64,000 nucleotides of DNA, taken from the NCBI RefSeq assembly GCF_037414475.1, contig NZ_CP147913.1, forward strand, positions 2,418,001 to 2,482,000, in the 5' to 3' direction. Made by a program: the position numbers and the translations under genes. This document shows, one piece after another, positions 1 through 64,000 of this stretch. Every line of letters begins with the position of its first letter. Position 1 is the stretch's first letter. The DNA is from Myxococcus stipitatus (GTDB lineage Bacteria; Myxococcota; Myxococcia; Myxococcales; Myxococcaceae). Under the pieces are notes generated by a model. That model searched no databases. It saw only the letters and a program-made list of their open reading frames with translations, and was not told where the DNA came from.

Positions 1-1130
1 CTCTGTTTCGCCGCGCGGATGGCCACGGGAAGCGGTGATAGCGCGAGGAGTATCACCGTGGCGGTGACCAGCGCGGCCTGCGTGCGCGAGCGCGTCTGGG
101 CCCAGCGCAGGGGCACGGAGGCCCCCAGCCCCGCGAGGACCGCCATGGTGGGCGCCAGGTGGGCGTTGTATTGAATCCAATAGCTCTTCGACGACAGGAA
201 CGTCGCGACCGTCAGGAGCCAGGCAGCGGAGAAGAGTCGCTCTGCGACGGCCTCTCGTCGACCTGTTCGGGACAGAGCCAGGAGCAGGCCCAAGAGGCTG
301 AGCGCGGTGAGCCCCACGTGGCCCTCGCGCAGAATCAAGAGCAGCCGACGCCAGACATCCAGCTCACCATCCGGAGGACGGAGCAGTTGGAAGCGCAGGA
401 GGCCGTCGAGCATGGCGGTCGGTGCGAGAGCGAAGAAGGGCCCCAGCCAGACCAGGCCCACGACCGCTGCGACGAGCACGACCCACAGGGCACGTCTCCC
501 CTGCCCCGCCAGCCCCAGGGCCCACACCATGGCGATGACCCACGCGCCGGCCGTCAGCTTGATGGCGCACGCGGTGGCGAGGAGCCCCCCCGCGAGCAGG
601 TCCCTCCTCCACGGTGAGTCATTGGAACGATGCCGAAGCCAGACCCAGGCCATGGCGAGGCAGGTGAGGTTGAGCAGCGGCTCCAGGAAGAGTCCGCGCT
701 CGGTGGAGGAGGATTTGGGAAAGACGGCATAGGCGAGCGCGGCCACGACGCCCGCCCACGTGCCCCATTGCGTCTGGGCAATGCGACCGCACAGGAGTGT
801 ACTCAGCGCGCCGAACACGGGGACGAGCCAGCGGACCACCGTGAAGGCCAGGGCCGCGTCGAATCCACGAGCAAGCGCGGCAACTGGCGCCAGCAACACG
901 GCGATTCCGGGAGGGTGGACGAAGAAGTAGTCCCGGTAGGGCAGCACCCCGTGCGAGAGAAGCGCCGCCGCGCTGAAATAGACGCCCTCGTCGTAGTCCA
1001 CCGGATGCCCGAGGGCACCTCCTCGGTGGAAGAAGCCCGCGATGCGCAGCAACCATGCCCCCGAAGCGACGAGCACCAAGGGCCACCAGGGGTGGTGACG
1101 CGGCAAGGCGGAGAGACTTGAGGAACGCAC
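1..1130 (-). CDS. Membrane glycosyltransferase, GT39/ArnT-like (partial, 3' end outside window)
   Basis: Reading the minus strand leftward from a GTG at 1130 gives one uninterrupted frame to the window edge (at least 376 residues); an in-frame TGA at 1200-1202 limits the start. The protein is strongly hydrophobic with many predicted membrane helices. Near residue 45 it has HPVDYDEGVYF, followed by PYRDYFFVHPPG. An acidic DE pair in the first periplasmic loop followed by HPP is the hallmark of GT39/PMT and ArnT-type enzymes, which use polyprenyl-phosphate sugars at the outer face of the inner membrane. The acceptor cannot be told. Divergent from the NlpC/P60 gene. A TTG a little further inside is an alternative start. 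Confidence 0.75.
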   Translation of the reverse strand, partial: MRSSSLSALPRHHPWWPLVLVASGAWLLRIAGFFHRGGALGHPVDYDEGVYFSAAALLSHGVLPYRDYFFVHPPGIAVLLAPVAALARGFDAALAFTVVRWLVPVFGALSTLLCGRIAQTQWGTWAGVVAALAYAVFPKSSSTERGLFLEPLLNLTCLAMAWVWLRHRSNDSPWRRDLLAGGLLATACAIKLTAGAWVIAMVWALGLAGQGRRALWVVLVAAVVGLVWLGPFFALAPTAMLDGLLRFQLLRPPDGELDVWRRLLLILREGHVGLTALSLLGLLLALSRTGRREAVAERLFSAAWLLTVATFLSSKSYWIQYNAHLAPTMAVLAGLGASVPLRWAQTRSRTQAALVTATVILLALSPLPVAIRAAKQ

Positions 1131-1574
1131 CCGCCAACGCGTACCAAAGGCCTCCCAAGGTGTCGAGGAGGCTCGAGGCCGTTCACGAAGCCCGCGTCCT
1201 CAGACGGCTTCCATCCTGGATGACCGCCCGCCCCAGAAATGGGTTGTAGTGAATCGTGACGGGACCTTGGTGTGCCCATTCGGGCCTTCACAGCCCCTGG
1301 AAGACTTCCTGAACAATCAACGCATCGTTCTCCACACGACATGTCTTGCTTTATCCGCCTGCGCGGAGGCTCCGCTGGACGACGAGTCTTTGGCACTGTC
1401 GGTGAGACATCCCGAGATGTCTCCCAGAGAAAACACCCGTGCATGTGAAATAGCTCGCGCGGAGAGTTCGTTGGACCTAAGGGTGAGCAGCCGGCCACAA
1501 ACGGGATGACCTGCTCGTCCGCACACGCAAGCACGGCCGCATCAAGCCGTCTTCCCCCTCACGGAGTTGAACGA
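1131..1574. other. Divergent intergenic region
   Basis: About 440 bases between the glycosyltransferase start and the divergent lipoprotein gene. It should carry both promoters. I see no convincing consensus promoter, RNA or repeat in it, and the open frames crossing it have no recognisable protein sequence. Confidence 0.5.
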
Positions 1575-3038
1575 ATGAGCCGCCAGGCATCCCCCTCCAC
1601 TCAGAGACGTGCGACGACCTGCCATGAAGGCGCACGCACATGGCGCATGCGGATTCTCTCGCTCGCGGTTGTGGGGACCACCACGGGTCTTGCTGCCTGT
1701 GCCACTCCGGCCGCGCTCACCGTGTCGCCGTCCGGGGTGCCCGCGTTCAGCGAAGACATGCTGTCGCCCGAGTTCTGGGTCCGCCGCGCGCCATCTCCCG
1801 ATGAAGTGCTGCTCGATGCCGACCAGGTGGCGGCGAAGCGCATGCGCGCCTTCGGTCCGAATGGAGGGCTGGTCGACCTGAAGCGCATCCCGGCCACGCT
1901 GACGCGCGCGCAGGTCGCAAGCTGGGCCAAGGATGCGCAGCAGTCGCCCATCCAGGCAGCCATCGACGAACAGGGCCGGTCGGTGACGGCGGCGGTGCTC
2001 GAGGAACTGCGCGAGAACGCAGCGACCGAGCACATCCCCGAAGCATCCACCGCGCGCTACGGACTCAGCGTGCGCCGCACGCCCCTGCGGACACTGCCGT
2101 CCAACCGGCGATTCTTCGCGGCGGAGAACCTGCGCGACTACGAAAGCCTGCAGGCCGGAATCCTGTTCCCAGGCGAGCCGGTCGTCATCGCGCACCACAG
2201 CGCGGACCAGCAATGGCTGTTCGTCATGACGACCCAGGGACCCGGGTGGGTCCAGCGAGCAGACGTCGCGGAAGGCGCGGCGGATGCCGTGTTCTCGTAT
2301 GTGGCGAAAGCCCCTGGGCGCGTCGTCACCGGCGACCAGGTCCGCACCGTGTTCACGCCGGAAGCACCAGGGGTGTCGGAGCTCGAGCTCGACATGGGAG
2401 TCGCATTGCCACGGGCGGACGTGCCCCCTGGAGAACCCGTCAACGGCGCCAGCAGCTATGCATCGTGGCCAGTGGAGCTGCCGGTTCGCGAGCAGGACGG
2501 CACGCTGACCTTCCAGAGCGCACTGCTACGCCGTACCGCCGATAGCGCGCCGGGCTATCTGCCGCTGACACGTGCCAACATCCTCCGCCAGGCGTTCAAG
2601 TTCCTCGGCGAGCGCTACGGCTGGGGTCACCAGTTCAATGCGCGCGACTGCAGCGGCCTGACCAGTGATGTGTACCGCAGCATGGGGCTTTTCCTCCCGC
2701 CCAACTCCGGGCTGCAAGGGAAGAGCGAGGCGCTGAACCACCGCCTCTTCACGGCGAACGACTCACACGCCGAGCGGCTGCGCGCGCTGGCCCAAGCGCA
2801 GGTGGGTGACCTCATCGTCGTTCCCGGTCATGTGTTGATGATCATCGGCCACGTGGATGGCAAGCCCTACGTCATCCAAGATGTCCCGTACGCCGTGTTC
2901 AAGGACCCGGCCACGCAGCAGCTCCGGAAGACGAAGCTGAACCAGGTATCGGTCACTCCGCTGCTGCCACTGTACGCCGACGACACGACTCTGTACGTGG
3001 ACGCAATGACAAGCCTCGTGCACGTCACCCGGCCATAG
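1575..3038 (+). CDS. SH3b-NlpC/P60 lipoprotein, cell-wall endopeptidase
   Basis: A 487-residue protein. The ATG at 1575 is preceded by GGAG with 8-base spacing. A later in-frame ATG at 1647 gives a more usual lipoprotein signal (hydrophobic LSLAVVGTTTGLAAC, lipobox LAAC) but lacks a good ribosome binding site, so both starts are possible. The middle is bacterial SH3-like (GILFPGEPVVIAHHS, WVQRADV). The C-terminal part is NlpC/P60: catalytic Cys in ARDCSGL (about 359) and His in VPGHVLMIIG (about 419). By family, such SH3b1-SH3b2-NlpC proteins cut gamma-D-Glu to diamino-acid bonds of peptidoglycan peptides. It probably sits on a membrane facing the periplasm. It stands alone as a transcription unit. 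Confidence 0.85.
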   Translation: MSRQASPSTQRRATTCHEGARTWRMRILSLAVVGTTTGLAACATPAALTVSPSGVPAFSEDMLSPEFWVRRAPSPDEVLLDADQVAAKRMRAFGPNGGLVDLKRIPATLTRAQVASWAKDAQQSPIQAAIDEQGRSVTAAVLEELRENAATEHIPEASTARYGLSVRRTPLRTLPSNRRFFAAENLRDYESLQAGILFPGEPVVIAHHSADQQWLFVMTTQGPGWVQRADVAEGAADAVFSYVAKAPGRVVTGDQVRTVFTPEAPGVSELELDMGVALPRADVPPGEPVNGASSYASWPVELPVREQDGTLTFQSALLRRTADSAPGYLPLTRANILRQAFKFLGERYGWGHQFNARDCSGLTSDVYRSMGLFLPPNSGLQGKSEALNHRLFTANDSHAERLRALAQAQVGDLIVVPGHVLMIIGHVDGKPYVIQDVPYAVFKDPATQQLRKTKLNQVSVTPLLPLYADDTTLYVDAMTSLVHVTRP

Positions 3039-3145
3039 GTCCGGCCGCCAAGCATCTGAACCGCAACGCGGAGCCCCAGAATAAATCGCGCCGTGTCAGG
3101 GGCGAAAATCATCCTCGTAGATTCTCGACGAAAGGAGCGGCGACC

Positions 3146-3295
3146 ATGACGATGCAGACGAATCCGATGAAGTGCAGCTATCGCAACAACCTCGGGTCCC
3201 AGTTCGACGCCGCCTCCTGCTCCCTCGTGGGTTTCGGCTCGAAGAGCATCGTGGGACCTGGCCTGATTGCCAGTCATCTGCCCGTACCCTGCTGA
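3146..3295 (+). CDS. Small protein of 49 residues, unknown function
   Basis: An ATG with a near-perfect Shine-Dalgarno (AAAGGAG at 3131-3137, 8-base spacing) opens a 49-codon frame ending TGA at 3293-3295. The product contains three Cys (KCSYRNN, AASCSLVG and a C-terminal PVPC) and a Gly/Ser-rich middle, with no clear signal peptide or membrane helix. A strong intrinsic terminator follows directly at 3331-3372, so it looks like a complete monocistronic gene. I do not recognise the family. A ribosomal-peptide precursor or a small regulatory protein are both possible and neither is shown. Confidence 0.6.
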   Translation: MTMQTNPMKCSYRNNLGSQFDAASCSLVGFGSKSIVGPGLIASHLPVPC

Positions 3296-3330
3296 CGCTC
3301 GCGCTCCGTGACTGGCGCGCGAAGCCATGC

Positions 3331-3372
3331 AGAGGCCGGGCTCCCATCCAAGGGACCCGGCCTCTCGGCTTT
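3331..3372 (+). terminator. Intrinsic terminator after the 49-residue gene
   Basis: A perfect 10-bp stem, AGAGGCCGGG (3331-3340) with CCCGGCCTCT (3356-3365), is followed by CGGCTTTC. It lies 35 bases after the small gene and before the tRNA array. Confidence 0.8.
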
Positions 3373-3408
3373 CAGGGCTCTTCCTCCTCCGTGGACGTAG
3401 AGCGTCAG

Positions 3409-3474
3409 GGGGACGCACGGGCCTGTAGAGTTCGAGCCGACCGGGCCCGCTGGGTTCAACTCCCAGCGTCCCCA
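3409..3474 (+). other. tRNA-like element without an anticodon arm
   Basis: GGGGACG at 3409-3415 pairs perfectly with CGTCCCC at 3467-3473, and the right half contains a perfect T arm (CTGGG, loop TTCAACT, CCCAG) followed by a discriminator A. Only 34 bases separate acceptor strand and T arm, too few for D and anticodon arms. They can instead form a single CGGCC-type hairpin (CGGGCC with GGCCCG). It heads a tRNA array on the same strand. It could be a decayed tRNA or a conserved anticodon-less tRNA mimic. Confidence 0.5.
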
Positions 3475-3516
3475 TGCAGCACACGCGTGGCCCTCCACGC
3501 GCATTCACACACCTCA

Positions 3517-3587
3517 CGGGGTATGGCTCAACGGTTGGGCGCTCGTCTGATACGCGAGAAGTCTCGGTTCAATTCCGAGTACCCCGA
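3517..3587 (+). tRNA. tRNA-Ile (GAT)
   Basis: Cloverleaf: acceptor CGGGGTA/TACCCCG, D stem GCTC/GGGC, anticodon stem CTCGT/GCGAG with loop CTGATAC (anticodon GAT), T arm CTCGG-TTCAATT-CCGAG, discriminator A. The D loop is short. The isotype rests on the anticodon alone. It is a second Ile(GAT)-type gene outside any rRNA operon visible here. Confidence 0.75.
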
Positions 3588-3665
3588 TAGCTACACGCTC
3601 ACTGCCAACTGAATCGTCGTGGTGAATTCATGCCGTCCGCTCGCAGCGGGGACGGCGGACAACAC

Positions 3666-3736
3666 GCCTCCGTAGCTCATTGGAAGAGCATCCGCCTCTT
3701 AAGCGGACGGCGAGGGTTCGAATCCCTCCGGAGGTA
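3666..3736 (+). tRNA. tRNA-Lys (CTT)
   Basis: Acceptor GCCTCCG/CGGAGGT, TA at positions 8-9, D stem GCTC/GAGC, anticodon stem TCCGC/GCGGA with loop CTCTTAA (anticodon CTT), T arm GAGGG-TTCGAAT-CCCTC. A complete canonical cloverleaf. Confidence 0.9.
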
Positions 3737-3750
3737 TCTGAAGCAGCAGC

Positions 3751-3821
3751 GCGGGCGTCGTCCAGCGGCAGGATGCTGGTTTCCCAGACCAGTGACACGG
3801 GTTCGAATCCCGTCACCCGCT
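3751..3821 (+). tRNA. tRNA-Gly (CCC)
   Basis: Acceptor GCGGGCG against CACCCGC, with one C-A mismatch at the sixth pair; anticodon stem CTGGT/ACCAG with loop TTCCCAG (anticodon CCC); T arm ACGGG-TTCGAAT-CCCGT. It follows tRNA-Lys by 14 bases. Confidence 0.88.
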
Positions 3822-3834
3822 TCGTCCCATTCAT

Positions 3835-3907
3835 ACCGGAGTCGTCTAACCAGCAAGGATGGCGGACTCTGACTCCGCAGGTGCAGGTGCAAAGCCTGCC
3901 TCCGGTT
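3835..3907 (+). tRNA. tRNA-Gln (CTG)
   Basis: Acceptor ACCGGAG/CTCCGGT, anticodon stem GCGGA/TCCGC with loop CTCTGAC (anticodon CTG), T arm GCAGG-TGCAAAG-CCTGC. The T loop departs from the usual TTCAANT (TGCAAAG). Confidence 0.85.
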
Positions 3908-3925
3908 CTCGTACACGCAACACAT

Positions 3926-3997
<72 letters not shown>

Positions 3998-4044
3998 CTG
4001 ATTGAACGGGCCTGCAAACTGGCAGTGCCCTTTCGGTTAACACG

Positions 4045-4075
4045 AGCCTCGCGATGAATATCGCGGGGCTTTCGT
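4045..4075 (+). terminator. Intrinsic terminator of the tRNA array
   Basis: AGCCTCGCGAT pairs with ATCGCGGGGCT across a GAAT loop and is followed by TTTCG. It lies about 50 bases after tRNA-Asn. Confidence 0.7.
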
Positions 4076-4829
4076 GCTTAAGCCCCTGAATTACAAGGGT
4101 TTTCACCCCACGACGATTCAGAGGACACTCTCTACGCTCTGCGACTCAGAACGCGATTGCCCATCCATTCGGCCGCGGATTGGGCTTTCTGGGGCTCTCT
4201 TCCGTCCAATCTGGGGAGAGAGGAACCGAGAGCGGTTAACAGGTGCAGTTAACCAGCGGGGAGGCGGTTAACACCATTCCCCTGGAGGCCCGCTCTTTCC
4301 GCCCTAGGTTTTCTTGGAAGGCGTCTCTCTCTGCTTTCTGGGGTCGCCTCTCGCCTGTTTTGCGGCTCCCTGCAAAGGGGGCACGTTAATGGCGGTTGCA
4401 ACGGGCTTCTGCCCCTGCAGCCCTCCGCCCCCACTTTGCCGGGCACTCACCCTCCGCATCAGGCAGACGGCTCACCCGTCATGCGGCTCCTGCGAGCATC
4501 CCAGAGCCCCAAGACTCCGCAGAGCCCCCGCCCCTCGCACGGCCTCGCTGAGCTGCCGCTCCCCACAGGAGTGGAGACGACCTTCAAGAAGCGCGGGTCT
4601 TCGATCCATCCGAGCGCGGAAAAGCGCGGGATTGGAGGGCCGCGCAGCGGCGCTCGATGTGCCGAAAACTGGCGGTAGGGGAGCCTTGAGCCACGCTGGG
4701 CTGCAGAAGTGGACGAGATGAGCGACCTGGAGGAAGGCCAGGCCGCCGGACAAATGGAGTCGCTACCTCTCCGCGACAGGCAGCAACAAGAGGCGCCCGT
4801 GTCACGAAAGCGTCCACCCAGAGGCCCGG
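4076..4829. other. Gene-free stretch between tRNA array and IS element
   Basis: About 750 bases without a recognisable gene. It contains a cluster of GTTAAC sites (4234-4272), a compound stem-loop at 4454-4486 (CCGCAT/ATGCGG enclosing GACGG/CCGTC), and at 4650-4692 a sequence (GCCGAAAAC, GGCGGT, AGCCTTGAGCC) that recurs in the same order and orientation near 7987-8053, on the other side of the IS21 genes. Confidence 0.5.
4234..4272. repeat. Cluster of GTTAAC repeats
   Basis: GGTTAAC at 4234-4240 and 4266-4272 and the inverted form GTTAACC at 4248-4254. A fourth copy lies upstream at 4035-4041. Spacing is about 14-18 bases, as for a small operator array; function unknown. Confidence 0.4.
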
Positions 4830-5483
4830 GTGCACGAGCTTCGAGAGCGAGAGTGCTGTCATTGCGGGGAGCTGTTCTGGCTCTGTCGGAGGTGCGACAG
4901 GGGACAGGCGTACTGTCACGACAGGTGCCGCACGCTGGCCCGCAGAGCGCAGTGGCGCAAAGCGAGCCGTACCTACCGGACGAGCCTCGGTCCTTCCGAG
5001 GTACGCCGTGACGCGGCGGCCCGCAAAGCAGCGCAACGGGCACGACAACGAGCGCGGAGAGTCACACATCCAGGTTCAAGCCAAATGGAGGCGGGCGTAA
5101 CAACAGCCGCACGTGTGCCCCGCGAGCCGGATGCGCCGGCTGCCAGGCGCCGTTTGGAGGTGGCTCTCTATGTCTTCACCGCCGCTGTGGCTGACGCTCG
5201 AGGCGCATACCCCATACACCCAACTCCTTCTCTCCGTGCCCAAGCGAGGCACCGTCCTCAAAGCCCGCCTTCCACCTGTACCGGCGATGACTCCAGCCGT
5301 GTCCCTGCTGGTGGAGTCTCTCAGTGCCTGGTACGGCATGCCCCTCTACGCTGTCGTCGATGCGGACGCGCAGGAGGCCCGCCTCCAGCCAGGGTTGTGG
5401 GCGAAGCTGTTGGGAGACCTGGCCTTCAACCCCAACATCGCCGTCGAGTGGACGTCTCTGCAGTGCCCACCCCCACCTCGTGA
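4830..5483 (+). CDS. IS-associated zinc-finger protein
   Basis: A GTG start gives a protein whose first 90 residues are Cys-rich: CCHCGELFWLCRRCDRGQ, then YCHDRCR, then an Arg-rich stretch ending RRVTHPGS. CxxC ... CxxCDRGxxYC followed by R-rich VTHQGS is the pattern of a small protein commonly encoded just ahead of transposase genes in proteobacterial IS elements; the role is unknown. The frame runs on to 5483 and overlaps the next gene. The last 100 residues are low-complexity and may not be conserved coding sequence. Confidence 0.55.
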   Translation: MHELRERECCHCGELFWLCRRCDRGQAYCHDRCRTLARRAQWRKASRTYRTSLGPSEVRRDAAARKAAQRARQRARRVTHPGSSQMEAGVTTAARVPREPDAPAARRRLEVALYVFTAAVADARGAYPIHPTPSLRAQARHRPQSPPSTCTGDDSSRVPAGGVSQCLVRHAPLRCRRCGRAGGPPPARVVGEAVGRPGLQPQHRRRVDVSAVPTPTS

Positions 5484-5559
5484 CAGGTTTCTCGAGTGGG
5501 AAGGCTTTGCGTCTGCCCGGCGGCTTCTCACCCGCGCGGCGACGGGGCAGCAGCGATGA
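5170..5559 (+). CDS. IS-associated accessory protein, unknown function
   Basis: ATG at 5170 with GGAGG about ten bases upstream; 129 residues. It overlaps the next gene by ATGA, so translation is coupled to istA. The sequence (LLLSVPKRGTVLKARLPP, WYGMPLYAVVDAD) resembles a small protein that I know only as a companion of transposases. No catalytic motif is seen. Coding is supported by position, ribosome binding site and coupling. Confidence 0.55.
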   Translation: MSSPPLWLTLEAHTPYTQLLLSVPKRGTVLKARLPPVPAMTPAVSLLVESLSAWYGMPLYAVVDADAQEARLQPGLWAKLLGDLAFNPNIAVEWTSLQCPPPPRDRFLEWEGFASARRLLTRAATGQQR

Positions 5560-7053
5560 TTTCGCCTGAAATTGGCGCTGAAATGAGACGCCTTTGCCTT
5601 CGAGAAGGGTGGGCAGTTGAGACAGTGGCCCGCCGCTTCGGCGTGCACCACTCCACCGTCCGCAGGGCCATTTCCGTGACTTCAGAGGCGGCCCAACCCC
5701 GGCCTGCTGGCGTCTTGGAGCCCTTCAAACCCTACCTCGTCCAGCGTCTCACGGAAGCGCCAGAGTTGACGGGCACCCGCCTCCTGGCTGAGTTGAAGGC
5801 CCAAGGCTACCAGCATGGGATTGCCATTCTGCGTCGCTACGTGGCGAAGGTACGGCACCCGCGGCCGCGCAAGGTGTACTTGCGCGTCGAGACTGAGCCA
5901 GGGGAGTACGCCCAGGTGGACTGGGGAAGTTTTTGGACACTTCCGCATTGGCTCCACCTCACGTCCCCTTTCCGCATTCGCCATGGTGCTGTCTTACTCG
6001 CGAGCTCTCTTCGTCGACTTCTCCTTGGACATGCACATGGAAACATTCCTGCGCATGCACCAGCGCGCCCTGGAGTACTTCGGCGGCATCCCTCGGCGCA
6101 TTCTCTACGACAACCTCAAGTCCGTCGTCCTCAACCGCGTCGGAAGCACGGTGCAATTCAACCCACGCTTCCTTTCCTTCGCGGGACACTACCTCTTCGA
6201 GCCCACCGCGGCCCCCATTCGCTACCCGGAAGCCAAGGGCCGCGTGGAGGCCTCCATCAAGTACCTGCGCCATGCCTTCTTCTACGGACGCTCCTTCTCT
6301 TCTCTCGAGGACTTGCGCGCACAGGCCAGGACGTGGCTGGCCGAGACGGCGAATACGCGCATTCATGCCACCACCCGAGAGCGGCCCTGCGAGAGGCTTC
6401 TCCTCGAGAGGCCCAGGCTGCACCCGCTTCCAGTGCACCCCTATGACACGGACGTCCTCCTCCCCCTCGTCGTCTCCAAGGAGGCACGCGTCCGACTGGA
6501 CTCCAATTCCTACTCCGTCCCTCCTGAATTCGCAGGCAAGACGGTACACCTCCGGGCCAATGACACCTCCGTCCGCATTCTCCACGAGGGGACGGAAGTC
6601 GCCCGCCATGAGAGGTGTTGGGAGCGTCACCGTCATATCGAGGACGCCCACCACATCCAGCGACTCCTCGAGCGACGCAAGCTCGCACTCGGACCTAAGC
6701 GCAAGGAGCGCCTCGCCTCCCTCAGCCCTGAAGCCAGACTCTACCTCCAGGAAGTCGCTCGCCGCCCCATTCGCCTCAACAACGAATGTCGCGCCTTGCT
6801 GCGTCTCACCCTCCAATACAGCGACGCCGAGGTGGCTGCCGCCATGGCTCGCGCCCTCGTCCTGCGTACCTTTGGCGCCCGCTACGTCCGCGCCCTGATT
6901 GACCAGGCCCGCTTCGCCCAAGGCCTCGCCGAGCCCCCGGAGCCCATTCTCACAGGCAATGCCCTCGCTGACTCTCTCGACGTCCAACCCCACCCCCTGG
7001 ACTCCTACGATGCCCTCCCGCCCCAGAAGCCCAACCTCCGTCTTCCCTCATGA
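5556..7053 (+). pseudogene. istA: IS21 transposase, frameshifted
   Basis: The first frame (5556 to about 5930) has an N-terminal HTH (RRFGVHHSTVRRAI) and reaches YAQVDWGSF, the first catalytic Asp of the DDE core. The rest lies in the +1 frame to 7053 and carries YDN (second Asp region), KGRVEASIKYL (catalytic Glu) and a C-terminal Mu-like barrel (VRLDSNSYSVPPEFAG). Removing one T from the T5 run at about 5930-5934 restores a single continuous IS21 transposase of about 500 residues. The shift is therefore most simply a one-base insertion. IS21 transposases are not normally made by frameshifting, so this copy is probably inactive. Confidence 0.8.
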
Positions 7054-7801
7054 CTTGTCCACGCTCTCACTCGAAGACGTCCTGCGTGCTCTCGGACTCG
7101 AGCATGCTGCCAGTCAGTTGAGCGCGGCCCTGGCCAAAGCCATTGCCAGAAACGACTCTCCGTCGTCACTTCTGGACAACCTCATGCGCGAGCAGCTCCG
7201 CGACACCACCGAAGCTCGAGCCAAGACGGCCCTACGTCGCTCCGCTATTTTTCCTCTCCCCACCATCGACTCCTATGACTTCAACTACCCCAAGCACATC
7301 GACAGAGAACTCGTCATGCGCGCGGCGTCCCTCGATTTCATTCGCGAGAAGAGCAACGTCGTCTTCATCGGCCCAAGTGGGGTAGGCAAGACGCACCTCG
7401 CCAATGCCCTCGGCCAACTTGCCTGCCTTCGCGGCTACCGCGTCCGCTTCGTCGTGGCCGCCGACCTGGTGAATGACCTCGTCGTCGGCCAAGCCAAAAA
7501 CACGCTCCACAAACGGCTTTCCGCCTGGGCTGCACCCGAACTCCTCCTCATCGACGAACTCGGATATCTCAGCTTCGATGCCCGGGGCGCCGACCTCCTC
7601 TACCAAGTCTTCAACAAGCGCTATCAACGCGCCTCCACCATCGTCACCACCAACCTCCCTTTCAAGGACTGGGGCAAGCTCTTCCACAACAGCGCCGCGG
7701 CATCCGCTATCGCAGACCGCCTCGTGCACAAGGGCTTGCTCGTCCGCATTACCGGCAAGTCTCGCCGCTCCGACCAGGAGCAGGAACTCGACGCGGCCTG
7801 A
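7010..7801 (+). CDS. istB: IS21 helper ATPase
   Basis: AAA+ ATPase of 263 residues, overlapping the 3' end of istA by 44 bases as is usual in IS21. Walker A GPSGVGKT (about 122), Walker B LLLIDELGY (about 182), sensor-1 region IVTTNLPF and an arginine-containing ASAIADRL motif are all present. IstB loads on target DNA and stimulates IstA strand transfer. The frame is intact, so this copy could act on related elements in trans. Confidence 0.9.
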   Translation: MPSRPRSPTSVFPHDLSTLSLEDVLRALGLEHAASQLSAALAKAIARNDSPSSLLDNLMREQLRDTTEARAKTALRRSAIFPLPTIDSYDFNYPKHIDRELVMRAASLDFIREKSNVVFIGPSGVGKTHLANALGQLACLRGYRVRFVVAADLVNDLVVGQAKNTLHKRLSAWAAPELLLIDELGYLSFDARGADLLYQVFNKRYQRASTIVTTNLPFKDWGKLFHNSAAASAIADRLVHKGLLVRITGKSRRSDQEQELDAA

Positions 7802-8255
7802 GTCAACCCCTCCCAACGCTGCCGGCCGGCAGGCGTCGCGCTCGCGTGATCGCTTTGCCGGCCGTCTCTCTTTCTGCGATCCTGGCTCACGCGATCAAAA
7901 CGCCGCGCCTTTTCAAGATCGTCTCCACCTCCTATTGCCGAGCACGTTCGTTGATAGCCGGGTGAGCCGACTGGATGATGGCCGCCGAAAACCCGAGTCG
8001 GTTCAAGGCCCTACGGCCGCCTGGCGGCGGTGCCCTCCGGGCAGCCTTGAGCCGCCTCGTGCTCCAGACAACCTGCGACCGGCACTTCCACAAGGGGAAT
8101 CGCCCCAAGGTTCGCCCATCATTGGCGGTGACACCTAACTGCGCACAATCGTAATAGACTCAAGTGGGCTCGCGAGCGTCCTGGTGGTGCCCATCAAAGA
8201 GAGTGCACAACAACCACACAGCCACCCACATCGAACCACACCCCATTGCATTCCC
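7802..8255. other. IS21 right-end region and leader of the next module
   Basis: No gene recognised. It holds the right part of the insertion sequence and, at 8165-8181, TGGGCTCGCGAGCGTCC, a 17-base sequence that recurs exactly at 49163-49179 beside another accessory gene pair. Confidence 0.4.
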
Positions 8256-9125
8256 ATGCAGCCCGATATCTTCCTTGAACTGCATTCAATGCACAGGAAG
8301 GCGTGCTATCAACCACTCATGATCCCCATTCGACCGATTTGGTCGCAGCGAATAGGGCCAACGCTTGCGCCGGATGCACCACATACAGCTCAACTGCTAT
8401 CAATCGAGGCAGCAACCATTGGCCACCTTGACGCAGCATATAGAGCAGCACTTAAAGTCCACCACGAGGAGAATGTGGAGGCAGTCTCACCCTTGCTCAA
8501 TTCGGCAAGCGCAGACTTAGTTTCCGGCTGCGAGTTAGCACGCAGCGGCTACTTCAAGCAGGCATATGCTCTATGGCGCGCATGGTATGAGCAAACACTC
8601 TTTGCCATCTACTTTATCGAAGCGCCAATGCATCGCAGAGCTTGGCGGTGCTTCCGTGAACTTGAGCTCGGCAAGGAACCGCCTCACAAGCTAATGCTAC
8701 ACCAACTGCTGACGGAAAAAGGCGAAAAGGCGCACCCTTTCGCGGTGGTTTACGCAGACCGATTCAAGACTCTCACCGGCGCACTAAGGATACAATTAAA
8801 AGCCGACCAGCGCCTAATCGAAATCGCAACTCATCGGCTAACAGATCTCAGCCAGGGCGTCCATGGAACCTACCGACCCGATCCGCCCAATTCCCCTGAG
8901 CAACTTGAGTCGGCAATCCAAAAGCACGCCATCCCAGCACTGAGGCTAACCTCCCGAGTCGTCGGGCTATTTACATTCATCTGCATTCAATCCCAATCTG
9001 AGCTCCAAGAGCAGCAGATCATTCGAATGCGAGATCGTGGATTTCAGCCCGAAGACGAACAAGAGTCACTAATCCATCCTCTCCTCCCTCTTTTCTGGGA
9101 CTGGCTCGAATCACTTCGAGGGTAA
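8256..9125 (+). CDS. Unknown helical protein, partner of the ATPase downstream
   Basis: About 290 residues from the ATG at 8256; no clear ribosome binding site, and GTG 8184 or ATGs further in are alternatives. Base composition is clearly lower in GC than the surroundings, suggesting transfer. The middle (SADLVSGCELARSGYFKQ, ALWRAWYEQTLFAIYF) reads as an alpha-helical bundle, loosely like HEPN or DUF5677-type proteins that carry a conserved WRAxYE-like helix. No catalytic motif is certain. It ends three bases before the GTG of the ATPase gene, so the two are almost certainly co-translated. Confidence 0.65.
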   Translation: MQPDIFLELHSMHRKACYQPLMIPIRPIWSQRIGPTLAPDAPHTAQLLSIEAATIGHLDAAYRAALKVHHEENVEAVSPLLNSASADLVSGCELARSGYFKQAYALWRAWYEQTLFAIYFIEAPMHRRAWRCFRELELGKEPPHKLMLHQLLTEKGEKAHPFAVVYADRFKTLTGALRIQLKADQRLIEIATHRLTDLSQGVHGTYRPDPPNSPEQLESAIQKHAIPALRLTSRVVGLFTFICIQSQSELQEQQIIRMRDRGFQPEDEQESLIHPLLPLFWDWLESLRG

Positions 9126-9128
9126 TCC

Positions 9129-10898
9129 GTGGCTGACTTTTCTCTTCAACTTCAGGCAGACAATCTGCCTCGCGAATCCCTAGAGACGCTGCTCGTAGAA
9201 GGCGCATGGGCGCCGATACTCAGGCGCTTATCCACAGGAGAAAACATACTTCTGGAAGGATGCCGCGGCGTCGGAAAAACAATGCTAATGCGCGCCGCCG
9301 CATCCCGACTCGCACGTGATGTCAAACAGGGAAGGAGAGTGCTCGGCGTTCACACTACATTCAAGCGATATCTTGCCACCATACCACCACTGGGAACAAC
9401 AAACACACCTGAGCTTGGAAACTTCAAGGCCTGGGTTAACGCCCGCATCCTCAGCGCATTGAAGGAGCAGTTGCGCTTAGTGTTCTCCGATGACCAAAGA
9501 TATCTAAATAGCACCGTACACAAAGTCGACTGGACTAAGGTAATCAGCCTCCTTGAAACTACATACCAAGGAAATCCCGACACGATAAACCACTCAATCC
9601 TGGGCAACGTCGGCCTATCAGAATCGGACTTCAGAAGTCTGCAGGGGTACACCTTTACCGCAGAAATCCTCCAGCAAACACGAAAAACATTCAACCTCGA
9701 CCTACTCGTCTTACTCCTCGACGATGCAGCACATGCCCTTGATACCCGAGCCCAAGGTGAGTTCTTCACACTAATTAAATCTCTCTATGGCGAGGGACTT
9801 GCCTTCAAAATAGCCGTCTATCCCGCCGTCACTAGATATGGACTAGACTTCAGCTATGGCCACGACGCAGTCGTCGTCAGTCTCGGAGAGATTCCGAGAG
9901 TCGGCACAATGGAAAGCTACTTTGACCTCTTGCGTCGACGACTACAGTTGAGCGACGAAGAAGGGGACGCCCGAACTCTAATCGAGCGCATACTGAACTC
10001 ACACCCCGACTGGATTCGGCTACTAGTCTATTGTGCAAACGGAAACCCCCGAGGGCTCCTCAAACTGGTAAGCCAACTACTCACAGAGTTGGGCGGAAAA
10101 AATGCGAACCAAGTTCGATACGAACACGTCAGAAGCGCCATTAACTTCGTCATGGACAGACACCTCGACAACATGGTGCCTGGGGTAGTCAAGGAACTAG
10201 ATCCGAGACTACTGACTGGCGCGGAACTGTTACTGGAGGACTTTCGCAATAGAATTCGAAGCTCTCCCTTGACGAAGTCGGACTCCTTGCCGCGGATGTT
10301 CCTCGCGGTCACCAATTCAATGCAGATTCCCTATCTATGCGCATCTGCAATTCGCCTACACGTCGCCGCAAATGTTCTCACCCCTTACGGCCCAGCAAAA
10401 CTTGGAGCACGTTCGCGTGAGAATGGGACGCTATATCTCTTGCACCCTGGATTCATGTTCCGAGACAACGTCCTGGGCGGAGCAATAACGGCAGAGCGCT
10501 GGCTCCAGCATTTCGACGGCATGACAACCAGGGGGCACGCCGAAATAATAAAGTCTGCTCCCATTTGGGAAGAAGTGCGCGCAGAAGCGAGTCAGGAGCC
10601 AAGTGCGCGATGCGTAAATGGCCATCCTATGATGGAGCCAACAGGTCTTTGTGACCATTGCGGCAACAGAGCAATTCCACGCGGCCCTGCAGCGATTCTC
10701 CTCGACAAAGACGTGGCAGTGCTAGATCTCACCGACTTCATCAAACAACGACTTCGCGATCATGGATACACCACTGTTCGGAAAGTCTTTGAGGCTACCG
10801 ATACTGAGCTTGACAACATACCATATATCGGAGAGCGGCGGCTAGCGGAAGTGCGCTTTGCCGTTGATGCCGCCGTTGACGAGTTCTTCGCCGGCTAG
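9129..10898 (+). CDS. AAA ATPase with zinc ribbon and HhH tail
   Basis: 589 residues. Walker A GCRGVGKT (44-51) and Walker B LLVLLLDDAAH (about 197-207) place it near ORC/Cdc6-like or STAND-type AAA ATPases. A winged-helix-like region follows (about 330-450), then a zinc ribbon (CVNGHPM ... CDHCG, near 495-515), and finally a helix-hairpin-helix segment resembling the RNA polymerase alpha C-terminal domain (YTTVRKVFEATDTELDNI, IPYIGERRLAEV). The parts suggest an ATP-driven nucleic-acid sensor or remodeller. Low GC, pairing with an unknown helical protein and location between an IS element and a toxin cassette fit a defence module; no substrate is shown. Confidence 0.75.
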   Translation: MADFSLQLQADNLPRESLETLLVEGAWAPILRRLSTGENILLEGCRGVGKTMLMRAAASRLARDVKQGRRVLGVHTTFKRYLATIPPLGTTNTPELGNFKAWVNARILSALKEQLRLVFSDDQRYLNSTVHKVDWTKVISLLETTYQGNPDTINHSILGNVGLSESDFRSLQGYTFTAEILQQTRKTFNLDLLVLLLDDAAHALDTRAQGEFFTLIKSLYGEGLAFKIAVYPAVTRYGLDFSYGHDAVVVSLGEIPRVGTMESYFDLLRRRLQLSDEEGDARTLIERILNSHPDWIRLLVYCANGNPRGLLKLVSQLLTELGGKNANQVRYEHVRSAINFVMDRHLDNMVPGVVKELDPRLLTGAELLLEDFRNRIRSSPLTKSDSLPRMFLAVTNSMQIPYLCASAIRLHVAANVLTPYGPAKLGARSRENGTLYLLHPGFMFRDNVLGGAITAERWLQHFDGMTTRGHAEIIKSAPIWEEVRAEASQEPSARCVNGHPMMEPTGLCDHCGNRAIPRGPAAILLDKDVAVLDLTDFIKQRLRDHGYTTVRKVFEATDTELDNIPYIGERRLAEVRFAVDAAVDEFFAG

Positions 10899-11218
10899 TA
10901 GCTCCCAAAAATGTGCGGGCAAGAGCGCGCTCGACGGTCTGGTATGTGCCACTATAACTTGTGCCTACCGAAACTCGGGCGCTACCGCATGCGTGTATCA
11001 AGGCTGTGTCAAAACGCGCGTCATGACGGGTGAGCGACGCGCCAGTGCGACCGCCACCATGACGTGGACGAGAGAGAGAGCACCAGCAGGCGAGGAGTTG
11101 AAGTCGGGGCGAACACTGGCTGACTCCATGTACGGGTCCCCCATCGCGCACAGGCTGCGCCGCGAACTGCGCGCCAGCCGACGGACACTGCCTGGCGCGC
11201 GACGGACAGAAGTCCCAG
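10899..11218. other. Gene-free stretch between ATPase module and toxin cassette
   Basis: About 320 bases. GGCTGTGTCAAAACGCGCGTC at 11001 on resembles the terminus of an IS4/IS5-type element, but no transposase or second terminus is visible. Otherwise nothing recognisable. Confidence 0.35.
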
Positions 11219-12553
11219 TCAGGGCCGGTACCGCTCCGCCTCATGGAAGAACTGCGTGAGCGAGTAGTCCAGCAGCGACTGGCGGGACTGCATGTACCTG
11301 CGGGCACGGAGGAAGGGCAGCCAGACACGCTTTCCTACGCGCACCTGAGACTCCTCCATCTTCTGCCGCAGCACCCACGTCCCGCCTAGGCGCCGCACCA
11401 GCACGTCTCCCAGGTAGGCACCGAGTGCCGGAGCTGTGTGACTGTCGATGAGTTCGCGCTCGTACCGCTCGGGGAAGTTCTCCCGCCAGAAGTAGACGTC
11501 GAGGTCCGTGAGGGACTCGGCCGTCTCGTCCATGATGGAGGGCACCTTGGTGTGCAGAGCTGCCACGAGCCCCTCGGACAAGTCGCCGTAGGACTCGAGG
11601 ACACGCTCGGGATTCACCACGTCCGAGGGATGGGCAACAGGAAGCCACTCCTCTGGCACTGGCGGTCGGAAGGCGTTGAGTTCGGTAATCTTCCGCTGTC
11701 GAGTGGTGACACTGGACTCTTCCGCAAGCCGAGTCAGAAGCGGCGCCACGTCCGGATGGAAGCGCGGCTCGGCGGGAACGAATGCAGCACTGCGTTCCCG
11801 CAGCGTACGCAGCACCACGTCGAAGTCGAGGTCCGGCCGAAGGTGGACATGGGCACGGGCCTGGACAACACGAGCCTCCTCCGTGTCGAAGTCGGCGGCA
11901 GTGGGCCGCAGCACCAGGAGGACTGAGCCATTGGGGAGTTCCTCCACGATGTGCGCAGGCGTCGAGAGCATCCTCTCTCGACCTACGGACTCCACCAGTC
12001 TCGGACCGAAGATGTTCAGCCAGAACAGCTCATAGATTTGGTCGACTCCGTCCCGCATCCATATGTCCCTCTCGCGACCGAAGGAGGGGTACTTCGCGAG
12101 GTTCATGTCGGCATAACTGTGTGCCACCGCGTAGTCCGCCGGATACTGGGTGGCCCAAGCCCGAGCGACCTGCACGAAGTTGCGACAGCGGTCCACTCCA
12201 TCGAAGAAGGTGAGCGGCTGCACACCAAGACTGACCTTCAGCGTGGGCCGTTCCCGCGAAGCCCCAAGGTTGAGAACCAATGACACTCCAGGATCCTCTG
12301 GGCGAGAGAGCCCGATGATCGTCCCGTACTCATCTCGTCGTTCTTCGAGCGCACGACTCACCGCGTCTCGGGAGTATTTGCGCGCCCTGCTGGCCTTGAC
12401 GAATGTCGGCATCCACCCGTCGGCATGCCCCTCCAAAGACTCAAGAAGCGGCACAACAGATTGCTCCAGACCATTCCTCGGGTCGTAGGTCCCGTTCAGG
12501 ATGAAGCGAAGACTGTCTTCCTTATCCAAATCATGCAAGGTCATCGTCTTCAT
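11219..12553 (-). CDS. sitI: Immunity protein of SitBAI-like cassette
   Basis: 444 residues, overlapping the toxin stop codon by ATGA. There is no signal peptide, so it is cytoplasmic. Segments such as LSRPEDPGVSLVLNLGAS and FVQVARAWATQYPADYA recall Imm52-type immunity proteins, an attribution from memory of the family. Its position directly downstream of a lipoprotein toxin gene is the standard arrangement of sitA-sitI pairs. The expected role is binding and blocking the nuclease-like tip of the toxin. Name assigned by context. Confidence 0.6.
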   Translation of the reverse strand: MKTMTLHDLDKEDSLRFILNGTYDPRNGLEQSVVPLLESLEGHADGWMPTFVKASRARKYSRDAVSRALEERRDEYGTIIGLSRPEDPGVSLVLNLGASRERPTLKVSLGVQPLTFFDGVDRCRNFVQVARAWATQYPADYAVAHSYADMNLAKYPSFGRERDIWMRDGVDQIYELFWLNIFGPRLVESVGRERMLSTPAHIVEELPNGSVLLVLRPTAADFDTEEARVVQARAHVHLRPDLDFDVVLRTLRERSAAFVPAEPRFHPDVAPLLTRLAEESSVTTRQRKITELNAFRPPVPEEWLPVAHPSDVVNPERVLESYGDLSEGLVAALHTKVPSIMDETAESLTDLDVYFWRENFPERYERELIDSHTAPALGAYLGDVLVRRLGGTWVLRQKMEESQVRVGKRVWLPFLRARRYMQSRQSLLDYSLTQFFHEAERYRP

Positions 12554-14892
12554 TGAAACAACACCTCCACGCCCCGAATCGACATCTGCGTGTCTGCGGC
12601 CGAGCTATCCAGCCAACTTCTATTTTCGGGCAACAGCTCTCCACCCTCATAGACGAGACGCACTCGCTTCACACTCGCCTGCTGTCGCATCCCGTCCCGA
12701 AGAATCTTCAACGTACCGCCGTAGTACCTCATTGCGTTGCTAGCGTCCGTATTCAACTGCACGGGCAGGGCATTGTCGTCCAGAGCGGCGAGGTTTCGAC
12801 TCTTGAAGCTGAACGTCTCCACCCGAGGTGGTTGGCCCGGTTGCGGGCGTTCCTCGATGACGAGGACGTCGGCATACCGGAAGTCCACCTTCGACACGCC
12901 CACATGCGTCTCGATGCGAGGCTGTTCGAAGTCACCTAGCCAGCGCCGTTCAGCCCGCGGCTTCGCTGCATCCTCCTCCAGGATGGAGATCATGGTCCGC
13001 TCGAAGGCCATGCCCCGAGCATACCTGTCACGCATCCCCTGGTAGCCCTCCCATTTCAGGGGGCCCTTGACGGGGTCGCCGTCCCGAATCTCCTGCAACC
13101 GCCTCTTGCGATAGTCGACGTACTCCTGCCACAGCGGGGCCCCCTGCTCCACGCCGGGCGGTGGCTCCTCCAGCTTCGGCGCCTGCTCCTGCAACAGCTT
13201 CACGTCCTTCGACAGACGGGGGCCCGAGGCCTCCAGCTCCGCCTGGAACAGCTTGGCCCTCGCGGACTCCTTCGCACCCACCTCGGCGTTCCGCGCGAAG
13301 AGGTCCAGGTTGGCGGACCGCTTCCTCTTCGTCGTGGACTTGCCGGACTCGCGACTCCCCCCTCCGCCCGTCGCTGCTGACTTAGAGGCCTCGCGGCGGG
13401 TCCCCTGCGCCTCCGCAAAGGTCCCATCGGCGCTCTGCTCGAAGAGGTCCAGGTTGTTGGACCGCTTCCCCTCAGAGCCCCTTGAGGCCAGGGGCTTCGC
13501 GGCCTCGCGGCTGGCCACCTCCATCAGTAGCGCCTGCGCCTTCGCGGGGTTTCCACGGGCCTCAACGAGGGCGACGAAGCCAGCATGCCCCTCTGTCAGC
13601 ACGAAGTGGGCGACCTCGCGTTTCCCCCGCATGAAGGCGAAGGCCTCGCGGACTGCATCGGGGCCGAGCAGTTCCTCCAGCTCCTTCACGACGGACTTCA
13701 GCGCTTCGACCTCCGCCGCCGCGAGCTGCCGCAGGCCCGCCCGCCCACCGGCGTTGGGCTCCACCAGGGCGCGCGCGCCCTTGCCCCCGGCGTACAGCGC
13801 CACCATCAGCGCGGCCGGCGCCAGCTCGCGCGTGGCCTGCTCGTACTTCCCCTGCGCCAGCGAGTACGCCCCGTGCTCCGTCCCTGCCGCGAGGCCGAAG
13901 AACCCCACTGGCACGCCGAAGGTGAGGTGGTCGAAGGCCCCCACCAACACACTGCCCAGCGAGTAGTGTCGCGCCACCAATGCCTGCTCCACCTTGTCGA
14001 TGGCGGCCTGGTAGGGCGGCGGCATTTGCCCACGCATGGCCATGAACTCCGTGTACCGGGCCTCGCCGCTCACCAGACTGGTGGAGAGCATGTCCCGGCC
14101 TGCGCGCCCCAGCCCTCGCAGCACGTCGCGGCCCTCCTCACCTCTCTCAGGGAAGCCTTCCAGCGCGAGGCCCCGCCGCTTCAGCTCCTCGCGGACGGCG
14201 GGCATGCTCCCCAGCGTCTCCCCCAGTTGCTTGTCGCGGGCCAGCCGCTGCACCACCTCGCGCAGTTCGTCATCGAAGGCGGAGTGGAGGACAAAGAGGG
14301 CGAGCACCTCGGAGTACGGCACGCCGTACTTCTCCACGGACGTGACGAGGAAGGCCGCCCGCTTGCGGCTGAGGATTGCGGAGGCCCGCGCGTCCATCGG
14401 CCCCAGGGCCCCCAGGAGGACGGCGTCCCAGCCCTCCAGGGACTCCACCAACGCGGCCATGTCCGCCACCCCGCGCTGCATGGCAACGAAGGCCACGGGT
14501 GAGGAACACGCCATGAAGGGCTCCACCACCTCACGGCTGGAGTCCAGGTGGGGCCAGCCCGAGGGCAAAGCCTTGCTGCCACAAACGAAGGCCCCGCCCT
14601 CGCTGCCCGAGCCGCGCGCTTCTTCCTCGTGGAGGGCCCTGCCGATGACTCCACGTCGAAAGCCCATCGGCCCCGGCTCTGGCACTCCATCCGCGGAGCC
14701 CGACGCCTCCCCCTGGTACACACCCGTCGCCCCGCTCCTCACCGCCTGGGGCACGGAATGGGGACGGAAGGCCAGGGCCGCCCCACGGCCCGCCTGGCCT
14801 GGCCTGGCCGGCAACGCGGCGCACCCCGAGGCCAGGAGGGCCCCCAGCAGCACGAGGCCCAGCCCACCGCGCCAACGCCGCTCAGCGCGCAT
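12550..14892 (-). CDS. sitA: SitA-like lipoprotein toxin with PD-(D/E)XK-like tip
   Basis: 780 residues from the ATG at 14892. A lipoprotein signal (GLVLLGALLASGC, lipobox ASGC) starts the protein. A long helical region follows, then a Ser/Lys-rich linker holding two copies of KRSxNLDLF. The last 120 residues carry VDFRYADVLVIE and ETFSFKSR, matching the D...(E)xK core of PD-(D/E)XK nucleases (about D670, E692, K697). In M. xanthus, SitA lipoproteins pass between cells by TraA/TraB outer-membrane exchange and kill recipients lacking SitI. It overlaps the upstream gene by 11 bases. The nuclease assignment is from motif only. Confidence 0.7.
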   Translation of the reverse strand: MRAERRWRGGLGLVLLGALLASGCAALPARPGQAGRGAALAFRPHSVPQAVRSGATGVYQGEASGSADGVPEPGPMGFRRGVIGRALHEEEARGSGSEGGAFVCGSKALPSGWPHLDSSREVVEPFMACSSPVAFVAMQRGVADMAALVESLEGWDAVLLGALGPMDARASAILSRKRAAFLVTSVEKYGVPYSEVLALFVLHSAFDDELREVVQRLARDKQLGETLGSMPAVREELKRRGLALEGFPERGEEGRDVLRGLGRAGRDMLSTSLVSGEARYTEFMAMRGQMPPPYQAAIDKVEQALVARHYSLGSVLVGAFDHLTFGVPVGFFGLAAGTEHGAYSLAQGKYEQATRELAPAALMVALYAGGKGARALVEPNAGGRAGLRQLAAAEVEALKSVVKELEELLGPDAVREAFAFMRGKREVAHFVLTEGHAGFVALVEARGNPAKAQALLMEVASREAAKPLASRGSEGKRSNNLDLFEQSADGTFAEAQGTRREASKSAATGGGGSRESGKSTTKRKRSANLDLFARNAEVGAKESARAKLFQAELEASGPRLSKDVKLLQEQAPKLEEPPPGVEQGAPLWQEYVDYRKRRLQEIRDGDPVKGPLKWEGYQGMRDRYARGMAFERTMISILEEDAAKPRAERRWLGDFEQPRIETHVGVSKVDFRYADVLVIEERPQPGQPPRVETFSFKSRNLAALDDNALPVQLNTDASNAMRYYGGTLKILRDGMRQQASVKRVRLVYEGGELLPENRSWLDSSAADTQMSIRGVEVLFQ

Positions 14893-16321
14893 TGTCCACC
14901 CCCAGCCCCACGGAGGCGAAGGCACCTGGCCGCAGTGTCCCTTCCGCCGTCGGGATGAGCAGCGTGCCGCCCTGCCCAACCGCGTACAGCTTCCCGCCCA
15001 GGAAGCGCCACCGCACGTCACCCGAGGCGAGGTAGCGCGCTCCCGGCTGGCCCGCGCCCACCGCCAGGCCGCCCACTCCCACCGAGAGGTTGCGGTGGAA
15101 GAGCTGCGTATCCAGCCGGCCGTCCACGTCCAGCCGGCCCCAGTTGAACACCTCGGCGCCCATCGACAGGCGGAAGTGGCGCTGCCCCAGGACACTCAGA
15201 CGCTCCGCATCCCAGTTGAGAATCACCTCGCCGTGGGCCGAGTACCCGTCCGGGAAGGACGCATCCGCCTGCGGCATGGCATCCGGGCCCGCCACTTGGA
15301 AGCGCGCCAGCTCGTAGTCCGGCCCGAAGGCGCCCTGGCGGAAACCTCCGCGCTGAAGGCGCCCCTCCAGGCGCGCACGCATGTCCACCGTCGAGGACAT
15401 GTACTCCGCCCCCAGCCCCGCCACCGCGCCCCACGCGCCGCCCTCTCCGGGACGCCCGCCCCAGCCCGCGTTCGCCTGCAACTCGAAGCCGTGTTGCCCG
15501 TTTCGGCGGCTCACGAGGATGGCCGTCCCGTCGAGGTGGGCCAGCGTCATCGGCTCCGACGTCCCGCCCGCCTTCCCCCAGTCATGCACCGCGGAGAGCG
15601 CCAGCATGTATTTCATCGGGTACTTCTGGCGGCCCACGAGGATGTGCTGCACGTCCAGGACGACTTCAGCCCCCAGCAACCGAGCACCCAGTACGTCCGA
15701 GGCGAAGGCCTCGACGTAGAAGGGCCTCAGCATGGCCGTCACCACCGCGCCGGCCGGGTTGTAGTTGGGGTTTCCCCGGTTGTTGTAACGGCGCACCAGG
15801 TGCCCGGACAGCAGCGTGTATGACTCCAGGGCGCCCACCCACACGAAGTTCGGCGCGTCGCCGCCCACCATCAGGTTCTGCACCACCTGGCCCCAGTCGG
15901 AGAGCTCGTCCCAGTCCTCCTTGCGCACCAGACTGCCTCCAGCCTCCCCGCCCCACAGGCGCAGGCGCACGGGAGCGCCCAGCTCGACGTGGAGGAAGCC
16001 TGGCTTGACGACCTCCAGCCGCGGGTAGACCTGCAGGAAGCCTTCATCCGTCCCCGCCCCTCTCCGCTGCAGCAGCGCCCATGTCGTGGTCTCCAGGCTC
16101 AGCCGGTTCGCCCAGCGAGAGCCCGAGCTGGACGAGGTCGGAGGCGCTTCTGCCTCTTCGTCCTCGTCGTCTTCAACGACACCTTCGAGTGGCTCGTCCA
16201 CGTCCGCTTCGAGGGGAATCGTTTCATCCAGACCTGGGATGCCCTTGGACTCGGGCGGAACCTCTGCTCGCACGACTCCAGGCAACACCAACAGCAACAC
16301 GACGGCCCAGCGCATGAACAT
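14882..16321 (-). CDS. sitB: Outer-membrane beta-barrel protein, SitB-like
   Basis: 479 residues. The ATG at 16321 has AGGAG six bases upstream. A cleavable signal peptide (FMRWAVVLLLVLPGVVRA) is followed by an acidic, Pro/Ser-rich stretch and then alternating strands rich in aromatic residues, ending in a strand with FASVGLGV near the C terminus, as in outer-membrane barrels. It is the first gene of a three-gene unit with toxin and immunity genes. SitB proteins precede sitA in known cassettes; their exact job is not settled, but helping maturation or display of the toxin is plausible. Confidence 0.6.
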   Translation of the reverse strand: MFMRWAVVLLLVLPGVVRAEVPPESKGIPGLDETIPLEADVDEPLEGVVEDDEDEEAEAPPTSSSSGSRWANRLSLETTTWALLQRRGAGTDEGFLQVYPRLEVVKPGFLHVELGAPVRLRLWGGEAGGSLVRKEDWDELSDWGQVVQNLMVGGDAPNFVWVGALESYTLLSGHLVRRYNNRGNPNYNPAGAVVTAMLRPFYVEAFASDVLGARLLGAEVVLDVQHILVGRQKYPMKYMLALSAVHDWGKAGGTSEPMTLAHLDGTAILVSRRNGQHGFELQANAGWGGRPGEGGAWGAVAGLGAEYMSSTVDMRARLEGRLQRGGFRQGAFGPDYELARFQVAGPDAMPQADASFPDGYSAHGEVILNWDAERLSVLGQRHFRLSMGAEVFNWGRLDVDGRLDTQLFHRNLSVGVGGLAVGAGQPGARYLASGDVRWRFLGGKLYAVGQGGTLLIPTAEGTLRPGAFASVGLGVDNAR

Positions 16322-16913
16322 CGACATCTCCTGTGAAGGCCCCGACAGAGGGCAAAGGGCAGAGGTCTCCCGTCCGGTCCGACAGGGTGCCGGGCCGTGG
16401 GTGAATGCATTGCATTGCAGGAGTCGCGAGCAGCCCGACTGGGCCAAGCCGTAGACAGACGTGTCACGTCACTGCACCAGGAAGCCCGGCCCGCACTACG
16501 ACTCCAACAGCTCGCGACAGGAATGACTGAGGAAAGCCCTCAACACACGACAGGCATTTGGCCCAACGGAGCACCGCCTGGTGGCTTGCCCACAACGAGG
16601 CGCCGGCACACGCCTATCAAGGCCGCGCAGGGGCACCTCATCGTAGCTTTGACACCCAGGAATCAGCTCAACGAGGAGTTATGAAGGTGGGTCGGCGGCA
16701 TTGCCGTCTACATTCCGCCCATCATCACAACCACATAGGAGGGGCGCAACCACTGGCGCACACTCCAAACAAGAGAGGGACATGTCGCGCTCCAGCGCGC
16801 AGCAGGAAACTGCACCTAAAAAGGCACACCACATTGAACCTTAAAAGTACAATCCCCACAAGCCCCCTAACGCGCGCAACCGTCGGGAGGGCGCAGCGCA
16901 AACCACATCCGGC
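16322..16913. other. Promoter region of the sit-like operon and 3' flank of the DUF2381 gene
   Basis: About 590 bases, AT-richer around 16680-16870. All neighbouring genes run leftward, so the promoter of the toxin operon should lie here. No clear promoter or coding sequence was recognised. Confidence 0.4.
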
Positions 16914-17834
16914 CTACGGGAAGGTAACGTTGCCCAACGTGACGGTGCGGGGTCCATTCGCTTCCCATAGCTTCAGCGTGAAGCTCCCTTGCAGGGATTC
17001 TGATGCAGCTTCTGCTTCCACCACCACTTGCTGTCCCCTTGCATCCGGGGCCACGGGGCCCGACTGCCACACCTGAAGCACCTTCAACTCGTCATTGGCC
17101 TTGCCCCGGAGGGTCGCGCCCTCCGCAGTCCAGGGTTGCGGGGCCCCTGCCGCATCAAACTGAACTGACACTGCAACCCTCTGAGCTGTCCGATACGCAT
17201 AGACCAAACGAGCGACGGGCGAAACTCCTGGGGCCTGGGTGACAAAACGACTAAGGTCGCGAAAATCAATCCCTCGCCTATCCAACACCGCTGTCGAGAT
17301 GAGCCCTGTCAATCCACCAGGGGCACTCTGAACGGCACGCAGGCGCTCAATCTCTTCTCTGCATTGTTGAGCCTCCGCGCGAGCCTGCCGTGACTCCTCT
17401 TGGTACGTTTCAATCCGTCTCTTGCGACGATAGACCTCGACCAGAGCCTCCGGCCGCGCTGGATGTGCAACCAATGTGAATACTGCCGTTGCCGGCGCCG
17501 CTCCGTCTTGGAAACGCACGGTCAGCCTGAGTCGGTCTCCCCCCTGGATGCGTTCCGAAGGAACAAGACGGAGCGTGGTCTGTCCAGCATCCATGACAAT
17601 GAAGCGCTCACGCCCTTCGAGTTCTATTCCCTCTCGATTCACCTCCGAATCAAAAATGAGCACAGTTGAGAGTCCTGGACTCACCGATACTTCAGCAATC
17701 GATTGGACAGCATCCGAGGCTAGCTCAATGCGGCGAATTCCCAGCCCCATGTTCGAGGAGGTCGGCTCCGCGCGAACTGTCTCCCCACCCAAGAGAAGAA
17801 GAATAGGCAGGAGGATCGAGGCTAGATGTTTCAC
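16914..17834 (-). CDS. DUF2381 family protein (Myxococcus paralogous family)
   Basis: 306 residues from a GTG at 17834 with AGGAG ten bases upstream. A signal peptide (HLASILLPILLLLGGETVRA) is followed by a beta-rich domain (VLIFDSEVNREGIELEGRE, TTLRLVPSERIQGGDRL), a short Arg/Glu-rich coiled coil (YRRKRRIETYQEESRQARA) and a second beta domain. This organisation is typical of DUF2381, a family expanded in myxobacteria and usually encoded next to Ser/Thr kinase genes, as here. It is exported; function unknown. Confidence 0.8.
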   Translation of the reverse strand: MKHLASILLPILLLLGGETVRAEPTSSNMGLGIRRIELASDAVQSIAEVSVSPGLSTVLIFDSEVNREGIELEGRERFIVMDAGQTTLRLVPSERIQGGDRLRLTVRFQDGAAPATAVFTLVAHPARPEALVEVYRRKRRIETYQEESRQARAEAQQCREEIERLRAVQSAPGGLTGLISTAVLDRRGIDFRDLSRFVTQAPGVSPVARLVYAYRTAQRVAVSVQFDAAGAPQPWTAEGATLRGKANDELKVLQVWQSGPVAPDARGQQVVVEAEAASESLQGSFTLKLWEANGPRTVTLGNVTFP

Positions 17835-17908
17835 GCGGTCAATACTCCTGGCCAGAACCATCAGCATCAGTGCTTCCGGCGACCGGCAAGCAACCGATGA
17901 GAATCACG

Positions 17909-19807
17909 TCACTCAAACTCGCGCACCGCCCTCAGGGTGACGGAGGAAAAGACGCGAACCTCACCGGAGTCACCAACGCCGGATTCGATCTCCAGCCCAC
18001 GCCTCCCTGACGTATCTTGCAAATCTAGGCACACCGGGAAGGTTCCTTTGCTCGTGCGCGCTCGAGTCAGTCGGCCATAAAGCCGATCCCCCACAATGAG
18101 TCGCCCAAACACAAAGGTTCTGCCATCCAGCAGCCGGACCTGAGCAGCCCCCTCCTTCACCGTCATGACCTTAGGGGGCCCCTTGATTGGGAAAGTCGCG
18201 GTCTCCACATCCCCAATGCTCATGCCGAGCTTCTTCATGCCTTCGGTGGCCCCCTCCGGGCAGTCCTCCGGTTCAGGCGGAGGGCGCACCTGCGGGCCGG
18301 AGCACGCGAGCGTCGTGCAGACAGCAGCGGCCGTCATCATCTTGCGGATGCTGCCTGTGCCCTTCTTCGAAGGCTGCTGCGAGGGCGGCGCACTCTCGGT
18401 ATTCATCATCGTCACGGTGGCAGAAACCTCGGAGAGCGTCGCGGGAGAAGCGACGGCCGCAGGTGTTGCCTCCGGCCCTGTAGGAGCTGCGGCCCGGCCA
18501 GCTTGAGGTTTCTTTGCATATGCCGCTACTTCCTGACTCTGTCGGCCCGCCCCTTCTCCGCGCGGGGCAGCTTCCCTCTGACTCCAGGAGAGCGCCACCA
18601 CCACGGCAATCCCCAGAAGGCCCACTCCAATGGCCGCCCAGCGCCTTCCGTGCAGAGCCTGAGGCCACGGGCGTTCCTGCACGTTGCGCCTTAGCGCCGC
18701 CTCCTGGAGGCCCAAGTCCGCATCATCTTCGGCCCCCTCATCGCGAGGGAGCACCAGGACCTCGACTCCGACGGCGGCAGCCTGGTCCGCATCGACAAGG
18801 GCTGGCGCTGGCCGCCTCCCACGACGGGGGCGGTGTAGCGGGTCATTCATCCACTTCGCCAGCGGGTCAACATTCCCCTCCGTCGTGGCCGTTGCGGGGC
18901 CATACGCGTCACATAGGGGGACGTCCCATGACTCGTCAGCCCCGGACAGCGCAGCCTCCAGCACAGCGCACAACGCCCATGCATCTTGGTAGCGGGCCTT
19001 GGTGTCCTTCTCCAAGAGGCGCATGCACACGTCGCTCAGTGCTTGCGGCACCCGCCCATTCTCTTCTCGCGGCGACACCGGAGTGTCAGAGATGACGGCG
19101 TTGATGAAGGACTGGTCATCCTCTGCCTCGAAGGGCACCCTCGCTGTGAGCAGGTGGTAGAGGACGACGCCCAACGCCCATAAGTCGTCCGTCGGGCCGG
19201 GGATGTAGCGCGCTCCGCGCACTCCGGAATGCTCCTCGAGGTAAAGCCAGGCCTCGGGAGGTCGGTACTCGGGCGTCCCAGGGGGCAGAATAGAGAGGGT
19301 GACACCTGGTGCGCCCTCGTAGTCCCCGACGCCATAGTCCACCAGAACTGCCAGGCCGTCGGAAGCACGCACCATGACGTTGGCTTCCTTCACGTCCCGG
19401 TGCACGACGCCGGCTTCGTGAGTGGCGGCCAGGGCCCGTGCCATGTCCAGCACCACCTTCAGCACGTGCCGCGCGGAGGGGTTCTCCTCCTTCGCCCACA
19501 CGTCCAGCTGTCGCCCCTCCACGTACTCCATGGCGATGACGGCAAACTCGGGCTCCGCCGAGGGCCAGTAGCCGAAGCCACGGATTCCGACGACGTTGGG
19601 GTGCCGCAGCCGCAGGAGGATGGACACCTCCCTCTCCACGTATCCACCCGCCCTGGGCAGGTGAAGTAGCTTCAACGCAGCGGGGTGGCCCTCACACGTA
19701 GCGCGGTACACGGTACCGAAGCCGCCGCGGCCCAACTGCTTCTCCACCGAGTAGCCCACCACCACGTCCCCAGGAGACAGCACGGCTGGAGGCCCATCGT
19801 CCCTCAT
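17909..19807 (-). CDS. Ser/Thr protein kinase with membrane helix and lipoprotein-like C-terminal domain
   Basis: 632 residues from the ATG at 19807 (GGGAGG four bases upstream). N-terminal Hanks kinase: GRGGFGTVY, AALKLL (Lys), HRDVKEANV, DYG in place of DFG, and GTPEYRPPE, so it is likely active. A single membrane helix (WAAIGVGLLGIAVVVALSW) lies about residue 375. The C terminus begins MMTAAAVCTTLACSGPQ, which looks like an intact lipoprotein signal, followed by a beta-rich domain. In related genomes I know this domain also as a stand-alone lipoprotein, so this gene looks like a fusion. Paired with DUF2381. Confidence 0.8.
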   Translation of the reverse strand: MRDDGPPAVLSPGDVVVGYSVEKQLGRGGFGTVYRATCEGHPAALKLLHLPRAGGYVEREVSILLRLRHPNVVGIRGFGYWPSAEPEFAVIAMEYVEGRQLDVWAKEENPSARHVLKVVLDMARALAATHEAGVVHRDVKEANVMVRASDGLAVLVDYGVGDYEGAPGVTLSILPPGTPEYRPPEAWLYLEEHSGVRGARYIPGPTDDLWALGVVLYHLLTARVPFEAEDDQSFINAVISDTPVSPREENGRVPQALSDVCMRLLEKDTKARYQDAWALCAVLEAALSGADESWDVPLCDAYGPATATTEGNVDPLAKWMNDPLHRPRRGRRPAPALVDADQAAAVGVEVLVLPRDEGAEDDADLGLQEAALRRNVQERPWPQALHGRRWAAIGVGLLGIAVVVALSWSQREAAPRGEGAGRQSQEVAAYAKKPQAGRAAAPTGPEATPAAVASPATLSEVSATVTMMNTESAPPSQQPSKKGTGSIRKMMTAAAVCTTLACSGPQVRPPPEPEDCPEGATEGMKKLGMSIGDVETATFPIKGPPKVMTVKEGAAQVRLLDGRTFVFGRLIVGDRLYGRLTRARTSKGTFPVCLDLQDTSGRRGLEIESGVGDSGEVRVFSSVTLRAVREFE

Positions 19808-19998
19808 GACGCCTCCCACCTGTGCAATGCGGACTGCACCTTGCCGCATGCGGCTTCTCCCTCCCGGCAGCGCCACCACGCTACCAAAACCTGGAAGGAC
19901 ATGCCTCTCCTTCAGACAGGGAGACTACCTACTGGATTGCAAACTCGACGAATAACCTCTTACATTGGAGAGACACCCCCTCGCGCTTCGGGACTCCC

Positions 19999-20364
19999 AT
20001 GCCCGCCCAACTTCCAGATACCCCCCAGGACGAGCCGTTGGCCAACCTCGCCATCACCATCGGCACCCACGCCCGGGCAGCACGACTGCGCATGTTCCTC
20101 ACGCAAGCCGACGTCGCCCAGAAAGTGGGCCTCGTCCCAGCTGTCTATAGCCGCCTGGAGCGAGGGCAGATGCTGCCCAGCGTCCGCACACTCCACCGCC
20201 TCGCCACCGTCCTCTGCACCTCGACGGACGCCCTCATGGGCCACTGCGTCCGTCCCGAGCCACCTCCCGACTCGCCCTCCGTGAGGCTCCTGGTGCAGCA
20301 GGTGCGCCGACTGGATGCGCGCCGGGTAAGGGCCGTTCTGCAGTTGCTGCAGTCCATGCGGTGA
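19999..20364 (+). CDS. XRE-family HTH regulator (copy 1)
   Basis: 121 residues from the ATG at 19999. The HTH (TQADVAQKVGLVPAVYSRLERGQMLPSVRTL) is Cro/CI-like and nearly identical in its recognition region to the regulator encoded just downstream. A short helical tail (LLVQQVRRLDARRVRAVLQL) may dimerise. It is divergent from the kinase gene. Probably a DNA-binding repressor; target unknown. Confidence 0.75.
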   Translation: MPAQLPDTPQDEPLANLAITIGTHARAARLRMFLTQADVAQKVGLVPAVYSRLERGQMLPSVRTLHRLATVLCTSTDALMGHCVRPEPPPDSPSVRLLVQQVRRLDARRVRAVLQLLQSMR

Positions 20365-20370
20365 GTCACG

Positions 20371-20404
20371 CACCTGCCTGAGGAGAAGACTTCTCAGGTA
20401 TAAT
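20371..20404 (+). promoter_or_regulatory. Promoter and operator of XRE copy 2
   Basis: TATAAT at 20399-20404 lies 12 bases before the start codon, implying a nearly leaderless mRNA. An imperfect inverted repeat (CCTGAGGAGAAG / CTTCTCAGG) overlaps its upstream edge. TCTCAGGTA (20392-20400) recurs at 22448-22456 upstream of the leftward kinase gene, suggesting a shared operator. Confidence 0.5.
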
Positions 20405-20416
20405 GCGCCTCACCTC

Positions 20417-20770
20417 ATGGACCAGGACTTGGCAATCACCATTGGCGCGACAGCCCGTGCCGCCCGAGAGCAGTTGGGTCTCACCCAGGCCGACGTCGCG
20501 GAACGCGTGGGGCTGGTGGCCCCCGTGTACAGCCGCCTTGAGCGCGGGCAGATGCTGCCCAGCGTCCCCACCCTGTACCGGCTGTGCACCGAACTCAACG
20601 TGTCCCCAGTCGCACTCCTGGGCCTTGCCGAGTCGGCCCAGGGCGTGAAAGGGGCGCGCGCCAAAGAGGAAGACACGCAGTCCTTGCGCCGACTGCTGTA
20701 CCTCGCACGGAAGTTGGACGAGGGGAAACTGGACGCCCTCGTCCACGTCGCCACGGAGCTGAGTCGCTGA
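20417..20770 (+). CDS. XRE-family HTH regulator (copy 2)
   Basis: 117 residues. HTH LTQADVAERVGLVAPVYSRL, then ERGQMLPSVPTLYRLC; the same fold and much the same sequence as copy 1, so the two arose by duplication. A C-terminal helix (LRRLLYLARKLDEGKLDALV) follows. Its promoter shows TATAAT with an overlapping inverted repeat, compatible with autoregulation. Confidence 0.8.
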   Translation: MDQDLAITIGATARAAREQLGLTQADVAERVGLVAPVYSRLERGQMLPSVPTLYRLCTELNVSPVALLGLAESAQGVKGARAKEEDTQSLRRLLYLARKLDEGKLDALVHVATELSR

Positions 20771-20858
20771 CGAGGGAGGCGGGAATCTACGACTCGCCGA
20801 GGTCCTTCAACTCCTCATTCACCTCGGCGAGTTGCTCCTCCAGTCGCTTCTTCCGCCC

Positions 20859-21170
20859 TCAGAGGAGGGACACCTCGTCCAGCCCCGCGTCTTCATCACG
20901 TCGACGCTCCTTCGGAGCGTCAGCCACCACATCTTCACGCAGCTCCACCGTGAGGACATCTCCCGCCCGGACGGCCGCGTCGTACCACGTGAGGAACTCA
21001 CGGAAGTCCCCACCCGCCGAGCCACCGACGTTGAGGGTCAGCTCTGGGTTGGCGTTGGACTCGTCATGGGGACGGCGCACCCACGTCAGAATGGTGGAGA
21101 CGACACCGAAGCCCGGCACCCCCGCCGTGGTGAGGTACCGGCCATTCAGCGAAACTCGAAAGCAGAGCAT
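20859..21170 (-). CDS. Small beta-rich protein, truncated by an in-frame stop
   Basis: 103 residues starting FRVSLNGRYLTTAGVPGFG. This N-terminal motif belongs to a small-protein family I know from myxobacterial genomes; function unknown. The TGA at 20859-20861 is followed in the same frame by a sensible coiled coil (RKKRLEEQLAEVNEELKDL) ending at a TAG at 20788. The original gene therefore probably spanned 20788-21170, and the stop is a point mutation or a read-through site. Downstream on the minus strand of the kinase-like gene, six bases apart. Confidence 0.6.
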   Translation of the reverse strand: MLCFRVSLNGRYLTTAGVPGFGVVSTILTWVRRPHDESNANPELTLNVGGSAGGDFREFLTWYDAAVRAGDVLTVELREDVVADAPKERRRDEDAGLDEVSLL

Positions 21171-21176
21171 ACGGGC

Positions 21177-22325
21177 CTATTCCTTCTCGGGGCCTACCAA
21201 TTCGTGCGCCTCCAGTCCTTCTGGGTAGAGTCCTGCTTCGCCAAACTCCACCTTGTCGCGCATGCTGCTACCTTCGGAAAGCACCCGCGCGGTCTCTACC
21301 ACCGCGTCCTGTCTGGAATAAGACTCCCCCCTCAGCGACTGGACTACACGCAGGGCATCGCGCAGCTCCGCGGCCGACGCGAAGCGCTCCTCTGGGGCGA
21401 CACGCAGCGCTTTGTGGAGAATGGCCTTCACCTCCGGCGCCAGCGCCGCCACCGCCCTCTCGACGAAGTCTGGGCCGAAGCGAGAAAGCAACGCTCGCAT
21501 TTGCTTCAAGGGGAGCGACGGAATCGTCTCCACGCGAAGTCGTCGCTCCTGGGCAAACCGTGGCACATCCGCCACATCAAAGAGGTGAGTGCCCGTCAGG
21601 AGCTCTACCAACAGCACGCCCAGGCTGAAGACATCCGAGCGCGGAGAGAGGGGCTCGCGACGAATGTACTCCGGTGAGGCATACGCCACGTCCCCGCGGA
21701 CGAGGCTCGCCGGAGACTCCTCCCGCCCCACCAGCAGCGAATAGGCCGCGCCGAAGTTCATCAGTTTCACCTCTCCGTGCGGGCCCACGACGACATGCCG
21801 CGGGTTGACGTCCCTGTGGACAATCCCCAAGGGGCGGCCCTCTTCGTCCACCAACGTATGTGCATGGTGCAGCGCCTCCGCCAACTCCGCCCCAGCGTAG
21901 AGAGCGAAGTCCTCGGACATGGGCATCCCGCGCACCACGGACGCCGTCACCAGTGTCTCCAGGGAGGGGCCAGGCACGTACTCCATGACGACGTGAAGTG
22001 CGTCGTCGAAAAGCCCCACGTGGTGCACCTGCGCGATGGCTGGGTGGTTGAGGCGCATGGCCAACTGCACCTCCTCCACCAGCCTTCGCCTGCGCATATG
22101 AGTGCTGGGGCTCGGCAACCGCCGGACGAAGCAGCGGCCCGACGGGGCCTCCTTCCGTACCCTCCGCTGGGCCAGCAACAACACCTCTCCTGACTGGCGT
22201 CTCTCCAACTCCTGCAGCGCCTCGTACCGCACCTCACCCACATTGAAGAGGAAGTGAGGCTGGAAGGGCGGTGCGACGGAGTGAGGAAACTCGTCGGTGC
22301 TGACTTCATCAGTGGAAATGGCCAT
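21177..22325 (-). CDS. Kinase-like protein lacking the DFG aspartate
   Basis: 382 residues from the ATG at 22325 (GGAGG about ten bases upstream). The fold of a Hanks kinase is clear: HVVMEYVPG hinge, HRDVNPRHVVV catalytic loop, ASPEYIRREPLSPRSDVFSLG. But the Mg-binding DFG is NFG (KLMNFGAAYS), and the beta-3 lysine position reads FVRRL. It may be a pseudokinase or a weak kinase. No membrane helix is seen. Upstream lies TCTCAGGTA, shared with the XRE promoter, so the two may be co-regulated. Confidence 0.75.
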   Translation of the reverse strand: MAISTDEVSTDEFPHSVAPPFQPHFLFNVGEVRYEALQELERRQSGEVLLLAQRRVRKEAPSGRCFVRRLPSPSTHMRRRRLVEEVQLAMRLNHPAIAQVHHVGLFDDALHVVMEYVPGPSLETLVTASVVRGMPMSEDFALYAGAELAEALHHAHTLVDEEGRPLGIVHRDVNPRHVVVGPHGEVKLMNFGAAYSLLVGREESPASLVRGDVAYASPEYIRREPLSPRSDVFSLGVLLVELLTGTHLFDVADVPRFAQERRLRVETIPSLPLKQMRALLSRFGPDFVERAVAALAPEVKAILHKALRVAPEERFASAAELRDALRVVQSLRGESYSRQDAVVETARVLSEGSSMRDKVEFGEAGLYPEGLEAHELVGPEKE

Positions 22326-22755
22326 GGGCTGCACACCTCCAAGCAACGAATGGGACTTCGTCACACATCTCGCGCAGTCATTCTCCCGGGAGTAACGGCG
22401 CTGGGCGGTAGGCATACGAGGTGGTGGCGGGGCCGCGCCGCATCACCTCTCAGGTAAATCAAATGAGTCACCTGACAAGTAACACAGCGGCGAGCCCATG
22501 GGAAGTCATCGCAGCGCACTGCCAGCGAAGCGCCCGGGAATGAGTCCTCCCGTCAACGCCCCTTGCCGCCCCCTCACACGGGGTACCTCGAGGGGCTTGC
22601 ATGGACGCCACTCCGAGGCTCCACGTGCCCTCTCCTCCTCAAAAGGCAGTCACAGGCCTCGGTGTACCGGACGCAGCCAACATGCCCCCCCAAGAAGCAC
22701 CTGCAAGAAAGACAGCGGTGGGCTGGGCGTGTTGAGGCCCACCCGCCACCTGTCG
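22326..22755. other. Gene-free stretch upstream of the kinase-like gene
   Basis: About 430 bases. It contains TCTCAGGTA at 22448-22456, shared with the promoter of the second XRE gene, and a neighbouring CACCTGACAAG. Nothing else recognised. It separates the regulator genes from the recombinase operon. Confidence 0.4.
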
Positions 22756-23187
22756 CTATGCCGCGTCCACCTTCTCGTAGGGGCGCACCACCTGCTTCCC
22801 GTCCCCGTGGCGCTCCAGCGTCACCGTCCCCGCCTTCTCATTCACGGCAGTCACTACCGCCGTAAACCTGCCGCGTCCCTGCTTGTAGTGGACTTCCTGC
22901 CCCTGTTTGAAAGGCGCCGCGCTGGCATCCGATTCCGGCGCCGTCGCGGCTGCCCTCTCCTTCCGGGGGCGTCCACGCTTCTTCGGAGAAGCTTTGCCGG
23001 TTTCCCGGCGCCGCCTCGGCGCCGGAGGCGTGGCATGCGCTGGCGCTGGCACAACCGAAGCTCGGTCAGCCGTGGGTACCCCCAAGTACTGGGCAATCCG
23101 CTCGAGGAGCTCCACCTGCCGCCCCAACGTCTTCCCCACTTCCTCCGCCACCACGACTCGAATGGCGCTCATCATGTCGTTCTGCAT
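22756..23187 (-). CDS. Small basic protein with AT-hook-like motif
   Basis: 143 residues from the ATG at 23187; a GTG at 23256 is possible. N-terminal helix (VVVAEEVGKTLGRQVELLER), a Pro/Ala/Lys linker containing KKRGRPRKERA, an AT-hook core (GRP), and a C-terminal beta module (YKQGRGRFTAVVTAVNEKAG). It is probably a DNA-binding accessory protein. It lies 110 bases downstream of the recombinase operon on the same strand. Confidence 0.55.
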   Translation of the reverse strand: MQNDMMSAIRVVVAEEVGKTLGRQVELLERIAQYLGVPTADRASVVPAPAHATPPAPRRRRETGKASPKKRGRPRKERAAATAPESDASAAPFKQGQEVHYKQGRGRFTAVVTAVNEKAGTVTLERHGDGKQVVRPYEKVDAA

Positions 23188-23296
23188 GCGCTCTCGCTCT
23201 CCTCGAGGGGCCTCCCGGCCCGCATATTCCTCAACACCCCAGACAGCCTCTTGCACTCACGTTACACCAAGGAATCCGCGTACTCCGACTCCACTC

Positions 23297-23719
23297 TCAG
23301 AATGAAGCCTTCAGCTCGCACCAGCGCTGACGCTGCGCCGCCCACGTTCCTGCGCGTACAACGGTCCGGAGGACTCTCTCGCCGACAGGCTCGTCCCCAT
23401 CCACCGCCTCGAGGAACAGCAGCTCCTCCTGGATGTCGGGCGCCAGCAGACGCAAGTCCAGCAGGTACGTCAGACGCGCCCGGGTGAGTCCCAATTGGAG
23501 TGCCACAGTCGCTGCGTTCCGCAGCTTCCCCCGGTTGATGGCCGCCTCCAGGTGGTGAGCAAGGGCCACCATTCGTGCAACGTTGGACGGCCGCCTCGAC
23601 TCCTCGCGCGGGGGAGATTTGGGCCCCTCGACGAACGAGACGCCCATCCGACGGACGCGGTGAAACTGTGCGCGGAGGAGGCCCACTTCCGCTGGCAAGG
23701 ATTCGAGGCTCGTGCTCAT
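23297..23719 (-). CDS. HTH protein associated with serine recombinase
   Basis: 140 residues, starting inside the recombinase stop codon (ATGA overlap). The core VARMVALAHHLEAAINRGK, ATVALQLGLTRARLTYLLDL, LLAPDIQEELLFLE is a ParB/KorB-like HTH. The same small protein often follows large serine recombinases in islands that also carry DUF2924. It may guide the recombinase or regulate its operon. Confidence 0.7.
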   Translation of the reverse strand: MSTSLESLPAEVGLLRAQFHRVRRMGVSFVEGPKSPPREESRRPSNVARMVALAHHLEAAINRGKLRNAATVALQLGLTRARLTYLLDLRLLAPDIQEELLFLEAVDGDEPVGERVLRTVVRAGTWAAQRQRWCELKASF

Positions 23720-25275
23720 GCCGCTGCATCCCCGCGCGTGGCCACACCACCGTCACCGGCCTGAGCCAGGTACACGTCGACGCAGCCCGTCACCTCATTC
23801 GCCACCACCCGGCCGATGAGCGCGCGCAGCAGTCTCCCTCGGTTGGCAGGGACGAGTGCGTCCCACACAGCATCGAAGTCCGCGAGGGATTGAGCAACCC
23901 ACGCAGCCTCCAACTTCTCACCCTTCGTGGCGTCCAAGCCGCGCTCCACTTCCGCCACTCGCTTCTCCAAGCCCATGGCTTCCTCCTCCGCAGCCATCAG
24001 CTTTGCCTCGACGACGCGCCGGGCAGGCCCCTCCAAGTGCGAAAGCGAGTCGACCCACTTCGCCGACTCCTTGGAGAGCCGGGCCAACTCCTTCGGCAAC
24101 TGCGCGCGCTCGGCACGGAGGGCCTGGTGCTTCTCCTCCAATCGCGCAGTGAGGCGCGCGTATACATCCCCCGAAAGGGGGCCGCTCACTGCGGCCTCGC
24201 GGAGTCGCGCGACGACAAAGTCCTCCAAGGCCGCTGCCGCCATGGGGGCGGACAGACAGGCGCCCCGCCCTTGCTTGTCCCGGGTGGTGCAGCGGTAGTA
24301 GCGGTACTCGCGCGTGCCCTTGCGGCTGCTGCCGGGCGTCATCGCCGCCCCACAGAGGCCGCAGTGCAGCAGGCCCCGCAACACGTAGTCGGGGTTGCGT
24401 CCGTGAGACTGGCCGCCGAAGCGACGGCCATCCAACATCGCCTGAGCCCGATGGAAGGCGTCCTCATCCACAATGGCCGGGTGCTCTCCTGGGTGCGTCT
24501 CCGCCCCGTAGGAAATCAGGCCGACGTAGAGGGGGTTGCGCAACAGCCGCAGGGCATCCTGCGTCGTCCAGGGACGAGCGCCTTGGGAGTGGCCGCTTCG
24601 GTTCGCATACCGCTTCGTCTGCCGCCCCCGCTCATTGAGGAGCTGCGCCACGCCTGAAGCCGTCCCGTGTCGGAGGTACAGCTCGAAGGCCTCCTTCACC
24701 ACCACGGCCTCGTACTCATTCACTGCGAGGCGCCTATCCACCACGTCGTAGCCCAACGGCACGCGCCCGCCCGTCCACTTCCCCTTGCGCCGCGCGGCGG
24801 CAATCTTGTCCCGCGTCCGTTCGGAAATCATCTCCCGCTCGAACTCGGCGAAGGACATCAGCATGTTCAACGTCAGGCGCCCCATCGCGTCGGCGGTGGA
24901 GAAGTTTTGCGTCACCGAGACGAAGGACACGTCGGACGCGTTGAAGCGCTCCATCACTTTCGCGAAGTCGAGGAGGGAGCGCGAGAGGCGGTCGACCTTG
25001 TAGACGACGACGATGTCCACCCGCCTCGCCTCCACGTCCTGAAGCAGTCGCTGGAAGGCGGGCCGCTCCAGGTTGGCACCCGTGAATCCGCCGTCGTCAT
25101 ACCTCTCGTTCACGAGAGTCCAGCCGGGCTGGCGCTGCACATAGGCCGCGCAGGTTTCGCGCTGGGCGTCGAGGGAGTTGAACTCCAGCTCCAATCCCGC
25201 AGCGGTCGACTTGCGGGTGTAGACGGCGCAGCGCCTCGCGTCCGTCGGAACCCGCGTCGGCTTGCGCGTCCTCAT
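23716..25275 (-). CDS. Large serine recombinase
   Basis: 519 residues. N-terminal resolvase/invertase domain with catalytic Ser23 in YTRKST and YKVDRLSRSLLDF; a recombinase domain (VNEYEAVVVKEAFELYL, LRNPLYVGLI); a zinc beta-ribbon (LHCGLCGAAMTPG ... YYRCTTRDKQGRGAC); and a C-terminal coiled coil (LEKRVAEVERGL). All parts of an integrase-type serine recombinase are present, so it should be able to insert and excise DNA at att sites. It is the last but one gene of an operon with four-base overlaps. Confidence 0.9.
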   Translation of the reverse strand: MRTRKPTRVPTDARRCAVYTRKSTAAGLELEFNSLDAQRETCAAYVQRQPGWTLVNERYDDGGFTGANLERPAFQRLLQDVEARRVDIVVVYKVDRLSRSLLDFAKVMERFNASDVSFVSVTQNFSTADAMGRLTLNMLMSFAEFEREMISERTRDKIAAARRKGKWTGGRVPLGYDVVDRRLAVNEYEAVVVKEAFELYLRHGTASGVAQLLNERGRQTKRYANRSGHSQGARPWTTQDALRLLRNPLYVGLISYGAETHPGEHPAIVDEDAFHRAQAMLDGRRFGGQSHGRNPDYVLRGLLHCGLCGAAMTPGSSRKGTREYRYYRCTTRDKQGRGACLSAPMAAAALEDFVVARLREAAVSGPLSGDVYARLTARLEEKHQALRAERAQLPKELARLSKESAKWVDSLSHLEGPARRVVEAKLMAAEEEAMGLEKRVAEVERGLDATKGEKLEAAWVAQSLADFDAVWDALVPANRGRLLRALIGRVVANEVTGCVDVYLAQAGDGGVATRGDAAA

Positions 25276-25472
25276 CTCCCCTCCGAGTCCCCTGGCGGAG
25301 AAGTCGACACACTGGCGCTCGAGGATGGCGGCGGCCCAGCGAGACGCTCGGCCACGGCCACCAGTCGCTCCACGTTGTCGTTGAGGCGCGCCAGCTCGCG
25401 AACGAGGCTCGGCATCGTCACCTGGTAGAAATCCTGCCCCATGTACGTCTGGAAGAACTCAGGGCCGCTCAT
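25272..25472 (-). CDS. Small protein between DUF2924 and recombinase
   Basis: 66 residues, overlapping both neighbours by ATGA, which makes it a genuine coupled gene. A predicted helix (LVRELARLNDNVERLVAVAE) looks like a short coiled coil; the tail is Ser/Pro-rich. Function unknown; it may assist the recombinase. Confidence 0.65.
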   Translation of the reverse strand: MSGPEFFQTYMGQDFYQVTMPSLVRELARLNDNVERLVAVAERLAGPPPSSSASVSTSPPGDSEGR

Positions 25473-26107
25473 GGCGTCACCTCCTTGGAATTCCCTTCAT
25501 TGAGGCCGAAGAAGGTGAAGCCGTTCCACGTCGTCCCTGTCACCTGCCTAGCGATGCTGGAGAGGCTGCGGTGCAGCTTGCCCTCGTACTCGAAGCTGCC
25601 CTCCCGCACCGTCACCCTGAGCTCCGTGCCTCGGTACACACGCGTCAGTACGGTGCCGGGCGGCGGCAGCCGTGTGTCGCGGCTGTCTGGTGCAGCGGGC
25701 AGCGGTCCGGCAGCGGGCTTCTTCTCCACCTCCGCCTGCCGCATCCGCCAGCTCTCGGGCAGCGTGTCACCCAGTTCTGCAATGCGTGCCACGGCACGCG
25801 AGGAGAGGCCCCCTTCGGCCAGCTCCTGAATCCGGAAGGCCAGGCGCTTGCGCAGGTGAGGCGCATTGCGACTGCGCGTGGGCTCGCCGTACAGCTCCTC
25901 GTACTTCCTCGCCAACTCCGGCACCCGCATCTGGGCCAGTGCGGCCAATTGCTGTGGCACGTCCGCCAACTGCTTGCGCGCGGCGCGAACAGTCCCTCTC
26001 TCCGCCATGGTGATGTCTCCTTCGTCCGGGGCCACCGGCCCTCGGGCGAAGTGCATGGACGCTCTGTCCCGGGGAGAAGACAAGTCGAGAGTCTGCGTTT
26101 CAGCCAT
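25469..26107 (-). CDS. DUF2924 domain protein
   Basis: 212 residues from the ATG at 26107 with GAGGAG eight bases upstream. The C-terminal signature LPPPGTVLTRVYRGTEL, FEYEGKLHRSLSSIARQ, TGTTWNGFTFFGL identifies DUF2924, a family that accompanies serine recombinases on mobile islands. The repeated-looking end suggests DNA binding. Part of the recombinase operon. Confidence 0.8.
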   Translation of the reverse strand: MAETQTLDLSSPRDRASMHFARGPVAPDEGDITMAERGTVRAARKQLADVPQQLAALAQMRVPELARKYEELYGEPTRSRNAPHLRKRLAFRIQELAEGGLSSRAVARIAELGDTLPESWRMRQAEVEKKPAAGPLPAAPDSRDTRLPPPGTVLTRVYRGTELRVTVREGSFEYEGKLHRSLSSIARQVTGTTWNGFTFFGLNEGNSKEVTP

Positions 26108-26285
26108 GGGTGTGCTCCTCTTCCTTCGACGTCGGTGCTTGCGCATGGCGACGAAGCCACAACTCCCAGAGGGCCTCAGTCAGCACATCGACAGCATCGT
26201 CGTGTCGCTGCTGTTGGGTGCTGACGGGCCCCGGGGATGAATCCTCAACCTCGTCCTGCTTCGACACTCTCGGCGCCATCTCCAT
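26100..26285 (-). CDS. Small first protein of the recombinase operon
   Basis: 61 residues from the ATG at 26285, overlapping the DUF2924 gene by eight bases. It contains a helix VDVLTEALWELWLRRHAQ. A small protein of this type often starts recombinase-DUF2924 operons. No motif of known function. Confidence 0.55.
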   Translation of the reverse strand: MEMAPRVSKQDEVEDSSPGPVSTQQQRHDDAVDVLTEALWELWLRRHAQAPTSKEEEHTHG

Positions 26286-26377
26286 GACAAATTCACCTGT
26301 AAGGCATTGGGGGGACATACCCACGCGTCTCCTCGCCCCACGGCTGCCGGCCGTAGGGCACTCACCTCCCGGGCTGG

Positions 26378-29300
26378 CTATCCGCTTGCGTCTTCCGCTG
26401 CGTAGTCGCCGTTGCGCGCACGCCAGTCATGGGCGTGCGGGAAGTCCTCCGCCGAGACGAGGCGCGTGCGAGACAAGTCCAGCACCACGGCGCGGCGACG
26501 GTTCATCCGCCCGTCGAAGCAGACGCGCTCGTTCAGGGAGACGACGTAGCCGCCCTCGCGGTGGTTCTCCTGCAGCAGGCGTCGCAGCGCCTTCGTGTCC
26601 ACGACCTCGCCCTCGTAGTCGATGCGCTTGCAGTGGGCACGGAAGGCGTCATACGCAGTCTCCAGGTGCAGACAGAGTCGCTCGCCCTCGAAGGCGTAAT
26701 GCACCCGGTGCCGCAGCTCTCCCTGGACGGCCATGACGCCCAGCATCTCCAGGAAGACGTCGAGGGCATTCTTCACCCCGGCTTCCGTTTCGAGGATGTC
26801 CTCCAGCACGGCGTCGACGGCCTGGCAGGCCCCCAAGTCGGTGGGCAGCGGGTAGCCGCACTCCCGGGCGAACTCCTCGAAGAGGTGAATGCCCAGCAGC
26901 ATGGCCACCACGTTGTCGACGACGCGAGGAGGCACCTCGCGTCCTTCAAGGAGGACGTCCGCCACGGCCCGGGCCACCTGGAAGTCCTTGTCGAAGTCAC
27001 GCCCGAGGCAGAATTGAATGTAGCGAGGCGCGAACAGGGCCAGGTTGACGCCCTTCAGTTTGCGGAACGCCACCCGGCACTCGCGTCGCTTCAACGTCGC
27101 CTTCTCCGGGTTGACGGTGAGGAGGCGCTCAAGGAGAGCGGCCTCCGTGGGACGCGTCTCCCCGGCCACGCACAGCGGCGCGTGCAGGCGATAGCTCACC
27201 ACCGACAAGTCCGAGCGGCCCCGCTCCTCCGTCTCCCCGCGGTAGAGGCGCCGCATGTAGCGGTGCAGCATCTGCAGTCGGTGCAGCGGCATGTCGTAGG
27301 GCTTGTACTCGTCGGCCACCACCGGCACGGAGCGCGTGGCGGACAGCAGCTTCACGAGGGCGAACTCGGTCTCCGTCACGCTGTACGCGTCCGCGGCGGG
27401 CACGCCGAAGAGGGGCCAGAAGACGTCGGTGCACATGCTCGACTTGCCGCTACCTTGAGTCCCGTGGATGAAGAGGAGCGGGAAGGAGCCCACCTTCTCC
27501 ATGAGGCGCGGCTTCATCGGCGTTGAGAAGAACCACCCCAACATGGGCAGCACCACCTGCGGCGTGTTGAGCTGCGGCAGGGACTCGAAGACGGTGCGCG
27601 CGACGTCGTGGAAGGCGTCCTCGTCCGCGGCCTCGTAGCGGATGCGCGACTCCAGCGAGGTGCCATTCGGCAGGTACGCTACCGGCGACTGGGTGAGGAA
27701 GCCCTCCCGCCCAATGGTGCAGCCAGGCGCCACCCAGACGTGGTGCTCGCCCCGCTTGAAGTCTCCCAGCGTGGTGGTGCCCGGAAGGCGAGGCACCGGC
27801 CGGCGCGCTACCGCGCGCAAGAGTCCCTGCACGTTGTTGTCGCTGCCCGTCCACTGCGTGTGGACGGACGGCAGGTGGTTCAGCAGCTCCTTGCGCGAAA
27901 GGAAGGCACGGCGCGGCAGCCGCGCGCCCTCCAGGCAGGCCCCCTTGTCCGTGCGGACGTCCCCGAGGAATACCTCCCCCTCCTCGGTTTCCACGAGGGC
28001 TCGTGGGGTGAAGGTGAAGGAGGAGATGGCCTTCGCCTCCCCGCGCTGCGTCACCGTGTAGTAGCAGGACGCGTCCTCGTACACCTCGCCGTCAATGGTG
28101 TCGTCGCCGCTACTTCCCTTCTCTCCTCCCTTGGAGTCCGCGCCCTCACCCGCGGCCTGGGTGCGCACGGCTCGGGCCATGGACAGGCGCAGCTTCTGCG
28201 TGGCCTGGCCCGTGCGCACCGCCAACAGGCCCAGGTACTTCTCCTGCGCGGATGGCGGGCGGTGAGCAATGGCCTCCAGGATGGGCTTGAGGCGGTACTC
28301 CACGTCCTGGGCCGGCACCGCGGCCAACGCCTCCACGGCCTTCTCGATGTCGAAGACGACGTCGTACAGCTCGCAGCGCACGTCGGGCTCGCGGTTGACG
28401 CGGCAGTAGCCCATGCCCTGGAGGGAGTGGCAGGGCGGCGCCACGCCACCATCCTCGCGGGCGGTGGCCATCACCTTCTCGTAGGCCTTGGAGATGTACG
28501 CCTTGCCGTCTCGCCCCTTCAGCTTCCCGAGGCCACGCCGGTCGTACTCCAGGACGAGCTCGGTGATTTCGTCGAGGCCGAGTTGCTTGTGCGCGAAGAA
28601 GCGCACCATGTTGAAGATGGCGACGCTCCGGTCCTCCGCCCCCTGCTCCCACAAGCGCTGCACCGGGCCGCACATCTCCACCGGCTGCGCCCAGTCGTAC
28701 TCCCCCGCCTCCGTCCGGCGGGCCTTCACCGTCCCCTGCGGCGCCGAGGCGGCGGGCGCCAACGGCATCGCCACCTGGGCCGGATGCGCCTGGTTCACCA
28801 GCGGCTGCTGCACCGGCGTGCGGAGCAGGCGCTCCAAGAGCCGTGGGTCTTCAGCGCGCTCGAAACCCGCCAGTGCCCGAGCGACTCGGTGTGGACGCTC
28901 AGCAGTGCCTGTCCCCTTCCGGCTGACGGTGCCCACCACCTTGATGACCCGCGCCATGTCGTGGATGGAGTCCACGCGCACGCGCTCAGTCGCGAAACGG
29001 GCGCGGACCTCAGCCTCGAAGGCCTTCAGGCCCGCCTGCACACGCTCATGGCGCTCTCCCTCCAGCGACTGCGGCGGCAAGGCGAACCAGAGCTGCGCCC
29101 CGTTGCCGCTCATCATCAGCCGCGGGCGGACGAGCCCCTGCGTCTCACACCAGGCCCCGGCGGCTTCCGCCACCTGGAGCGTCAACGCGAGTTCGTCCTC
29201 GGTGCTGGCCGTGTCCTTGGGACGCACCGGGTCCAGGTCCACCACCGTGGACGTCGCCACCTCGATGTCCTTGTTGCCTGCCCCCGTCCGCAACGAGCGC

Positions 29301-29563
29301 AGGACGTTGGGGGCCAGCTCGAGCAGGCGCCGGGGGCGAGGCTGGATGCCCACGTACACGTTGCCGCCAGGGTTGGCCTCGACACACGCTTCGATGAAGG
29401 CCTCCTCGTCGTCGAAGAAGCCCAGGCCCACAACGCCCCCACCGCCCGGGCGGATAACGCGGACTTCACTCACCCCGTGCTGGGCATGCGCCAGCCACCT
29501 CCACGTGGCGCGGATGGCGTCGGGGTTGGGAGTGCTTGGAGTGGTGTCAGAAGGTGTCGTCAT
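26378..29563 (-). CDS. AEP-type primase-helicase
   Basis: 1061 residues. The N-terminal part has STVVDLDPVRPKD, SGNGAQLWFALP and DSIHDMARVIKVVGTVSRKG, which fit the three motifs of archaeo-eukaryotic primases found in phages and plasmids. A central segment reads as a PriCT-like zinc/helical region (CHSLQGMGYCRVNREPDVRC). The C-terminal half has Walker A IHGTQGSGKSS and Walker B-like VPVVADEYK, as in DUF927/SF3-like replicative helicases. It likely opens and primes the nearby origin-like region at 34.4 kb. Last gene of the leftward early operon. Confidence 0.8.
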   Translation of the reverse strand: MTTPSDTTPSTPNPDAIRATWRWLAHAQHGVSEVRVIRPGGGGVVGLGFFDDEEAFIEACVEANPGGNVYVGIQPRPRRLLELAPNVLRSLRTGAGNKDIEVATSTVVDLDPVRPKDTASTEDELALTLQVAEAAGAWCETQGLVRPRLMMSGNGAQLWFALPPQSLEGERHERVQAGLKAFEAEVRARFATERVRVDSIHDMARVIKVVGTVSRKGTGTAERPHRVARALAGFERAEDPRLLERLLRTPVQQPLVNQAHPAQVAMPLAPAASAPQGTVKARRTEAGEYDWAQPVEMCGPVQRLWEQGAEDRSVAIFNMVRFFAHKQLGLDEITELVLEYDRRGLGKLKGRDGKAYISKAYEKVMATAREDGGVAPPCHSLQGMGYCRVNREPDVRCELYDVVFDIEKAVEALAAVPAQDVEYRLKPILEAIAHRPPSAQEKYLGLLAVRTGQATQKLRLSMARAVRTQAAGEGADSKGGEKGSSGDDTIDGEVYEDASCYYTVTQRGEAKAISSFTFTPRALVETEEGEVFLGDVRTDKGACLEGARLPRRAFLSRKELLNHLPSVHTQWTGSDNNVQGLLRAVARRPVPRLPGTTTLGDFKRGEHHVWVAPGCTIGREGFLTQSPVAYLPNGTSLESRIRYEAADEDAFHDVARTVFESLPQLNTPQVVLPMLGWFFSTPMKPRLMEKVGSFPLLFIHGTQGSGKSSMCTDVFWPLFGVPAADAYSVTETEFALVKLLSATRSVPVVADEYKPYDMPLHRLQMLHRYMRRLYRGETEERGRSDLSVVSYRLHAPLCVAGETRPTEAALLERLLTVNPEKATLKRRECRVAFRKLKGVNLALFAPRYIQFCLGRDFDKDFQVARAVADVLLEGREVPPRVVDNVVAMLLGIHLFEEFARECGYPLPTDLGACQAVDAVLEDILETEAGVKNALDVFLEMLGVMAVQGELRHRVHYAFEGERLCLHLETAYDAFRAHCKRIDYEGEVVDTKALRRLLQENHREGGYVVSLNERVCFDGRMNRRRAVVLDLSRTRLVSAEDFPHAHDWRARNGDYAAEDASG

Positions 29564-29589
29564 CGAAGGTGCTCACTCCCTGCGGCGGT

Positions 29590-31098
29590 TCAGTGCGCGC
29601 TGGCGGCGGCGGACACCCCCAGCACCGTGGCGTACTGCTGGCGGCGCTCCGCGTGGTGGCGCCGGAGCAACGGCACCTGCCCGTCGACGAAGTCGATGAG
29701 GACAGCGCTCTTCTTCTCCGGGTGCGGGCGCATGAGACGTCCAAGGCGCTGGACGGTGCGTCCGCGCGCACGACCGGGGAACGCGAGGAAGACGCGGGAG
29801 AGGCGCGGCAAGTCCAGCCCCTCATCCGCCAGGCTGGTGGCCACAAGCACACGGACACGTCCGTCGCGAGCTTTGTCCAGGAGGGCCTTGCGCTCTTCAC
29901 GAGGCACCTCACTCGTCAACGCGGCGGCCGACAGGCCGGTGGCCGAGAGTCGCTTCGCCAGCAACTCGCAGTGGTCCACCCGGCCCGTGAGGACGAGGCA
30001 CAGGTGGCCCGCCCAGGCCTCGCGAGCCACGGCGCCGAGGACGAGGTCGTTGCGCTCCTTGTCCTCTGCCAGTGCCTCCAGCATGGGCGCGTAGTCCGCG
30101 GCACGTCCGTAGGGGAAGTCGAAGTCCGTCTCCACCGCGCGAACCTCGGGCACCACCAGCACTCCACGCGCGACGAGGTCCGCGTGCTTCACCACCGCCA
30201 GCGGCGGTCCCAGGTACAGGCGCAAGAGTGGGGTCAGCCCGTCCTCGCGCTCGGGCGTCGCCGTCAGGCCCAGGCGGTAGCGGGCAGGGCAGCGGTCCAC
30301 CAGGCGGTGAAAGGCGCTGGCGGCGATGTGGTGGGCCTCGTCGAGGACGAGCAGCCCGAAGCCGCGGAGGAAGGCGTCGAGATTCGCCTCATCCCACCGC
30401 GACAGGGACTGGACGACGGCCACGGTGACGGGTTGCACATCCTCTTCGCCTGCGCCCACGAGGCCCGCCTCCAGGCGCAGGCGCTCGCGCACGTGCTCAC
30501 GCCACTGCTCCGCGAGGTCCAGGGTGTGGACGAGGATGAGCGTCGGCGTGCGGAGGCGAGAGATGGCGCCGACGGCGAGGACACTCTTCCCTGCCCCGCA
30601 TGGGAGCACCGCCGTCCCCTGAGTGGCCTTCGCCAGGCGCTCCACGGCCTCCGCCTGGTAGTCGCGCAGGGGCACCTCCGGTAGCTTCGGCAGCCGCTTC
30701 GTCGGGAACACCCGCGCATCGTCGATGACCAGCGAGAGGCCCGCCTCCTCCGCGGACCGCCGCAGCAGGTGAATGGCCCCGCGCGGCAACACCAGCTCGC
30801 GCGCCACCTGGCGGAAGAAGGTCAGCGTCTGGGGTTCCGCCCCGGGGCGCTTGCGCAGCCGCACCAGCTTCAAGAAGGCGGGGTTGGGGAGGGAGAGTGC
30901 CCGGCAGAGTCCCTCCACCATCTTGGGCGGAACGTCGTGCGTCGCGAAACGCAGCCCGGCGTCCACGCGCACGCGCAGCGTCCGCAGGCCAGTGGCCGTG
31001 CCCGCGCTGCGCGCAGACGGCGCGGCACCCACGCGGGAGTCCTGGGCGCGAGAGACAACACGTCCCCCGTCCCCTCCTTCGGAGAAGTCTTCCAGCAT
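29590..31098 (-). CDS. SF2 DEAH-type helicase
   Basis: 502 residues. Motif I AVLPCGAGKSVLAVGA, Ia ILVHTLDLAEQW, II LLVLDEAHH, III GLTATPER, IV-VI VRVLVATSLADEGLDLP and VQRLGRLMRPH. Domain order is that of XPB/UvsW-like SF2 translocases of phages, which act in replication restart or recombination. An N-terminal extension of about 130 residues may be a DNA-recognition domain. It lies between the SSB-like and primase genes in one operon. Confidence 0.85.
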   Translation of the reverse strand: MLEDFSEGGDGGRVVSRAQDSRVGAAPSARSAGTATGLRTLRVRVDAGLRFATHDVPPKMVEGLCRALSLPNPAFLKLVRLRKRPGAEPQTLTFFRQVARELVLPRGAIHLLRRSAEEAGLSLVIDDARVFPTKRLPKLPEVPLRDYQAEAVERLAKATQGTAVLPCGAGKSVLAVGAISRLRTPTLILVHTLDLAEQWREHVRERLRLEAGLVGAGEEDVQPVTVAVVQSLSRWDEANLDAFLRGFGLLVLDEAHHIAASAFHRLVDRCPARYRLGLTATPEREDGLTPLLRLYLGPPLAVVKHADLVARGVLVVPEVRAVETDFDFPYGRAADYAPMLEALAEDKERNDLVLGAVAREAWAGHLCLVLTGRVDHCELLAKRLSATGLSAAALTSEVPREERKALLDKARDGRVRVLVATSLADEGLDLPRLSRVFLAFPGRARGRTVQRLGRLMRPHPEKKSAVLIDFVDGQVPLLRRHHAERRQQYATVLGVSAAASAH

Positions 31099-31185
31099 TC
31101 GTGTCTTCCTCAGTGAGGCGCGTCGGGGGCGCGCAGCAGGCCCCCTTCGCGCATGGCTACGGCAAACCGCTGCGGCGAAGTGGGC

Positions 31186-31920
31186 TCATGGCCCGAAGGG
31201 GTCCACGTCGGCGACGCTCTCCGCGGAGTACTCCATCACCAGGGAGTCGACGAAGGCGCGCGCCAGCTCTCCCTTCGACGCAGGGATGTCCCGGATGCGC
31301 TGGACGCCGAACCTCTCGAGGAAGCGGTCCACCGCCTCGCGCGGCAGCGCCTTCAGCGCGGTGGCCATGGACTGCGCGAGCCGCACGTCGATGGGCTCGT
31401 TCGACTTCGTGTTGGCCGCGCCCGTGGGCGACGTGCCACTCGCTGCAGACGCGGCCTCGGCCGCATACAGCTTGGACAAGTCGTGCTGCTGCAAGGACTG
31501 GAAGGCCGCCACCTCCTCGGGAGTCAACTGCTTCTCCGGCAGGAGGGAGTACGTCGTCTTGGGGTCCTTCGCCGCGCCGTGGCGTTTGACTTCGAATGCC
31601 CAGGTCTCCAAGCCGTACTTCGCCCGTACCTGGAGCAGGTTGGTGAAGAAGGTGGAGGCCTGCTCCATCACCTTCACCTCGCGAGATGGATAGACGGCGA
31701 CGTTGAGGGCTACGCGGAGCGAAGACTTGTGTCCCTGCGCCTTCAGTTTCTCGTCGTAGGGGATGAACTTGTTGTCGGCGAAAACAACCTCGCGCGGGAA
31801 CGGCTCCCCAAGGAAGACGACGACGGCGGTGTCTCCGTCGTTCGCCAGCTTCAACCAGCTGCCGCCTGCCTGTTCGTGCTGCTTGGCCATCGCGGCCGCC
31901 TGCTCCCACATGTTGGCCAT
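31186..31920 (-). CDS. Putative single-stranded DNA-binding protein
   Basis: 244 residues. A beta-rich N-terminal domain (WLKLANDGDTAVVVFLGEP, REVVFADNKFIPYDEK, FEVKRHG) reads as an OB fold like gp32 or gp2.5 type phage proteins. The C terminus is acidic and ends DVDPFGP, comparable to the DDIPF tip by which SSBs recruit helicases and polymerases. Position beside helicase and primase genes supports the call. No direct sequence signature proves it. Confidence 0.55.
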   Translation of the reverse strand: MANMWEQAAAMAKQHEQAGGSWLKLANDGDTAVVVFLGEPFPREVVFADNKFIPYDEKLKAQGHKSSLRVALNVAVYPSREVKVMEQASTFFTNLLQVRAKYGLETWAFEVKRHGAAKDPKTTYSLLPEKQLTPEEVAAFQSLQQHDLSKLYAAEAASAASGTSPTGAANTKSNEPIDVRLAQSMATALKALPREAVDRFLERFGVQRIRDIPASKGELARAFVDSLVMEYSAESVADVDPFGP

Positions 31921-31925
31921 GGTGT

Positions 31926-32270
31926 TCAGCCCTCTTTCTGGCAGTGCGTGGTGGTGGAGGCAGGACGCTCACGCCGGTACACCGCGAACAACTCGGTGCC
32001 GTCATCCGTGCTGCCCGCCGGCTCGACGTTGAAGTCCGCAGCGCTGTCGATGACGTGCTCGAGTTCCCAGCGGCGGAAGAGGCCCGGAATGCGGACGTAG
32101 TCATTGGCCTGGGCCCCGGCACACTCGCCGCAGGGGCATGGACTACGGCCCCCTGCATCCGCCCCCGAGTCGCCCCGCCCCACCACCCGGAGGTGATGCC
32201 CGTCGATGCGCGCGAAGAAGCGCACGTATGTCTCACCGTGCTCGAAGTTGTTTCGCGTGGCTGTCTTCAT
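31926..32270 (-). CDS. Unknown small early protein
   Basis: 114 residues; GGAAGGACTGA precedes the ATG. It contains CPCGEC and a beta-rich start (ETYVRFFARIDGHHLRVVGRG). The Cys pattern could bind a metal. First gene of the leftward replication operon proper; a copy of the TGTCCCC...GCCTTTG-type motif lies about 110 bases upstream on the same strand. Confidence 0.6.
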   Translation of the reverse strand: MKTATRNNFEHGETYVRFFARIDGHHLRVVGRGDSGADAGGRSPCPCGECAGAQANDYVRIPGLFRRWELEHVIDSAADFNVEPAGSTDDGTELFAVYRRERPASTTTHCQKEG

Positions 32271-32378
32271 TCAGTCCTTCCAGGTTGCAGGCAATGCAGT
32301 GGCGTTGCTGTCCGCCGGGACGGACAGGGTGTCTCGAAGCAGGATTGGATTGGGGCGCGAGGCGGCCCCGTCACTCCC

Positions 32379-32409
32379 TCAAAGCCAGGCGGCGCGCGGA
32401 GGGGACATA
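32379..32409 (-). promoter_or_regulatory. Bipartite phage motif, minus-strand copy
   Basis: Read leftward: TATGTCCCC, 14 bases, GGCTTTGA. Compare GATGTCCCCGA and GCCTTTGT in the other copies. It lies about 110 bases before the gene starting at 32270. This is the weakest match but has the right orientation. Confidence 0.4.
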
Positions 32410-32425
32410 CGATTCGCGCATTCCC

Positions 32426-33274
32426 TCATCCGCCCCCTCCTGGTGCCCTCTCGGTTGTTTCAAAATCCACAAACTCTAAAAAGCACCCCCAGCCGCCGAT
32501 TTGGGACAAGAAATCTTTTTCGGGGATTTTTTTCTTCATTTTCCGCAGGCGAACCAGGGCCCGCTGGACGCGCTTACGCGCCGCCGCAGGTGCAAGCCCA
32601 AAGCTCGCGCCGGCCACGGCGTAGTCCTCTTCGCGCAGAAGGACGGACACCACCAAGTCGGTGTCCTCGCCCATCAATGGGAGGAGCAGCACCCGCAGCT
32701 CTTCCACCTCCGTGTCGAAGGAGCGGGCTCGAGATAAGGCGGAGACGGGCCACGGCCCCGACGGCGCCCCGCCGTCTGCTTCCGTCAACCTCCCAAGGCG
32801 CACGCGTTGGCGTTGCGCCTCGAGCTCCTTGTGCCAGTCCTTGAGAACGTCGCGCTCCGTACCACGCACGAGTGTCGCGGCCACGCGCTGGACGCCGGAC
32901 AATTCGACGCGCGCCACCAGGCCCATGAAGGACGCGGCAATCGAGGACACCACCTCCACGGGTGCGCTCTCCATTCGCCTCAGACATCGGCGGTACACGC
33001 TGTCCAACCCTGGCCAGAGGCCCAGCCACAACAACGCCACAAAGGCGTTAGTCGCGGCGCCCATCTGCACCAGCATGACGAGGCCCGCGAGTAAGCCATC
33101 CTTGAGGTGAGACTCGCCTTCGCGCGCAGTGAGGAATGCAACGAGGTCCTCCGGCTGCTCGAAGTCGGAGAGTGCCTCCCAGTTTCGCCGCAAGACGCGA
33201 TAGGCACGCCGCGTCTCGGCCGCCCGCAGGGCCATGCCAAGCTCTCGATTGAGCGCACTCCAGTTACGACTCAC
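32426..33274 (-). CDS. Sigma-70-like regulator (region-4 HTH), leftward
   Basis: 282 residues from a GTG at 33274; an ATG at 33235 is an alternative. The C-terminal part (SVLLREEDYAVAGASFGLA, AAARKRVQRALVRLRKM) has the shape of sigma region 4 with its -35-binding HTH; the middle (VYRRCLRRMESAPVEVVSSI) resembles region 2. No strong family match is visible. The end of the gene, coding KKKIPEKDFLSQIGGWG, is repeated inverted at 34700-34769. Together with a second sigma-like gene at 37717 it may direct phage promoters. Confidence 0.55.
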   Translation of the reverse strand: MSRNWSALNRELGMALRAAETRRAYRVLRRNWEALSDFEQPEDLVAFLTAREGESHLKDGLLAGLVMLVQMGAATNAFVALLWLGLWPGLDSVYRRCLRRMESAPVEVVSSIAASFMGLVARVELSGVQRVAATLVRGTERDVLKDWHKELEAQRQRVRLGRLTEADGGAPSGPWPVSALSRARSFDTEVEELRVLLLPLMGEDTDLVVSVLLREEDYAVAGASFGLAPAAARKRVQRALVRLRKMKKKIPEKDFLSQIGGWGCFLEFVDFETTERAPGGGG

Positions 33275-34369
33275 TATACATGCCGCCCCGGTCCTGCGCT
33301 CGGCGCGCGGGAAGTGCCGGGTGAAAGGGGAGACCAGGCCGAGCCCCGTTGAGGGAATGATGCCAGCGCCTCCGAGGCAGCCCCGTCTTCTGAGGGCACC
33401 TCGTGGCAGCGACACGTCTGTCGAAGGAAGGGGCAAACGCTCCACGCGCCCCAAGCCCCTCGCTATGGTGTCGGGTCTATCCCAATCCGACGGACTGCAC
33501 GGCAATGAGCGCGCGGAGTGCCCAGGTGAGCCGGGGCGCAGCCCTCACGGAGCAGCTCTCTCCGGATGGCACACCAGCTCCTGGGCACCACCAGGACTGA
33601 GCCAATCACAACAAACCAGCACATGACGATGAACCAGCAATTCACGCAGCCCCCGCACGACCTAGAACAACACCGGGCTGAAACGCTCACCCGCAATACG
33701 CACGGCACTATGGAACCGGGGCGTGACCAGGGCGCGACGAAACAGAGAAAAAAATACACACCCAGCACTCCACGCCGAAATCCCTTCCACTCTTCGTGAC
33801 GACTCTTGTTATTCGCGTCTGGAACCCACCAGATTCCCAACACCCAGACAGCCATGCATTCATTGCGAACATCGCAATGCTCTCTCTTCCCAACGAGAAC
33901 TTCCGGGGTGGCTGATTTGGCGTGGGGACATGGCCGCGTGGCTTGCGACTTTCATGCCCGTACATCGCCACCTGGCGTTGGAGGTCGCCCGGAGGCACGA
34001 GCCACTCACGCACTCCAGCCCTGGCTTCGCGCGGACCCGAGCCTGTCCACGGGCTCGGACATTCGCAATGTGAAACATCCTTGTCTCTCTGTGTCACCGC
34101 CGCCCTCGGTTGGCTCAAACCTGCCCTCAGCCCAGTCCTGCGCATCTCAGAAAACCGGGAAGTGACGGCCCTGGCAGGGCGCAGATGACGCGGAAGGTGT
34201 CAGCCTCCGCCCAGGGGCCGCGCCCGCTCCTCTTCGCGCGACTGGGGCCGTTCTTGGCCGTTCTGCGGCCATTCACAGGCCAGGGCTGGGGCCCTACTTG
34301 TGCAGCTCCGTGCCCATCCGCTTTGCACGCATTCACAAACAGCCACTCTCATTTCACATCACGAGTGGG

Positions 34370-34638
34370 TGTGGACAGCGTGGACAGGTGTGGACAGCAC
34401 TCTGTCCACACTTATCTCCATGATTTTCCTAACGAAAACCTCACTGTGGACAGTGTGGACAGCTTTTATGGGGAGAGACACGCATGCGCGTGCGCGCACT
34501 TGCACATGACGCATGCGCATGACGTAGGGGTACCCTTCAAAAGCTGTCCACACTGTCCACACCCACTTATCCCCTCGCAATCACTCGCGAAAACTGTGGA
34601 CAGAGACCTGTCCACAAGCTGTCCCGGAGCTGTCCACA
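34370..34638. repeat. Iteron-like array of TGTGGACAG
   Basis: Exact copies of TGTGGACAG at 34370, 34389, 34445, 34454 and 34595, and of the complement CTGTCCACA at 34402, 34544, 34553, 34608 and 34630; near copies at 34379 and 34619. Bases 34445-34467 and 34539-34561 form a perfect 23-bp inverted repeat made of two tandem copies plus CTTTT. The repeats share TGTGGA with DnaA boxes but have a fixed GACAG end, so a phage initiator is as likely as DnaA. Confidence 0.7.
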
Positions 34639-34645
34639 GGCGAGG

Positions 34646-34678
34646 GATGTCCCCGATTTGGCGCCGGATGCCTTTGTG
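34646..34678 (+). promoter_or_regulatory. Bipartite phage motif, copy upstream of rightward early operon
   Basis: GATGTCCCCGATTT, ten bases, GCCTTTGT. It lies 135 bases before the gene at 34812 and directly after the repeat array. Same spacing as the copies at 50737 and 55223. Confidence 0.55.
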
Positions 34679-34811
34679 CTTCTTTCCCTCGGCGCTTCGC
34701 TCGCCGGGGAAAATCCAAAATAAAATCGGGCGAAATGATTTCTTGTCCCAAATCGAAGGGATGGGGTGAGTTTAGGATGTATCGGCAAACACGCGCCGCC
34801 GACATCCGCGC

Positions 34812-35417
34812 ATGGCCCTTACACACCTGCTCCAGCCCACTCCCGCCCCACAACGCCCGCCTGGCGTGACGTGCGAAGCCTATGTCCGCGGCAACGGCAA
34901 GCACTGCCTGCACTACCGGCCTGGCGGCGGCTGCACCCTACCCGGCGTTGGCGGCACCTGCACCGAGTGGCTGAAGGTGAATCGACAGGCCCGGCCTCAT
35001 CGTGATGTGGCCGCGCCGCATGTCCCCGTTCCTCCGGCGAAGTCCTCCTCGGCTGCTGTGGATCTCTTCGGCAATCCCCTGCCTGAGTCAGACTCGAAGA
35101 AGCCCGCCCCGGCCTCCATTCCCTCGCCACCAGCTCCGTCTCCCGATGTGAAGGCACCGGAAGCTGATGCCTCCCTCTCCGCCCTCCGCGGCCTCACCGA
35201 CGAGGACATCGCCAGCTTCAAGGCACTCGGCACCGAAGTCTGCTTCGCCTCCGAAGCCTACGGCCAGGTGTGGCTCGTCCCCGCTTACACAGGCCAGTCC
35301 CGAGAGGAGCTCACCCCCGAGCATGCCGCCACGCTGCTGCGCGTCCTGTCTGCCTTCCCCGGCTCACGCGTCATGTCCTTCGAGAAGCGGCCGGCCTCCA
35401 CGGAGGCCTCGCCATGA
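34812..35417 (+). CDS. Unknown early protein
   Basis: 201 residues. The N terminus has a Cys cluster (VTCEAYVRGNGKHCLHY, GGCTLPGVGGTCTEW) that may bind zinc, then a Pro/Ser-rich linker including AVDLFGNPLPES, then an alpha/beta domain (LTDEDIASFKALGTEVC, YGQVWLVPAYTGQSREEL). First gene of the rightward early operon. It ends by ATGA overlap with the next gene. Confidence 0.65.
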   Translation: MALTHLLQPTPAPQRPPGVTCEAYVRGNGKHCLHYRPGGGCTLPGVGGTCTEWLKVNRQARPHRDVAAPHVPVPPAKSSSAAVDLFGNPLPESDSKKPAPASIPSPPAPSPDVKAPEADASLSALRGLTDEDIASFKALGTEVCFASEAYGQVWLVPAYTGQSREELTPEHAATLLRVLSAFPGSRVMSFEKRPASTEASP

Positions 35418-35554
35418 GCACGCCCCCCACCTGTGAAACAAACACACGGGGCACCTCCGCCGCCCTAGCTCGACTTGATGTGTCTCTCGAAAAGAGCGTG
35501 ATGACTGTCTCGCAACGCGCCACCGCATCGGCCCCAAGGAGGCCCACGCCATGA
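35414..35554 (+). CDS. 46-residue coupled protein
   Basis: ATG at 35414 with ACGGAGG seven bases upstream. It overlaps the previous stop by ATGA and the next start by ATGA (35551). The double coupling and ribosome binding site argue that this is a true gene although only 46 residues long. Sequence is Thr/Arg-rich ([18 protein letters not shown]) with no known motif. Confidence 0.6.
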
Positions 35555-36726
35555 GCGGACTGCGAAACACGCACCTGTCTTACAGCCGGCTCAGCCGCTA
35601 CGAGTCCTGCCCCCTCTCCTACCAACTCCACTACCTCGACAAGCACTCCGCCGAGCCCGGCGTGCCGTTGAGCTTCGGCAAGGCACTGCACGCCGTGCTC
35701 GAGCGACTCATCCAGGACGTCCTCGACACCGAGTACGCAGGCCCGCTCTCCGAGGAGCGCGTCCTCCAGCTCTACCGTGAGGCGTGGACGGCCGAGGGAC
35801 TCTCTGGCCTGGACCTCTTCCACCAGGGACTCGGCATCCTCCAGGACTTCGTCCGCCAGCAGGGCCGCGTGGACTCCCGCGACATCCTCGCCGTCGAGAA
35901 GGAGTTCCGCCTGCCGGTGGGGCCCTTCACTGTCCTGGGCTTCATCGACCGCGTCGACTGGGTGGACGACGAGACAATCCACGTCATTGACTACAAGTCC
36001 AACTACCAGCTCTTCACCCGCGAGGAGCTGGACACCAGCCTCCAGCTCAGCCTCTACGCCCTCGCCGCGCGCCGCATGTGGCCCTGGGCCAAGAAGGTGC
36101 GCCTGTCCATGTGGATGCTCCGCCACGGCGTGCTGCAGGAGACGACGCGCACCGAGGAGCAGTTGGACGCCGCCCTCGCCTACGTCGAGACGCTGGGCCA
36201 GCAGATGGAGACGGCGGAGTCCTTCCCCGCCCGCCTCAACCCCAACTGCGTCCACTGCGACCACCGCCGCACCTGCCCTGCCTATGCCCAGGCGCTGGAG
36301 GGACAGCGTCGCGTTCTCTGCGAGGACACCTCCGACTTGGAGTCCGTCGCCCGCGAGCGCCAGGAGGTCGCCCACCTCGCGAAGATTCTCAACGCGCGCA
36401 AGGCGGAGCTGGAGGGCGTCCTCCGGGCCCACCTGGCCGAGAAGGATGAGCTCGTCCTCGCCGGCACGCGCTACCGCATGTTCAACACCACCAGCCTCGA
36501 CTACCCGCTGGAGCCCACCATCGCGGTGCTGGCCCGCGCCACGGGCCTCTCTCGTGAGGCGTTGGTGGAACGCCTCGGCAGCGTCGACAAGAAGGCCCTC
36601 GACGCGCTGCTGAAGGACGAGGGCAAACGCCTGGGCACCGCGCGCGTGGCGCTGCTGAAGGCCGAGCTGGACTCCCTCGCCGCCAAACACCACTCGCCCC
36701 GCTTCTGGGCCAAGGAGGTTGCATAG
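35551..36726 (+). CDS. RecB/Cas4-like PD-(D/E)XK nuclease
   Basis: 391 residues; AAGGAGG eight bases before the ATG. The start [20 protein letters not shown] has the first Cys of an Fe-S cluster. [13 protein letters not shown] and IHVIDYKSN give the catalytic D...DxK core, and [13 protein letters not shown] supplies the remaining cluster Cys residues. This is the Cas4/AddB/RecB nuclease arrangement. In phages it serves as recombination exonuclease or end-processing enzyme. It precedes DnaQ-like and resolvase-like genes in a coupled operon. Confidence 0.85.
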
Positions 36727-37381
36727 TGCTGCTCGCTCACCCTGATTCCGACACCACTCCTGTCTCCGGTCTCCACGAGCCGCTTTTCCCCGGCCTCCCG
36801 CCGCATCTGCGGACGCTCGCCTTCATCGACCTGGAGACCACGGGCCTGGACGCCTCTCGGCACGAGGTGCTGGAGGTGGCCGTCCTCCGTGTCGACGCCC
36901 GCAGCCTCACGGTGCTGGCGGAGTACGAGGCGCGCGTGCAGCCCACCCGGCTCGCCGACGCTCACCCCGAGGCCCTGGCTGTGTGCGGCTACTCCGACGA
37001 GGAGTGGCGTGACGCGCTGCCTCTGCACGAAGTCTTGGCCACCGTGACGCCGCTCTTGGCGGGCACCCTCGTGGCCGGCCACAACACCAACTTCGACTGG
37101 GGCTTCCTCGTCGAGGGCTACCGCCGCACCGAGCTGGCCCTGCCCCGCGTTGACTACCACCGCCTCGACACCGCGAGCCTCGCGTGGCCGCTGCTCGCCA
37201 CAGGTGAGGTGGAGTCCCTCTCCCTCAACGCCCTAACCAAGCGCTTCGGCCTCCACCGGCCCTCGCCCCACCGTGCCATGGCGGACGCCCGCTGTGCGCT
37301 GGAGGTGGCCCGCTGCCTCGCGGTGCGCATGGCCCGGGGCGGCCACATGGAGCGGCTGCTGGAGGACTCAGGAGGTGTCTC

Positions 37382-37385
<4 letters not shown>
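36726..37385 (+). CDS. DnaQ-like 3'-5' exonuclease
   Basis: 219 residues from a GTG overlapping the previous TAG by one base; AAGGAGG seven bases upstream. Exo [12 protein letters not shown] (DxE), Exo [13 protein letters not shown], Exo [14 protein letters not shown] (HxxxD) define a DEDDh exonuclease. In a phage operon next to a RecB-like nuclease it probably trims 3' ends or proofreads. Confidence 0.88.
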
Positions 37386-37716
<331 letters not shown>

Positions 37717-37720
<4 letters not shown>

Positions 37721-38526
37721 GTGACTTCTTCGGCCACCTCCTCGGCCTGCTGCGTGCGGAGGCGCTCTCGCCTCGGCACCAGGCCGTCTTCGCCGCTGCG
37801 CGCACGCAGCGGCCCGCCTTCGCGCGCCATGCCACGCTCGAATCGGTGCTGGCCGCCATGGCGGACGCACGCGAGGAGACGTACCCGGCCAGGGAAGCCC
37901 TCACCCGGGCCCTGGTGGCTGAAATGCAGGCCTCCCCCAGCCCCGCGTGGACGGCGGCCCTCGCCTCCGCCTACGCCCCCATGTTGCGCCGCCTGCGCCG
38001 CCGCCTCCTCGGCAACGCGGTGCCCCGAGAGGACCTCGACCAGCTCGTCCTCGCCACCTTCCTCTCCGTCGCGCGCGGATTCCCTCTCTCTCGCTGGGGT
38101 GACTGGACTGCCGCCCGCCTGCGCCAGCAGACGGCGCGCGAGGTGTTCCGAGTCCTCCGGAAGGAGCGGGCGGAGCAGCACGACACGTACACGCAGGCGC
38201 AGCTCGCCGAGTGGCTGCCCGACGCTCGGCCCGCCACATCGGTGGAGAGTCCCAGGCGGCCCAGCCTCCGCCGCAGCTTCGTGAAGCGCGACGCCGTGCT
38301 GGTACACCTTGCCCGCGCCACGCTGCCTCGCAGTGACGTCGAGGTCCTCATGGCCACCGTCGTCCGACGCGAGAAGCTGCGCACCTACGTCAGCCGCCTC
38401 GTCGAAGGTGACGCCGTCGAGACCGAGAGGACGTACCAGCGCCTGAAGCGCCAGCGCACGCGGTTGATGCAGCGCCTGCGCACCCAGGCCTTGGACGTTG
38501 CAGCGCAGCCCTCCGGAGGCTGTTGA
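37717..38526 (+). CDS. Sigma-70-like regulator, rightward
   Basis: 269 residues from the GTG at 37717 inside the preceding stop. The centre ([38 protein letters not shown]) is like sigma region 2, and the end ([39 protein letters not shown]) like region 4. It resembles an ECF-type factor but is divergent. It may transcribe the phage late operons that carry the TGTCCCC...GCCTTTG motif. Confidence 0.6.
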
Positions 38527-38534
38527 GGGAAGGC

Positions 38535-39494
38535 ATGGCCCAGAAGAAGCCCCTCAAGAAGCTGGGGCGCCCCACCAAGGCCGAAGGTCCTCGGCTGCCT
38601 CATGACGAGGTGGACCGGCTCCTAGTGGAAGGCGAAGAGGTACCCAGCACGCGGGGCCGCGTGAAGAGACGATTCCCCTCCCTGCGCGAGCTGGCTGAGC
38701 GCTTCGGTGTCGCCCACAGCGCCGTCGCTCGGTACGCCCAGCAACACGACTGCCTCGGCCGCCGCAAGCGCCTCCTCGCCGGGCAACCTCCGCCCGAGGT
38801 GGAGGCATCTCCCGACGAGGCGCCACCGACTCCACCGCCCGAGAAGCGCAAGACGGGCCGCCCCCGCAAGTCCGCGGAGCCCGCACTCCCGCGCCAGGAG
38901 CTGGACCGCGCCCTCGTCTTCGGCGACGTGAAGACGCTGCCCGACGGCTCCACCATGACGAGCTACGCCTCGTACCGCGAGCTGGCCGAGCGCTTCGGCG
39001 TCGCGACTTCCCTCGTCGCCAACTACGCGAAGGAGCACAACTGCCTGCGCCGCCGCGAGGAGGCGAAAGTCCGCATCGCCACCAAGGCGGACCAGAAGCT
39101 CATCGAGCTGCGCGCCAACGCCATCGCCGTTTCCAAGGACGACGCGCTGAAGATGATTGACGGCTACCTCCTCGGCTTCGAGGAGGCGCTGGCCGAGGGT
39201 CGCGTGCGCGTCGACAACCCCACCGACTTCAACACCATGGTGCGCCTCAAGGAGTTCGTCATGGGCGGCGCCGACTCCCGCCAGGAGCTGCACGCCACCT
39301 TCTCTTTGGAGGGCCTCCAAGCCCGGCACGCCCAGGCCCTGCGCGCAGCGCAGGAGTCCACTCCGGCCGAGCGCGGCGAGGTGGACGCCGTTCTGGAGAG
39401 TAACGATGATGTCCAGAACGTCATAGCGACAACGGATACGTTGCGACCTACCGACTCGGAACTCAACACACAATCAACTAGCCACATCGAGTAG
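38535..39494 (+). CDS. Tandem-HTH DNA-binding protein, possible small terminase
   Basis: 319 residues from the ATG at 38535 (GAGGGAAGG just upstream). Two homologous modules of about 75 residues repeat: [20 protein letters not shown] ... [18 protein letters not shown] and [20 protein letters not shown] ... [18 protein letters not shown]. Each ends in a HTH and NCL/DCL segment. The C-terminal helical domain ([19 protein letters not shown]) could oligomerise. Small terminases are HTH proteins with helical oligomerisation domains, and it is the last gene before the cargo zone preceding the large terminase; this role is inferred. Confidence 0.55.
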
Positions 39495-39663
39495 CGCACT
39501 GGACCAAGCGCCTCCAATCTCCGCCAGGCAGGCAGAGTGCGTTGCCGTCGCCTTCGGTCGATGGCGTGGAGCATGCACGATGTAGCCGCCCCTTCTTTGC
39601 GAGCCGCACTCTGAGAGCGATAGCTCTTGGCTAAGAGAGTAGGCCCGTGCGATAATGTGGGCC

Positions 39664-40659
39664 ATGAAGTTCAAGGCACGAACCCTTGGCCAACTTGCCG
39701 ATATGATCTGCGGGAACTTCGAGTCCAGCACAAGCAAGTTTCGGTACCGGAGCAGCAGTTTCCTTACGGAGCTCTTCCGAGACTGCGACCTAGAAGAGTA
39801 CGTGCATCGCGGATCAACGCGAGCATCATGGGTGGCTAGCGTTCTTGAGGAGATTCTTGCCGGGCCGCAGCCCAGCGGGAACATGCCGCCCACCGCATTC
39901 CTAATGGTTATCCAGACACTCATGGACCGTTCGGATGCCACGAACGAGGGTCCTGAAAGACCTGGTGCGCTAGCTCTGCTAAACGCGGCACTCCTTCGAG
40001 AAGGCTACAGCGCATTCTATGGCGACGATGGGCTTTGTTATTTGCGCCATGTGCAGACAAACACCCTGGCATCTCCGGTCGCCAACCCACAGCGCCCCTT
40101 ATCAAAAACAGAAATCGCAAAGCGGGCAAAACTTGCAGCCTATATCGAGGGTGCATCAGAAGACAGCCTGATCGAGGAGATCCTTCTCCCTCTCTTTCGG
40201 CACATAGGCTTCCGACGCATCACCGCCTCTGGGCATAAAGACAAGGCGCTTGAGTACGGTAAAGACATCTGGATGAAGTTCACGCTCCCAACAGCGCACT
40301 GCCTCTACTTCGGGATCCAAGCCAAGCGAGGAAAGCTCGACGCCGCCGGCATGACTCGAAACACAAACATGGCCGAAATTCTCGCCCAAATCCGAATGAT
40401 GCTGGGCCACAAACTGTTCGATCCTGAAATTAACAAACGAGTACTCATCGACCATGCCATTATCGTGGCAGGCGGCGAAATCACCAAACAGGCCAGAAAC
40501 TGGCTAGGCGAGCAACTCGACCAGTCGTCGCGCAGCCAGATTCTATTTATGGAACGGGACGACATTCTCGATCTCTGTATCGTAAACAATGTACCGCTAA
40601 ATACCATCCTTGACCCTGCGCCGTCAGCCTTGACACCGGACGACGGAATCCCCTTCTAG
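39664..40659 (+). CDS. Mrr-like restriction endonuclease, cargo gene
   Basis: About 331 residues; ATG at 39664 or 39655. GC is clearly lower than in flanking phage genes. The middle reads ALEYGKDIWMKF, then CLYFGIQAKRGKLDAAG: a D followed by QxK, the active-site variant of Mrr-type PD-(D/E)XK nucleases. The C-terminal half (VLIDHAIIVAGGEITKQA, RSQILFMERDDILDLCI) fits the rest of the fold. Such genes guard against foreign or modified DNA. It stands alone on the plus strand between phage genes and is probably a moron. Confidence 0.65.
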   Translation: MKFKARTLGQLADMICGNFESSTSKFRYRSSSFLTELFRDCDLEEYVHRGSTRASWVASVLEEILAGPQPSGNMPPTAFLMVIQTLMDRSDATNEGPERPGALALLNAALLREGYSAFYGDDGLCYLRHVQTNTLASPVANPQRPLSKTEIAKRAKLAAYIEGASEDSLIEEILLPLFRHIGFRRITASGHKDKALEYGKDIWMKFTLPTAHCLYFGIQAKRGKLDAAGMTRNTNMAEILAQIRMMLGHKLFDPEINKRVLIDHAIIVAGGEITKQARNWLGEQLDQSSRSQILFMERDDILDLCIVNNVPLNTILDPAPSALTPDDGIPF

Positions 40660-41477
40660 CGATCTTCCGCGCGAACTTCAGATTCGAATGGGACAATCCC
40701 AACGAGCGTCCCTCATTGTCTTCAGAGGTAACCACGATTCCGCCAGGAATTAGACTTGGTAAGGGGCAACTCTCGGAACAAGCGGGTGACGAAGTTCCCG
40801 CCTAACCCGTTTCAGGGAAGTCCAGTAAGGCTCACCTACTCGACTGCAGAGGCAGGCACGTGCGGAGGCATCAGCGCGCGCCTAGGTTCGAACAGGCGGG
40901 ACTACCGCGCAGCGTTTTCAAGGTGGAGTTCTTCTGCTGCGCCAAGCGCTGGGGCAGGATCATGGGGCCGCTGAACCTGAGGCATGGAGTAGCCATCGGT
41001 CGCATCCTCTAGTGCCTGAGGTTGCCTGATACCGCTGCACCGCTCATTCCTGCGCGCTGGCCACCTCCAGGCGACCCTCTGGGCGTAGCCGCTCCATTCC
41101 CGCTGCGGCAGCCCCTTCATGGCGCAAGCCCCTCTGTGGGCCTTCCTGGCAAGCAAGGGGGGGGCGTCCGGCAACCCACTCAGTCGGGTAGTGCGGGACG
41201 GCGAGCACAGCCACGAAGGACGCTCACGCCTCCTCAGTGTCCCTGTCCCATGCCTCTCACCTCTCACGCCGCAACAGGGGCCGTGTTCAACCTACGTCCG
41301 CGCGCCAGCCCACAATTCTCGACATTATCTCCGGCAATCTCACTCCCTGCCCCTCCACGGGGCCACGCTCAGCGGAGGAGATTACGCACAATCAGGACGC
41401 ATTGACATGGTGTCCACTGGACACTATCGTGACATGAAACAATAACTAAGCAGCTATCCGGTAGAGAGACCTCTCAA
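40660..41477. other. Gene-free stretch between two cargo genes
   Basis: About 820 bases without recognised coding sequence. At 41410-41424 it contains the perfect palindrome GTGTCCACTGGACAC, 53 bases before the next gene, whose half-site TGTCCA is also the core of the repeat array at 34.4 kb. Confidence 0.45.
41410..41424. promoter_or_regulatory. Palindromic operator-like site
   Basis: GTGTCCACTGGACAC is a perfect 6-3-6 palindrome a short distance upstream of the SEC-C/ART-like gene. Size and position fit a repressor site. Confidence 0.4.
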
Positions 41478-42641
41478 ATGCCTATGAACTGTCGTTGTGG
41501 AAGTGGACGTCGCAGGGAGCTCTGTCATGGAGATGTCCCAGACGCCGAGCTGCGCCGAGCCTTGCTCGACAAGTATGTTACGAATGCCGCTGAGAAGCAC
41601 CTGGAGTCATACCGTCACTTCACCCCTGACATCTTCCCTCAGCGCAAGGTGCAGCTTCAGGCACGCATTCTCATCGCAACGACACCTGCTGGAGTCCTTC
41701 ACTATCCCGTGGGGCTCATTCATGAGGGTCGGTTTCTGCGCCCCATGTCGATTGATGGCGTCTCGTACTACGAGGGATGGGTGTCTGTGGAGATGATGCT
41801 GACGCCATCCATCCGAGCTTTTATCTACTTTCGAGACAAGAAGGAGCCGAACGAGCTCTGGATGCTGGGTGCCTATGATCTCGAGGTGGAAGCGTTCTTG
41901 AGCGGGGACCCGTTCGGCTCCTTATTTGCATTGCCGACTGATGGAACCAAGGTGTGCTTTTTCCATCATACGACCCAGGCTGGTGCCAAGGGTATCGACG
42001 ACACTCTTCGCTTCCTTCCAAGTAAGTGGAACTTCCAAGGGATGACGGAGCTTGTTTCACCTCACCACGCCTACTTCACGAATGTTGCGAAGCTCATCGG
42101 ACCAGCTGACATGCTAGAGGTTGGCATGGCTCCCGAGGGAACCTTCGCCGGGTTGATCACGGACGATGGTCAGGTGTTCAAGCATGAGGTCTACCGCCTC
42201 TCGCCGAAGGACCGCGCCTATACCATCAGGGTGTGGGTCGACTGGTCCCTCATTGCGCCCAATCCTCTCGTCTTGCACGATCCGCGCTCAAATGTCGTGG
42301 CCGGTGCAGGCGGATCATTCTCGTGGTGGGAGGTATTCCATCCGGCGATCTTCCGCGTTCCCATCCGTCCTGGTGGATCGCTGAAGCTCACGCGGCGCGG
42401 AAAGCGACAGTACGAGCTCAAGCGGACGCCGGACTTTATCGAGCCCACTGGATTCTACGCAGCACTCGGGACAGACATTCCACGTATGTACCGCATGTGG
42501 ACCGAAGCGTCTCCAACTGGGGTTGAGGCAAATCAGCCCGCGGATGTGGGGCTGCCTGATTCGGAATGGAAGAGAGTTGCCGCAATGAGCCTCTCGCACT
42601 TGGTTGGCCGCAACATGCTAGCTGCCCTCGAAGAGCCATAG
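41478..42641 (+). CDS. SEC-C motif protein with possible ADP-ribosyltransferase domain
   Basis: 387 residues; ATG at 41478 or 41484. The N terminus CRCGSGRRRELCHG is a SEC-C zinc motif. Further in, CFFHHTTQAGAKGIDDTL, LPSKWNF and HHAYFTNV follow the order H-Y/H-T, GI, PS, YFT seen in HYD1-type ADP-ribosyltransferase toxins and in DarT-like enzymes; a trailing acidic residue could complete the site. The C-terminal domain (RVWVDWSLIAPNPLVLH, RRGKRQYELKRTPDFI) is unknown. Lower-GC cargo between Mrr-like and integrase genes. The ART call is a pattern judgement. Confidence 0.5.
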   Translation: MPMNCRCGSGRRRELCHGDVPDAELRRALLDKYVTNAAEKHLESYRHFTPDIFPQRKVQLQARILIATTPAGVLHYPVGLIHEGRFLRPMSIDGVSYYEGWVSVEMMLTPSIRAFIYFRDKKEPNELWMLGAYDLEVEAFLSGDPFGSLFALPTDGTKVCFFHHTTQAGAKGIDDTLRFLPSKWNFQGMTELVSPHHAYFTNVAKLIGPADMLEVGMAPEGTFAGLITDDGQVFKHEVYRLSPKDRAYTIRVWVDWSLIAPNPLVLHDPRSNVVAGAGGSFSWWEVFHPAIFRVPIRPGGSLKLTRRGKRQYELKRTPDFIEPTGFYAALGTDIPRMYRMWTEASPTGVEANQPADVGLPDSEWKRVAAMSLSHLVGRNMLAALEEP

Positions 42642-42850
42642 CGAAAGCGGAACTTAAGAAAGAGCGGACGCCGCTCCCCAGCCACACGTCCACTCGCGTG
42701 GCGCCACGCTTCTTGGCCCGTCTGCGGAGTTGCTGTGGACTCAAACCCAGCCTTCGTTCTGCGGCTGCTACGCCATGGCCGGACGTCCCCTCCGTGGCAT
42801 CACGCGTCAGGCCCTTACCCGACTTCACTGAAGGGGGGTAGCGCATTGGC

Positions 42851-42967
42851 GTGGACGCGGAAACTGAGAGCGACGTCGAGGACGTCGACATGTCCTCCCG
42901 GGAATGCCCCAAGGTCGATGCCCTCGTGGATCTACCGCCGGACCTCGCCCCCGCCGACCCCGTCTAA
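42851..42967 (+). CDS. Possible small acidic protein (38 residues)
   Basis: A GTG preceded by GGGGGG and ending TAA. Product is strongly acidic (DAETESDVEDVDMSS, DLPPDLAPADPV). An in-frame TAG lies just upstream, so it cannot be longer. A hairpin directly follows. It may be genuine or a remnant of a larger gene's 3' end. Confidence 0.35.
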   Translation: MDAETESDVEDVDMSSRECPKVDALVDLPPDLAPADPV

Positions 42968-42970
42968 CAG

Positions 42971-42994
42971 AGCCCGCTGGTAAGTGAACGCGGG
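42971..42994 (+). terminator. GC hairpin, possible terminator
   Basis: GCCCGC pairs with GCGGGC around a loop that contains AAGTGAAC, one of the repeated octamers. Followed by ACTTTCG rather than a T run, so termination is uncertain. Confidence 0.3.
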
Positions 42995-43882
42995 CACTTT
43001 CGCGTTCAGTTTCGCCGTTCACTTTCGCCGCGCCAGACCTGGCCTGGTCACTTTTCCCCAGGAGCTCCACCTGGCGCGTGGAAGCACACGCATAGCGCCA
43101 CAGCCTTCGTTGTTTCGCGAAGTTAGGGCGGACAGCCACCAGGTTCTTGAGCGCCGCGGTACGAGTTCGGGCCTGAACTCGCGCCCGGAAGCACACTTCG
43201 TCCGGCGGGCCGGACGCCAGCGCGCCGTTCACTTTCGTGGCCCGGGACGCCCTGCTCCGCTGCGCCCCGCTGGCCGCCACGTGTACCGCCAGGCGCAAGC
43301 CCCCTGTCCACCCCGCGCGTCAGCGCCTTCGGCCGCGCGGCGCCCCATTCGTGCGCGCGTGTCCCCCAGCACTTCGGGCCGCAGGCCTTTGTCCTCCTCG
43401 TGAACCCCACGAGCCCCCAAGCTGCCCTCGAAGCACCGGCCCTCCGCCCCGCGCGCACCTGGGCGCGCGTGCCGTTACCTGGGCCGAGCCGAATTGCCGG
43501 AAATGGGTAAAGGCGGCCATTCGGCGTCACCGCCCCCACGCTGTTTCGCGCGCTTACGAGGCCTCGTGAGGGGCCGAAGCGCCGAGGCCAATTGCCGCTT
43601 TCCGCTGGTTGGGGCCGCCCGCCGCCCGCCGCGCGGCCCAGCTCCTCCCCAGTCCCCTTCACCGCCTGCCCCGGCCGGGCGCAACCATGCCTACCGACGA
43701 CGCCAGCACGCCTACCTCGCCTACCTCTGACGCCAGGGTGGGGGGTGGTGCGATCTTTCGTGGGGACCTTGCCGCCGGGGCGTGTACCTGGGGCCCTTTT
43801 CGAGAGAGTCAACCCCGAAAAAGTGAACACCCCTCCCCTGTTCATTTGCATCCGGTAAGTGAACGCCTCGCGCTGTTCACTT
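42982..43882. repeat. Repeated octamer AAGTGAAC / GTTCACTT
   Basis: AAGTGAAC at 42982, 43821 and 43857; GTTCACTT at 43017, 43227 and 43875; one-mismatch copies GTTCAGTT at 43004 and GTTCATTT at 43840. Several extend to GTTCACTTTCGCCG, and two groups share the layout GGTAAGTGAACGC...GTTCACTTTCGCCG. The series ends 125 bases from the tyrosine recombinase stop codon, so arm-type integrase sites or operators are likely uses. Confidence 0.55.
43360..43395 (+). promoter_or_regulatory. Bipartite phage motif, degenerate copy
   Basis: TGTCCCC, 18 bases, GCCTTTGT; the right part TTCGGGCCGCAGGCCTTTGT matches the 55223 copy in 18 of 20 positions. The spacer is three bases longer than in the other copies and no gene starts nearby on this strand. 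Confidence 0.35.
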
Positions 43883-44007
43883 TCGCCGGCTGCGCCTGGA
43901 GCGGCCCACGCGGGCATCGCGCACGGCCGCCCCTCACCGCCTCCGCGCGGCTGCCCGCCCCGCCCAGGGGCTCTCGCGGGCGCTCAGCGCGGAGGCGGCA
44001 TTCCCCA

Positions 44008-44622
44008 TCAGCAGGGCAAGTCGTTCGTCACGCGCACCAGCTCGTCGTCCGAGGGGTGCGTGTAGATGACCGTGGAGTCGATGCTCCGCTGGCGCGCGAA
44101 GCGCTGGGTGAGGCGGATGTCCTTCGTCCGCCGGTACACCCCGGTGCACGCGGTGTGGCGCACGGCGTGGAAGTTCAGGTGCCGCTCCAGCCCCGCGCGC
44201 TCCTGCCACACCGCGAAGCCGTGGCGCACCTGCCGCGTGGACAGGCGCAGGCCCTTGCGGCTCAGGAAGAGCGGCGCCAGGGGCCCCACGTCATGCCCCT
44301 GTGCGCGCTTGAGGCGCAGCAGCTTCTCCAGCTTCGCGCGCACCGTGTCCGAGAGGACAATCTCCTGGGGCCCCGGGTGCCGGCGGCTGCCTTTGAAGAC
44401 ACGCAGCGGCACATGCCGACGTGCTCGCCCACGCTCGTCGAAGACGTCACCGATGTTGAGGGCCACCAGCTCGTGCTCACGCAGGCCCGAGGCCAGCGCG
44501 AGGCTGTACAAGCAGTGGTCTCGGAATCCATCCCGGTGTTGCCCCGTGGTTCGCAGCAGGCGAGTCACCTCCTGTTCCGTGAAGGTGCGCGGGGTTCGGC
44601 TGACAGCAGCATAGACAGACAT
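44008..44622 (-). CDS. Tyrosine recombinase, catalytic domain only
   Basis: 204 residues from the ATG at 44622 (ACGGAG five bases upstream). Arm Arg in ALASGLREHELVAL, HAVRH (HxxR), and the nucleophile Tyr in STVIYTHPS are present; a basic strand KGSRRHPG lies where the catalytic Lys is expected. The usual core-binding domain before the Arg is very short, as in compact phage integrases and XerC-like proteins. It lies beside the octamer repeats and divergent from the antirepressor gene, so it may control integration or multimer resolution. Confidence 0.85.
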   Translation of the reverse strand: MSVYAAVSRTPRTFTEQEVTRLLRTTGQHRDGFRDHCLYSLALASGLREHELVALNIGDVFDERGRARRHVPLRVFKGSRRHPGPQEIVLSDTVRAKLEKLLRLKRAQGHDVGPLAPLFLSRKGLRLSTRQVRHGFAVWQERAGLERHLNFHAVRHTACTGVYRRTKDIRLTQRFARQRSIDSTVIYTHPSDDELVRVTNDLPC

Positions 44623-44764
44623 GGCGACTCCGTCGTGATGAGGACGTGGCCATGCACGCTCTGGTCGGCCCACAAGACAAGTCATTAGCCGTCGGCCCAT
44701 TGAATCCACCGCCGGGGCCGAAAGCGGCCCTGGCCTTCCGCAACCTCGACAGGAAGGAATCCCT

Positions 44765-45562
44765 GTGAATCAGCTTGTCGCTCTCAACTTCGAGTCACAC
44801 CACGTCCGCGTCGTCATGGACGAGCAGGGTGAGCCATGGTTCGTCGCCGCCGACGTCTGCGCGGCGCTCACCATCAACACCGAGCAGACACGTCGCCTCG
44901 GAGACGACGAAAAGGGTCTGCGTACTGTGCAGACCCCTGGCGGCCCACAGGAGATGACGGTGGTCAACGAGCCCGGCCTCTACGTACTCACCTTCACCAG
45001 TCGCAAGCCCGAGGCTCGGCGCTTCAAACACTGGGTGACACACGAGGTGTTGCCCACCCTCCGCAAGACGGGCACCTACTCGGCGCCAGGTGCCCCGTCG
45101 CAACAGTCGCTTCCTGCGTTGCCTCCGCCGCTCCACATCCAGGTGCTGGCCCACCTGGAAGTGGCCAGGACACTCGCCTCCTTCGTCCCAGGGCTCAAGC
45201 CGGAGCTGGCAGCGGCCTGCGCGCTCGATGCCATTCACCGAGACACGGGGCTGACGATGGAGCCCCATCGCAGGGGGTTGCCTGCCGCCTCCGAGCCCCC
45301 CGCGCGTCTCAATGCCACGCAGCTCGGCCAGAAGCTGGGGCTGTCCGCCCGGAAGATGAACCTCCGGCTTGAAGCATGTGGCCTCCAGCGGCGCAACGAG
45401 CGCGAGGAGTGGGAGCTGACGGACGCGGGCCGGGACTACGCCGAGGCCGTCCCCTTCAGCCGCAACGGCCATGCCGCCTACCAGCTCCTCTGGCGGCCCG
45501 AGGTGCTGGGCGTCCTGGAGGATGCCGCGCGCTCCTCGTCCATGACCGTCGGCCTCGGTTGA
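44765..45562 (+). CDS. BRO-family antirepressor
   Basis: 265 residues from a GTG. The N-terminal Bro-N domain is clear: [57 protein letters not shown]. The C-terminal part ([40 protein letters not shown]) resembles a KilA-C/antirepressor DNA-binding domain. Such proteins counteract the lysogeny repressor. Just upstream of the large terminase gene, with only 11 bases between stop and terminase start. Confidence 0.88.
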
Positions 45563-45573
45563 AGGAGGACAGC

Positions 45574-47008
45574 GTGACGCTCGGCATCGTCAAGCGCACC
45601 GAGGATGACCTCACCCAGTGGCTGGCCACCGAGTCCGGATTCATTTCCGGGCTATGCCAGTACGACAACGAGCCCGTGGTGCTGGAGCCGTACCAGCAGT
45701 CCTTCCTCGGCAACCGCTCCCGCTTCCGCTGGGTCGCGAAGAGCCGCCAGGTGGGCTTCTCCTTCCTCTTCGCCCTCGAGGCCCTGGCTCGGTGCCACCT
45801 GCGCGACGGCCACACGGCAGTGTTCGTCTCATACAACTTGAGTGACGCCGTCGAGAAGGTGCTCATCGCCCGTCAGGTGTACGAGGAACTGCCGCTCGCC
45901 TACCAGAAGAAGCTCGTGACGGACGCGAAGACGGAGCTGGCCTTCGAGTCGAACTCCCGAGGCCGGCGCCTCTCGCGCATCATCTCCGTTCCCGCCAAGC
46001 CTCCGCGCGGCAAGCGCGGCGATGTGTACCTGGACGAGCTGGCGCACCTGGTCAACGACCGCGAAGTCTACACGGGCAGCACCGCCCTCATCCTGCGCTC
46101 CCATGGACAGCTCACGGGGGGCAGCACGCCGCTCGGACGGCGCGGAATCTTTTGGGAGATAGACACCCAGGAACTGCGCAAGTATCCGCACCACACCCGG
46201 CAGCTGGTGCCCTGGTGGCTGTGCCGATTCTTCAGCCTCGACGTGAAGCGTGCCGCAGTGGAGGCGCCCCATATGCCCACCGAGGAGCGCGTCGCTCGAT
46301 TCGGGCGCCCCGTCCTCACCGAGCAGTTCGACTCTCTGCCGCAGGAGGACTTCCAGCAGGAGTTCGAGTGCCTTTTACGTCGACGAGTCGTACTCCTTCC
46401 TCCCCTACGAGCTCATCCTGCCTTGCACCACGGACGAACTGCCCCTGGCCCAGGACGCGTCCGACGTGCCCGTGCCCCAGGGGCGCCTGGTCGCGGGCTT
46501 CGACGTGGGCCGCACCCGCGACCGCTCCGAGCTGGCCGTCTTCGAAGAAGTGGCGGGCCGCTTCACCTGCCGCATGCTGCGCAGCTTCGACGGTGTCCCG
46601 TTCGCCGAGCAGGAGGCCCACCTACGGCGCCTCCTCTCCGTCCTGCCCGTGGCGCGCCTGTCCGTGGACCGTAGCGGCATCGGCATGAACCTCGCCGAGA
46701 ACCTCGCCCGTGACTTCCCTCAGGTGACGGCGGAGAACTTCACCAACGAAGCCAAGGAGAGGTGGGCCACCGACTTCAAGATTCTGCTCCAGCGAAGGGA
46801 GATCATCCTTCCGCGCGACCGCGAACTCGTCGGGCAGATTCACTCCATCAAGCGGCGAGTGTTGCCCTCGGGGAAGGTCTCCTTCGACGCCGAGCGCACC
46901 AACCGCAGCCATGCGGACAAGTTCTGGGCCGTCGCCCTCGCATGCCAGCGCGAGCGGGGGCCCGAGCGACGAGGTAGAGGGGAGATCGGCGTGCGGGTCA
47001 TCGGGTAG
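45574..47008 (+). pseudogene. Terminase large subunit, frameshifted
   Basis: GTG at 45574 with GAAGGAGG five bases upstream. The ATPase half (to about 46370) has the variant Walker [11 protein letters not shown] and Walker [11 protein letters not shown], and ends EFEC. The nuclease half continues in another frame: [60 protein letters not shown]. Joining as EFECAFYVDE by restoring two bases (GC) at 46371 gives an intact Mu gp28-like terminase of about 478 residues. Without frameshifting, ATPase and RNase H-like nuclease are separated, so DNA packaging is probably lost. Confidence 0.85.
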
Positions 47009-47020
47009 CGAAGCTCGCTT

Positions 47021-48226
47021 TCACAAGCGCCGAAGAGGAGTCACCGATCCGCCTCCCTGTGGAGGGTCCTTCGGCCCAGGGACATCTTCAGCAGTCGTAG
47101 CGGTCGGAACCAACCTAAGCACCTGTGCGCTCTCCCCCGTAAGAACTCCACGCGGAATGCCCGTCAAGGTCACGATGTCTCGGTTGGCAAAGGGCAAATG
47201 CGCGCACACCTCCTCAAAGCCTCGCTCTGCCACCCACAGCTCAATCGCACGGCGAATCAAGCGAGGCTGTTCCGGCGGAAGCTGTTCATCCAGCGGTTCG
47301 CTCCGTTTGTAGCCTCTCCGCGCATAATTGATGTGAAGGCGAGTCATCGCGTCATCGCTCAAGAACCCCAAGCGCTGCGCCTGCATCATCATCATCCGCA
47401 CAGAGACCTTCCAGCGCATCTTCAACTCAAAGAAGCCATCCAGAGTAAACGACTTCACCTCGTGCCGAAACGCCTCCGGAGGGAACAACAAGGCCGCAGC
47501 AAACCGATGAGCCTGATTCTCGAAGGCACGCCACTCGCCCGGCTTATTGAGACGTGACTGGTCAACTCCACGATGAAGCACAAGGTGACCGAGCTCATGT
47601 GCAACGTCGAAGCGTGAACGCGGCCCCGACTCTTTGTTAGCGGCCAGCAGACCTACAGCATGGTCCGGGAAAAACTGCGACAACCCATCCAAAGCATCTG
47701 CATCAACTTGGGCCCGGGCGAGCAGAACGCCATGCTTCTCCAGCAAGGCAACCATGTTGCTAATTGGCCCTTGCCCCAACCCCCAAAAGCGTCGCGTCTC
47801 GACCGCAAACCGCTCAATGTCACCATCCGAAAGAGCCAGAGGGTCTCTCGGGATGGCAAAGTCTGGCAAGTTCATGGGCGGCAGGCCGACAAACTGGCCG
47901 ACCACGGTTCCGAGCCGGTGTAGCCAGCTTAGCTTTGCCTCTGCGGCATTACAGGCGGCGACACTTGTCGAGCGCTGCGCACGGTAGAAAACCGCACTTC
48001 CAGGTTGCTCCTCCACGGGCATGAGAAAGTAGCGTTCAGGAACATCGAGCGCGTCGCACAACCGTCGCAACACATCGGCTCGAGGACTAGAAGCATCCTT
48101 CTCATAACCGTAGATAGCAGGCACACTGATCTCAACACGCTCGGCGAGCGCGCGCACGGGGATGCCGCGCTCAAGGCGCGCCTCCACCAAGCGTGAGCCA
48201 ATGAAGCCTGGAGTGCCTAGAATCAT
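47021..48226 (-). CDS. XRE regulator fused to ImmA/IrrE metalloprotease
   Basis: 401 residues. The N-terminal HTH (VRALAERVEISVPAIYGYEK, PRADVLRRLCDALDV) is XRE-type. Around residue 215 RFDVAHELGHLVLHRG gives the HExxH zinc site of the ImmA/IrrE (DUF955) peptidase, followed by NQAHRFAAALLFP. In ICEBs1 ImmA cleaves the ImmR repressor; single-chain XRE-ImmA proteins occur in toxin-antitoxin-like and phage cargo loci. Coupled (ATGA) to the gene upstream. It runs against the terminase, so it is an insertion into the late region. Confidence 0.8.
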   Translation of the reverse strand: MILGTPGFIGSRLVEARLERGIPVRALAERVEISVPAIYGYEKDASSPRADVLRRLCDALDVPERYFLMPVEEQPGSAVFYRAQRSTSVAACNAAEAKLSWLHRLGTVVGQFVGLPPMNLPDFAIPRDPLALSDGDIERFAVETRRFWGLGQGPISNMVALLEKHGVLLARAQVDADALDGLSQFFPDHAVGLLAANKESGPRSRFDVAHELGHLVLHRGVDQSRLNKPGEWRAFENQAHRFAAALLFPPEAFRHEVKSFTLDGFFELKMRWKVSVRMMMMQAQRLGFLSDDAMTRLHINYARRGYKRSEPLDEQLPPEQPRLIRRAIELWVAERGFEEVCAHLPFANRDIVTLTGIPRGVLTGESAQVLRLVPTATTAEDVPGPKDPPQGGGSVTPLRRL

Positions 48227-49053
48227 TCGTCCTCTGTAACAGGAATTTTGATGTTACGGGGGATGATACTCAGTTGCGGCTCATCTTCGGTCCGCTCCTC
48301 CTCGAACCCTGCCGACTGACTCTGTTCGGGGTTATTAGGAACCTTGTTATCACGGCCGATGATACGCAACGGCGGCTCCGCATCCGTATGGACCTCTTCA
48401 AACTCCGACTCAGCAGGCGAGATGGCGGGGCTGGAGTCGGTCGTAGACAAATCTTGCGCGCCACCAATCGCAACCACTGGGCCGCCGAGCTCACGAATCA
48501 ACACATGCAAGGACTTGATATCTACATACTTCTTCTTCCTGTGGTGGGGGAACCCGATATGCCCAAACACAGGCAGACCGCTCTCCTCCTCGACGTCGCT
48601 CGAGTAGCCGAATACGGCGTAGAGCTGAGCCTCAGCTAGCGGCTGTTCTTCCTCCAGCCCCATCCGCGCCAGCATGGTGAGCTGGCTCCCTCCAGCCAAT
48701 GACTTTCGATAATCGGCATCCCTCGGGAACTCGTTGGGCGACTGCACGGCAACCGAGGTGAACGTGATTCCTCCGAGGGACACCTCCAGATGCTTCGTTG
48801 CAAAGTTCCCGTTGAGCACCGCTCGCGCTCGGCCGCCGTACTTGCGAGCCACCGGCCCCCAAAGCTGGTTGAACCATTCCCGCCGTACGTGGGCGAAAGC
48901 GCCTTTGCGCCAATCGGCTCCGAGTTCTCGAAGGCTTGCCGCAGCGATGCGATTCGCATCGCGAAGCGCGCGCAGCGTATCCAGGAAGAACCCCACCGGA
49001 ACACGTTCGTCCATGTACTTCACCGGCTCCGGCACCCAACTGCGTGACGCCAT
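48223..49053 (-). CDS. Unknown partner of the XRE-ImmA protein
   Basis: 276 residues from the ATG at 49053 (GAGGGG eight bases upstream). N-terminal helical part (GFFLDTLRALRDANRIAAAS), a central alpha/beta region (HLEVSLGGITFTSVAVQS, LAEAQLYAVFGYSSDVEE, HRKKKYVDIKSLHVLI), and an acidic tail with two copies of a motif: FEEVHTDAEPPLRIIGRDNK and FEEERTEDEPQLSIIPRNIK. The tail may be the protease target or bind the regulator. No known family was recognised. With the XRE-ImmA gene it forms a two-gene unit. Confidence 0.65.
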   Translation of the reverse strand: MASRSWVPEPVKYMDERVPVGFFLDTLRALRDANRIAAASLRELGADWRKGAFAHVRREWFNQLWGPVARKYGGRARAVLNGNFATKHLEVSLGGITFTSVAVQSPNEFPRDADYRKSLAGGSQLTMLARMGLEEEQPLAEAQLYAVFGYSSDVEEESGLPVFGHIGFPHHRKKKYVDIKSLHVLIRELGGPVVAIGGAQDLSTTDSSPAISPAESEFEEVHTDAEPPLRIIGRDNKVPNNPEQSQSAGFEEERTEDEPQLSIIPRNIKIPVTEDE

Positions 49054-49274
49054 GTTTGACCCCTCGGACCCCGGCGCAGCGCTGACACATCAGCAATGCA
49101 GCCGAAACTCAGGGAATATTATAGAAATGAGGCCGAGAGCGCAAGGTTCTCAGCCAAGTAACTGGGCTCGCGAGCGTCCCACAAAGTGGGGAACATCCAC
49201 ACAGCGTTCATGCAACCAGAGACTGCATTGCGTCCTGAGAACGAGGAGCCTGCGCCAGCATGGGGGATGCGGAC

Positions 49275-50162
49275 TCAGCGCACCTTGACCTTCAGCCAGG
49301 CCTGTCGCCGGAGGGGGTACGCCGAACAGATGCGGCGCCATGTCCACACCTCGCTCCGCGTCCACCATTCCACAGGCAACTGGAGGCCAACGTCCCTCAG
49401 GTTCCCGAGGCCACGGTAGCCGACGCCGTCGAGCCCGAAGGCAGCGTTGGACTCCAGCACCAGCACCTTGTCTGTCTCCGGGTGGAAGTCCACGACGAGG
49501 AAGGTGTGCCCCGAGCCCCACCGGTTGCGCCACCCCTGGATGAGTGTCCAGGGGTGGGGAGGCACATCCGCCGACGGCGCTAGCAGGGCCATGCCGGACT
49601 CGACGGCAGCCGTCACAGGCGAGAAGTAGTCCTCCGTGGAGGCAATCATCATCTGCCGGTGGCGGCGTGCGTCCCAGGTGAAGGCCGCGCCATGAGCCTC
49701 GGAGAAGGCCTTCACCAGCAGGGCCTCGACGAAGGTGCAGCAATTGTTCAAACGGGGAGGCGCCACCGGGACGCGGGCGCCGGGAAGCGCCCATGGGTAG
49801 TACGCCCTGCTCACGTCGTACCTGTAGTCGAGGAACGCCCCCAGAAGCGCGACGAGGCGCTCCTTGATGATGGCCAGCGGCTCACTATCGAATGACAGCT
49901 TGGCTATGGCAGGCGCGCGCTCTTGGGAGGAGAGCGTCGCGTAGCGCTGCGTGCGCCAGCGCGTGCATACCCAGGTGTCGAGTGCGCCTGGCTTCGGCAC
50001 CAGCAGCCGGGCGTAGTCGCTGTCGGGCGTGGGGAAGCGGGACTTCTCCTCGAGCACGAGGTAGTCGCCAGCCTCGACGTAGCCTGCGGGCTGCGTGGTC
50101 GTGTCCGACAGCGCGAAGCCACGCAGCCTCGCGAGCAGTCGCGCGACACGGTAGCTGTCCAT
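49275..50162 (-). CDS. Papain-like cysteine hydrolase (putative)
   Basis: 295 residues from the ATG at 50162 with GGAGGAG five bases upstream. LNNCCTFVEALLVKAF (candidate nucleophile Cys), RWGSGHTFLVVDFH (His) and VLVLESNAAFGLDG (Asn/Asp) are spaced as in the NlpC/CHAP/amidase superfamily. No signal peptide or membrane helix. It could be a phage-encoded wall hydrolase or a peptidase cargo gene. Transcribed against the morphogenesis genes. Confidence 0.55.
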   Translation of the reverse strand: MDSYRVARLLARLRGFALSDTTTQPAGYVEAGDYLVLEEKSRFPTPDSDYARLLVPKPGALDTWVCTRWRTQRYATLSSQERAPAIAKLSFDSEPLAIIKERLVALLGAFLDYRYDVSRAYYPWALPGARVPVAPPRLNNCCTFVEALLVKAFSEAHGAAFTWDARRHRQMMIASTEDYFSPVTAAVESGMALLAPSADVPPHPWTLIQGWRNRWGSGHTFLVVDFHPETDKVLVLESNAAFGLDGVGYRGLGNLRDVGLQLPVEWWTRSEVWTWRRICSAYPLRRQAWLKVKVR

Positions 50163-50283
50163 GATGTCTCCTCCATGGTGAAGAGGGGCTTCAACGTGTT
50201 CGCCATGGACGGCGAGACTGAGCCCGTCCTGCCATGAGGAGTAAGGCTCGTGGGGACAACTCCCCACGCGGACGCAGCGCGCG

Positions 50284-50568
50284 TCAGGGCACCCAGTCCG
50301 CGTCGGGCGCGTCATCGTCGTCGGCGCGCCACGCACCGCAGTGGATGCAGAACACCCACCCCTCGTAGCCCTCCTGCGCAGCAGGGTGCTCGGGGTACTC
50401 CTCTGCCGTCACGAGGTAGTCGCTCGGATGGTGTGTCTCATCTTCCCGGTCCGAGCACGGGCACGGGCACGTCGTCACGTCGTCCGCCATGGCGGCAACG
50501 TCACCGGAGGGCGCGATGCCGCGCGGCTCCTCTTCTCGCATCAAACACTCCAGGTTTGGATTCATCAT
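50284..50568 (-). CDS. Small zinc-ribbon-like protein
   Basis: 94 residues. TTCPCPCSDRED and VFCIHCGAWRADDDD place two Cys pairs about 45 residues apart, as in a zinc ribbon. Strongly acidic end. Upstream of the hydrolase gene on the same strand. Function unknown. Confidence 0.5.
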   Translation of the reverse strand: MMNPNLECLMREEEPRGIAPSGDVAAMADDVTTCPCPCSDREDETHHPSDYLVTAEEYPEHPAAQEGYEGWVFCIHCGAWRADDDDAPDADWVP

Positions 50569-50736
50569 CAGACCCTCTCAATCGTCTGTGACTCACGGCA
50601 GGAGAGGTGCCTCCACGCATGGGCTTCCGCTCACGTGCTGGCTCCATCGTCAGCCGCAGGTGTCGCCAATAGCGCTCTGTCCTGCGACGCAAGCAACTCA
50701 TTGATGCGCTGGCTCTGAGCGAAAAAGCGCGCGCCG

Positions 50737-50769
50737 GATGTCCCCGAAATCGGGTCCGAAGCCTTTGAC
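50737..50769 (+). promoter_or_regulatory. Bipartite phage motif upstream of the portal operon
   Basis: GATGTCCCCGAAAT, ten bases, GCCTTTGA; 98 bases before the GTG at 50867. Spacing equals that of the copies at 34646 and 55223. Confidence 0.55.
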
Positions 50770-50866
50770 CTCGCTGGAGGCAAGGCGTGCGGCTCCCAAC
50801 GCCCTCTCACGCAGGGGCCCCCCCTCCCACCGCGCGCCTTGCCTCCTCTTCGTGTGGGAGGCCCGC

Positions 50867-51067
50867 GTGCAGAGCGTCGTCCGAGTCTTCGTCCTCTCCT
50901 CGCCCTCGGGAGTTCCACATCCCGGGCCGGAGCTCACCGTCGAGGCCGCAACCCACGACGGCCTGCTGGAGGCGCTCCACTCCGAGCTGGCAGCCCGAGG
51001 CCAGCGCGTGCGCGCCATCTCGCATACCCCCGCGGGCCTACTGGCTTACGTGGAGGCCCACCCGTGA
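50867..51067 (+). CDS. Small protein coupled to portal
   Basis: 66 residues from a GTG with GTGGGAGG six bases upstream. Sequence VQSVVRVFVLSSPSGVPHPG, then LLEALHSELAARGQRVRA. It overlaps the portal start by GTGA. First gene of the operon that follows the bipartite motif. Role unknown. Confidence 0.6.
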   Translation: MQSVVRVFVLSSPSGVPHPGPELTVEAATHDGLLEALHSELAARGQRVRAISHTPAGLLAYVEAHP

Positions 51068-52863
51068 CGGTGCCAGCCGAGGTCCACCAGACCGAGGAGC
51101 GTCTCCAGGCAATTCTCAAGGCGGTGGTGGTGGGCGCGCGCGTGGACGAGCCCGCCAGCCGCCCCGGCGGCGAGGAGGCCTTGGCATTCAACGATGCAGG
51201 CGCGCTCCAGCCCCCGTATGAGCCGGAGGCCCTCTGCCTCCTCGTCGAGCACTCCAACTCCCTGCGGCAGAACGTCGACGCGTACGCGACGAACATCGAC
51301 GGCTTCGGCTTCCGCTTCGAGCCGGCCATCGACTTCGACGCCGACGGGGCCCGGGAGAAGGTGGCCGACGCCATGGCCCTGGAGCGCGCCGCCGCCCATG
51401 ACGCGGGCACGCTGCCTCCGGGGACGCCCCTACGCCCCACGGACGAGGAAGTCGCGGCTCACGCGGAGGAGGTGCGTCAGCAGGCCCGGGTGGAGAAGGC
51501 CCGCCTCGAGTCCTTCTTCGACTTCTGCTGCTTCGACGGCAGCTTCGTCGAGCTGCGCCGCCGCACCCGCCACGACCTCGAGGTGACGGGCAACGCGTAC
51601 TGGGAGGTGCTGCGCGACGGCAAGGGCGACATCGCCCGCTTCGTCTACGTCCCCTCGTACACGGTGCGTCTGCTCCCTCTGGACAAGGAGGCAGTCGAGG
51701 TACGCGAGCGCGCGCGCATCTCCGCCATCTCCTTCGACACCGTCACCACCCGCCGACGCCTGCGTCGCTTCCTCCAGGCTCAGGGCAGCGAGCGGGTGTA
51801 CTTCAAGGCCTTCTCCGACTCGCGCGTCATCTCCCGCCTCACTGGCCGCACCTTCAAGGATGTCGCCGCCCTCAAGGCCGCGGACGCCTTCGACGGTCCC
51901 GCCACGGAGCTCATCCACTTCGCCATCCATTCGCCGCGCTCCCCCTACGGCATCCCTCGCTGGGTGGGCACCCTGCTGTCTGTCCTCGGCTCCCGGCAGA
52001 TGGAGGAGGTCAACTACCTCTACTTCAACAACAAGTCCGTCCCGCCCCTGGCGCTACTCGTCTCCGGTGGAAGGCTCTCTGACGCCTCGGTCCCGCGAAT
52101 CGAGCGATTTATTGAGGAGAACCTCAAGGGCAAGGCCAACTTTCACAAGATTCTCATCCTTGAGGCCGACGGCGCGGGCACCGGCGACGGAGGCCGCGCG
52201 AAGATTGAGCTGCGCCCCCTGACGGACGCCCAGCAGCAGGACGCCCTCTTCCAGGCCTATGACGCGCGCAACATCGACAAGGTGGGCAGCGCCTTCCGCC
52301 TGCCGCCGCTGCTGCGCGGCGATGGCCGGGACTTCAACCGCTCGGTGGCAGAGGCGCAGCTCCGCTTTGCCGAGGACCAAGTGTTTCAGCCTGAGAGAGA
52401 TGAGTTTGACTTCCTCCTCAACCGCAAGGTTCTTGCCGATATGGGCGTGCGCTTCTGGCGCTTCCGCAGCCAGACGACGGCCACGCGAGACCCGGAGCGC
52501 ATGACGGAGATGGTGGAACGCCTCGTGCGCGTGGGCGTGCTGACGCCCGAGGAGGGCCGCCAGTTGGCCGGAGACATCTTCCACCGAGAGTTCCGCAAGA
52601 TTGGGGACGACTGGGTGAAGCGCCCCATCACTCTCACGCTCGCGGGCATTCAGACCGGCGTCGAAGACTTGAAGCCCCGGACGGACAAGGGCTCGCTGGT
52701 GGGCGACGCGAAGCGCCTCTTGGGGCTGCGAGAAGAGCTTCGGGCTGAGGAGGAGCGCTTGGCCCAAGGACGCCTGGCGCTGGCGCGCCGCTACATGGAC
52801 AGCGAGCGCGTCTCCGTCCCCCGGGCGGAGTTCGACACCTGGTTCTCGGAGAAGGCCCCATGA
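51064..52863 (+). CDS. Phage portal protein
   Basis: 599 residues from a GTG at 51064. Typical portal features: LRQNVDAYATNIDGFGFRFE near the N terminus, LEVTGNAYWEVLRDGKGDIA (wing), SPRSPYGIPRWVGTLLSVLG (clip/stem region), and EAQLRFAEDQVFQPERDEFD. It forms the dodecameric ring through which terminase packs DNA. The N-terminal motifs are those of PBSX/Mu-like phages. Intact. Confidence 0.85.
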   Translation: MTVPAEVHQTEERLQAILKAVVVGARVDEPASRPGGEEALAFNDAGALQPPYEPEALCLLVEHSNSLRQNVDAYATNIDGFGFRFEPAIDFDADGAREKVADAMALERAAAHDAGTLPPGTPLRPTDEEVAAHAEEVRQQARVEKARLESFFDFCCFDGSFVELRRRTRHDLEVTGNAYWEVLRDGKGDIARFVYVPSYTVRLLPLDKEAVEVRERARISAISFDTVTTRRRLRRFLQAQGSERVYFKAFSDSRVISRLTGRTFKDVAALKAADAFDGPATELIHFAIHSPRSPYGIPRWVGTLLSVLGSRQMEEVNYLYFNNKSVPPLALLVSGGRLSDASVPRIERFIEENLKGKANFHKILILEADGAGTGDGGRAKIELRPLTDAQQQDALFQAYDARNIDKVGSAFRLPPLLRGDGRDFNRSVAEAQLRFAEDQVFQPERDEFDFLLNRKVLADMGVRFWRFRSQTTATRDPERMTEMVERLVRVGVLTPEEGRQLAGDIFHREFRKIGDDWVKRPITLTLAGIQTGVEDLKPRTDKGSLVGDAKRLLGLREELRAEEERLAQGRLALARRYMDSERVSVPRAEFDTWFSEKAP

Positions 52864-53141
52864 CGCCCGAGCAACTCCAGCGCGCGTGGGTGCTCCAGGC
52901 CCAGGCCGACGCCGAGCGCGGCGTCCTGGAGTGCCGCATGTGCCGTAGGCGCGGCCCTCTGGAGGAGACGACGACGCTGTGGCGCAACGGCCTCCTCGTC
53001 TTCGCCCTGTGTGACAGGTGCTCGGCCAGACACGACGTCGTCTTCTCCCCCACCCCAGCCGGCGTTGAGGTGCGCGCCAGGCGCCGCAGGCCCGTGGAGC
53101 TGGTGGCGCAGGAGGTGCCCCGTGTGCACGCCCCCCGCTGA
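52860..53141 (+). CDS. Small zinc-ribbon protein in head operon
   Basis: 93 residues, ATGA overlap with portal. ECRMCRRRG and ALCDRCSARHD provide two CxxC pairs 30 residues apart. It overlaps the following gene by 20 bases. No known function. Confidence 0.6.
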   Translation: MTPEQLQRAWVLQAQADAERGVLECRMCRRRGPLEETTTLWRNGLLVFALCDRCSARHDVVFSPTPAGVEVRARRRRPVELVAQEVPRVHAPR

Positions 53142-54201
53142 CAGCCTCCTCCTCCTGCACGAGGCGCGGGCCGTGGCGAACACCCTCCTAGGAGACGTCC
53201 TGCGGCTGCCGGTGGCCAAGGCCCTGGACGTTGGCACCGCCGCGGGCATGGACCGCGCCGTGGCCCTGCTTGCCGCGCGCCTCCGTCGCGCTGTCGGGCG
53301 CGCGGATGTCGACGCCATGCGAGAGGCAGTGGCCATCCTCGATGTGGACTGGAGGACGACGACGGCGGCTCAGCGCAGGCGCCTCGTCGCCCAGGCACTG
53401 GAGGCCGCTGGCCGGCGGACAGCCCTCATCCCCTCTCGCATCCAGGCGCCCCTCGGCGACGCAGCCCAGGAGGTGGTCGCATCCACCCGCAGCCATACCC
53501 GGCGCGAGCAGGGCCTCGCGCTCGCCGCCCGCTTCAACGCCATGGACAGGCGCGTGGCGCAACACATCGTCCGCACCCAGGGCAACTTCGTGCGGGACGA
53601 GTACGGGCGTCGGCTGGACTCATTCGGAGGGAAAGCCCGGCGCCTCGTGGCCGAAGGGCTGGAGGCTGGCCTGGGACGAAGCGACATCGCCGAGTCCTTG
53701 GAGCGGGCCGCGCGCGGCGCGCTCATCGAGCGCGCCCCCTTCTATTGGGAAGTGGTGGCAAGCCACTTCATCAGCCAGGGGCGCTCCTTCAGTCAGATGA
53801 GCAGCTATGCAGAGGCCGGCATCCGCCGCTATCGCATCGAGGCGGTACTCGACGAAGCCACCACCCAGGTGTGCCGCTTCCTCCATGGACGGACGTTCGC
53901 AGTGGCCGACGCCCTCCAGCGCTTCGAGCGCGTCGAGTCGCTCGAGCGGCCGGAGGACGTGAAGCAGGAGCTGCCCTGGGTGAGGGAGCGCCTCGACGCG
54001 GACACCGGGCGTGCCCTCATCTACGTCAACCGAGGTGGCCAAGAGACGCGCCTGGCCGAGGTGCTCCGCTCCGCCGCCGGCACACGCGACGACGTTGGCG
54101 AGTTCCGCGCACTCGCTTCGGATAGGCAACTGGTGGAAGGGGGCGTGGGCTTCCCTCCTTTCCACGGCCTCTGCCGTACCACGACGCTCGGGATTTCTTA
54201 G
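53122..54201 (+). CDS. Mu gpF/SPP1 gp7-like minor head protein
   Basis: 359 residues from a GTG with GGAGG six bases upstream. Long helical N-terminal part, then the head-morphogenesis core: YRIEAVLDEATTQVCRFLHG and near the end VGFPPFHGLCRTTTLGIS. The pairing Cys...C-R-x(n)-PPFHxxCRTT is the mark of this family. The protein enters the prohead with portal and may be ejected with DNA. Intact. Confidence 0.85.
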   Translation: MCTPPADSLLLLHEARAVANTLLGDVLRLPVAKALDVGTAAGMDRAVALLAARLRRAVGRADVDAMREAVAILDVDWRTTTAAQRRRLVAQALEAAGRRTALIPSRIQAPLGDAAQEVVASTRSHTRREQGLALAARFNAMDRRVAQHIVRTQGNFVRDEYGRRLDSFGGKARRLVAEGLEAGLGRSDIAESLERAARGALIERAPFYWEVVASHFISQGRSFSQMSSYAEAGIRRYRIEAVLDEATTQVCRFLHGRTFAVADALQRFERVESLERPEDVKQELPWVRERLDADTGRALIYVNRGGQETRLAEVLRSAAGTRDDVGEFRALASDRQLVEGGVGFPPFHGLCRTTTLGIS

Positions 54202-54304
54202 AGCGCGATGAAGTCTCCAGCATTTGAAGTGAGCATGCCGGCGCATGGGGTATTCTTCGGTGCAGCTCGCCCTATTTTGGGGTGCTCTAACAGGGAGGTA
54301 GTTG

Positions 54305-55042
54305 GTGGAGACGCAGGTGACAGAAATTGCTCCAAGACTCTACCGGCTCTCCACATACATCAGCGGAGCCAACCTCCTTTACAACCAGTTCCTCATCGAC
54401 GCTGAGGAGCCGGCGCTGTTCCACCTTGGGCCCAGGGCATTGTTCCCCCTGGTGTCGGCCGCAGTGCGCAAGATTCTCCCGCTGGAGCGACTCCGGTGGC
54501 TCACCTTTGGGCATGTAGAGGCAGACGAGTGTGGGGCGATGAATTCCTGGCTGGCCGCCGCGCCTCATTCACAGGTCGCGCATGGCGCAATGGGTTGTCT
54601 CGTTTCAGTGAACGACCTCGCCGATAGGCCACCACGCCCGCTGCAGGACGGCGAAGTCATGGACCTGGGCGGGATGCGGCTGCGGAGAGTCGAGACACCT
54701 CACGTACCGCATGGCTGGGATGCCGGACTGTTTCTAGAGGAAGCTACCGGAACACTGTTGTGTGGAGACCTGTTCACAGCGATGGGCGACGCGCCAGCCC
54801 TGACAACACAGGACATCGTCGGGCCCGCACTCTCTACTGAGGATGGCGGCCACGCGACATGTCTGACGCCTGCGACTGGCCCCACCATGCGTGCTCTGGC
54901 TGCCCTGCGACCACGAACGCTCGGCCTCATGCACGGCCCCTCCTATACTGGAGACTGCGCACGGGCGCTGCAGGACCTCGCTGCGGCCTATGACGAGAGG
55001 CTCGACGCCGACCTCTCCCGCCTGCGCGGGACGCGGCTCTGA
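54305..55042 (+). CDS. Flavodiiron-like metallo-beta-lactamase-fold protein
   Basis: 245 residues from a GTG with AGGGAGG six to seven bases upstream. TFGHVEADECGAMN (HxExD), TPHVPHGWDAGLF (His), TLLCGDLF (Asp) and LGLMHGPSY (His) match the diiron site of flavodiiron proteins and ODP-type proteins, which bind or reduce oxygen or NO. The flavodoxin domain is absent, as in ODP sensors. It is not a phage morphogenesis protein and seems to be a cargo gene placed between head genes. Confidence 0.7.
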   Translation: METQVTEIAPRLYRLSTYISGANLLYNQFLIDAEEPALFHLGPRALFPLVSAAVRKILPLERLRWLTFGHVEADECGAMNSWLAAAPHSQVAHGAMGCLVSVNDLADRPPRPLQDGEVMDLGGMRLRRVETPHVPHGWDAGLFLEEATGTLLCGDLFTAMGDAPALTTQDIVGPALSTEDGGHATCLTPATGPTMRALAALRPRTLGLMHGPSYTGDCARALQDLAAAYDERLDADLSRLRGTRL

Positions 55043-55222
55043 CAAACACCGCATGCGGTAGGCCACATTTCCGATGAACCTCCGCGGAAGCCTTCCTCAA
55101 GCCGTCCCATGACAGCAGCCGTGCCGACGCTATGCATAGCGCCAGGGCAAGCCTATTCGCCGCCCCAGTCGAGGGGACCGGATTTGCGTGCCACCAGCCA
55201 AGCGTCGCCACATCCATAAAGT

Positions 55223-55255
55223 GATGTCCCCGATTTCGAGCCGCGGGCCTTTGTC
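55223..55255 (+). promoter_or_regulatory. Bipartite phage motif upstream of the head-tail operon
   Basis: GATGTCCCCGATTT, ten bases, GCCTTTGT, 20 bases before the ATG at 55276. If it is a promoter, the leader of the long morphogenesis operon is very short. Confidence 0.55.
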
Positions 55256-55275
55256 TCTTCCGGAGACGAACCGCC

Positions 55276-55453
55276 ATGCCGGCCACCTCGATACCTACCC
55301 CCACCTCACCTCCGACGACGGAGGGCACCGCGACGGCGCAGCCGTCGACTTCCACCGCTAAGGCCGAGGCGACACCCATCGTCTGGCCTCGCGACCTGAA
55401 CCTCCCCACCTCGGGTGAGCTGGCGTGGGGCTTCGACCCGGAGGGCCTCAGCG

Positions 55454-55461
<8 letters not shown>
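55276..55461 (+). CDS. Small protein sharing the scaffold C-terminal motif
   Basis: 61 residues. The first 35 are Thr/Pro/Ala-rich and disordered-looking. The end has TPIVWPRDLNLPTSGELAWG, comparable to [20 protein letters not shown] at the C terminus of the scaffold-like protein at 56806. It overlaps the next gene by eight bases. The shared WPxDLNxP end suggests both contact the same capsid partner. Confidence 0.6.
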
Positions 55462-56805
<1,344 letters not shown>

Positions 56806-56809
<4 letters not shown>

Positions 56810-57501
56810 CGACCACCACCCAAGGCCCCGCGTCCGTCCACCGCCTCGTCGACATGGTGGTGGAGGAGGTCTCCCTCGTGGACAGGGCCGCCAACAAGCA
56901 CCGCTTCCTCCTCGTGAAGAGAGACGGAGACACCATGGACGACGCTCCCCAGGACACCTCACAGGCCGAGGGCGCCAACAGCGCCGCCTCGGACACCTCC
57001 AAGGCCGATGGCGCACTCCTCGCCACGGCCCAGCAAGCCCTCGAAGCAGTAACGGCTCTCGTCGAGGCATTGGCCTCCACGGACGGCATCGACGGCGTGC
57101 GAGTGGTGGAGGTAGCCCAGCACCTGCGCGCGTTGGCCGACGAACTGGAGGGCGAGGACGAGGACGAAGAGGAGGATGACGTCGAGGCGCGCGCCAAGAC
57201 CGCCAACCCCGCTCCGCCTCCGACTCCGCCCGCGCCTACGCCCACGCCGGGCGCGGATGCCCCCGGCCTTCACGAGAGCCTCACCAAGCTCACCGACGCC
57301 GTCCGCGCGCTGGAGAGCAGCGTGAAGGAACAGCACCAGCGACTGGGGCGCGTGGAGAAGCAGTTCGGCCTGCCCAACAGCAGCGCCCCCGCGGAGCGTC
57401 CGCCCAAGCCCACCGTCGAGGACGTCGGCTGGCCGCTCGACCTCAACAAGCCCCTCAACCGGGAGAGCGTCGACAAGGCCCTCTCCTTCCACGACGTCTG
57501 A
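56806..57501 (+). CDS. Scaffold-like protein
   Basis: 231 residues. N terminus [20 protein letters not shown], a motif usual at the start of XkdF/prohead proteins. The middle is acidic ([12 protein letters not shown]) and Pro-rich, then a coiled coil ([20 protein letters not shown]), and the end has [19 protein letters not shown]. Position between protease and capsid, charge and coiled coil fit a scaffold. The ending motif is shared with the small protein at 55276. Confidence 0.7.
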
Positions 57502-57547
57502 AACCTCCACCCGCCCCCAGGAAGCCTCTCAAGCCGAAGGAATCCCC

Positions 57548-58488
<941 letters not shown>

Positions 58489-58496
58489 GGCCCACC

Positions 58497-58880
<384 letters not shown>

Positions 58881-58881
58881 C

Positions 58882-59520
58882 GTGTACGCCACGGTGGCCG
58901 ACATGCGCTCCGAGGGCGTCACACCGGCCATGGCGGGCGACACCCGCCTGGCCGTCCTCCTCGACGAGGCGACGCGCACCATCGACAAGGTGACGGGGTG
59001 GCACTTCGAGCCGCGCTCGGCCACGCTGCAGTTCGACGGACGCGGCACCCAGTCGCTCTGGTTGCCGGTGCCCCCCATCCGAATCTACCGCCTCGCCATC
59101 AACGGCGAGGATGTGCCCTTCTCCCGGGCGTACCTGGTGGTGGTGGGTTCCCCGGTGGGCCCGGACTTCGATGGGCCTCGCATCACCTTGCGCCATGGCC
59201 GCGTCTTCCCTCGTGGCGAGGGCAACGTCGCGGTGGGCGCGCGCTGGGGCTACACCGAAGAGGACGGGACGCCCGAGGGGCGCACGCCGCCAGCCATCCG
59301 CCGTGCCTGCATGCTGCTCGTCCTGCGCAGCCTCTCGCCGTTGGCGGACGAGGCCTCGTTGGAAGAGCGCACGCGCTGGCGGGTGGTGGAGGAGAGGACG
59401 CGCGAGCAGAGCTACCGCCTCGACAGCGTCCGCCCCTCGGTGCGGCCTCTCACCGGAGAGCCGGAGGTGGATGTCCTCCTCGCCCCCTACGTGAAGCCCT
59501 CCTTGCCCGGAGCGGCCTGA
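58882..59520 (+). CDS. Head-tail connector-like protein
   Basis: 212 residues from a GTG one base after the previous stop. N-terminal helices (RLAVLLDEATRTIDKVTGW) followed by a beta domain (LWLPVPPIRIYRLAINGE). This pattern occurs in gp6/gp36-type connector proteins of siphoviruses and Mu-like phages. Assigned by position and fold impression. Confidence 0.55.
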   Translation: MYATVADMRSEGVTPAMAGDTRLAVLLDEATRTIDKVTGWHFEPRSATLQFDGRGTQSLWLPVPPIRIYRLAINGEDVPFSRAYLVVVGSPVGPDFDGPRITLRHGRVFPRGEGNVAVGARWGYTEEDGTPEGRTPPAIRRACMLLVLRSLSPLADEASLEERTRWRVVEERTREQSYRLDSVRPSVRPLTGEPEVDVLLAPYVKPSLPGAA

Positions 59521-60044
59521 TGAGGGGCAAGCTCATCTTCCCCTTTCTCGCGGAGCTGCACCGCCTGGACACCGCCGCCATGGCGGGCCCAGGCCCAGGC
59601 CCCCATATCAGCGGGTACGACGCCGACTTTCGCGAGTCGGTGCTGGTGGACGCGGACGACGACGGCCTGGCCGAAACCTTCCGTCGCGAATTTCCGCCCG
59701 TGCGTGTCCCCTGCCAGGTGGAGCCGGATGCCTTTGAGTCATTGCGCATGACTCCTTCCGGCAACAGCCCCCGGACGAGCTTCGAGCTCGTCTTCCACTT
59801 CAGAGACTTGGAGCGCCTCGGCCTCGTCGACGCGGCCACGGGGGACGCCCTCATCCGCCCCAGCGACAGGCTGGGGGCCCTCTACGACGTCACGGGCGCC
59901 CTCGTGCAGGCCGTGAGGACTCCTCCCGGCATGTACGTCACCGAGGCGCGCCCCACCGGCTTCGGCCTCCACCGCCGCAGGCCCCGCCGCAACCTCCTTC
60001 ACGTCACCTTCAACGACAGGCCCCAGGCCCGAGGACTCGCATGA
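59521..60044 (+). CDS. Unknown head-tail completion protein
   Basis: 174 residues. SGYDADFRESVLVDADDDGL, SFELVFHFRDLERLGLVDA and HRRRPRRNLLHVTFNDRP. Start immediately after the previous TGA. It lies where head-tail joining proteins are usual; no family recognised. Confidence 0.55.
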
Positions 60045-60319
60045 AAGCACTGCTTCTCGCCCCGCTGCTCGCCACCGCCTTCCTCACCCGCTGCCGCGCA
60101 CCGGACGGGTGCGTGCCCGTGTCCACGCGCTGCGCTGGCAACGTCGCCGAAATCTGCAACGGCGACGGCAACTGGCAGGTGCTGGCCGACTGCGACGCCG
60201 TCACCGAGCACAGCAGCACGGCCTTCACCTGCACCTACGTCAACGAGGAGGGCATCGCCGGCCACACCTGCCTGCCCACCACCGTGGATGCGGGCACCGA
60301 AGCTGGAGGTGTCCTGTGA
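60041..60319 (+). CDS. Exported Cys-rich small protein
   Basis: 92 residues, ATGA overlap. Hydrophobic start [15 protein letters not shown] fits a signal peptide, possibly lipoprotein. The rest has seven further Cys ([43 protein letters not shown]), a pattern of disulphide-rich secreted myxobacterial proteins rather than of a phage structural gene. Within the tail operon it could act on the cell surface, for example in superinfection exclusion. Confidence 0.6.
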
Positions 60320-60957
60320 AGGGCTACCTCCAGTCCCTGCCTGGCGTGGGTCCCCTTTTCCAGCGCGACCTCGAGCCCGCGGAGGTGTGGGCCTTCTACC
60401 AGCACATGGGGGAGCGCTTCCGCACGAAGGTGGCGAGCAAGGCGGACTCGCTCGAAATGCAGTTCGCCGCCGAGGCCCTGCAGCGCATGGGCATCCTCGA
60501 CAGGCAGCGATTCCTCGCCAACTACGCCACCACCGTGGGCCGCACCCTCTACGTCCCCTTCGAGGTGGGCGTGCCACAAGGGGGCTGGGACTTGTGGGCC
60601 CAGGTGGTGGTGTGCGTCCACGAGCACCAGCACGTCATCCAGCACGACGAGGAGGGCCCCAGCTACGAGTTGGGCTACCTCACGAGCCCTGCAGCTCGAG
60701 CGCAGTACGAGGCCGAGGCGTACACCTGCAACCTGGAGCTGCACTACTGGCGCTATGGCACGGTGCCCGCCGTGCGTCCCATCGCCGAGGGACTCAAGCA
60801 CTACGGCTGCCGGCCGGAGGACGTGGCCGTCGCCGCTCACACCCTGGCTCTCACCTCCGTGTCCGTCCGACAGGGCGCCATCATGAGTGAGGCCACCCAG
60901 GTGGCCCTGGAGTGGCTCAACTCGCACGTCCCCCACCTGCGGGCGAAGAAGCGCTGA
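60316..60957 (+). CDS. HExxH metallopeptidase-like protein
   Basis: 213 residues from a GTG with GGAGG six bases upstream. [17 protein letters not shown] contains HEHQH, a HExxH zinc site, with a trailing [15 protein letters not shown] that could supply the third ligand. [19 protein letters not shown] begins the helical N terminus. Not a normal tail protein; coupled to the exported Cys-rich protein upstream. Confidence 0.6.
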
Positions 60958-60964
60958 GTCCCCC

Positions 60965-61561
60965 ATGGCCGTCTCGCGCACCGGAGACTGGGCACGGGCC
61001 CGCCAACTGCTGGAGGCGGGCGCCTCGCGCCTTGAGGGCGCCATGCAGACGGCCCTGCGGCAGGAGGCGCACGCCTTGCGTAACGAGGTCGTGCAGGGCC
61101 TCACCCAACAGGCGCCGGGTGGCGAGCCGCTTCGCCCACCTTCGCCCCTCACGGTGGCGGCGCGTCAGCTCGCGGGCTTCTCCGGTACGAAGGCTCTCCT
61201 CGTCTCCGGGGCGCTGCGCAACTCAATCTCGGTCGTCGTGGAGGGCGACGAGGCCTTCATCGGCGTCTCGCGTTCAGCGAAGAGTCCGGACGGAGAGTCC
61301 CTTGTCGACGTCGCGCAGCTCCAGGAGTACGGCGGGCCGCCCGTCGTCATCCCCATGACGCCGCGCATGCGCCGCTACCTCTTCACGCTGCTGCGCAAGG
61401 CGGGCCAGGCCCCCACCGGCGGCAGCGGGCGCGGCGTCGTGGTGACGCAGACGCCGGCCCGTCCCTTCCTGCGGCCTGCCTTCGCGCGGTTTCGCCAGGG
61501 GGCAAGCCGGCGCTTCCTCTCGCGCGTGGCGAAGGAGCTGGGCCTCGGAGGGCCCGGGTAA
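60965..61561 (+). CDS. Tail completion / virion morphogenesis protein
   Basis: 198 residues. [37 protein letters not shown] and ARPFLRPAF recall the HK97 gp10/Mu gpG-type completion family, in which a QxYG segment and the RPFL end are typical. It joins head and tail. Shares one base with the next start. Confidence 0.75.
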
Positions 61562-62463
61562 TGGCCGTCCCCTCCCTCACCTCCGTGACGCCGTCGTCGG
61601 GCCCCACCAGCGGTGGAGACATCCTCCGCCTCACAGGCGTGGGCTTCGCCGCGCGGGTGGCTGTGCGCGTGGGCGGGCTGCGCGCGGAGGTGCTCACCGT
61701 CCGCCAGGAGTCGGGCGCCTCGTATGCGGACGTAAGGACTCCCGCCCACGAGGCGGGGCTCGTCAACGTGGAGCTGCTCAACCTCTCCGCGGAGGACAGC
61801 CCGGTTCCAGGTGAAGTGGCTGTCCTTCCGACGGCGTACCGCTACCTGCGCCCGCGCGTCGCCGCGGAAGCGAACCTCACCCGCCTCGTGCGCACGCTGC
61901 TGCGGGAGCTGAAGCGCCAGGTAGTGGCCAACGTCAGCGCCAGCGTCTCCGTCGACTACGACGACACGGTGGAAGGCGGACTCAACGTCATCGCCATGGC
62001 CTCGCTGCCCTCGGTGGTGCTGTCAGGCCCCGCGCTGCGCGAGAGTCGTCGCTACTCCACCAACGTGCTGCACGAGGACGTCGTGCAAGGCCCCTCCGGC
62101 GCGGAGCTGGTGCGCAGGCGCCCCGCGTACACGGTGGATTTGGCCTTCACCCTCACGGTGGCCTCCGAGCGCACCGCCGAGCTCTTCAACCTCATGGCCG
62201 CCGTGGCCACCTTCCTCAACCGCAACAGGTGGCTCGTCATGGCTCGAGACGCGGAGGACGCCTCGCGCGGCACCGTCCGGTGGGAAATGGACGCGGACGG
62301 CGAGGTGCGCACGCAGCTCGGCAGCCGCGACGACGTGCGCGCCTTCACGTGGGGCCTCGTCGTGCGCGGCTTCGACGTGGATGAGGGCCTGCCCCTCGAC
62401 ATCGGCAAGGCCGTCGCGCAGGCACACCTCGACACAGACTCTCTCCCTGGAGGCACCTCATGA
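61561..62463 (+). CDS. IPT/TIG-domain tail protein
   Basis: 300 residues. The N terminus SVTPSSGPTSGGDILRLTGV is an IPT/TIG Ig-like domain (about 1-90). The rest (SVSVDYDDTVEGGLNVIAMA, PAYTVDLAFTLTVASERTAE) is a mixed domain of tail-associated type. Ig-like domains on tails bind surface sugars. GGAGG nine bases before the ATG. Confidence 0.7.
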   Translation: MAVPSLTSVTPSSGPTSGGDILRLTGVGFAARVAVRVGGLRAEVLTVRQESGASYADVRTPAHEAGLVNVELLNLSAEDSPVPGEVAVLPTAYRYLRPRVAAEANLTRLVRTLLRELKRQVVANVSASVSVDYDDTVEGGLNVIAMASLPSVVLSGPALRESRRYSTNVLHEDVVQGPSGAELVRRRPAYTVDLAFTLTVASERTAELFNLMAAVATFLNRNRWLVMARDAEDASRGTVRWEMDADGEVRTQLGSRDDVRAFTWGLVVRGFDVDEGLPLDIGKAVAQAHLDTDSLPGGTS

Positions 62464-62813
62464 GTGTCGCCCTCACCAATACCAAGGGCCGGCTCCTCAC
62501 CTTCCTGTTGTCACACGAGGGGTACTGCTCGGCCTGCGGTGAGTGCGCCTGCAGCCTGCAACCCGGCCGTGGAGGCCGCCGCCTTCCCTCATCTCTGACC
62601 CTGGCGGCAGGCGTCGCGCTCGCGGGCCTGCCGGAGGCCGTCCTGCAGGTGGCGTCCGTAGCTGCGGCCATCCGTCGGGGTGACGTCGCGGTGAAACGCC
62701 AGGTGGCTCAGGAGTCCCGAACCCCTGTGTCGAGCCCCGCGCTGACAGCCCCGTCCCACTCCATGCCGGAGGCCGCTGTGCGTGTGTCCCGGAAGAAGCG
62801 AGGTACGTCATGA
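62460..62813 (+). CDS. Small tail-operon protein with Cys motif
   Basis: 117 residues, ATGA overlaps on both sides. HEGYCSACGECACSLQPGRG holds four Cys, which might bind zinc; the rest is Ala-rich helix and basic tail. Unknown. Immediately precedes the sheath gene. Confidence 0.6.
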   Translation: MSVALTNTKGRLLTFLLSHEGYCSACGECACSLQPGRGGRRLPSSLTLAAGVALAGLPEAVLQVASVAAAIRRGDVAVKRQVAQESRTPVSSPALTAPSHSMPEAAVRVSRKKRGTS

Positions 62814-64000
62814 GTCGCGAGTTGCTGTCATCCAAGGTTGTCGTGGTGGAGGAGGAGCCTCGCGTCCGCGGCATCCCCTCCGCGCCTACGTCCGTGGCGG
62901 GGGCCGTAGGCCTGGCGGAGCGTGGCCCCATCGGCAAGCCCGTGCTGTGCACCTCCATGGAGGACTACCAGGCCACCTTCGGCGGCTTCACGCCCGACTC
63001 TGACCTCGCCATCGCCGCCATGGGCTTCTTCGAGAATGGCGGCAGCCGCCTGTGGGTGGTGCGCACCGTCCACTACGAGGACACGTCCAACCCCGAGTCG
63101 CATACGGCCACGCGTGCGACGGCCGCCCTCGCCACAGGCGGCGGGCCCACGCCCGCTGTGGTGTGGGGCACCCTCCGTCCTCCCTTCTCCCTCGCGGACG
63201 GGCAGCGCCTGGAGGTGGCCGTCAATGGCAGCGCGGCGGTGGACGTCACCTTCGCTGGGACTGCCGCCTCCGTCGTGGCGAGCCGTCCGGGCCCCTATGC
63301 CCTCACTTCCGGCCAGCCGCTTCGCGTGCGCATCGACGGTGCGCGGGACATCTTCATCTCCTTCAGTGCAGGGGACTTCGTGGACATGTCCCAGGCCACG
63401 CCAGAGGAGGTCGCTGCCCTCCTCAACGCAGTCCTCGTCGGGGGCAGCGCCACGGTTGAGGCTGGGGCATTGCGAATCTCCAGCGACACCTTCGGGGCCA
63501 CCAGCCGCCTGGAGGTGGGGGGCGAGGTGGCCAACGCCGTCTTCGGTTTCGCCCTCGGCCCCCAGGTGGGCACAGGCAACGTCCAGAGTCTGCGCGCCGT
63601 CGAGCTGCGCGAGGTGCAGTCCCTCATCGAGGCCTCGGTGGCGGGAGTGCGTGTGGAGGCGTCTTCCCTCGGGACGCTGCAGCTACGCACCACGGCTACC
63701 GGCCCCTCCGCCTCCCTGCGCGTGCAAGGGGGCGCGGGGCTCGGCCTGGACGCGCTACTGCACCAGGGCGCCGCCTCGGGTGACATGGACGTCCTGCGCC
63801 TGGAGGCCAAGGACGCAGGTGCCTACGCCAACCGTCTGGAGGTGGAGGTACGCCCCGCCACCAGCGGCTCGCCCGACGCCTACGACATCCTCATCCTCGA
63901 GGACGGCACCTACCGCGAGTCCTTCCCCAACCTCACAAGCACCGAGGGCGACGCGCGCTACGTCGAGCGCGTCCTCAACGACGGGCGCACCGGCTCGCGC
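62810..64000 (+). CDS. Contractile tail sheath protein (partial, 3' end outside window)
   Basis: Open frame from the ATG at 62810 (GAGG seven bases upstream) to the window end, at least 397 residues. VVVVEEEPRVRGIPSAPTSV, VAGAVGLAERGPIGKPVLC and MGFFENGGSRLWVVRT match the N-terminal domain of phage tail sheath proteins (Mu gpL, FI family). This shows the phage is a contractile-tailed type. Confidence 0.88.
   Translation, partial: MSRELLSSKVVVVEEEPRVRGIPSAPTSVAGAVGLAERGPIGKPVLCTSMEDYQATFGGFTPDSDLAIAAMGFFENGGSRLWVVRTVHYEDTSNPESHTATRATAALATGGGPTPAVVWGTLRPPFSLADGQRLEVAVNGSAAVDVTFAGTAASVVASRPGPYALTSGQPLRVRIDGARDIFISFSAGDFVDMSQATPEEVAALLNAVLVGGSATVEAGALRISSDTFGATSRLEVGGEVANAVFGFALGPQVGTGNVQSLRAVELREVQSLIEASVAGVRVEASSLGTLQLRTTATGPSASLRVQGGAGLGLDALLHQGAASGDMDVLRLEAKDAGAYANRLEVEVRPATSGSPDAYDILILEDGTYRESFPNLTSTEGDARYVERVLNDGRTGSR

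Follow-up and report, generated by a model that had tools for sequence, protein, structure and literature searches.

A cluster of ten short repeats in the genome of Myxococcus stipitatus is very probably the place where a prophage starts copying its DNA. The cluster lies at positions 34370-34638 of the 64-kb stretch that was analysed (the window; positions 2418001-2482000 of a complete 10.3-Mb genome). We regard it as highly likely that this interval is the replication origin of the prophage and that it is read by the C-terminus of the prophage's own PrimPol-helicase. The original prediction of an iteron array and likely replication origin was supported by conservation of the array at one gene junction, by co-variation of its repeats with the C-terminal third of the primase-helicase, and by a site order in its left half that is shared with the origin of phage P4.

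Structure of the repeat array

The repeat TGTGGACAG has ten exact matches on both strands of the window. As predicted, all of them fall inside one interval of 269 bp, and none was found elsewhere in the window. The chance expectation for the window is 0.56 copies, and ten copies were reached in none of 100 dinucleotide shuffles. Same-strand pairs of TGTGGACAG lying 0-28 bp apart were found in the array only when the whole 10.3-Mb genome was scanned (a count of pairs), and an 18-bp double unit with two mismatches allowed gave one stray match in that genome, at 4.37 Mb. The array is thus a repeat cluster with regular spacing and far above chance, as is characteristic of iteron-type origins. When the single-mismatch copy at 34379 is counted and two-mismatch matches are omitted, the sites run + + + - (AT-richer gap) + + (spacer) - - + - -, with the following parts:

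34370-34410: left site group; iterons at 34370 (+), 34379 (+, CGTGGACAG, one mismatch), 34389 (+) and 34402 (-)
34411-34444: AT-richer gap between site groups, 62% AT; candidate melting region
34445-34467, + strand: inner tandem iteron pair (34445, 34454) plus CTTTT; left arm of the 23-bp inverted repeat
34468-34538: spacer; ACGTAGGGGT conserved in five T1 loci (see below), GCATGCGC duplication not conserved
34539-34561, - strand: inner tandem iteron pair on the opposite strand; right arm of the inverted repeat
34595-34638: right site group; 34595 (+), 34608 (-) and 34630 (-); order resembles P4 crr

The proposed arrangement as tandem pairs in opposite orientation therefore describes the inner part of the array and not the outer site groups (order + + + - ... 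+ - -). Positions 34445-34467 and 34539-34561 do form the perfect 23-nt inverted repeat that had been noticed. The duplication of GCATGCGC between its arms is likewise real; it is not kept in the four T1 relatives (see below) and is probably incidental. The octamer ACTTATCT marks the left edge of the gap (34410-34417) and is also present in three of five T1 loci, in nine of 11 aligned T2 loci and in the gap of P4. In the window, the 30-mer with the lowest GC content in the intergenic region begins near 34710, beyond the array; this is also true of two of the four T1 relatives. GC skew, which had been suggested as a check, showed neither a sign change nor an inflection at the array and gave the origin no support.

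Genomic setting

Around the array, ~1.3 kb (33506-34811) are free of genes; replication-type genes run leftward from there and nuclease genes rightward, which bears out the description of a gene-free centre between divergent gene runs. A helicase-primase had been placed nearby: the gene of a 1061-aa primase-helicase is located at 26378-29563, and the array lies 4.8 kb 5' of it. The leftward genes are, in order, those for a 359-aa protein, a 114-aa protein, an SSB-like protein, an SF2 helicase, the 1061-aa primase-helicase, a DUF2924 protein and a large serine recombinase. Rightward follow genes for a 201-aa protein, a PD-(D/E)XK nuclease, a DnaQ-type exonuclease and two proteins with full-length matches to function-less PHROGs; farther right are a tyrosine recombinase and then terminase-like, portal, protease and capsid matches, the last three at 50.8-58.2 kb. 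Because of this gene content the element is taken to be a prophage. The genes and domains relevant here are:

26378-29563, - strand: 1061-aa proposed initiator; predicted AEP-type PrimPol fold (N-terminal), AAA+ helicase and winged helix (C-terminal)
26477-26767, - strand: predicted winged-helix domain (residues ~933-1029), proposed iteron reader
29590-31098, - strand: SF2 helicase (ResIII/Helicase_C; best NCBIfam match XPB, below cut-off)
31186-31920, - strand: single-strand DNA binding protein (PHROGs match)
32426-33505, - strand: 359-aa protein, no function assigned, first leftward gene
34812-35417, + strand: 201-aa protein, no function assigned, first rightward gene
35551-36726, + strand: PD-(D/E)XK nuclease (PF12705; Cas4/AddB-like matches below cut-off)
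36726-37385, + strand: DnaQ-type 3'-5' exonuclease (further profile matches below cut-offs)

Several other features of the window were recorded. Within 34640-34811, a block to the right of the array (~34710-34800) is conserved across T1 and T2 elements and AT-rich in part; it is probably a leader or promoter of the rightward genes. An ORF at 55415-56809 matches both D12 N6-adenine methyltransferase and the XkdF-type phage serine protease domain (Peptidase_S78_2), and a stretch inside the head gene module (54302-55042) matches the ODP family beta lactamase. The two genes at 8184-10898 have a low G+C content (~0.53); one shows a sub-threshold DUF5677 match and the other encodes an ATPase matching AAA_22 and ORC-CDC6-like. 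They adjoin an IS21-type pair at 5815-7801 and are possibly an acquired defence or mobile module. A cluster of six tRNA genes (3391-3998) lies to the left of the IS21 pair.

Repeat types in related elements

Matches to the 1061-aa protein were found in 25 of 96 genomes of the family. The 5' side of 29 copies of its gene was fetched, giving 30 elements with the window; from primase to nuclease the genes follow much the same order in them. A search for the array in related prophages, as had been proposed, revealed the TGTGGACAG array (type T1) at the same divergent junction in four of the 29 relatives. In 13 others the same junction carries TGGTGGCAG instead (T2), with the order of sites nearly unchanged. 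A third repeat, GGTGGACAG (T3), forms an array in three relatives and a weaker form in three more.

Layouts were drawn for five T1 loci (with the window), 11 of the 13 T2 loci and three of the six T3 loci. T1 and T2 have a common layout: three direct sites 9-11 bp apart and one inverted site are followed by a gap of ~30-40 bp and a direct pair, and after another 80-110 bp come an inverted pair and then more sites. The order of the left group is shared by most T1 and T2 relatives shown and by the P4 origin; part of this group is lost in L043. At 16 of 19 loci the gap contains the 30-mer that is lowest in GC within the whole intergenic region (11/11 T2, 3/3 T3 and 2/5 T1, the window not among the latter). 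Two sets of iterons flanking an AT-rich region, as in PICIs and SaPIs, were thus found in this family, the gap of the window itself being the 62% AT stretch listed above.

Six T3 loci (L056, L057, L058, L059, L060 and L063, the last three weak) and six untyped loci (L061, L064, L065, L066, L067 and L068) were omitted from the T1/T2 tests. Among the untyped loci, scanning showed no array in L061 (whose protein is 63% identical), L065, L067 or the 364 bases of L066; L064 and L068 were covered by a TGTGGACAG count only, and the contig of L064 was rescanned as L097 among distant relatives. L065 and L067 are apparently the contigs of L092 and L099, in which a degenerate GGTGGACAG array was seen (inverted pair, AT-rich gap, direct site or pair). 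A loose 8-mer scan of distant relatives from MAGs gave mostly GC-rich noise. L117 has GGTGTGCAC-like repeats and L088 has three scattered copies of TGTGGACAG without a cluster; the repeats of L107 are all in one orientation and probably unrelated. In L113 the array is T2 and the C-terminus, 78% identical to that of the window, is T2-like, which fits the pairing described below from outside the 18 elements compared there. L112, L114 and L115 duplicate L043, L047 and L041 and were not counted. Pairs of elements of mixed type and of equal type within one genome both occur, in numbers too small to judge whether a difference of type allows two elements to live side by side.

In one element (L044, genome G036) the array and the full primase are kept while the helicase and PD-(D/E)XK genes are nearly gone (best-segment coverage 0.06 each). 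Among phage records, the array used as DNA query had no match, and no record was similar to the protein at 38523-39494; similarity was limited to a weak one to the primase-helicase in 13 records, none covering 80%.

Co-variation of repeat type with the C-terminus of the proposed initiator

Sequences of 18 of the 30 elements (five T1 including the window, and 13 T2), some of them close relatives of each other, were compared by repeat type. Identity of the primase-helicase did not separate the types over residues 1-550, did so slightly over residues 551-700, and clearly from about residue 700 onward. Separation was strongest for residues 1001-1050, where identity was 0.93 within T1, 0.86 within T2 and 0.52 between the types. 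Positions without any residue common to T1 and T2 numbered zero in residues 1-500 and 17 in residues 1001-1050; T1 and T2 initiators differ at ~50 positions. No separation by type was seen for the helicase, SSB, the 114-, 359- and 201-aa proteins, the nuclease, the exonuclease, the 333- and 323-aa proteins or the tyrosine recombinase; these comparisons of neighbour proteins comprised 13-18 rows, some partial.

Quick trees, read without branch supports, gave the same picture. Since L062 and L069 do not have the C-terminus, the C-terminal trees contain 16 rows (five T1, 11 T2); in these, a single change of repeat type was counted for residues 700-930, and likewise for residues 931-1061. Four changes were counted for residues 1-550. 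Nine neighbour proteins were treed, the tyrosine recombinase being left out: three changes were found for the helicase and for the nuclease (four T1 rows each), four for the 323-aa protein (four T1 rows) and five for each of the six others (five T1 rows), the maximum possible number being that of the T1 rows, i.e. four or five. As the genes between primase and array do not sort by type, plain linkage is not the cause. Repeat type changes in step with one end of the enzyme and therefore points to this enzyme as the reader of the repeats. Matching of protein and site, with putative binding of one to the other, is the simple explanation of the co-variation, which among the proteins compared is confined to the C-terminus of the initiator and amounts to strong, if indirect, evidence that the repeats are specific to it.

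Phage genomes carry operator arrays between divergent gene runs, and the position of the present array between such runs would also suit a repressor or activator that controls the leftward and rightward operons from the repeats. This explanation is unlikely, as neither of the two HTH candidates compared sorts with repeat type (a third HTH protein, 19822-20364, was left out). The HTH/M78 protein (47021-48226) has counterparts of 90-95% identity in three T2-bearing genomes (G063, G062 and G038, in the last beside its T2 element) and no match in nine of 16 genomes, T1 (G055, G066, G036) and T2 (G075, G076, G078, G017, G023) alike, while the protein at 38523-39494 shows four type changes with four T1 rows. 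What sorts with type is the C-terminus of the primase-helicase. The array may nevertheless double as an operator.

Opening of a phage origin by host DnaA is very unlikely. TTGTCCACA, the actinobacterial type, and TTATCCACA are consensus sequences of DnaA boxes. CTGTCCACA is one base from the former and two from the latter, and the junction contains ten sites with one mismatch to the former; a search of the junction for TTATCCACA boxes with at most one mismatch found none. If a single host DnaA opened these replicons, they would be expected to carry the same boxes, but T2 elements have TGGTGGCAG in their place, and elements of both types occur together in two genomes (G038 and G055). No box cluster that would allow comparison with the host's own box was found in the 19 kb around host dnaA. 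A partition (centromere) site or a DNA packaging site is extremely unlikely: partition sites can be repeat arrays, but no ParA or ParB was recognised among 40 window proteins scanned with Pfam, the terminase-like gene is ~12 kb from the array, and neither function accounts for the co-variation with the helicase C-terminus.

Predicted structure of the proposed initiator and a possible mechanism

Sequence comparison alone revealed little about the 1061-aa protein. It has no NCBIfam match, Pfam gave only a sub-threshold match to AAA_16, and its search against PDB sequence profiles returned nothing significant. D109, D111, G706-K707, D751 and E752 are invariant in 11 relatives. An AlphaFold2 model of residues 620-1061 (33 rows) had a mean pLDDT of 77.6 and a pTM of 0.72. 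In this model residues ~933-1029 run helix-strand-strand-helix-helix-strand-strand (H-E-E-H-H-E-E), which we read as a winged helix. When the 442-residue C-terminal model was compared by VIA-align, SCCmec Cch (5dgk) was matched with Z 20.0 (rmsd 6.8, 356 residues aligned, model residues 8-424) and SaPIbov1 Rep (8tch) with Z 17.0 (rmsd 7.6, 331 aligned, model 8-425). Both alignments extend through the winged helix; MCM proteins reached Z values of at most 14.7, mostly over the motor only. The modelled domains thus appear to match those of Cch and SaPI Rep, the C-terminal domain included, whereas their exact arrangement does not. For the N-terminal model (residues 1-420; pLDDT 77.8, pTM 0.58), the best Foldseek matches were LigD polymerase domains (LigD Pol 2r9l, 7e-5) and RepB' (3h20, 4e-4), which suggests an AEP/PrimPol fold.

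According to the scheme that we propose, the 1061-residue protein would bind the TGTGGACAG repeats via its winged helix. With a repeat spacing of 9-10 bp, adjacent subunits would come to lie on nearly the same face of the double helix, and the site groups could nucleate protein rings on both sides of the AT-richer gap 34411-34444. This gap would then melt, the helicase of the protein would load itself, and the PrimPol domain would make the first primers, so that replication would start at the array. The SSB-like protein and the second helicase encoded in the same leftward gene run are candidate participants.

Genome-wide distribution and a Citreicoccus contig

The T1 double repeat (one mismatch allowed) was found in six and the T2 unit (two mismatches allowed) in 11 of the 96 family genomes. 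All 14 genomes with T1 or T2 repeats are among the 25 that have the protein, and none is among the 71 without it (hypergeometric 1.9e-10, a value that ignores the relatedness of the genomes). G023, which is T2, was missed by the T2 pattern. A control pattern read backwards gave one match in the 96 genomes (G092) in one scan and none in the scan with the T2 pattern.

The Citreicoccus genome (G014) contains two C-terminal fragments of the initiator; in each of them 15 of the 17 diagnostic residues are T1-like and none is T2-like. Two contigs with the rightward genes also have T1 repeats at their ends. On contig 76 of this genome (L238:1824-14334), a near-complete T1 array is followed 1.3 kb on by a near-complete T2 array. 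The contig also carries a serine recombinase, DUF2924, pieces of rightward genes and a tyrosine recombinase, as well as an ORF with a sub-threshold RHS-repeat match. In its 29.5 kb, no primase, helicase, SSB, nuclease, exonuclease, terminase-like, portal or capsid match was found at E values up to 1e-4. It is a counter-case to the pairing: contig 76 has a T2 array, yet the initiator fragments found in G014 are all T1-like. The element on contig 76 is either a remnant or a satellite with two origins.

A tentative and rather doubtful extension is that origin types arise in this prophage family when the C-terminal part of the initiator and the entire array are exchanged at once, that elements sharing a genome replicate independently of each other, and that primase-less elements like that on contig 76 are two-origin satellites of helpers of either type. 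If this were true, a satellite that keeps two origin types could be replicated by helpers of either type.

Comparison with known systems

The P4 repeats were taken from the annotation of the P4 record itself. The 8-bp type 1 repeats of P4 read GGTGAACA on one strand and are followed by G in nine of 16 copies and in five of the six origin copies; GGTGAACA(G) compares with TGTGGACAG or GGTGGACAG here, at a tandem spacing of 9-11 bp. The P4 origin has the order + + + - (AT-rich) + + with gaps of 10, 11, 21, 44 and 10, and the left half of the window array shows the same order with gaps of 9, 10, 13, 43 and 9. When arrays were randomised, 0.11-0.15% of them contained a matching run of six sites with 8 bp of tolerance and 0.4-1.3% with 15 bp; both the comparison with P4 and the tolerance had been chosen after the array was seen. 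P4 crr runs - - + + -, and the right half of the window array resembles it (- - + ... -). In the P4 record ori and crr are ~4.5 kb apart, whereas here both halves lie within 270 bp.

The initiators are less alike. A profile comparison with P4 alpha aligned 25 columns around the Walker A motif alone (probability 9.5; the alpha alignment had seven rows, 84-86% identical to P4). The primase of the archaeal plasmid pRN1 is a PrimPol. P4 alpha unites primase, helicase and winged helix in one protein, its primase being described in PMC4234260 as Toprim-type, in contrast to the AEP PrimPol fold predicted here. According to the same text, the replication protein of pRN1 joins a primase, an SF3 helicase and a C-terminal winged helix; its origin is described as a stem-loop with no iterons, as opposed to the iteron array here.

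The position and type of the element recall Mx alpha, prophage-like units of ~80 kb which PMC6070905 places at ~2.1-2.25 Mb in Myxococcus xanthus DK1622; the element of the window lies at ~2.44 Mb in a genome of the same family. No origin of a myxobacterial prophage appeared in the titles among the matches listed by a literature search of limited reach, from which absence from print is not claimed.

The closest counterparts are the rep-ori systems of SaPIs and other PICIs (SaPIbov1 Rep, SaPI5 Pri-Rep) and SCCmec Cch/Cch2. As here, these have an AAA+ initiator with a C-terminal DNA-binding domain (putative in the present protein), and SaPIs and PICIs have sets of short iterons on either side of an AT-rich stretch. 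The C-terminal domain of SaPI Rep recognises iterons, as stated in PMC7581432 (citing Ubeda 2007), and PMC6092414 describes an AT-rich region flanked by two iteron sets in PICIs. PrimPol is fused to the initiator here, as in some PICIs. In contrast, the initiator has no significant sequence match to its solved SaPI/SCC relatives. SaPIs and PICIs are satellites, whereas the present element has portal, capsid and protease genes, and the SaPI origin lies just 3' of rep, whereas the array here occupies a divergent junction on the 5' side of the initiator gene, 4.8 kb from it. Neither an origin directly 3' of rep nor a satellite without capsid genes was thus found, and because of its portal and capsid genes and the other position of its origin the element is not a PICI.

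A SaPI-like arrangement with a SaPI-Rep-like initiator is thus seen here in a prophage with head genes of its own. With its naturally paired types of repeat and winged helix, the family opens the DNA code of this class of initiators to testing. The family is also a source of replicon modules for myxobacteria, in which autonomously replicating plasmids are scarce according to PMC3235114. Compared with the systems above, the machine is of a known kind; new are the type of element, the position of the origin and the natural series of specificities.
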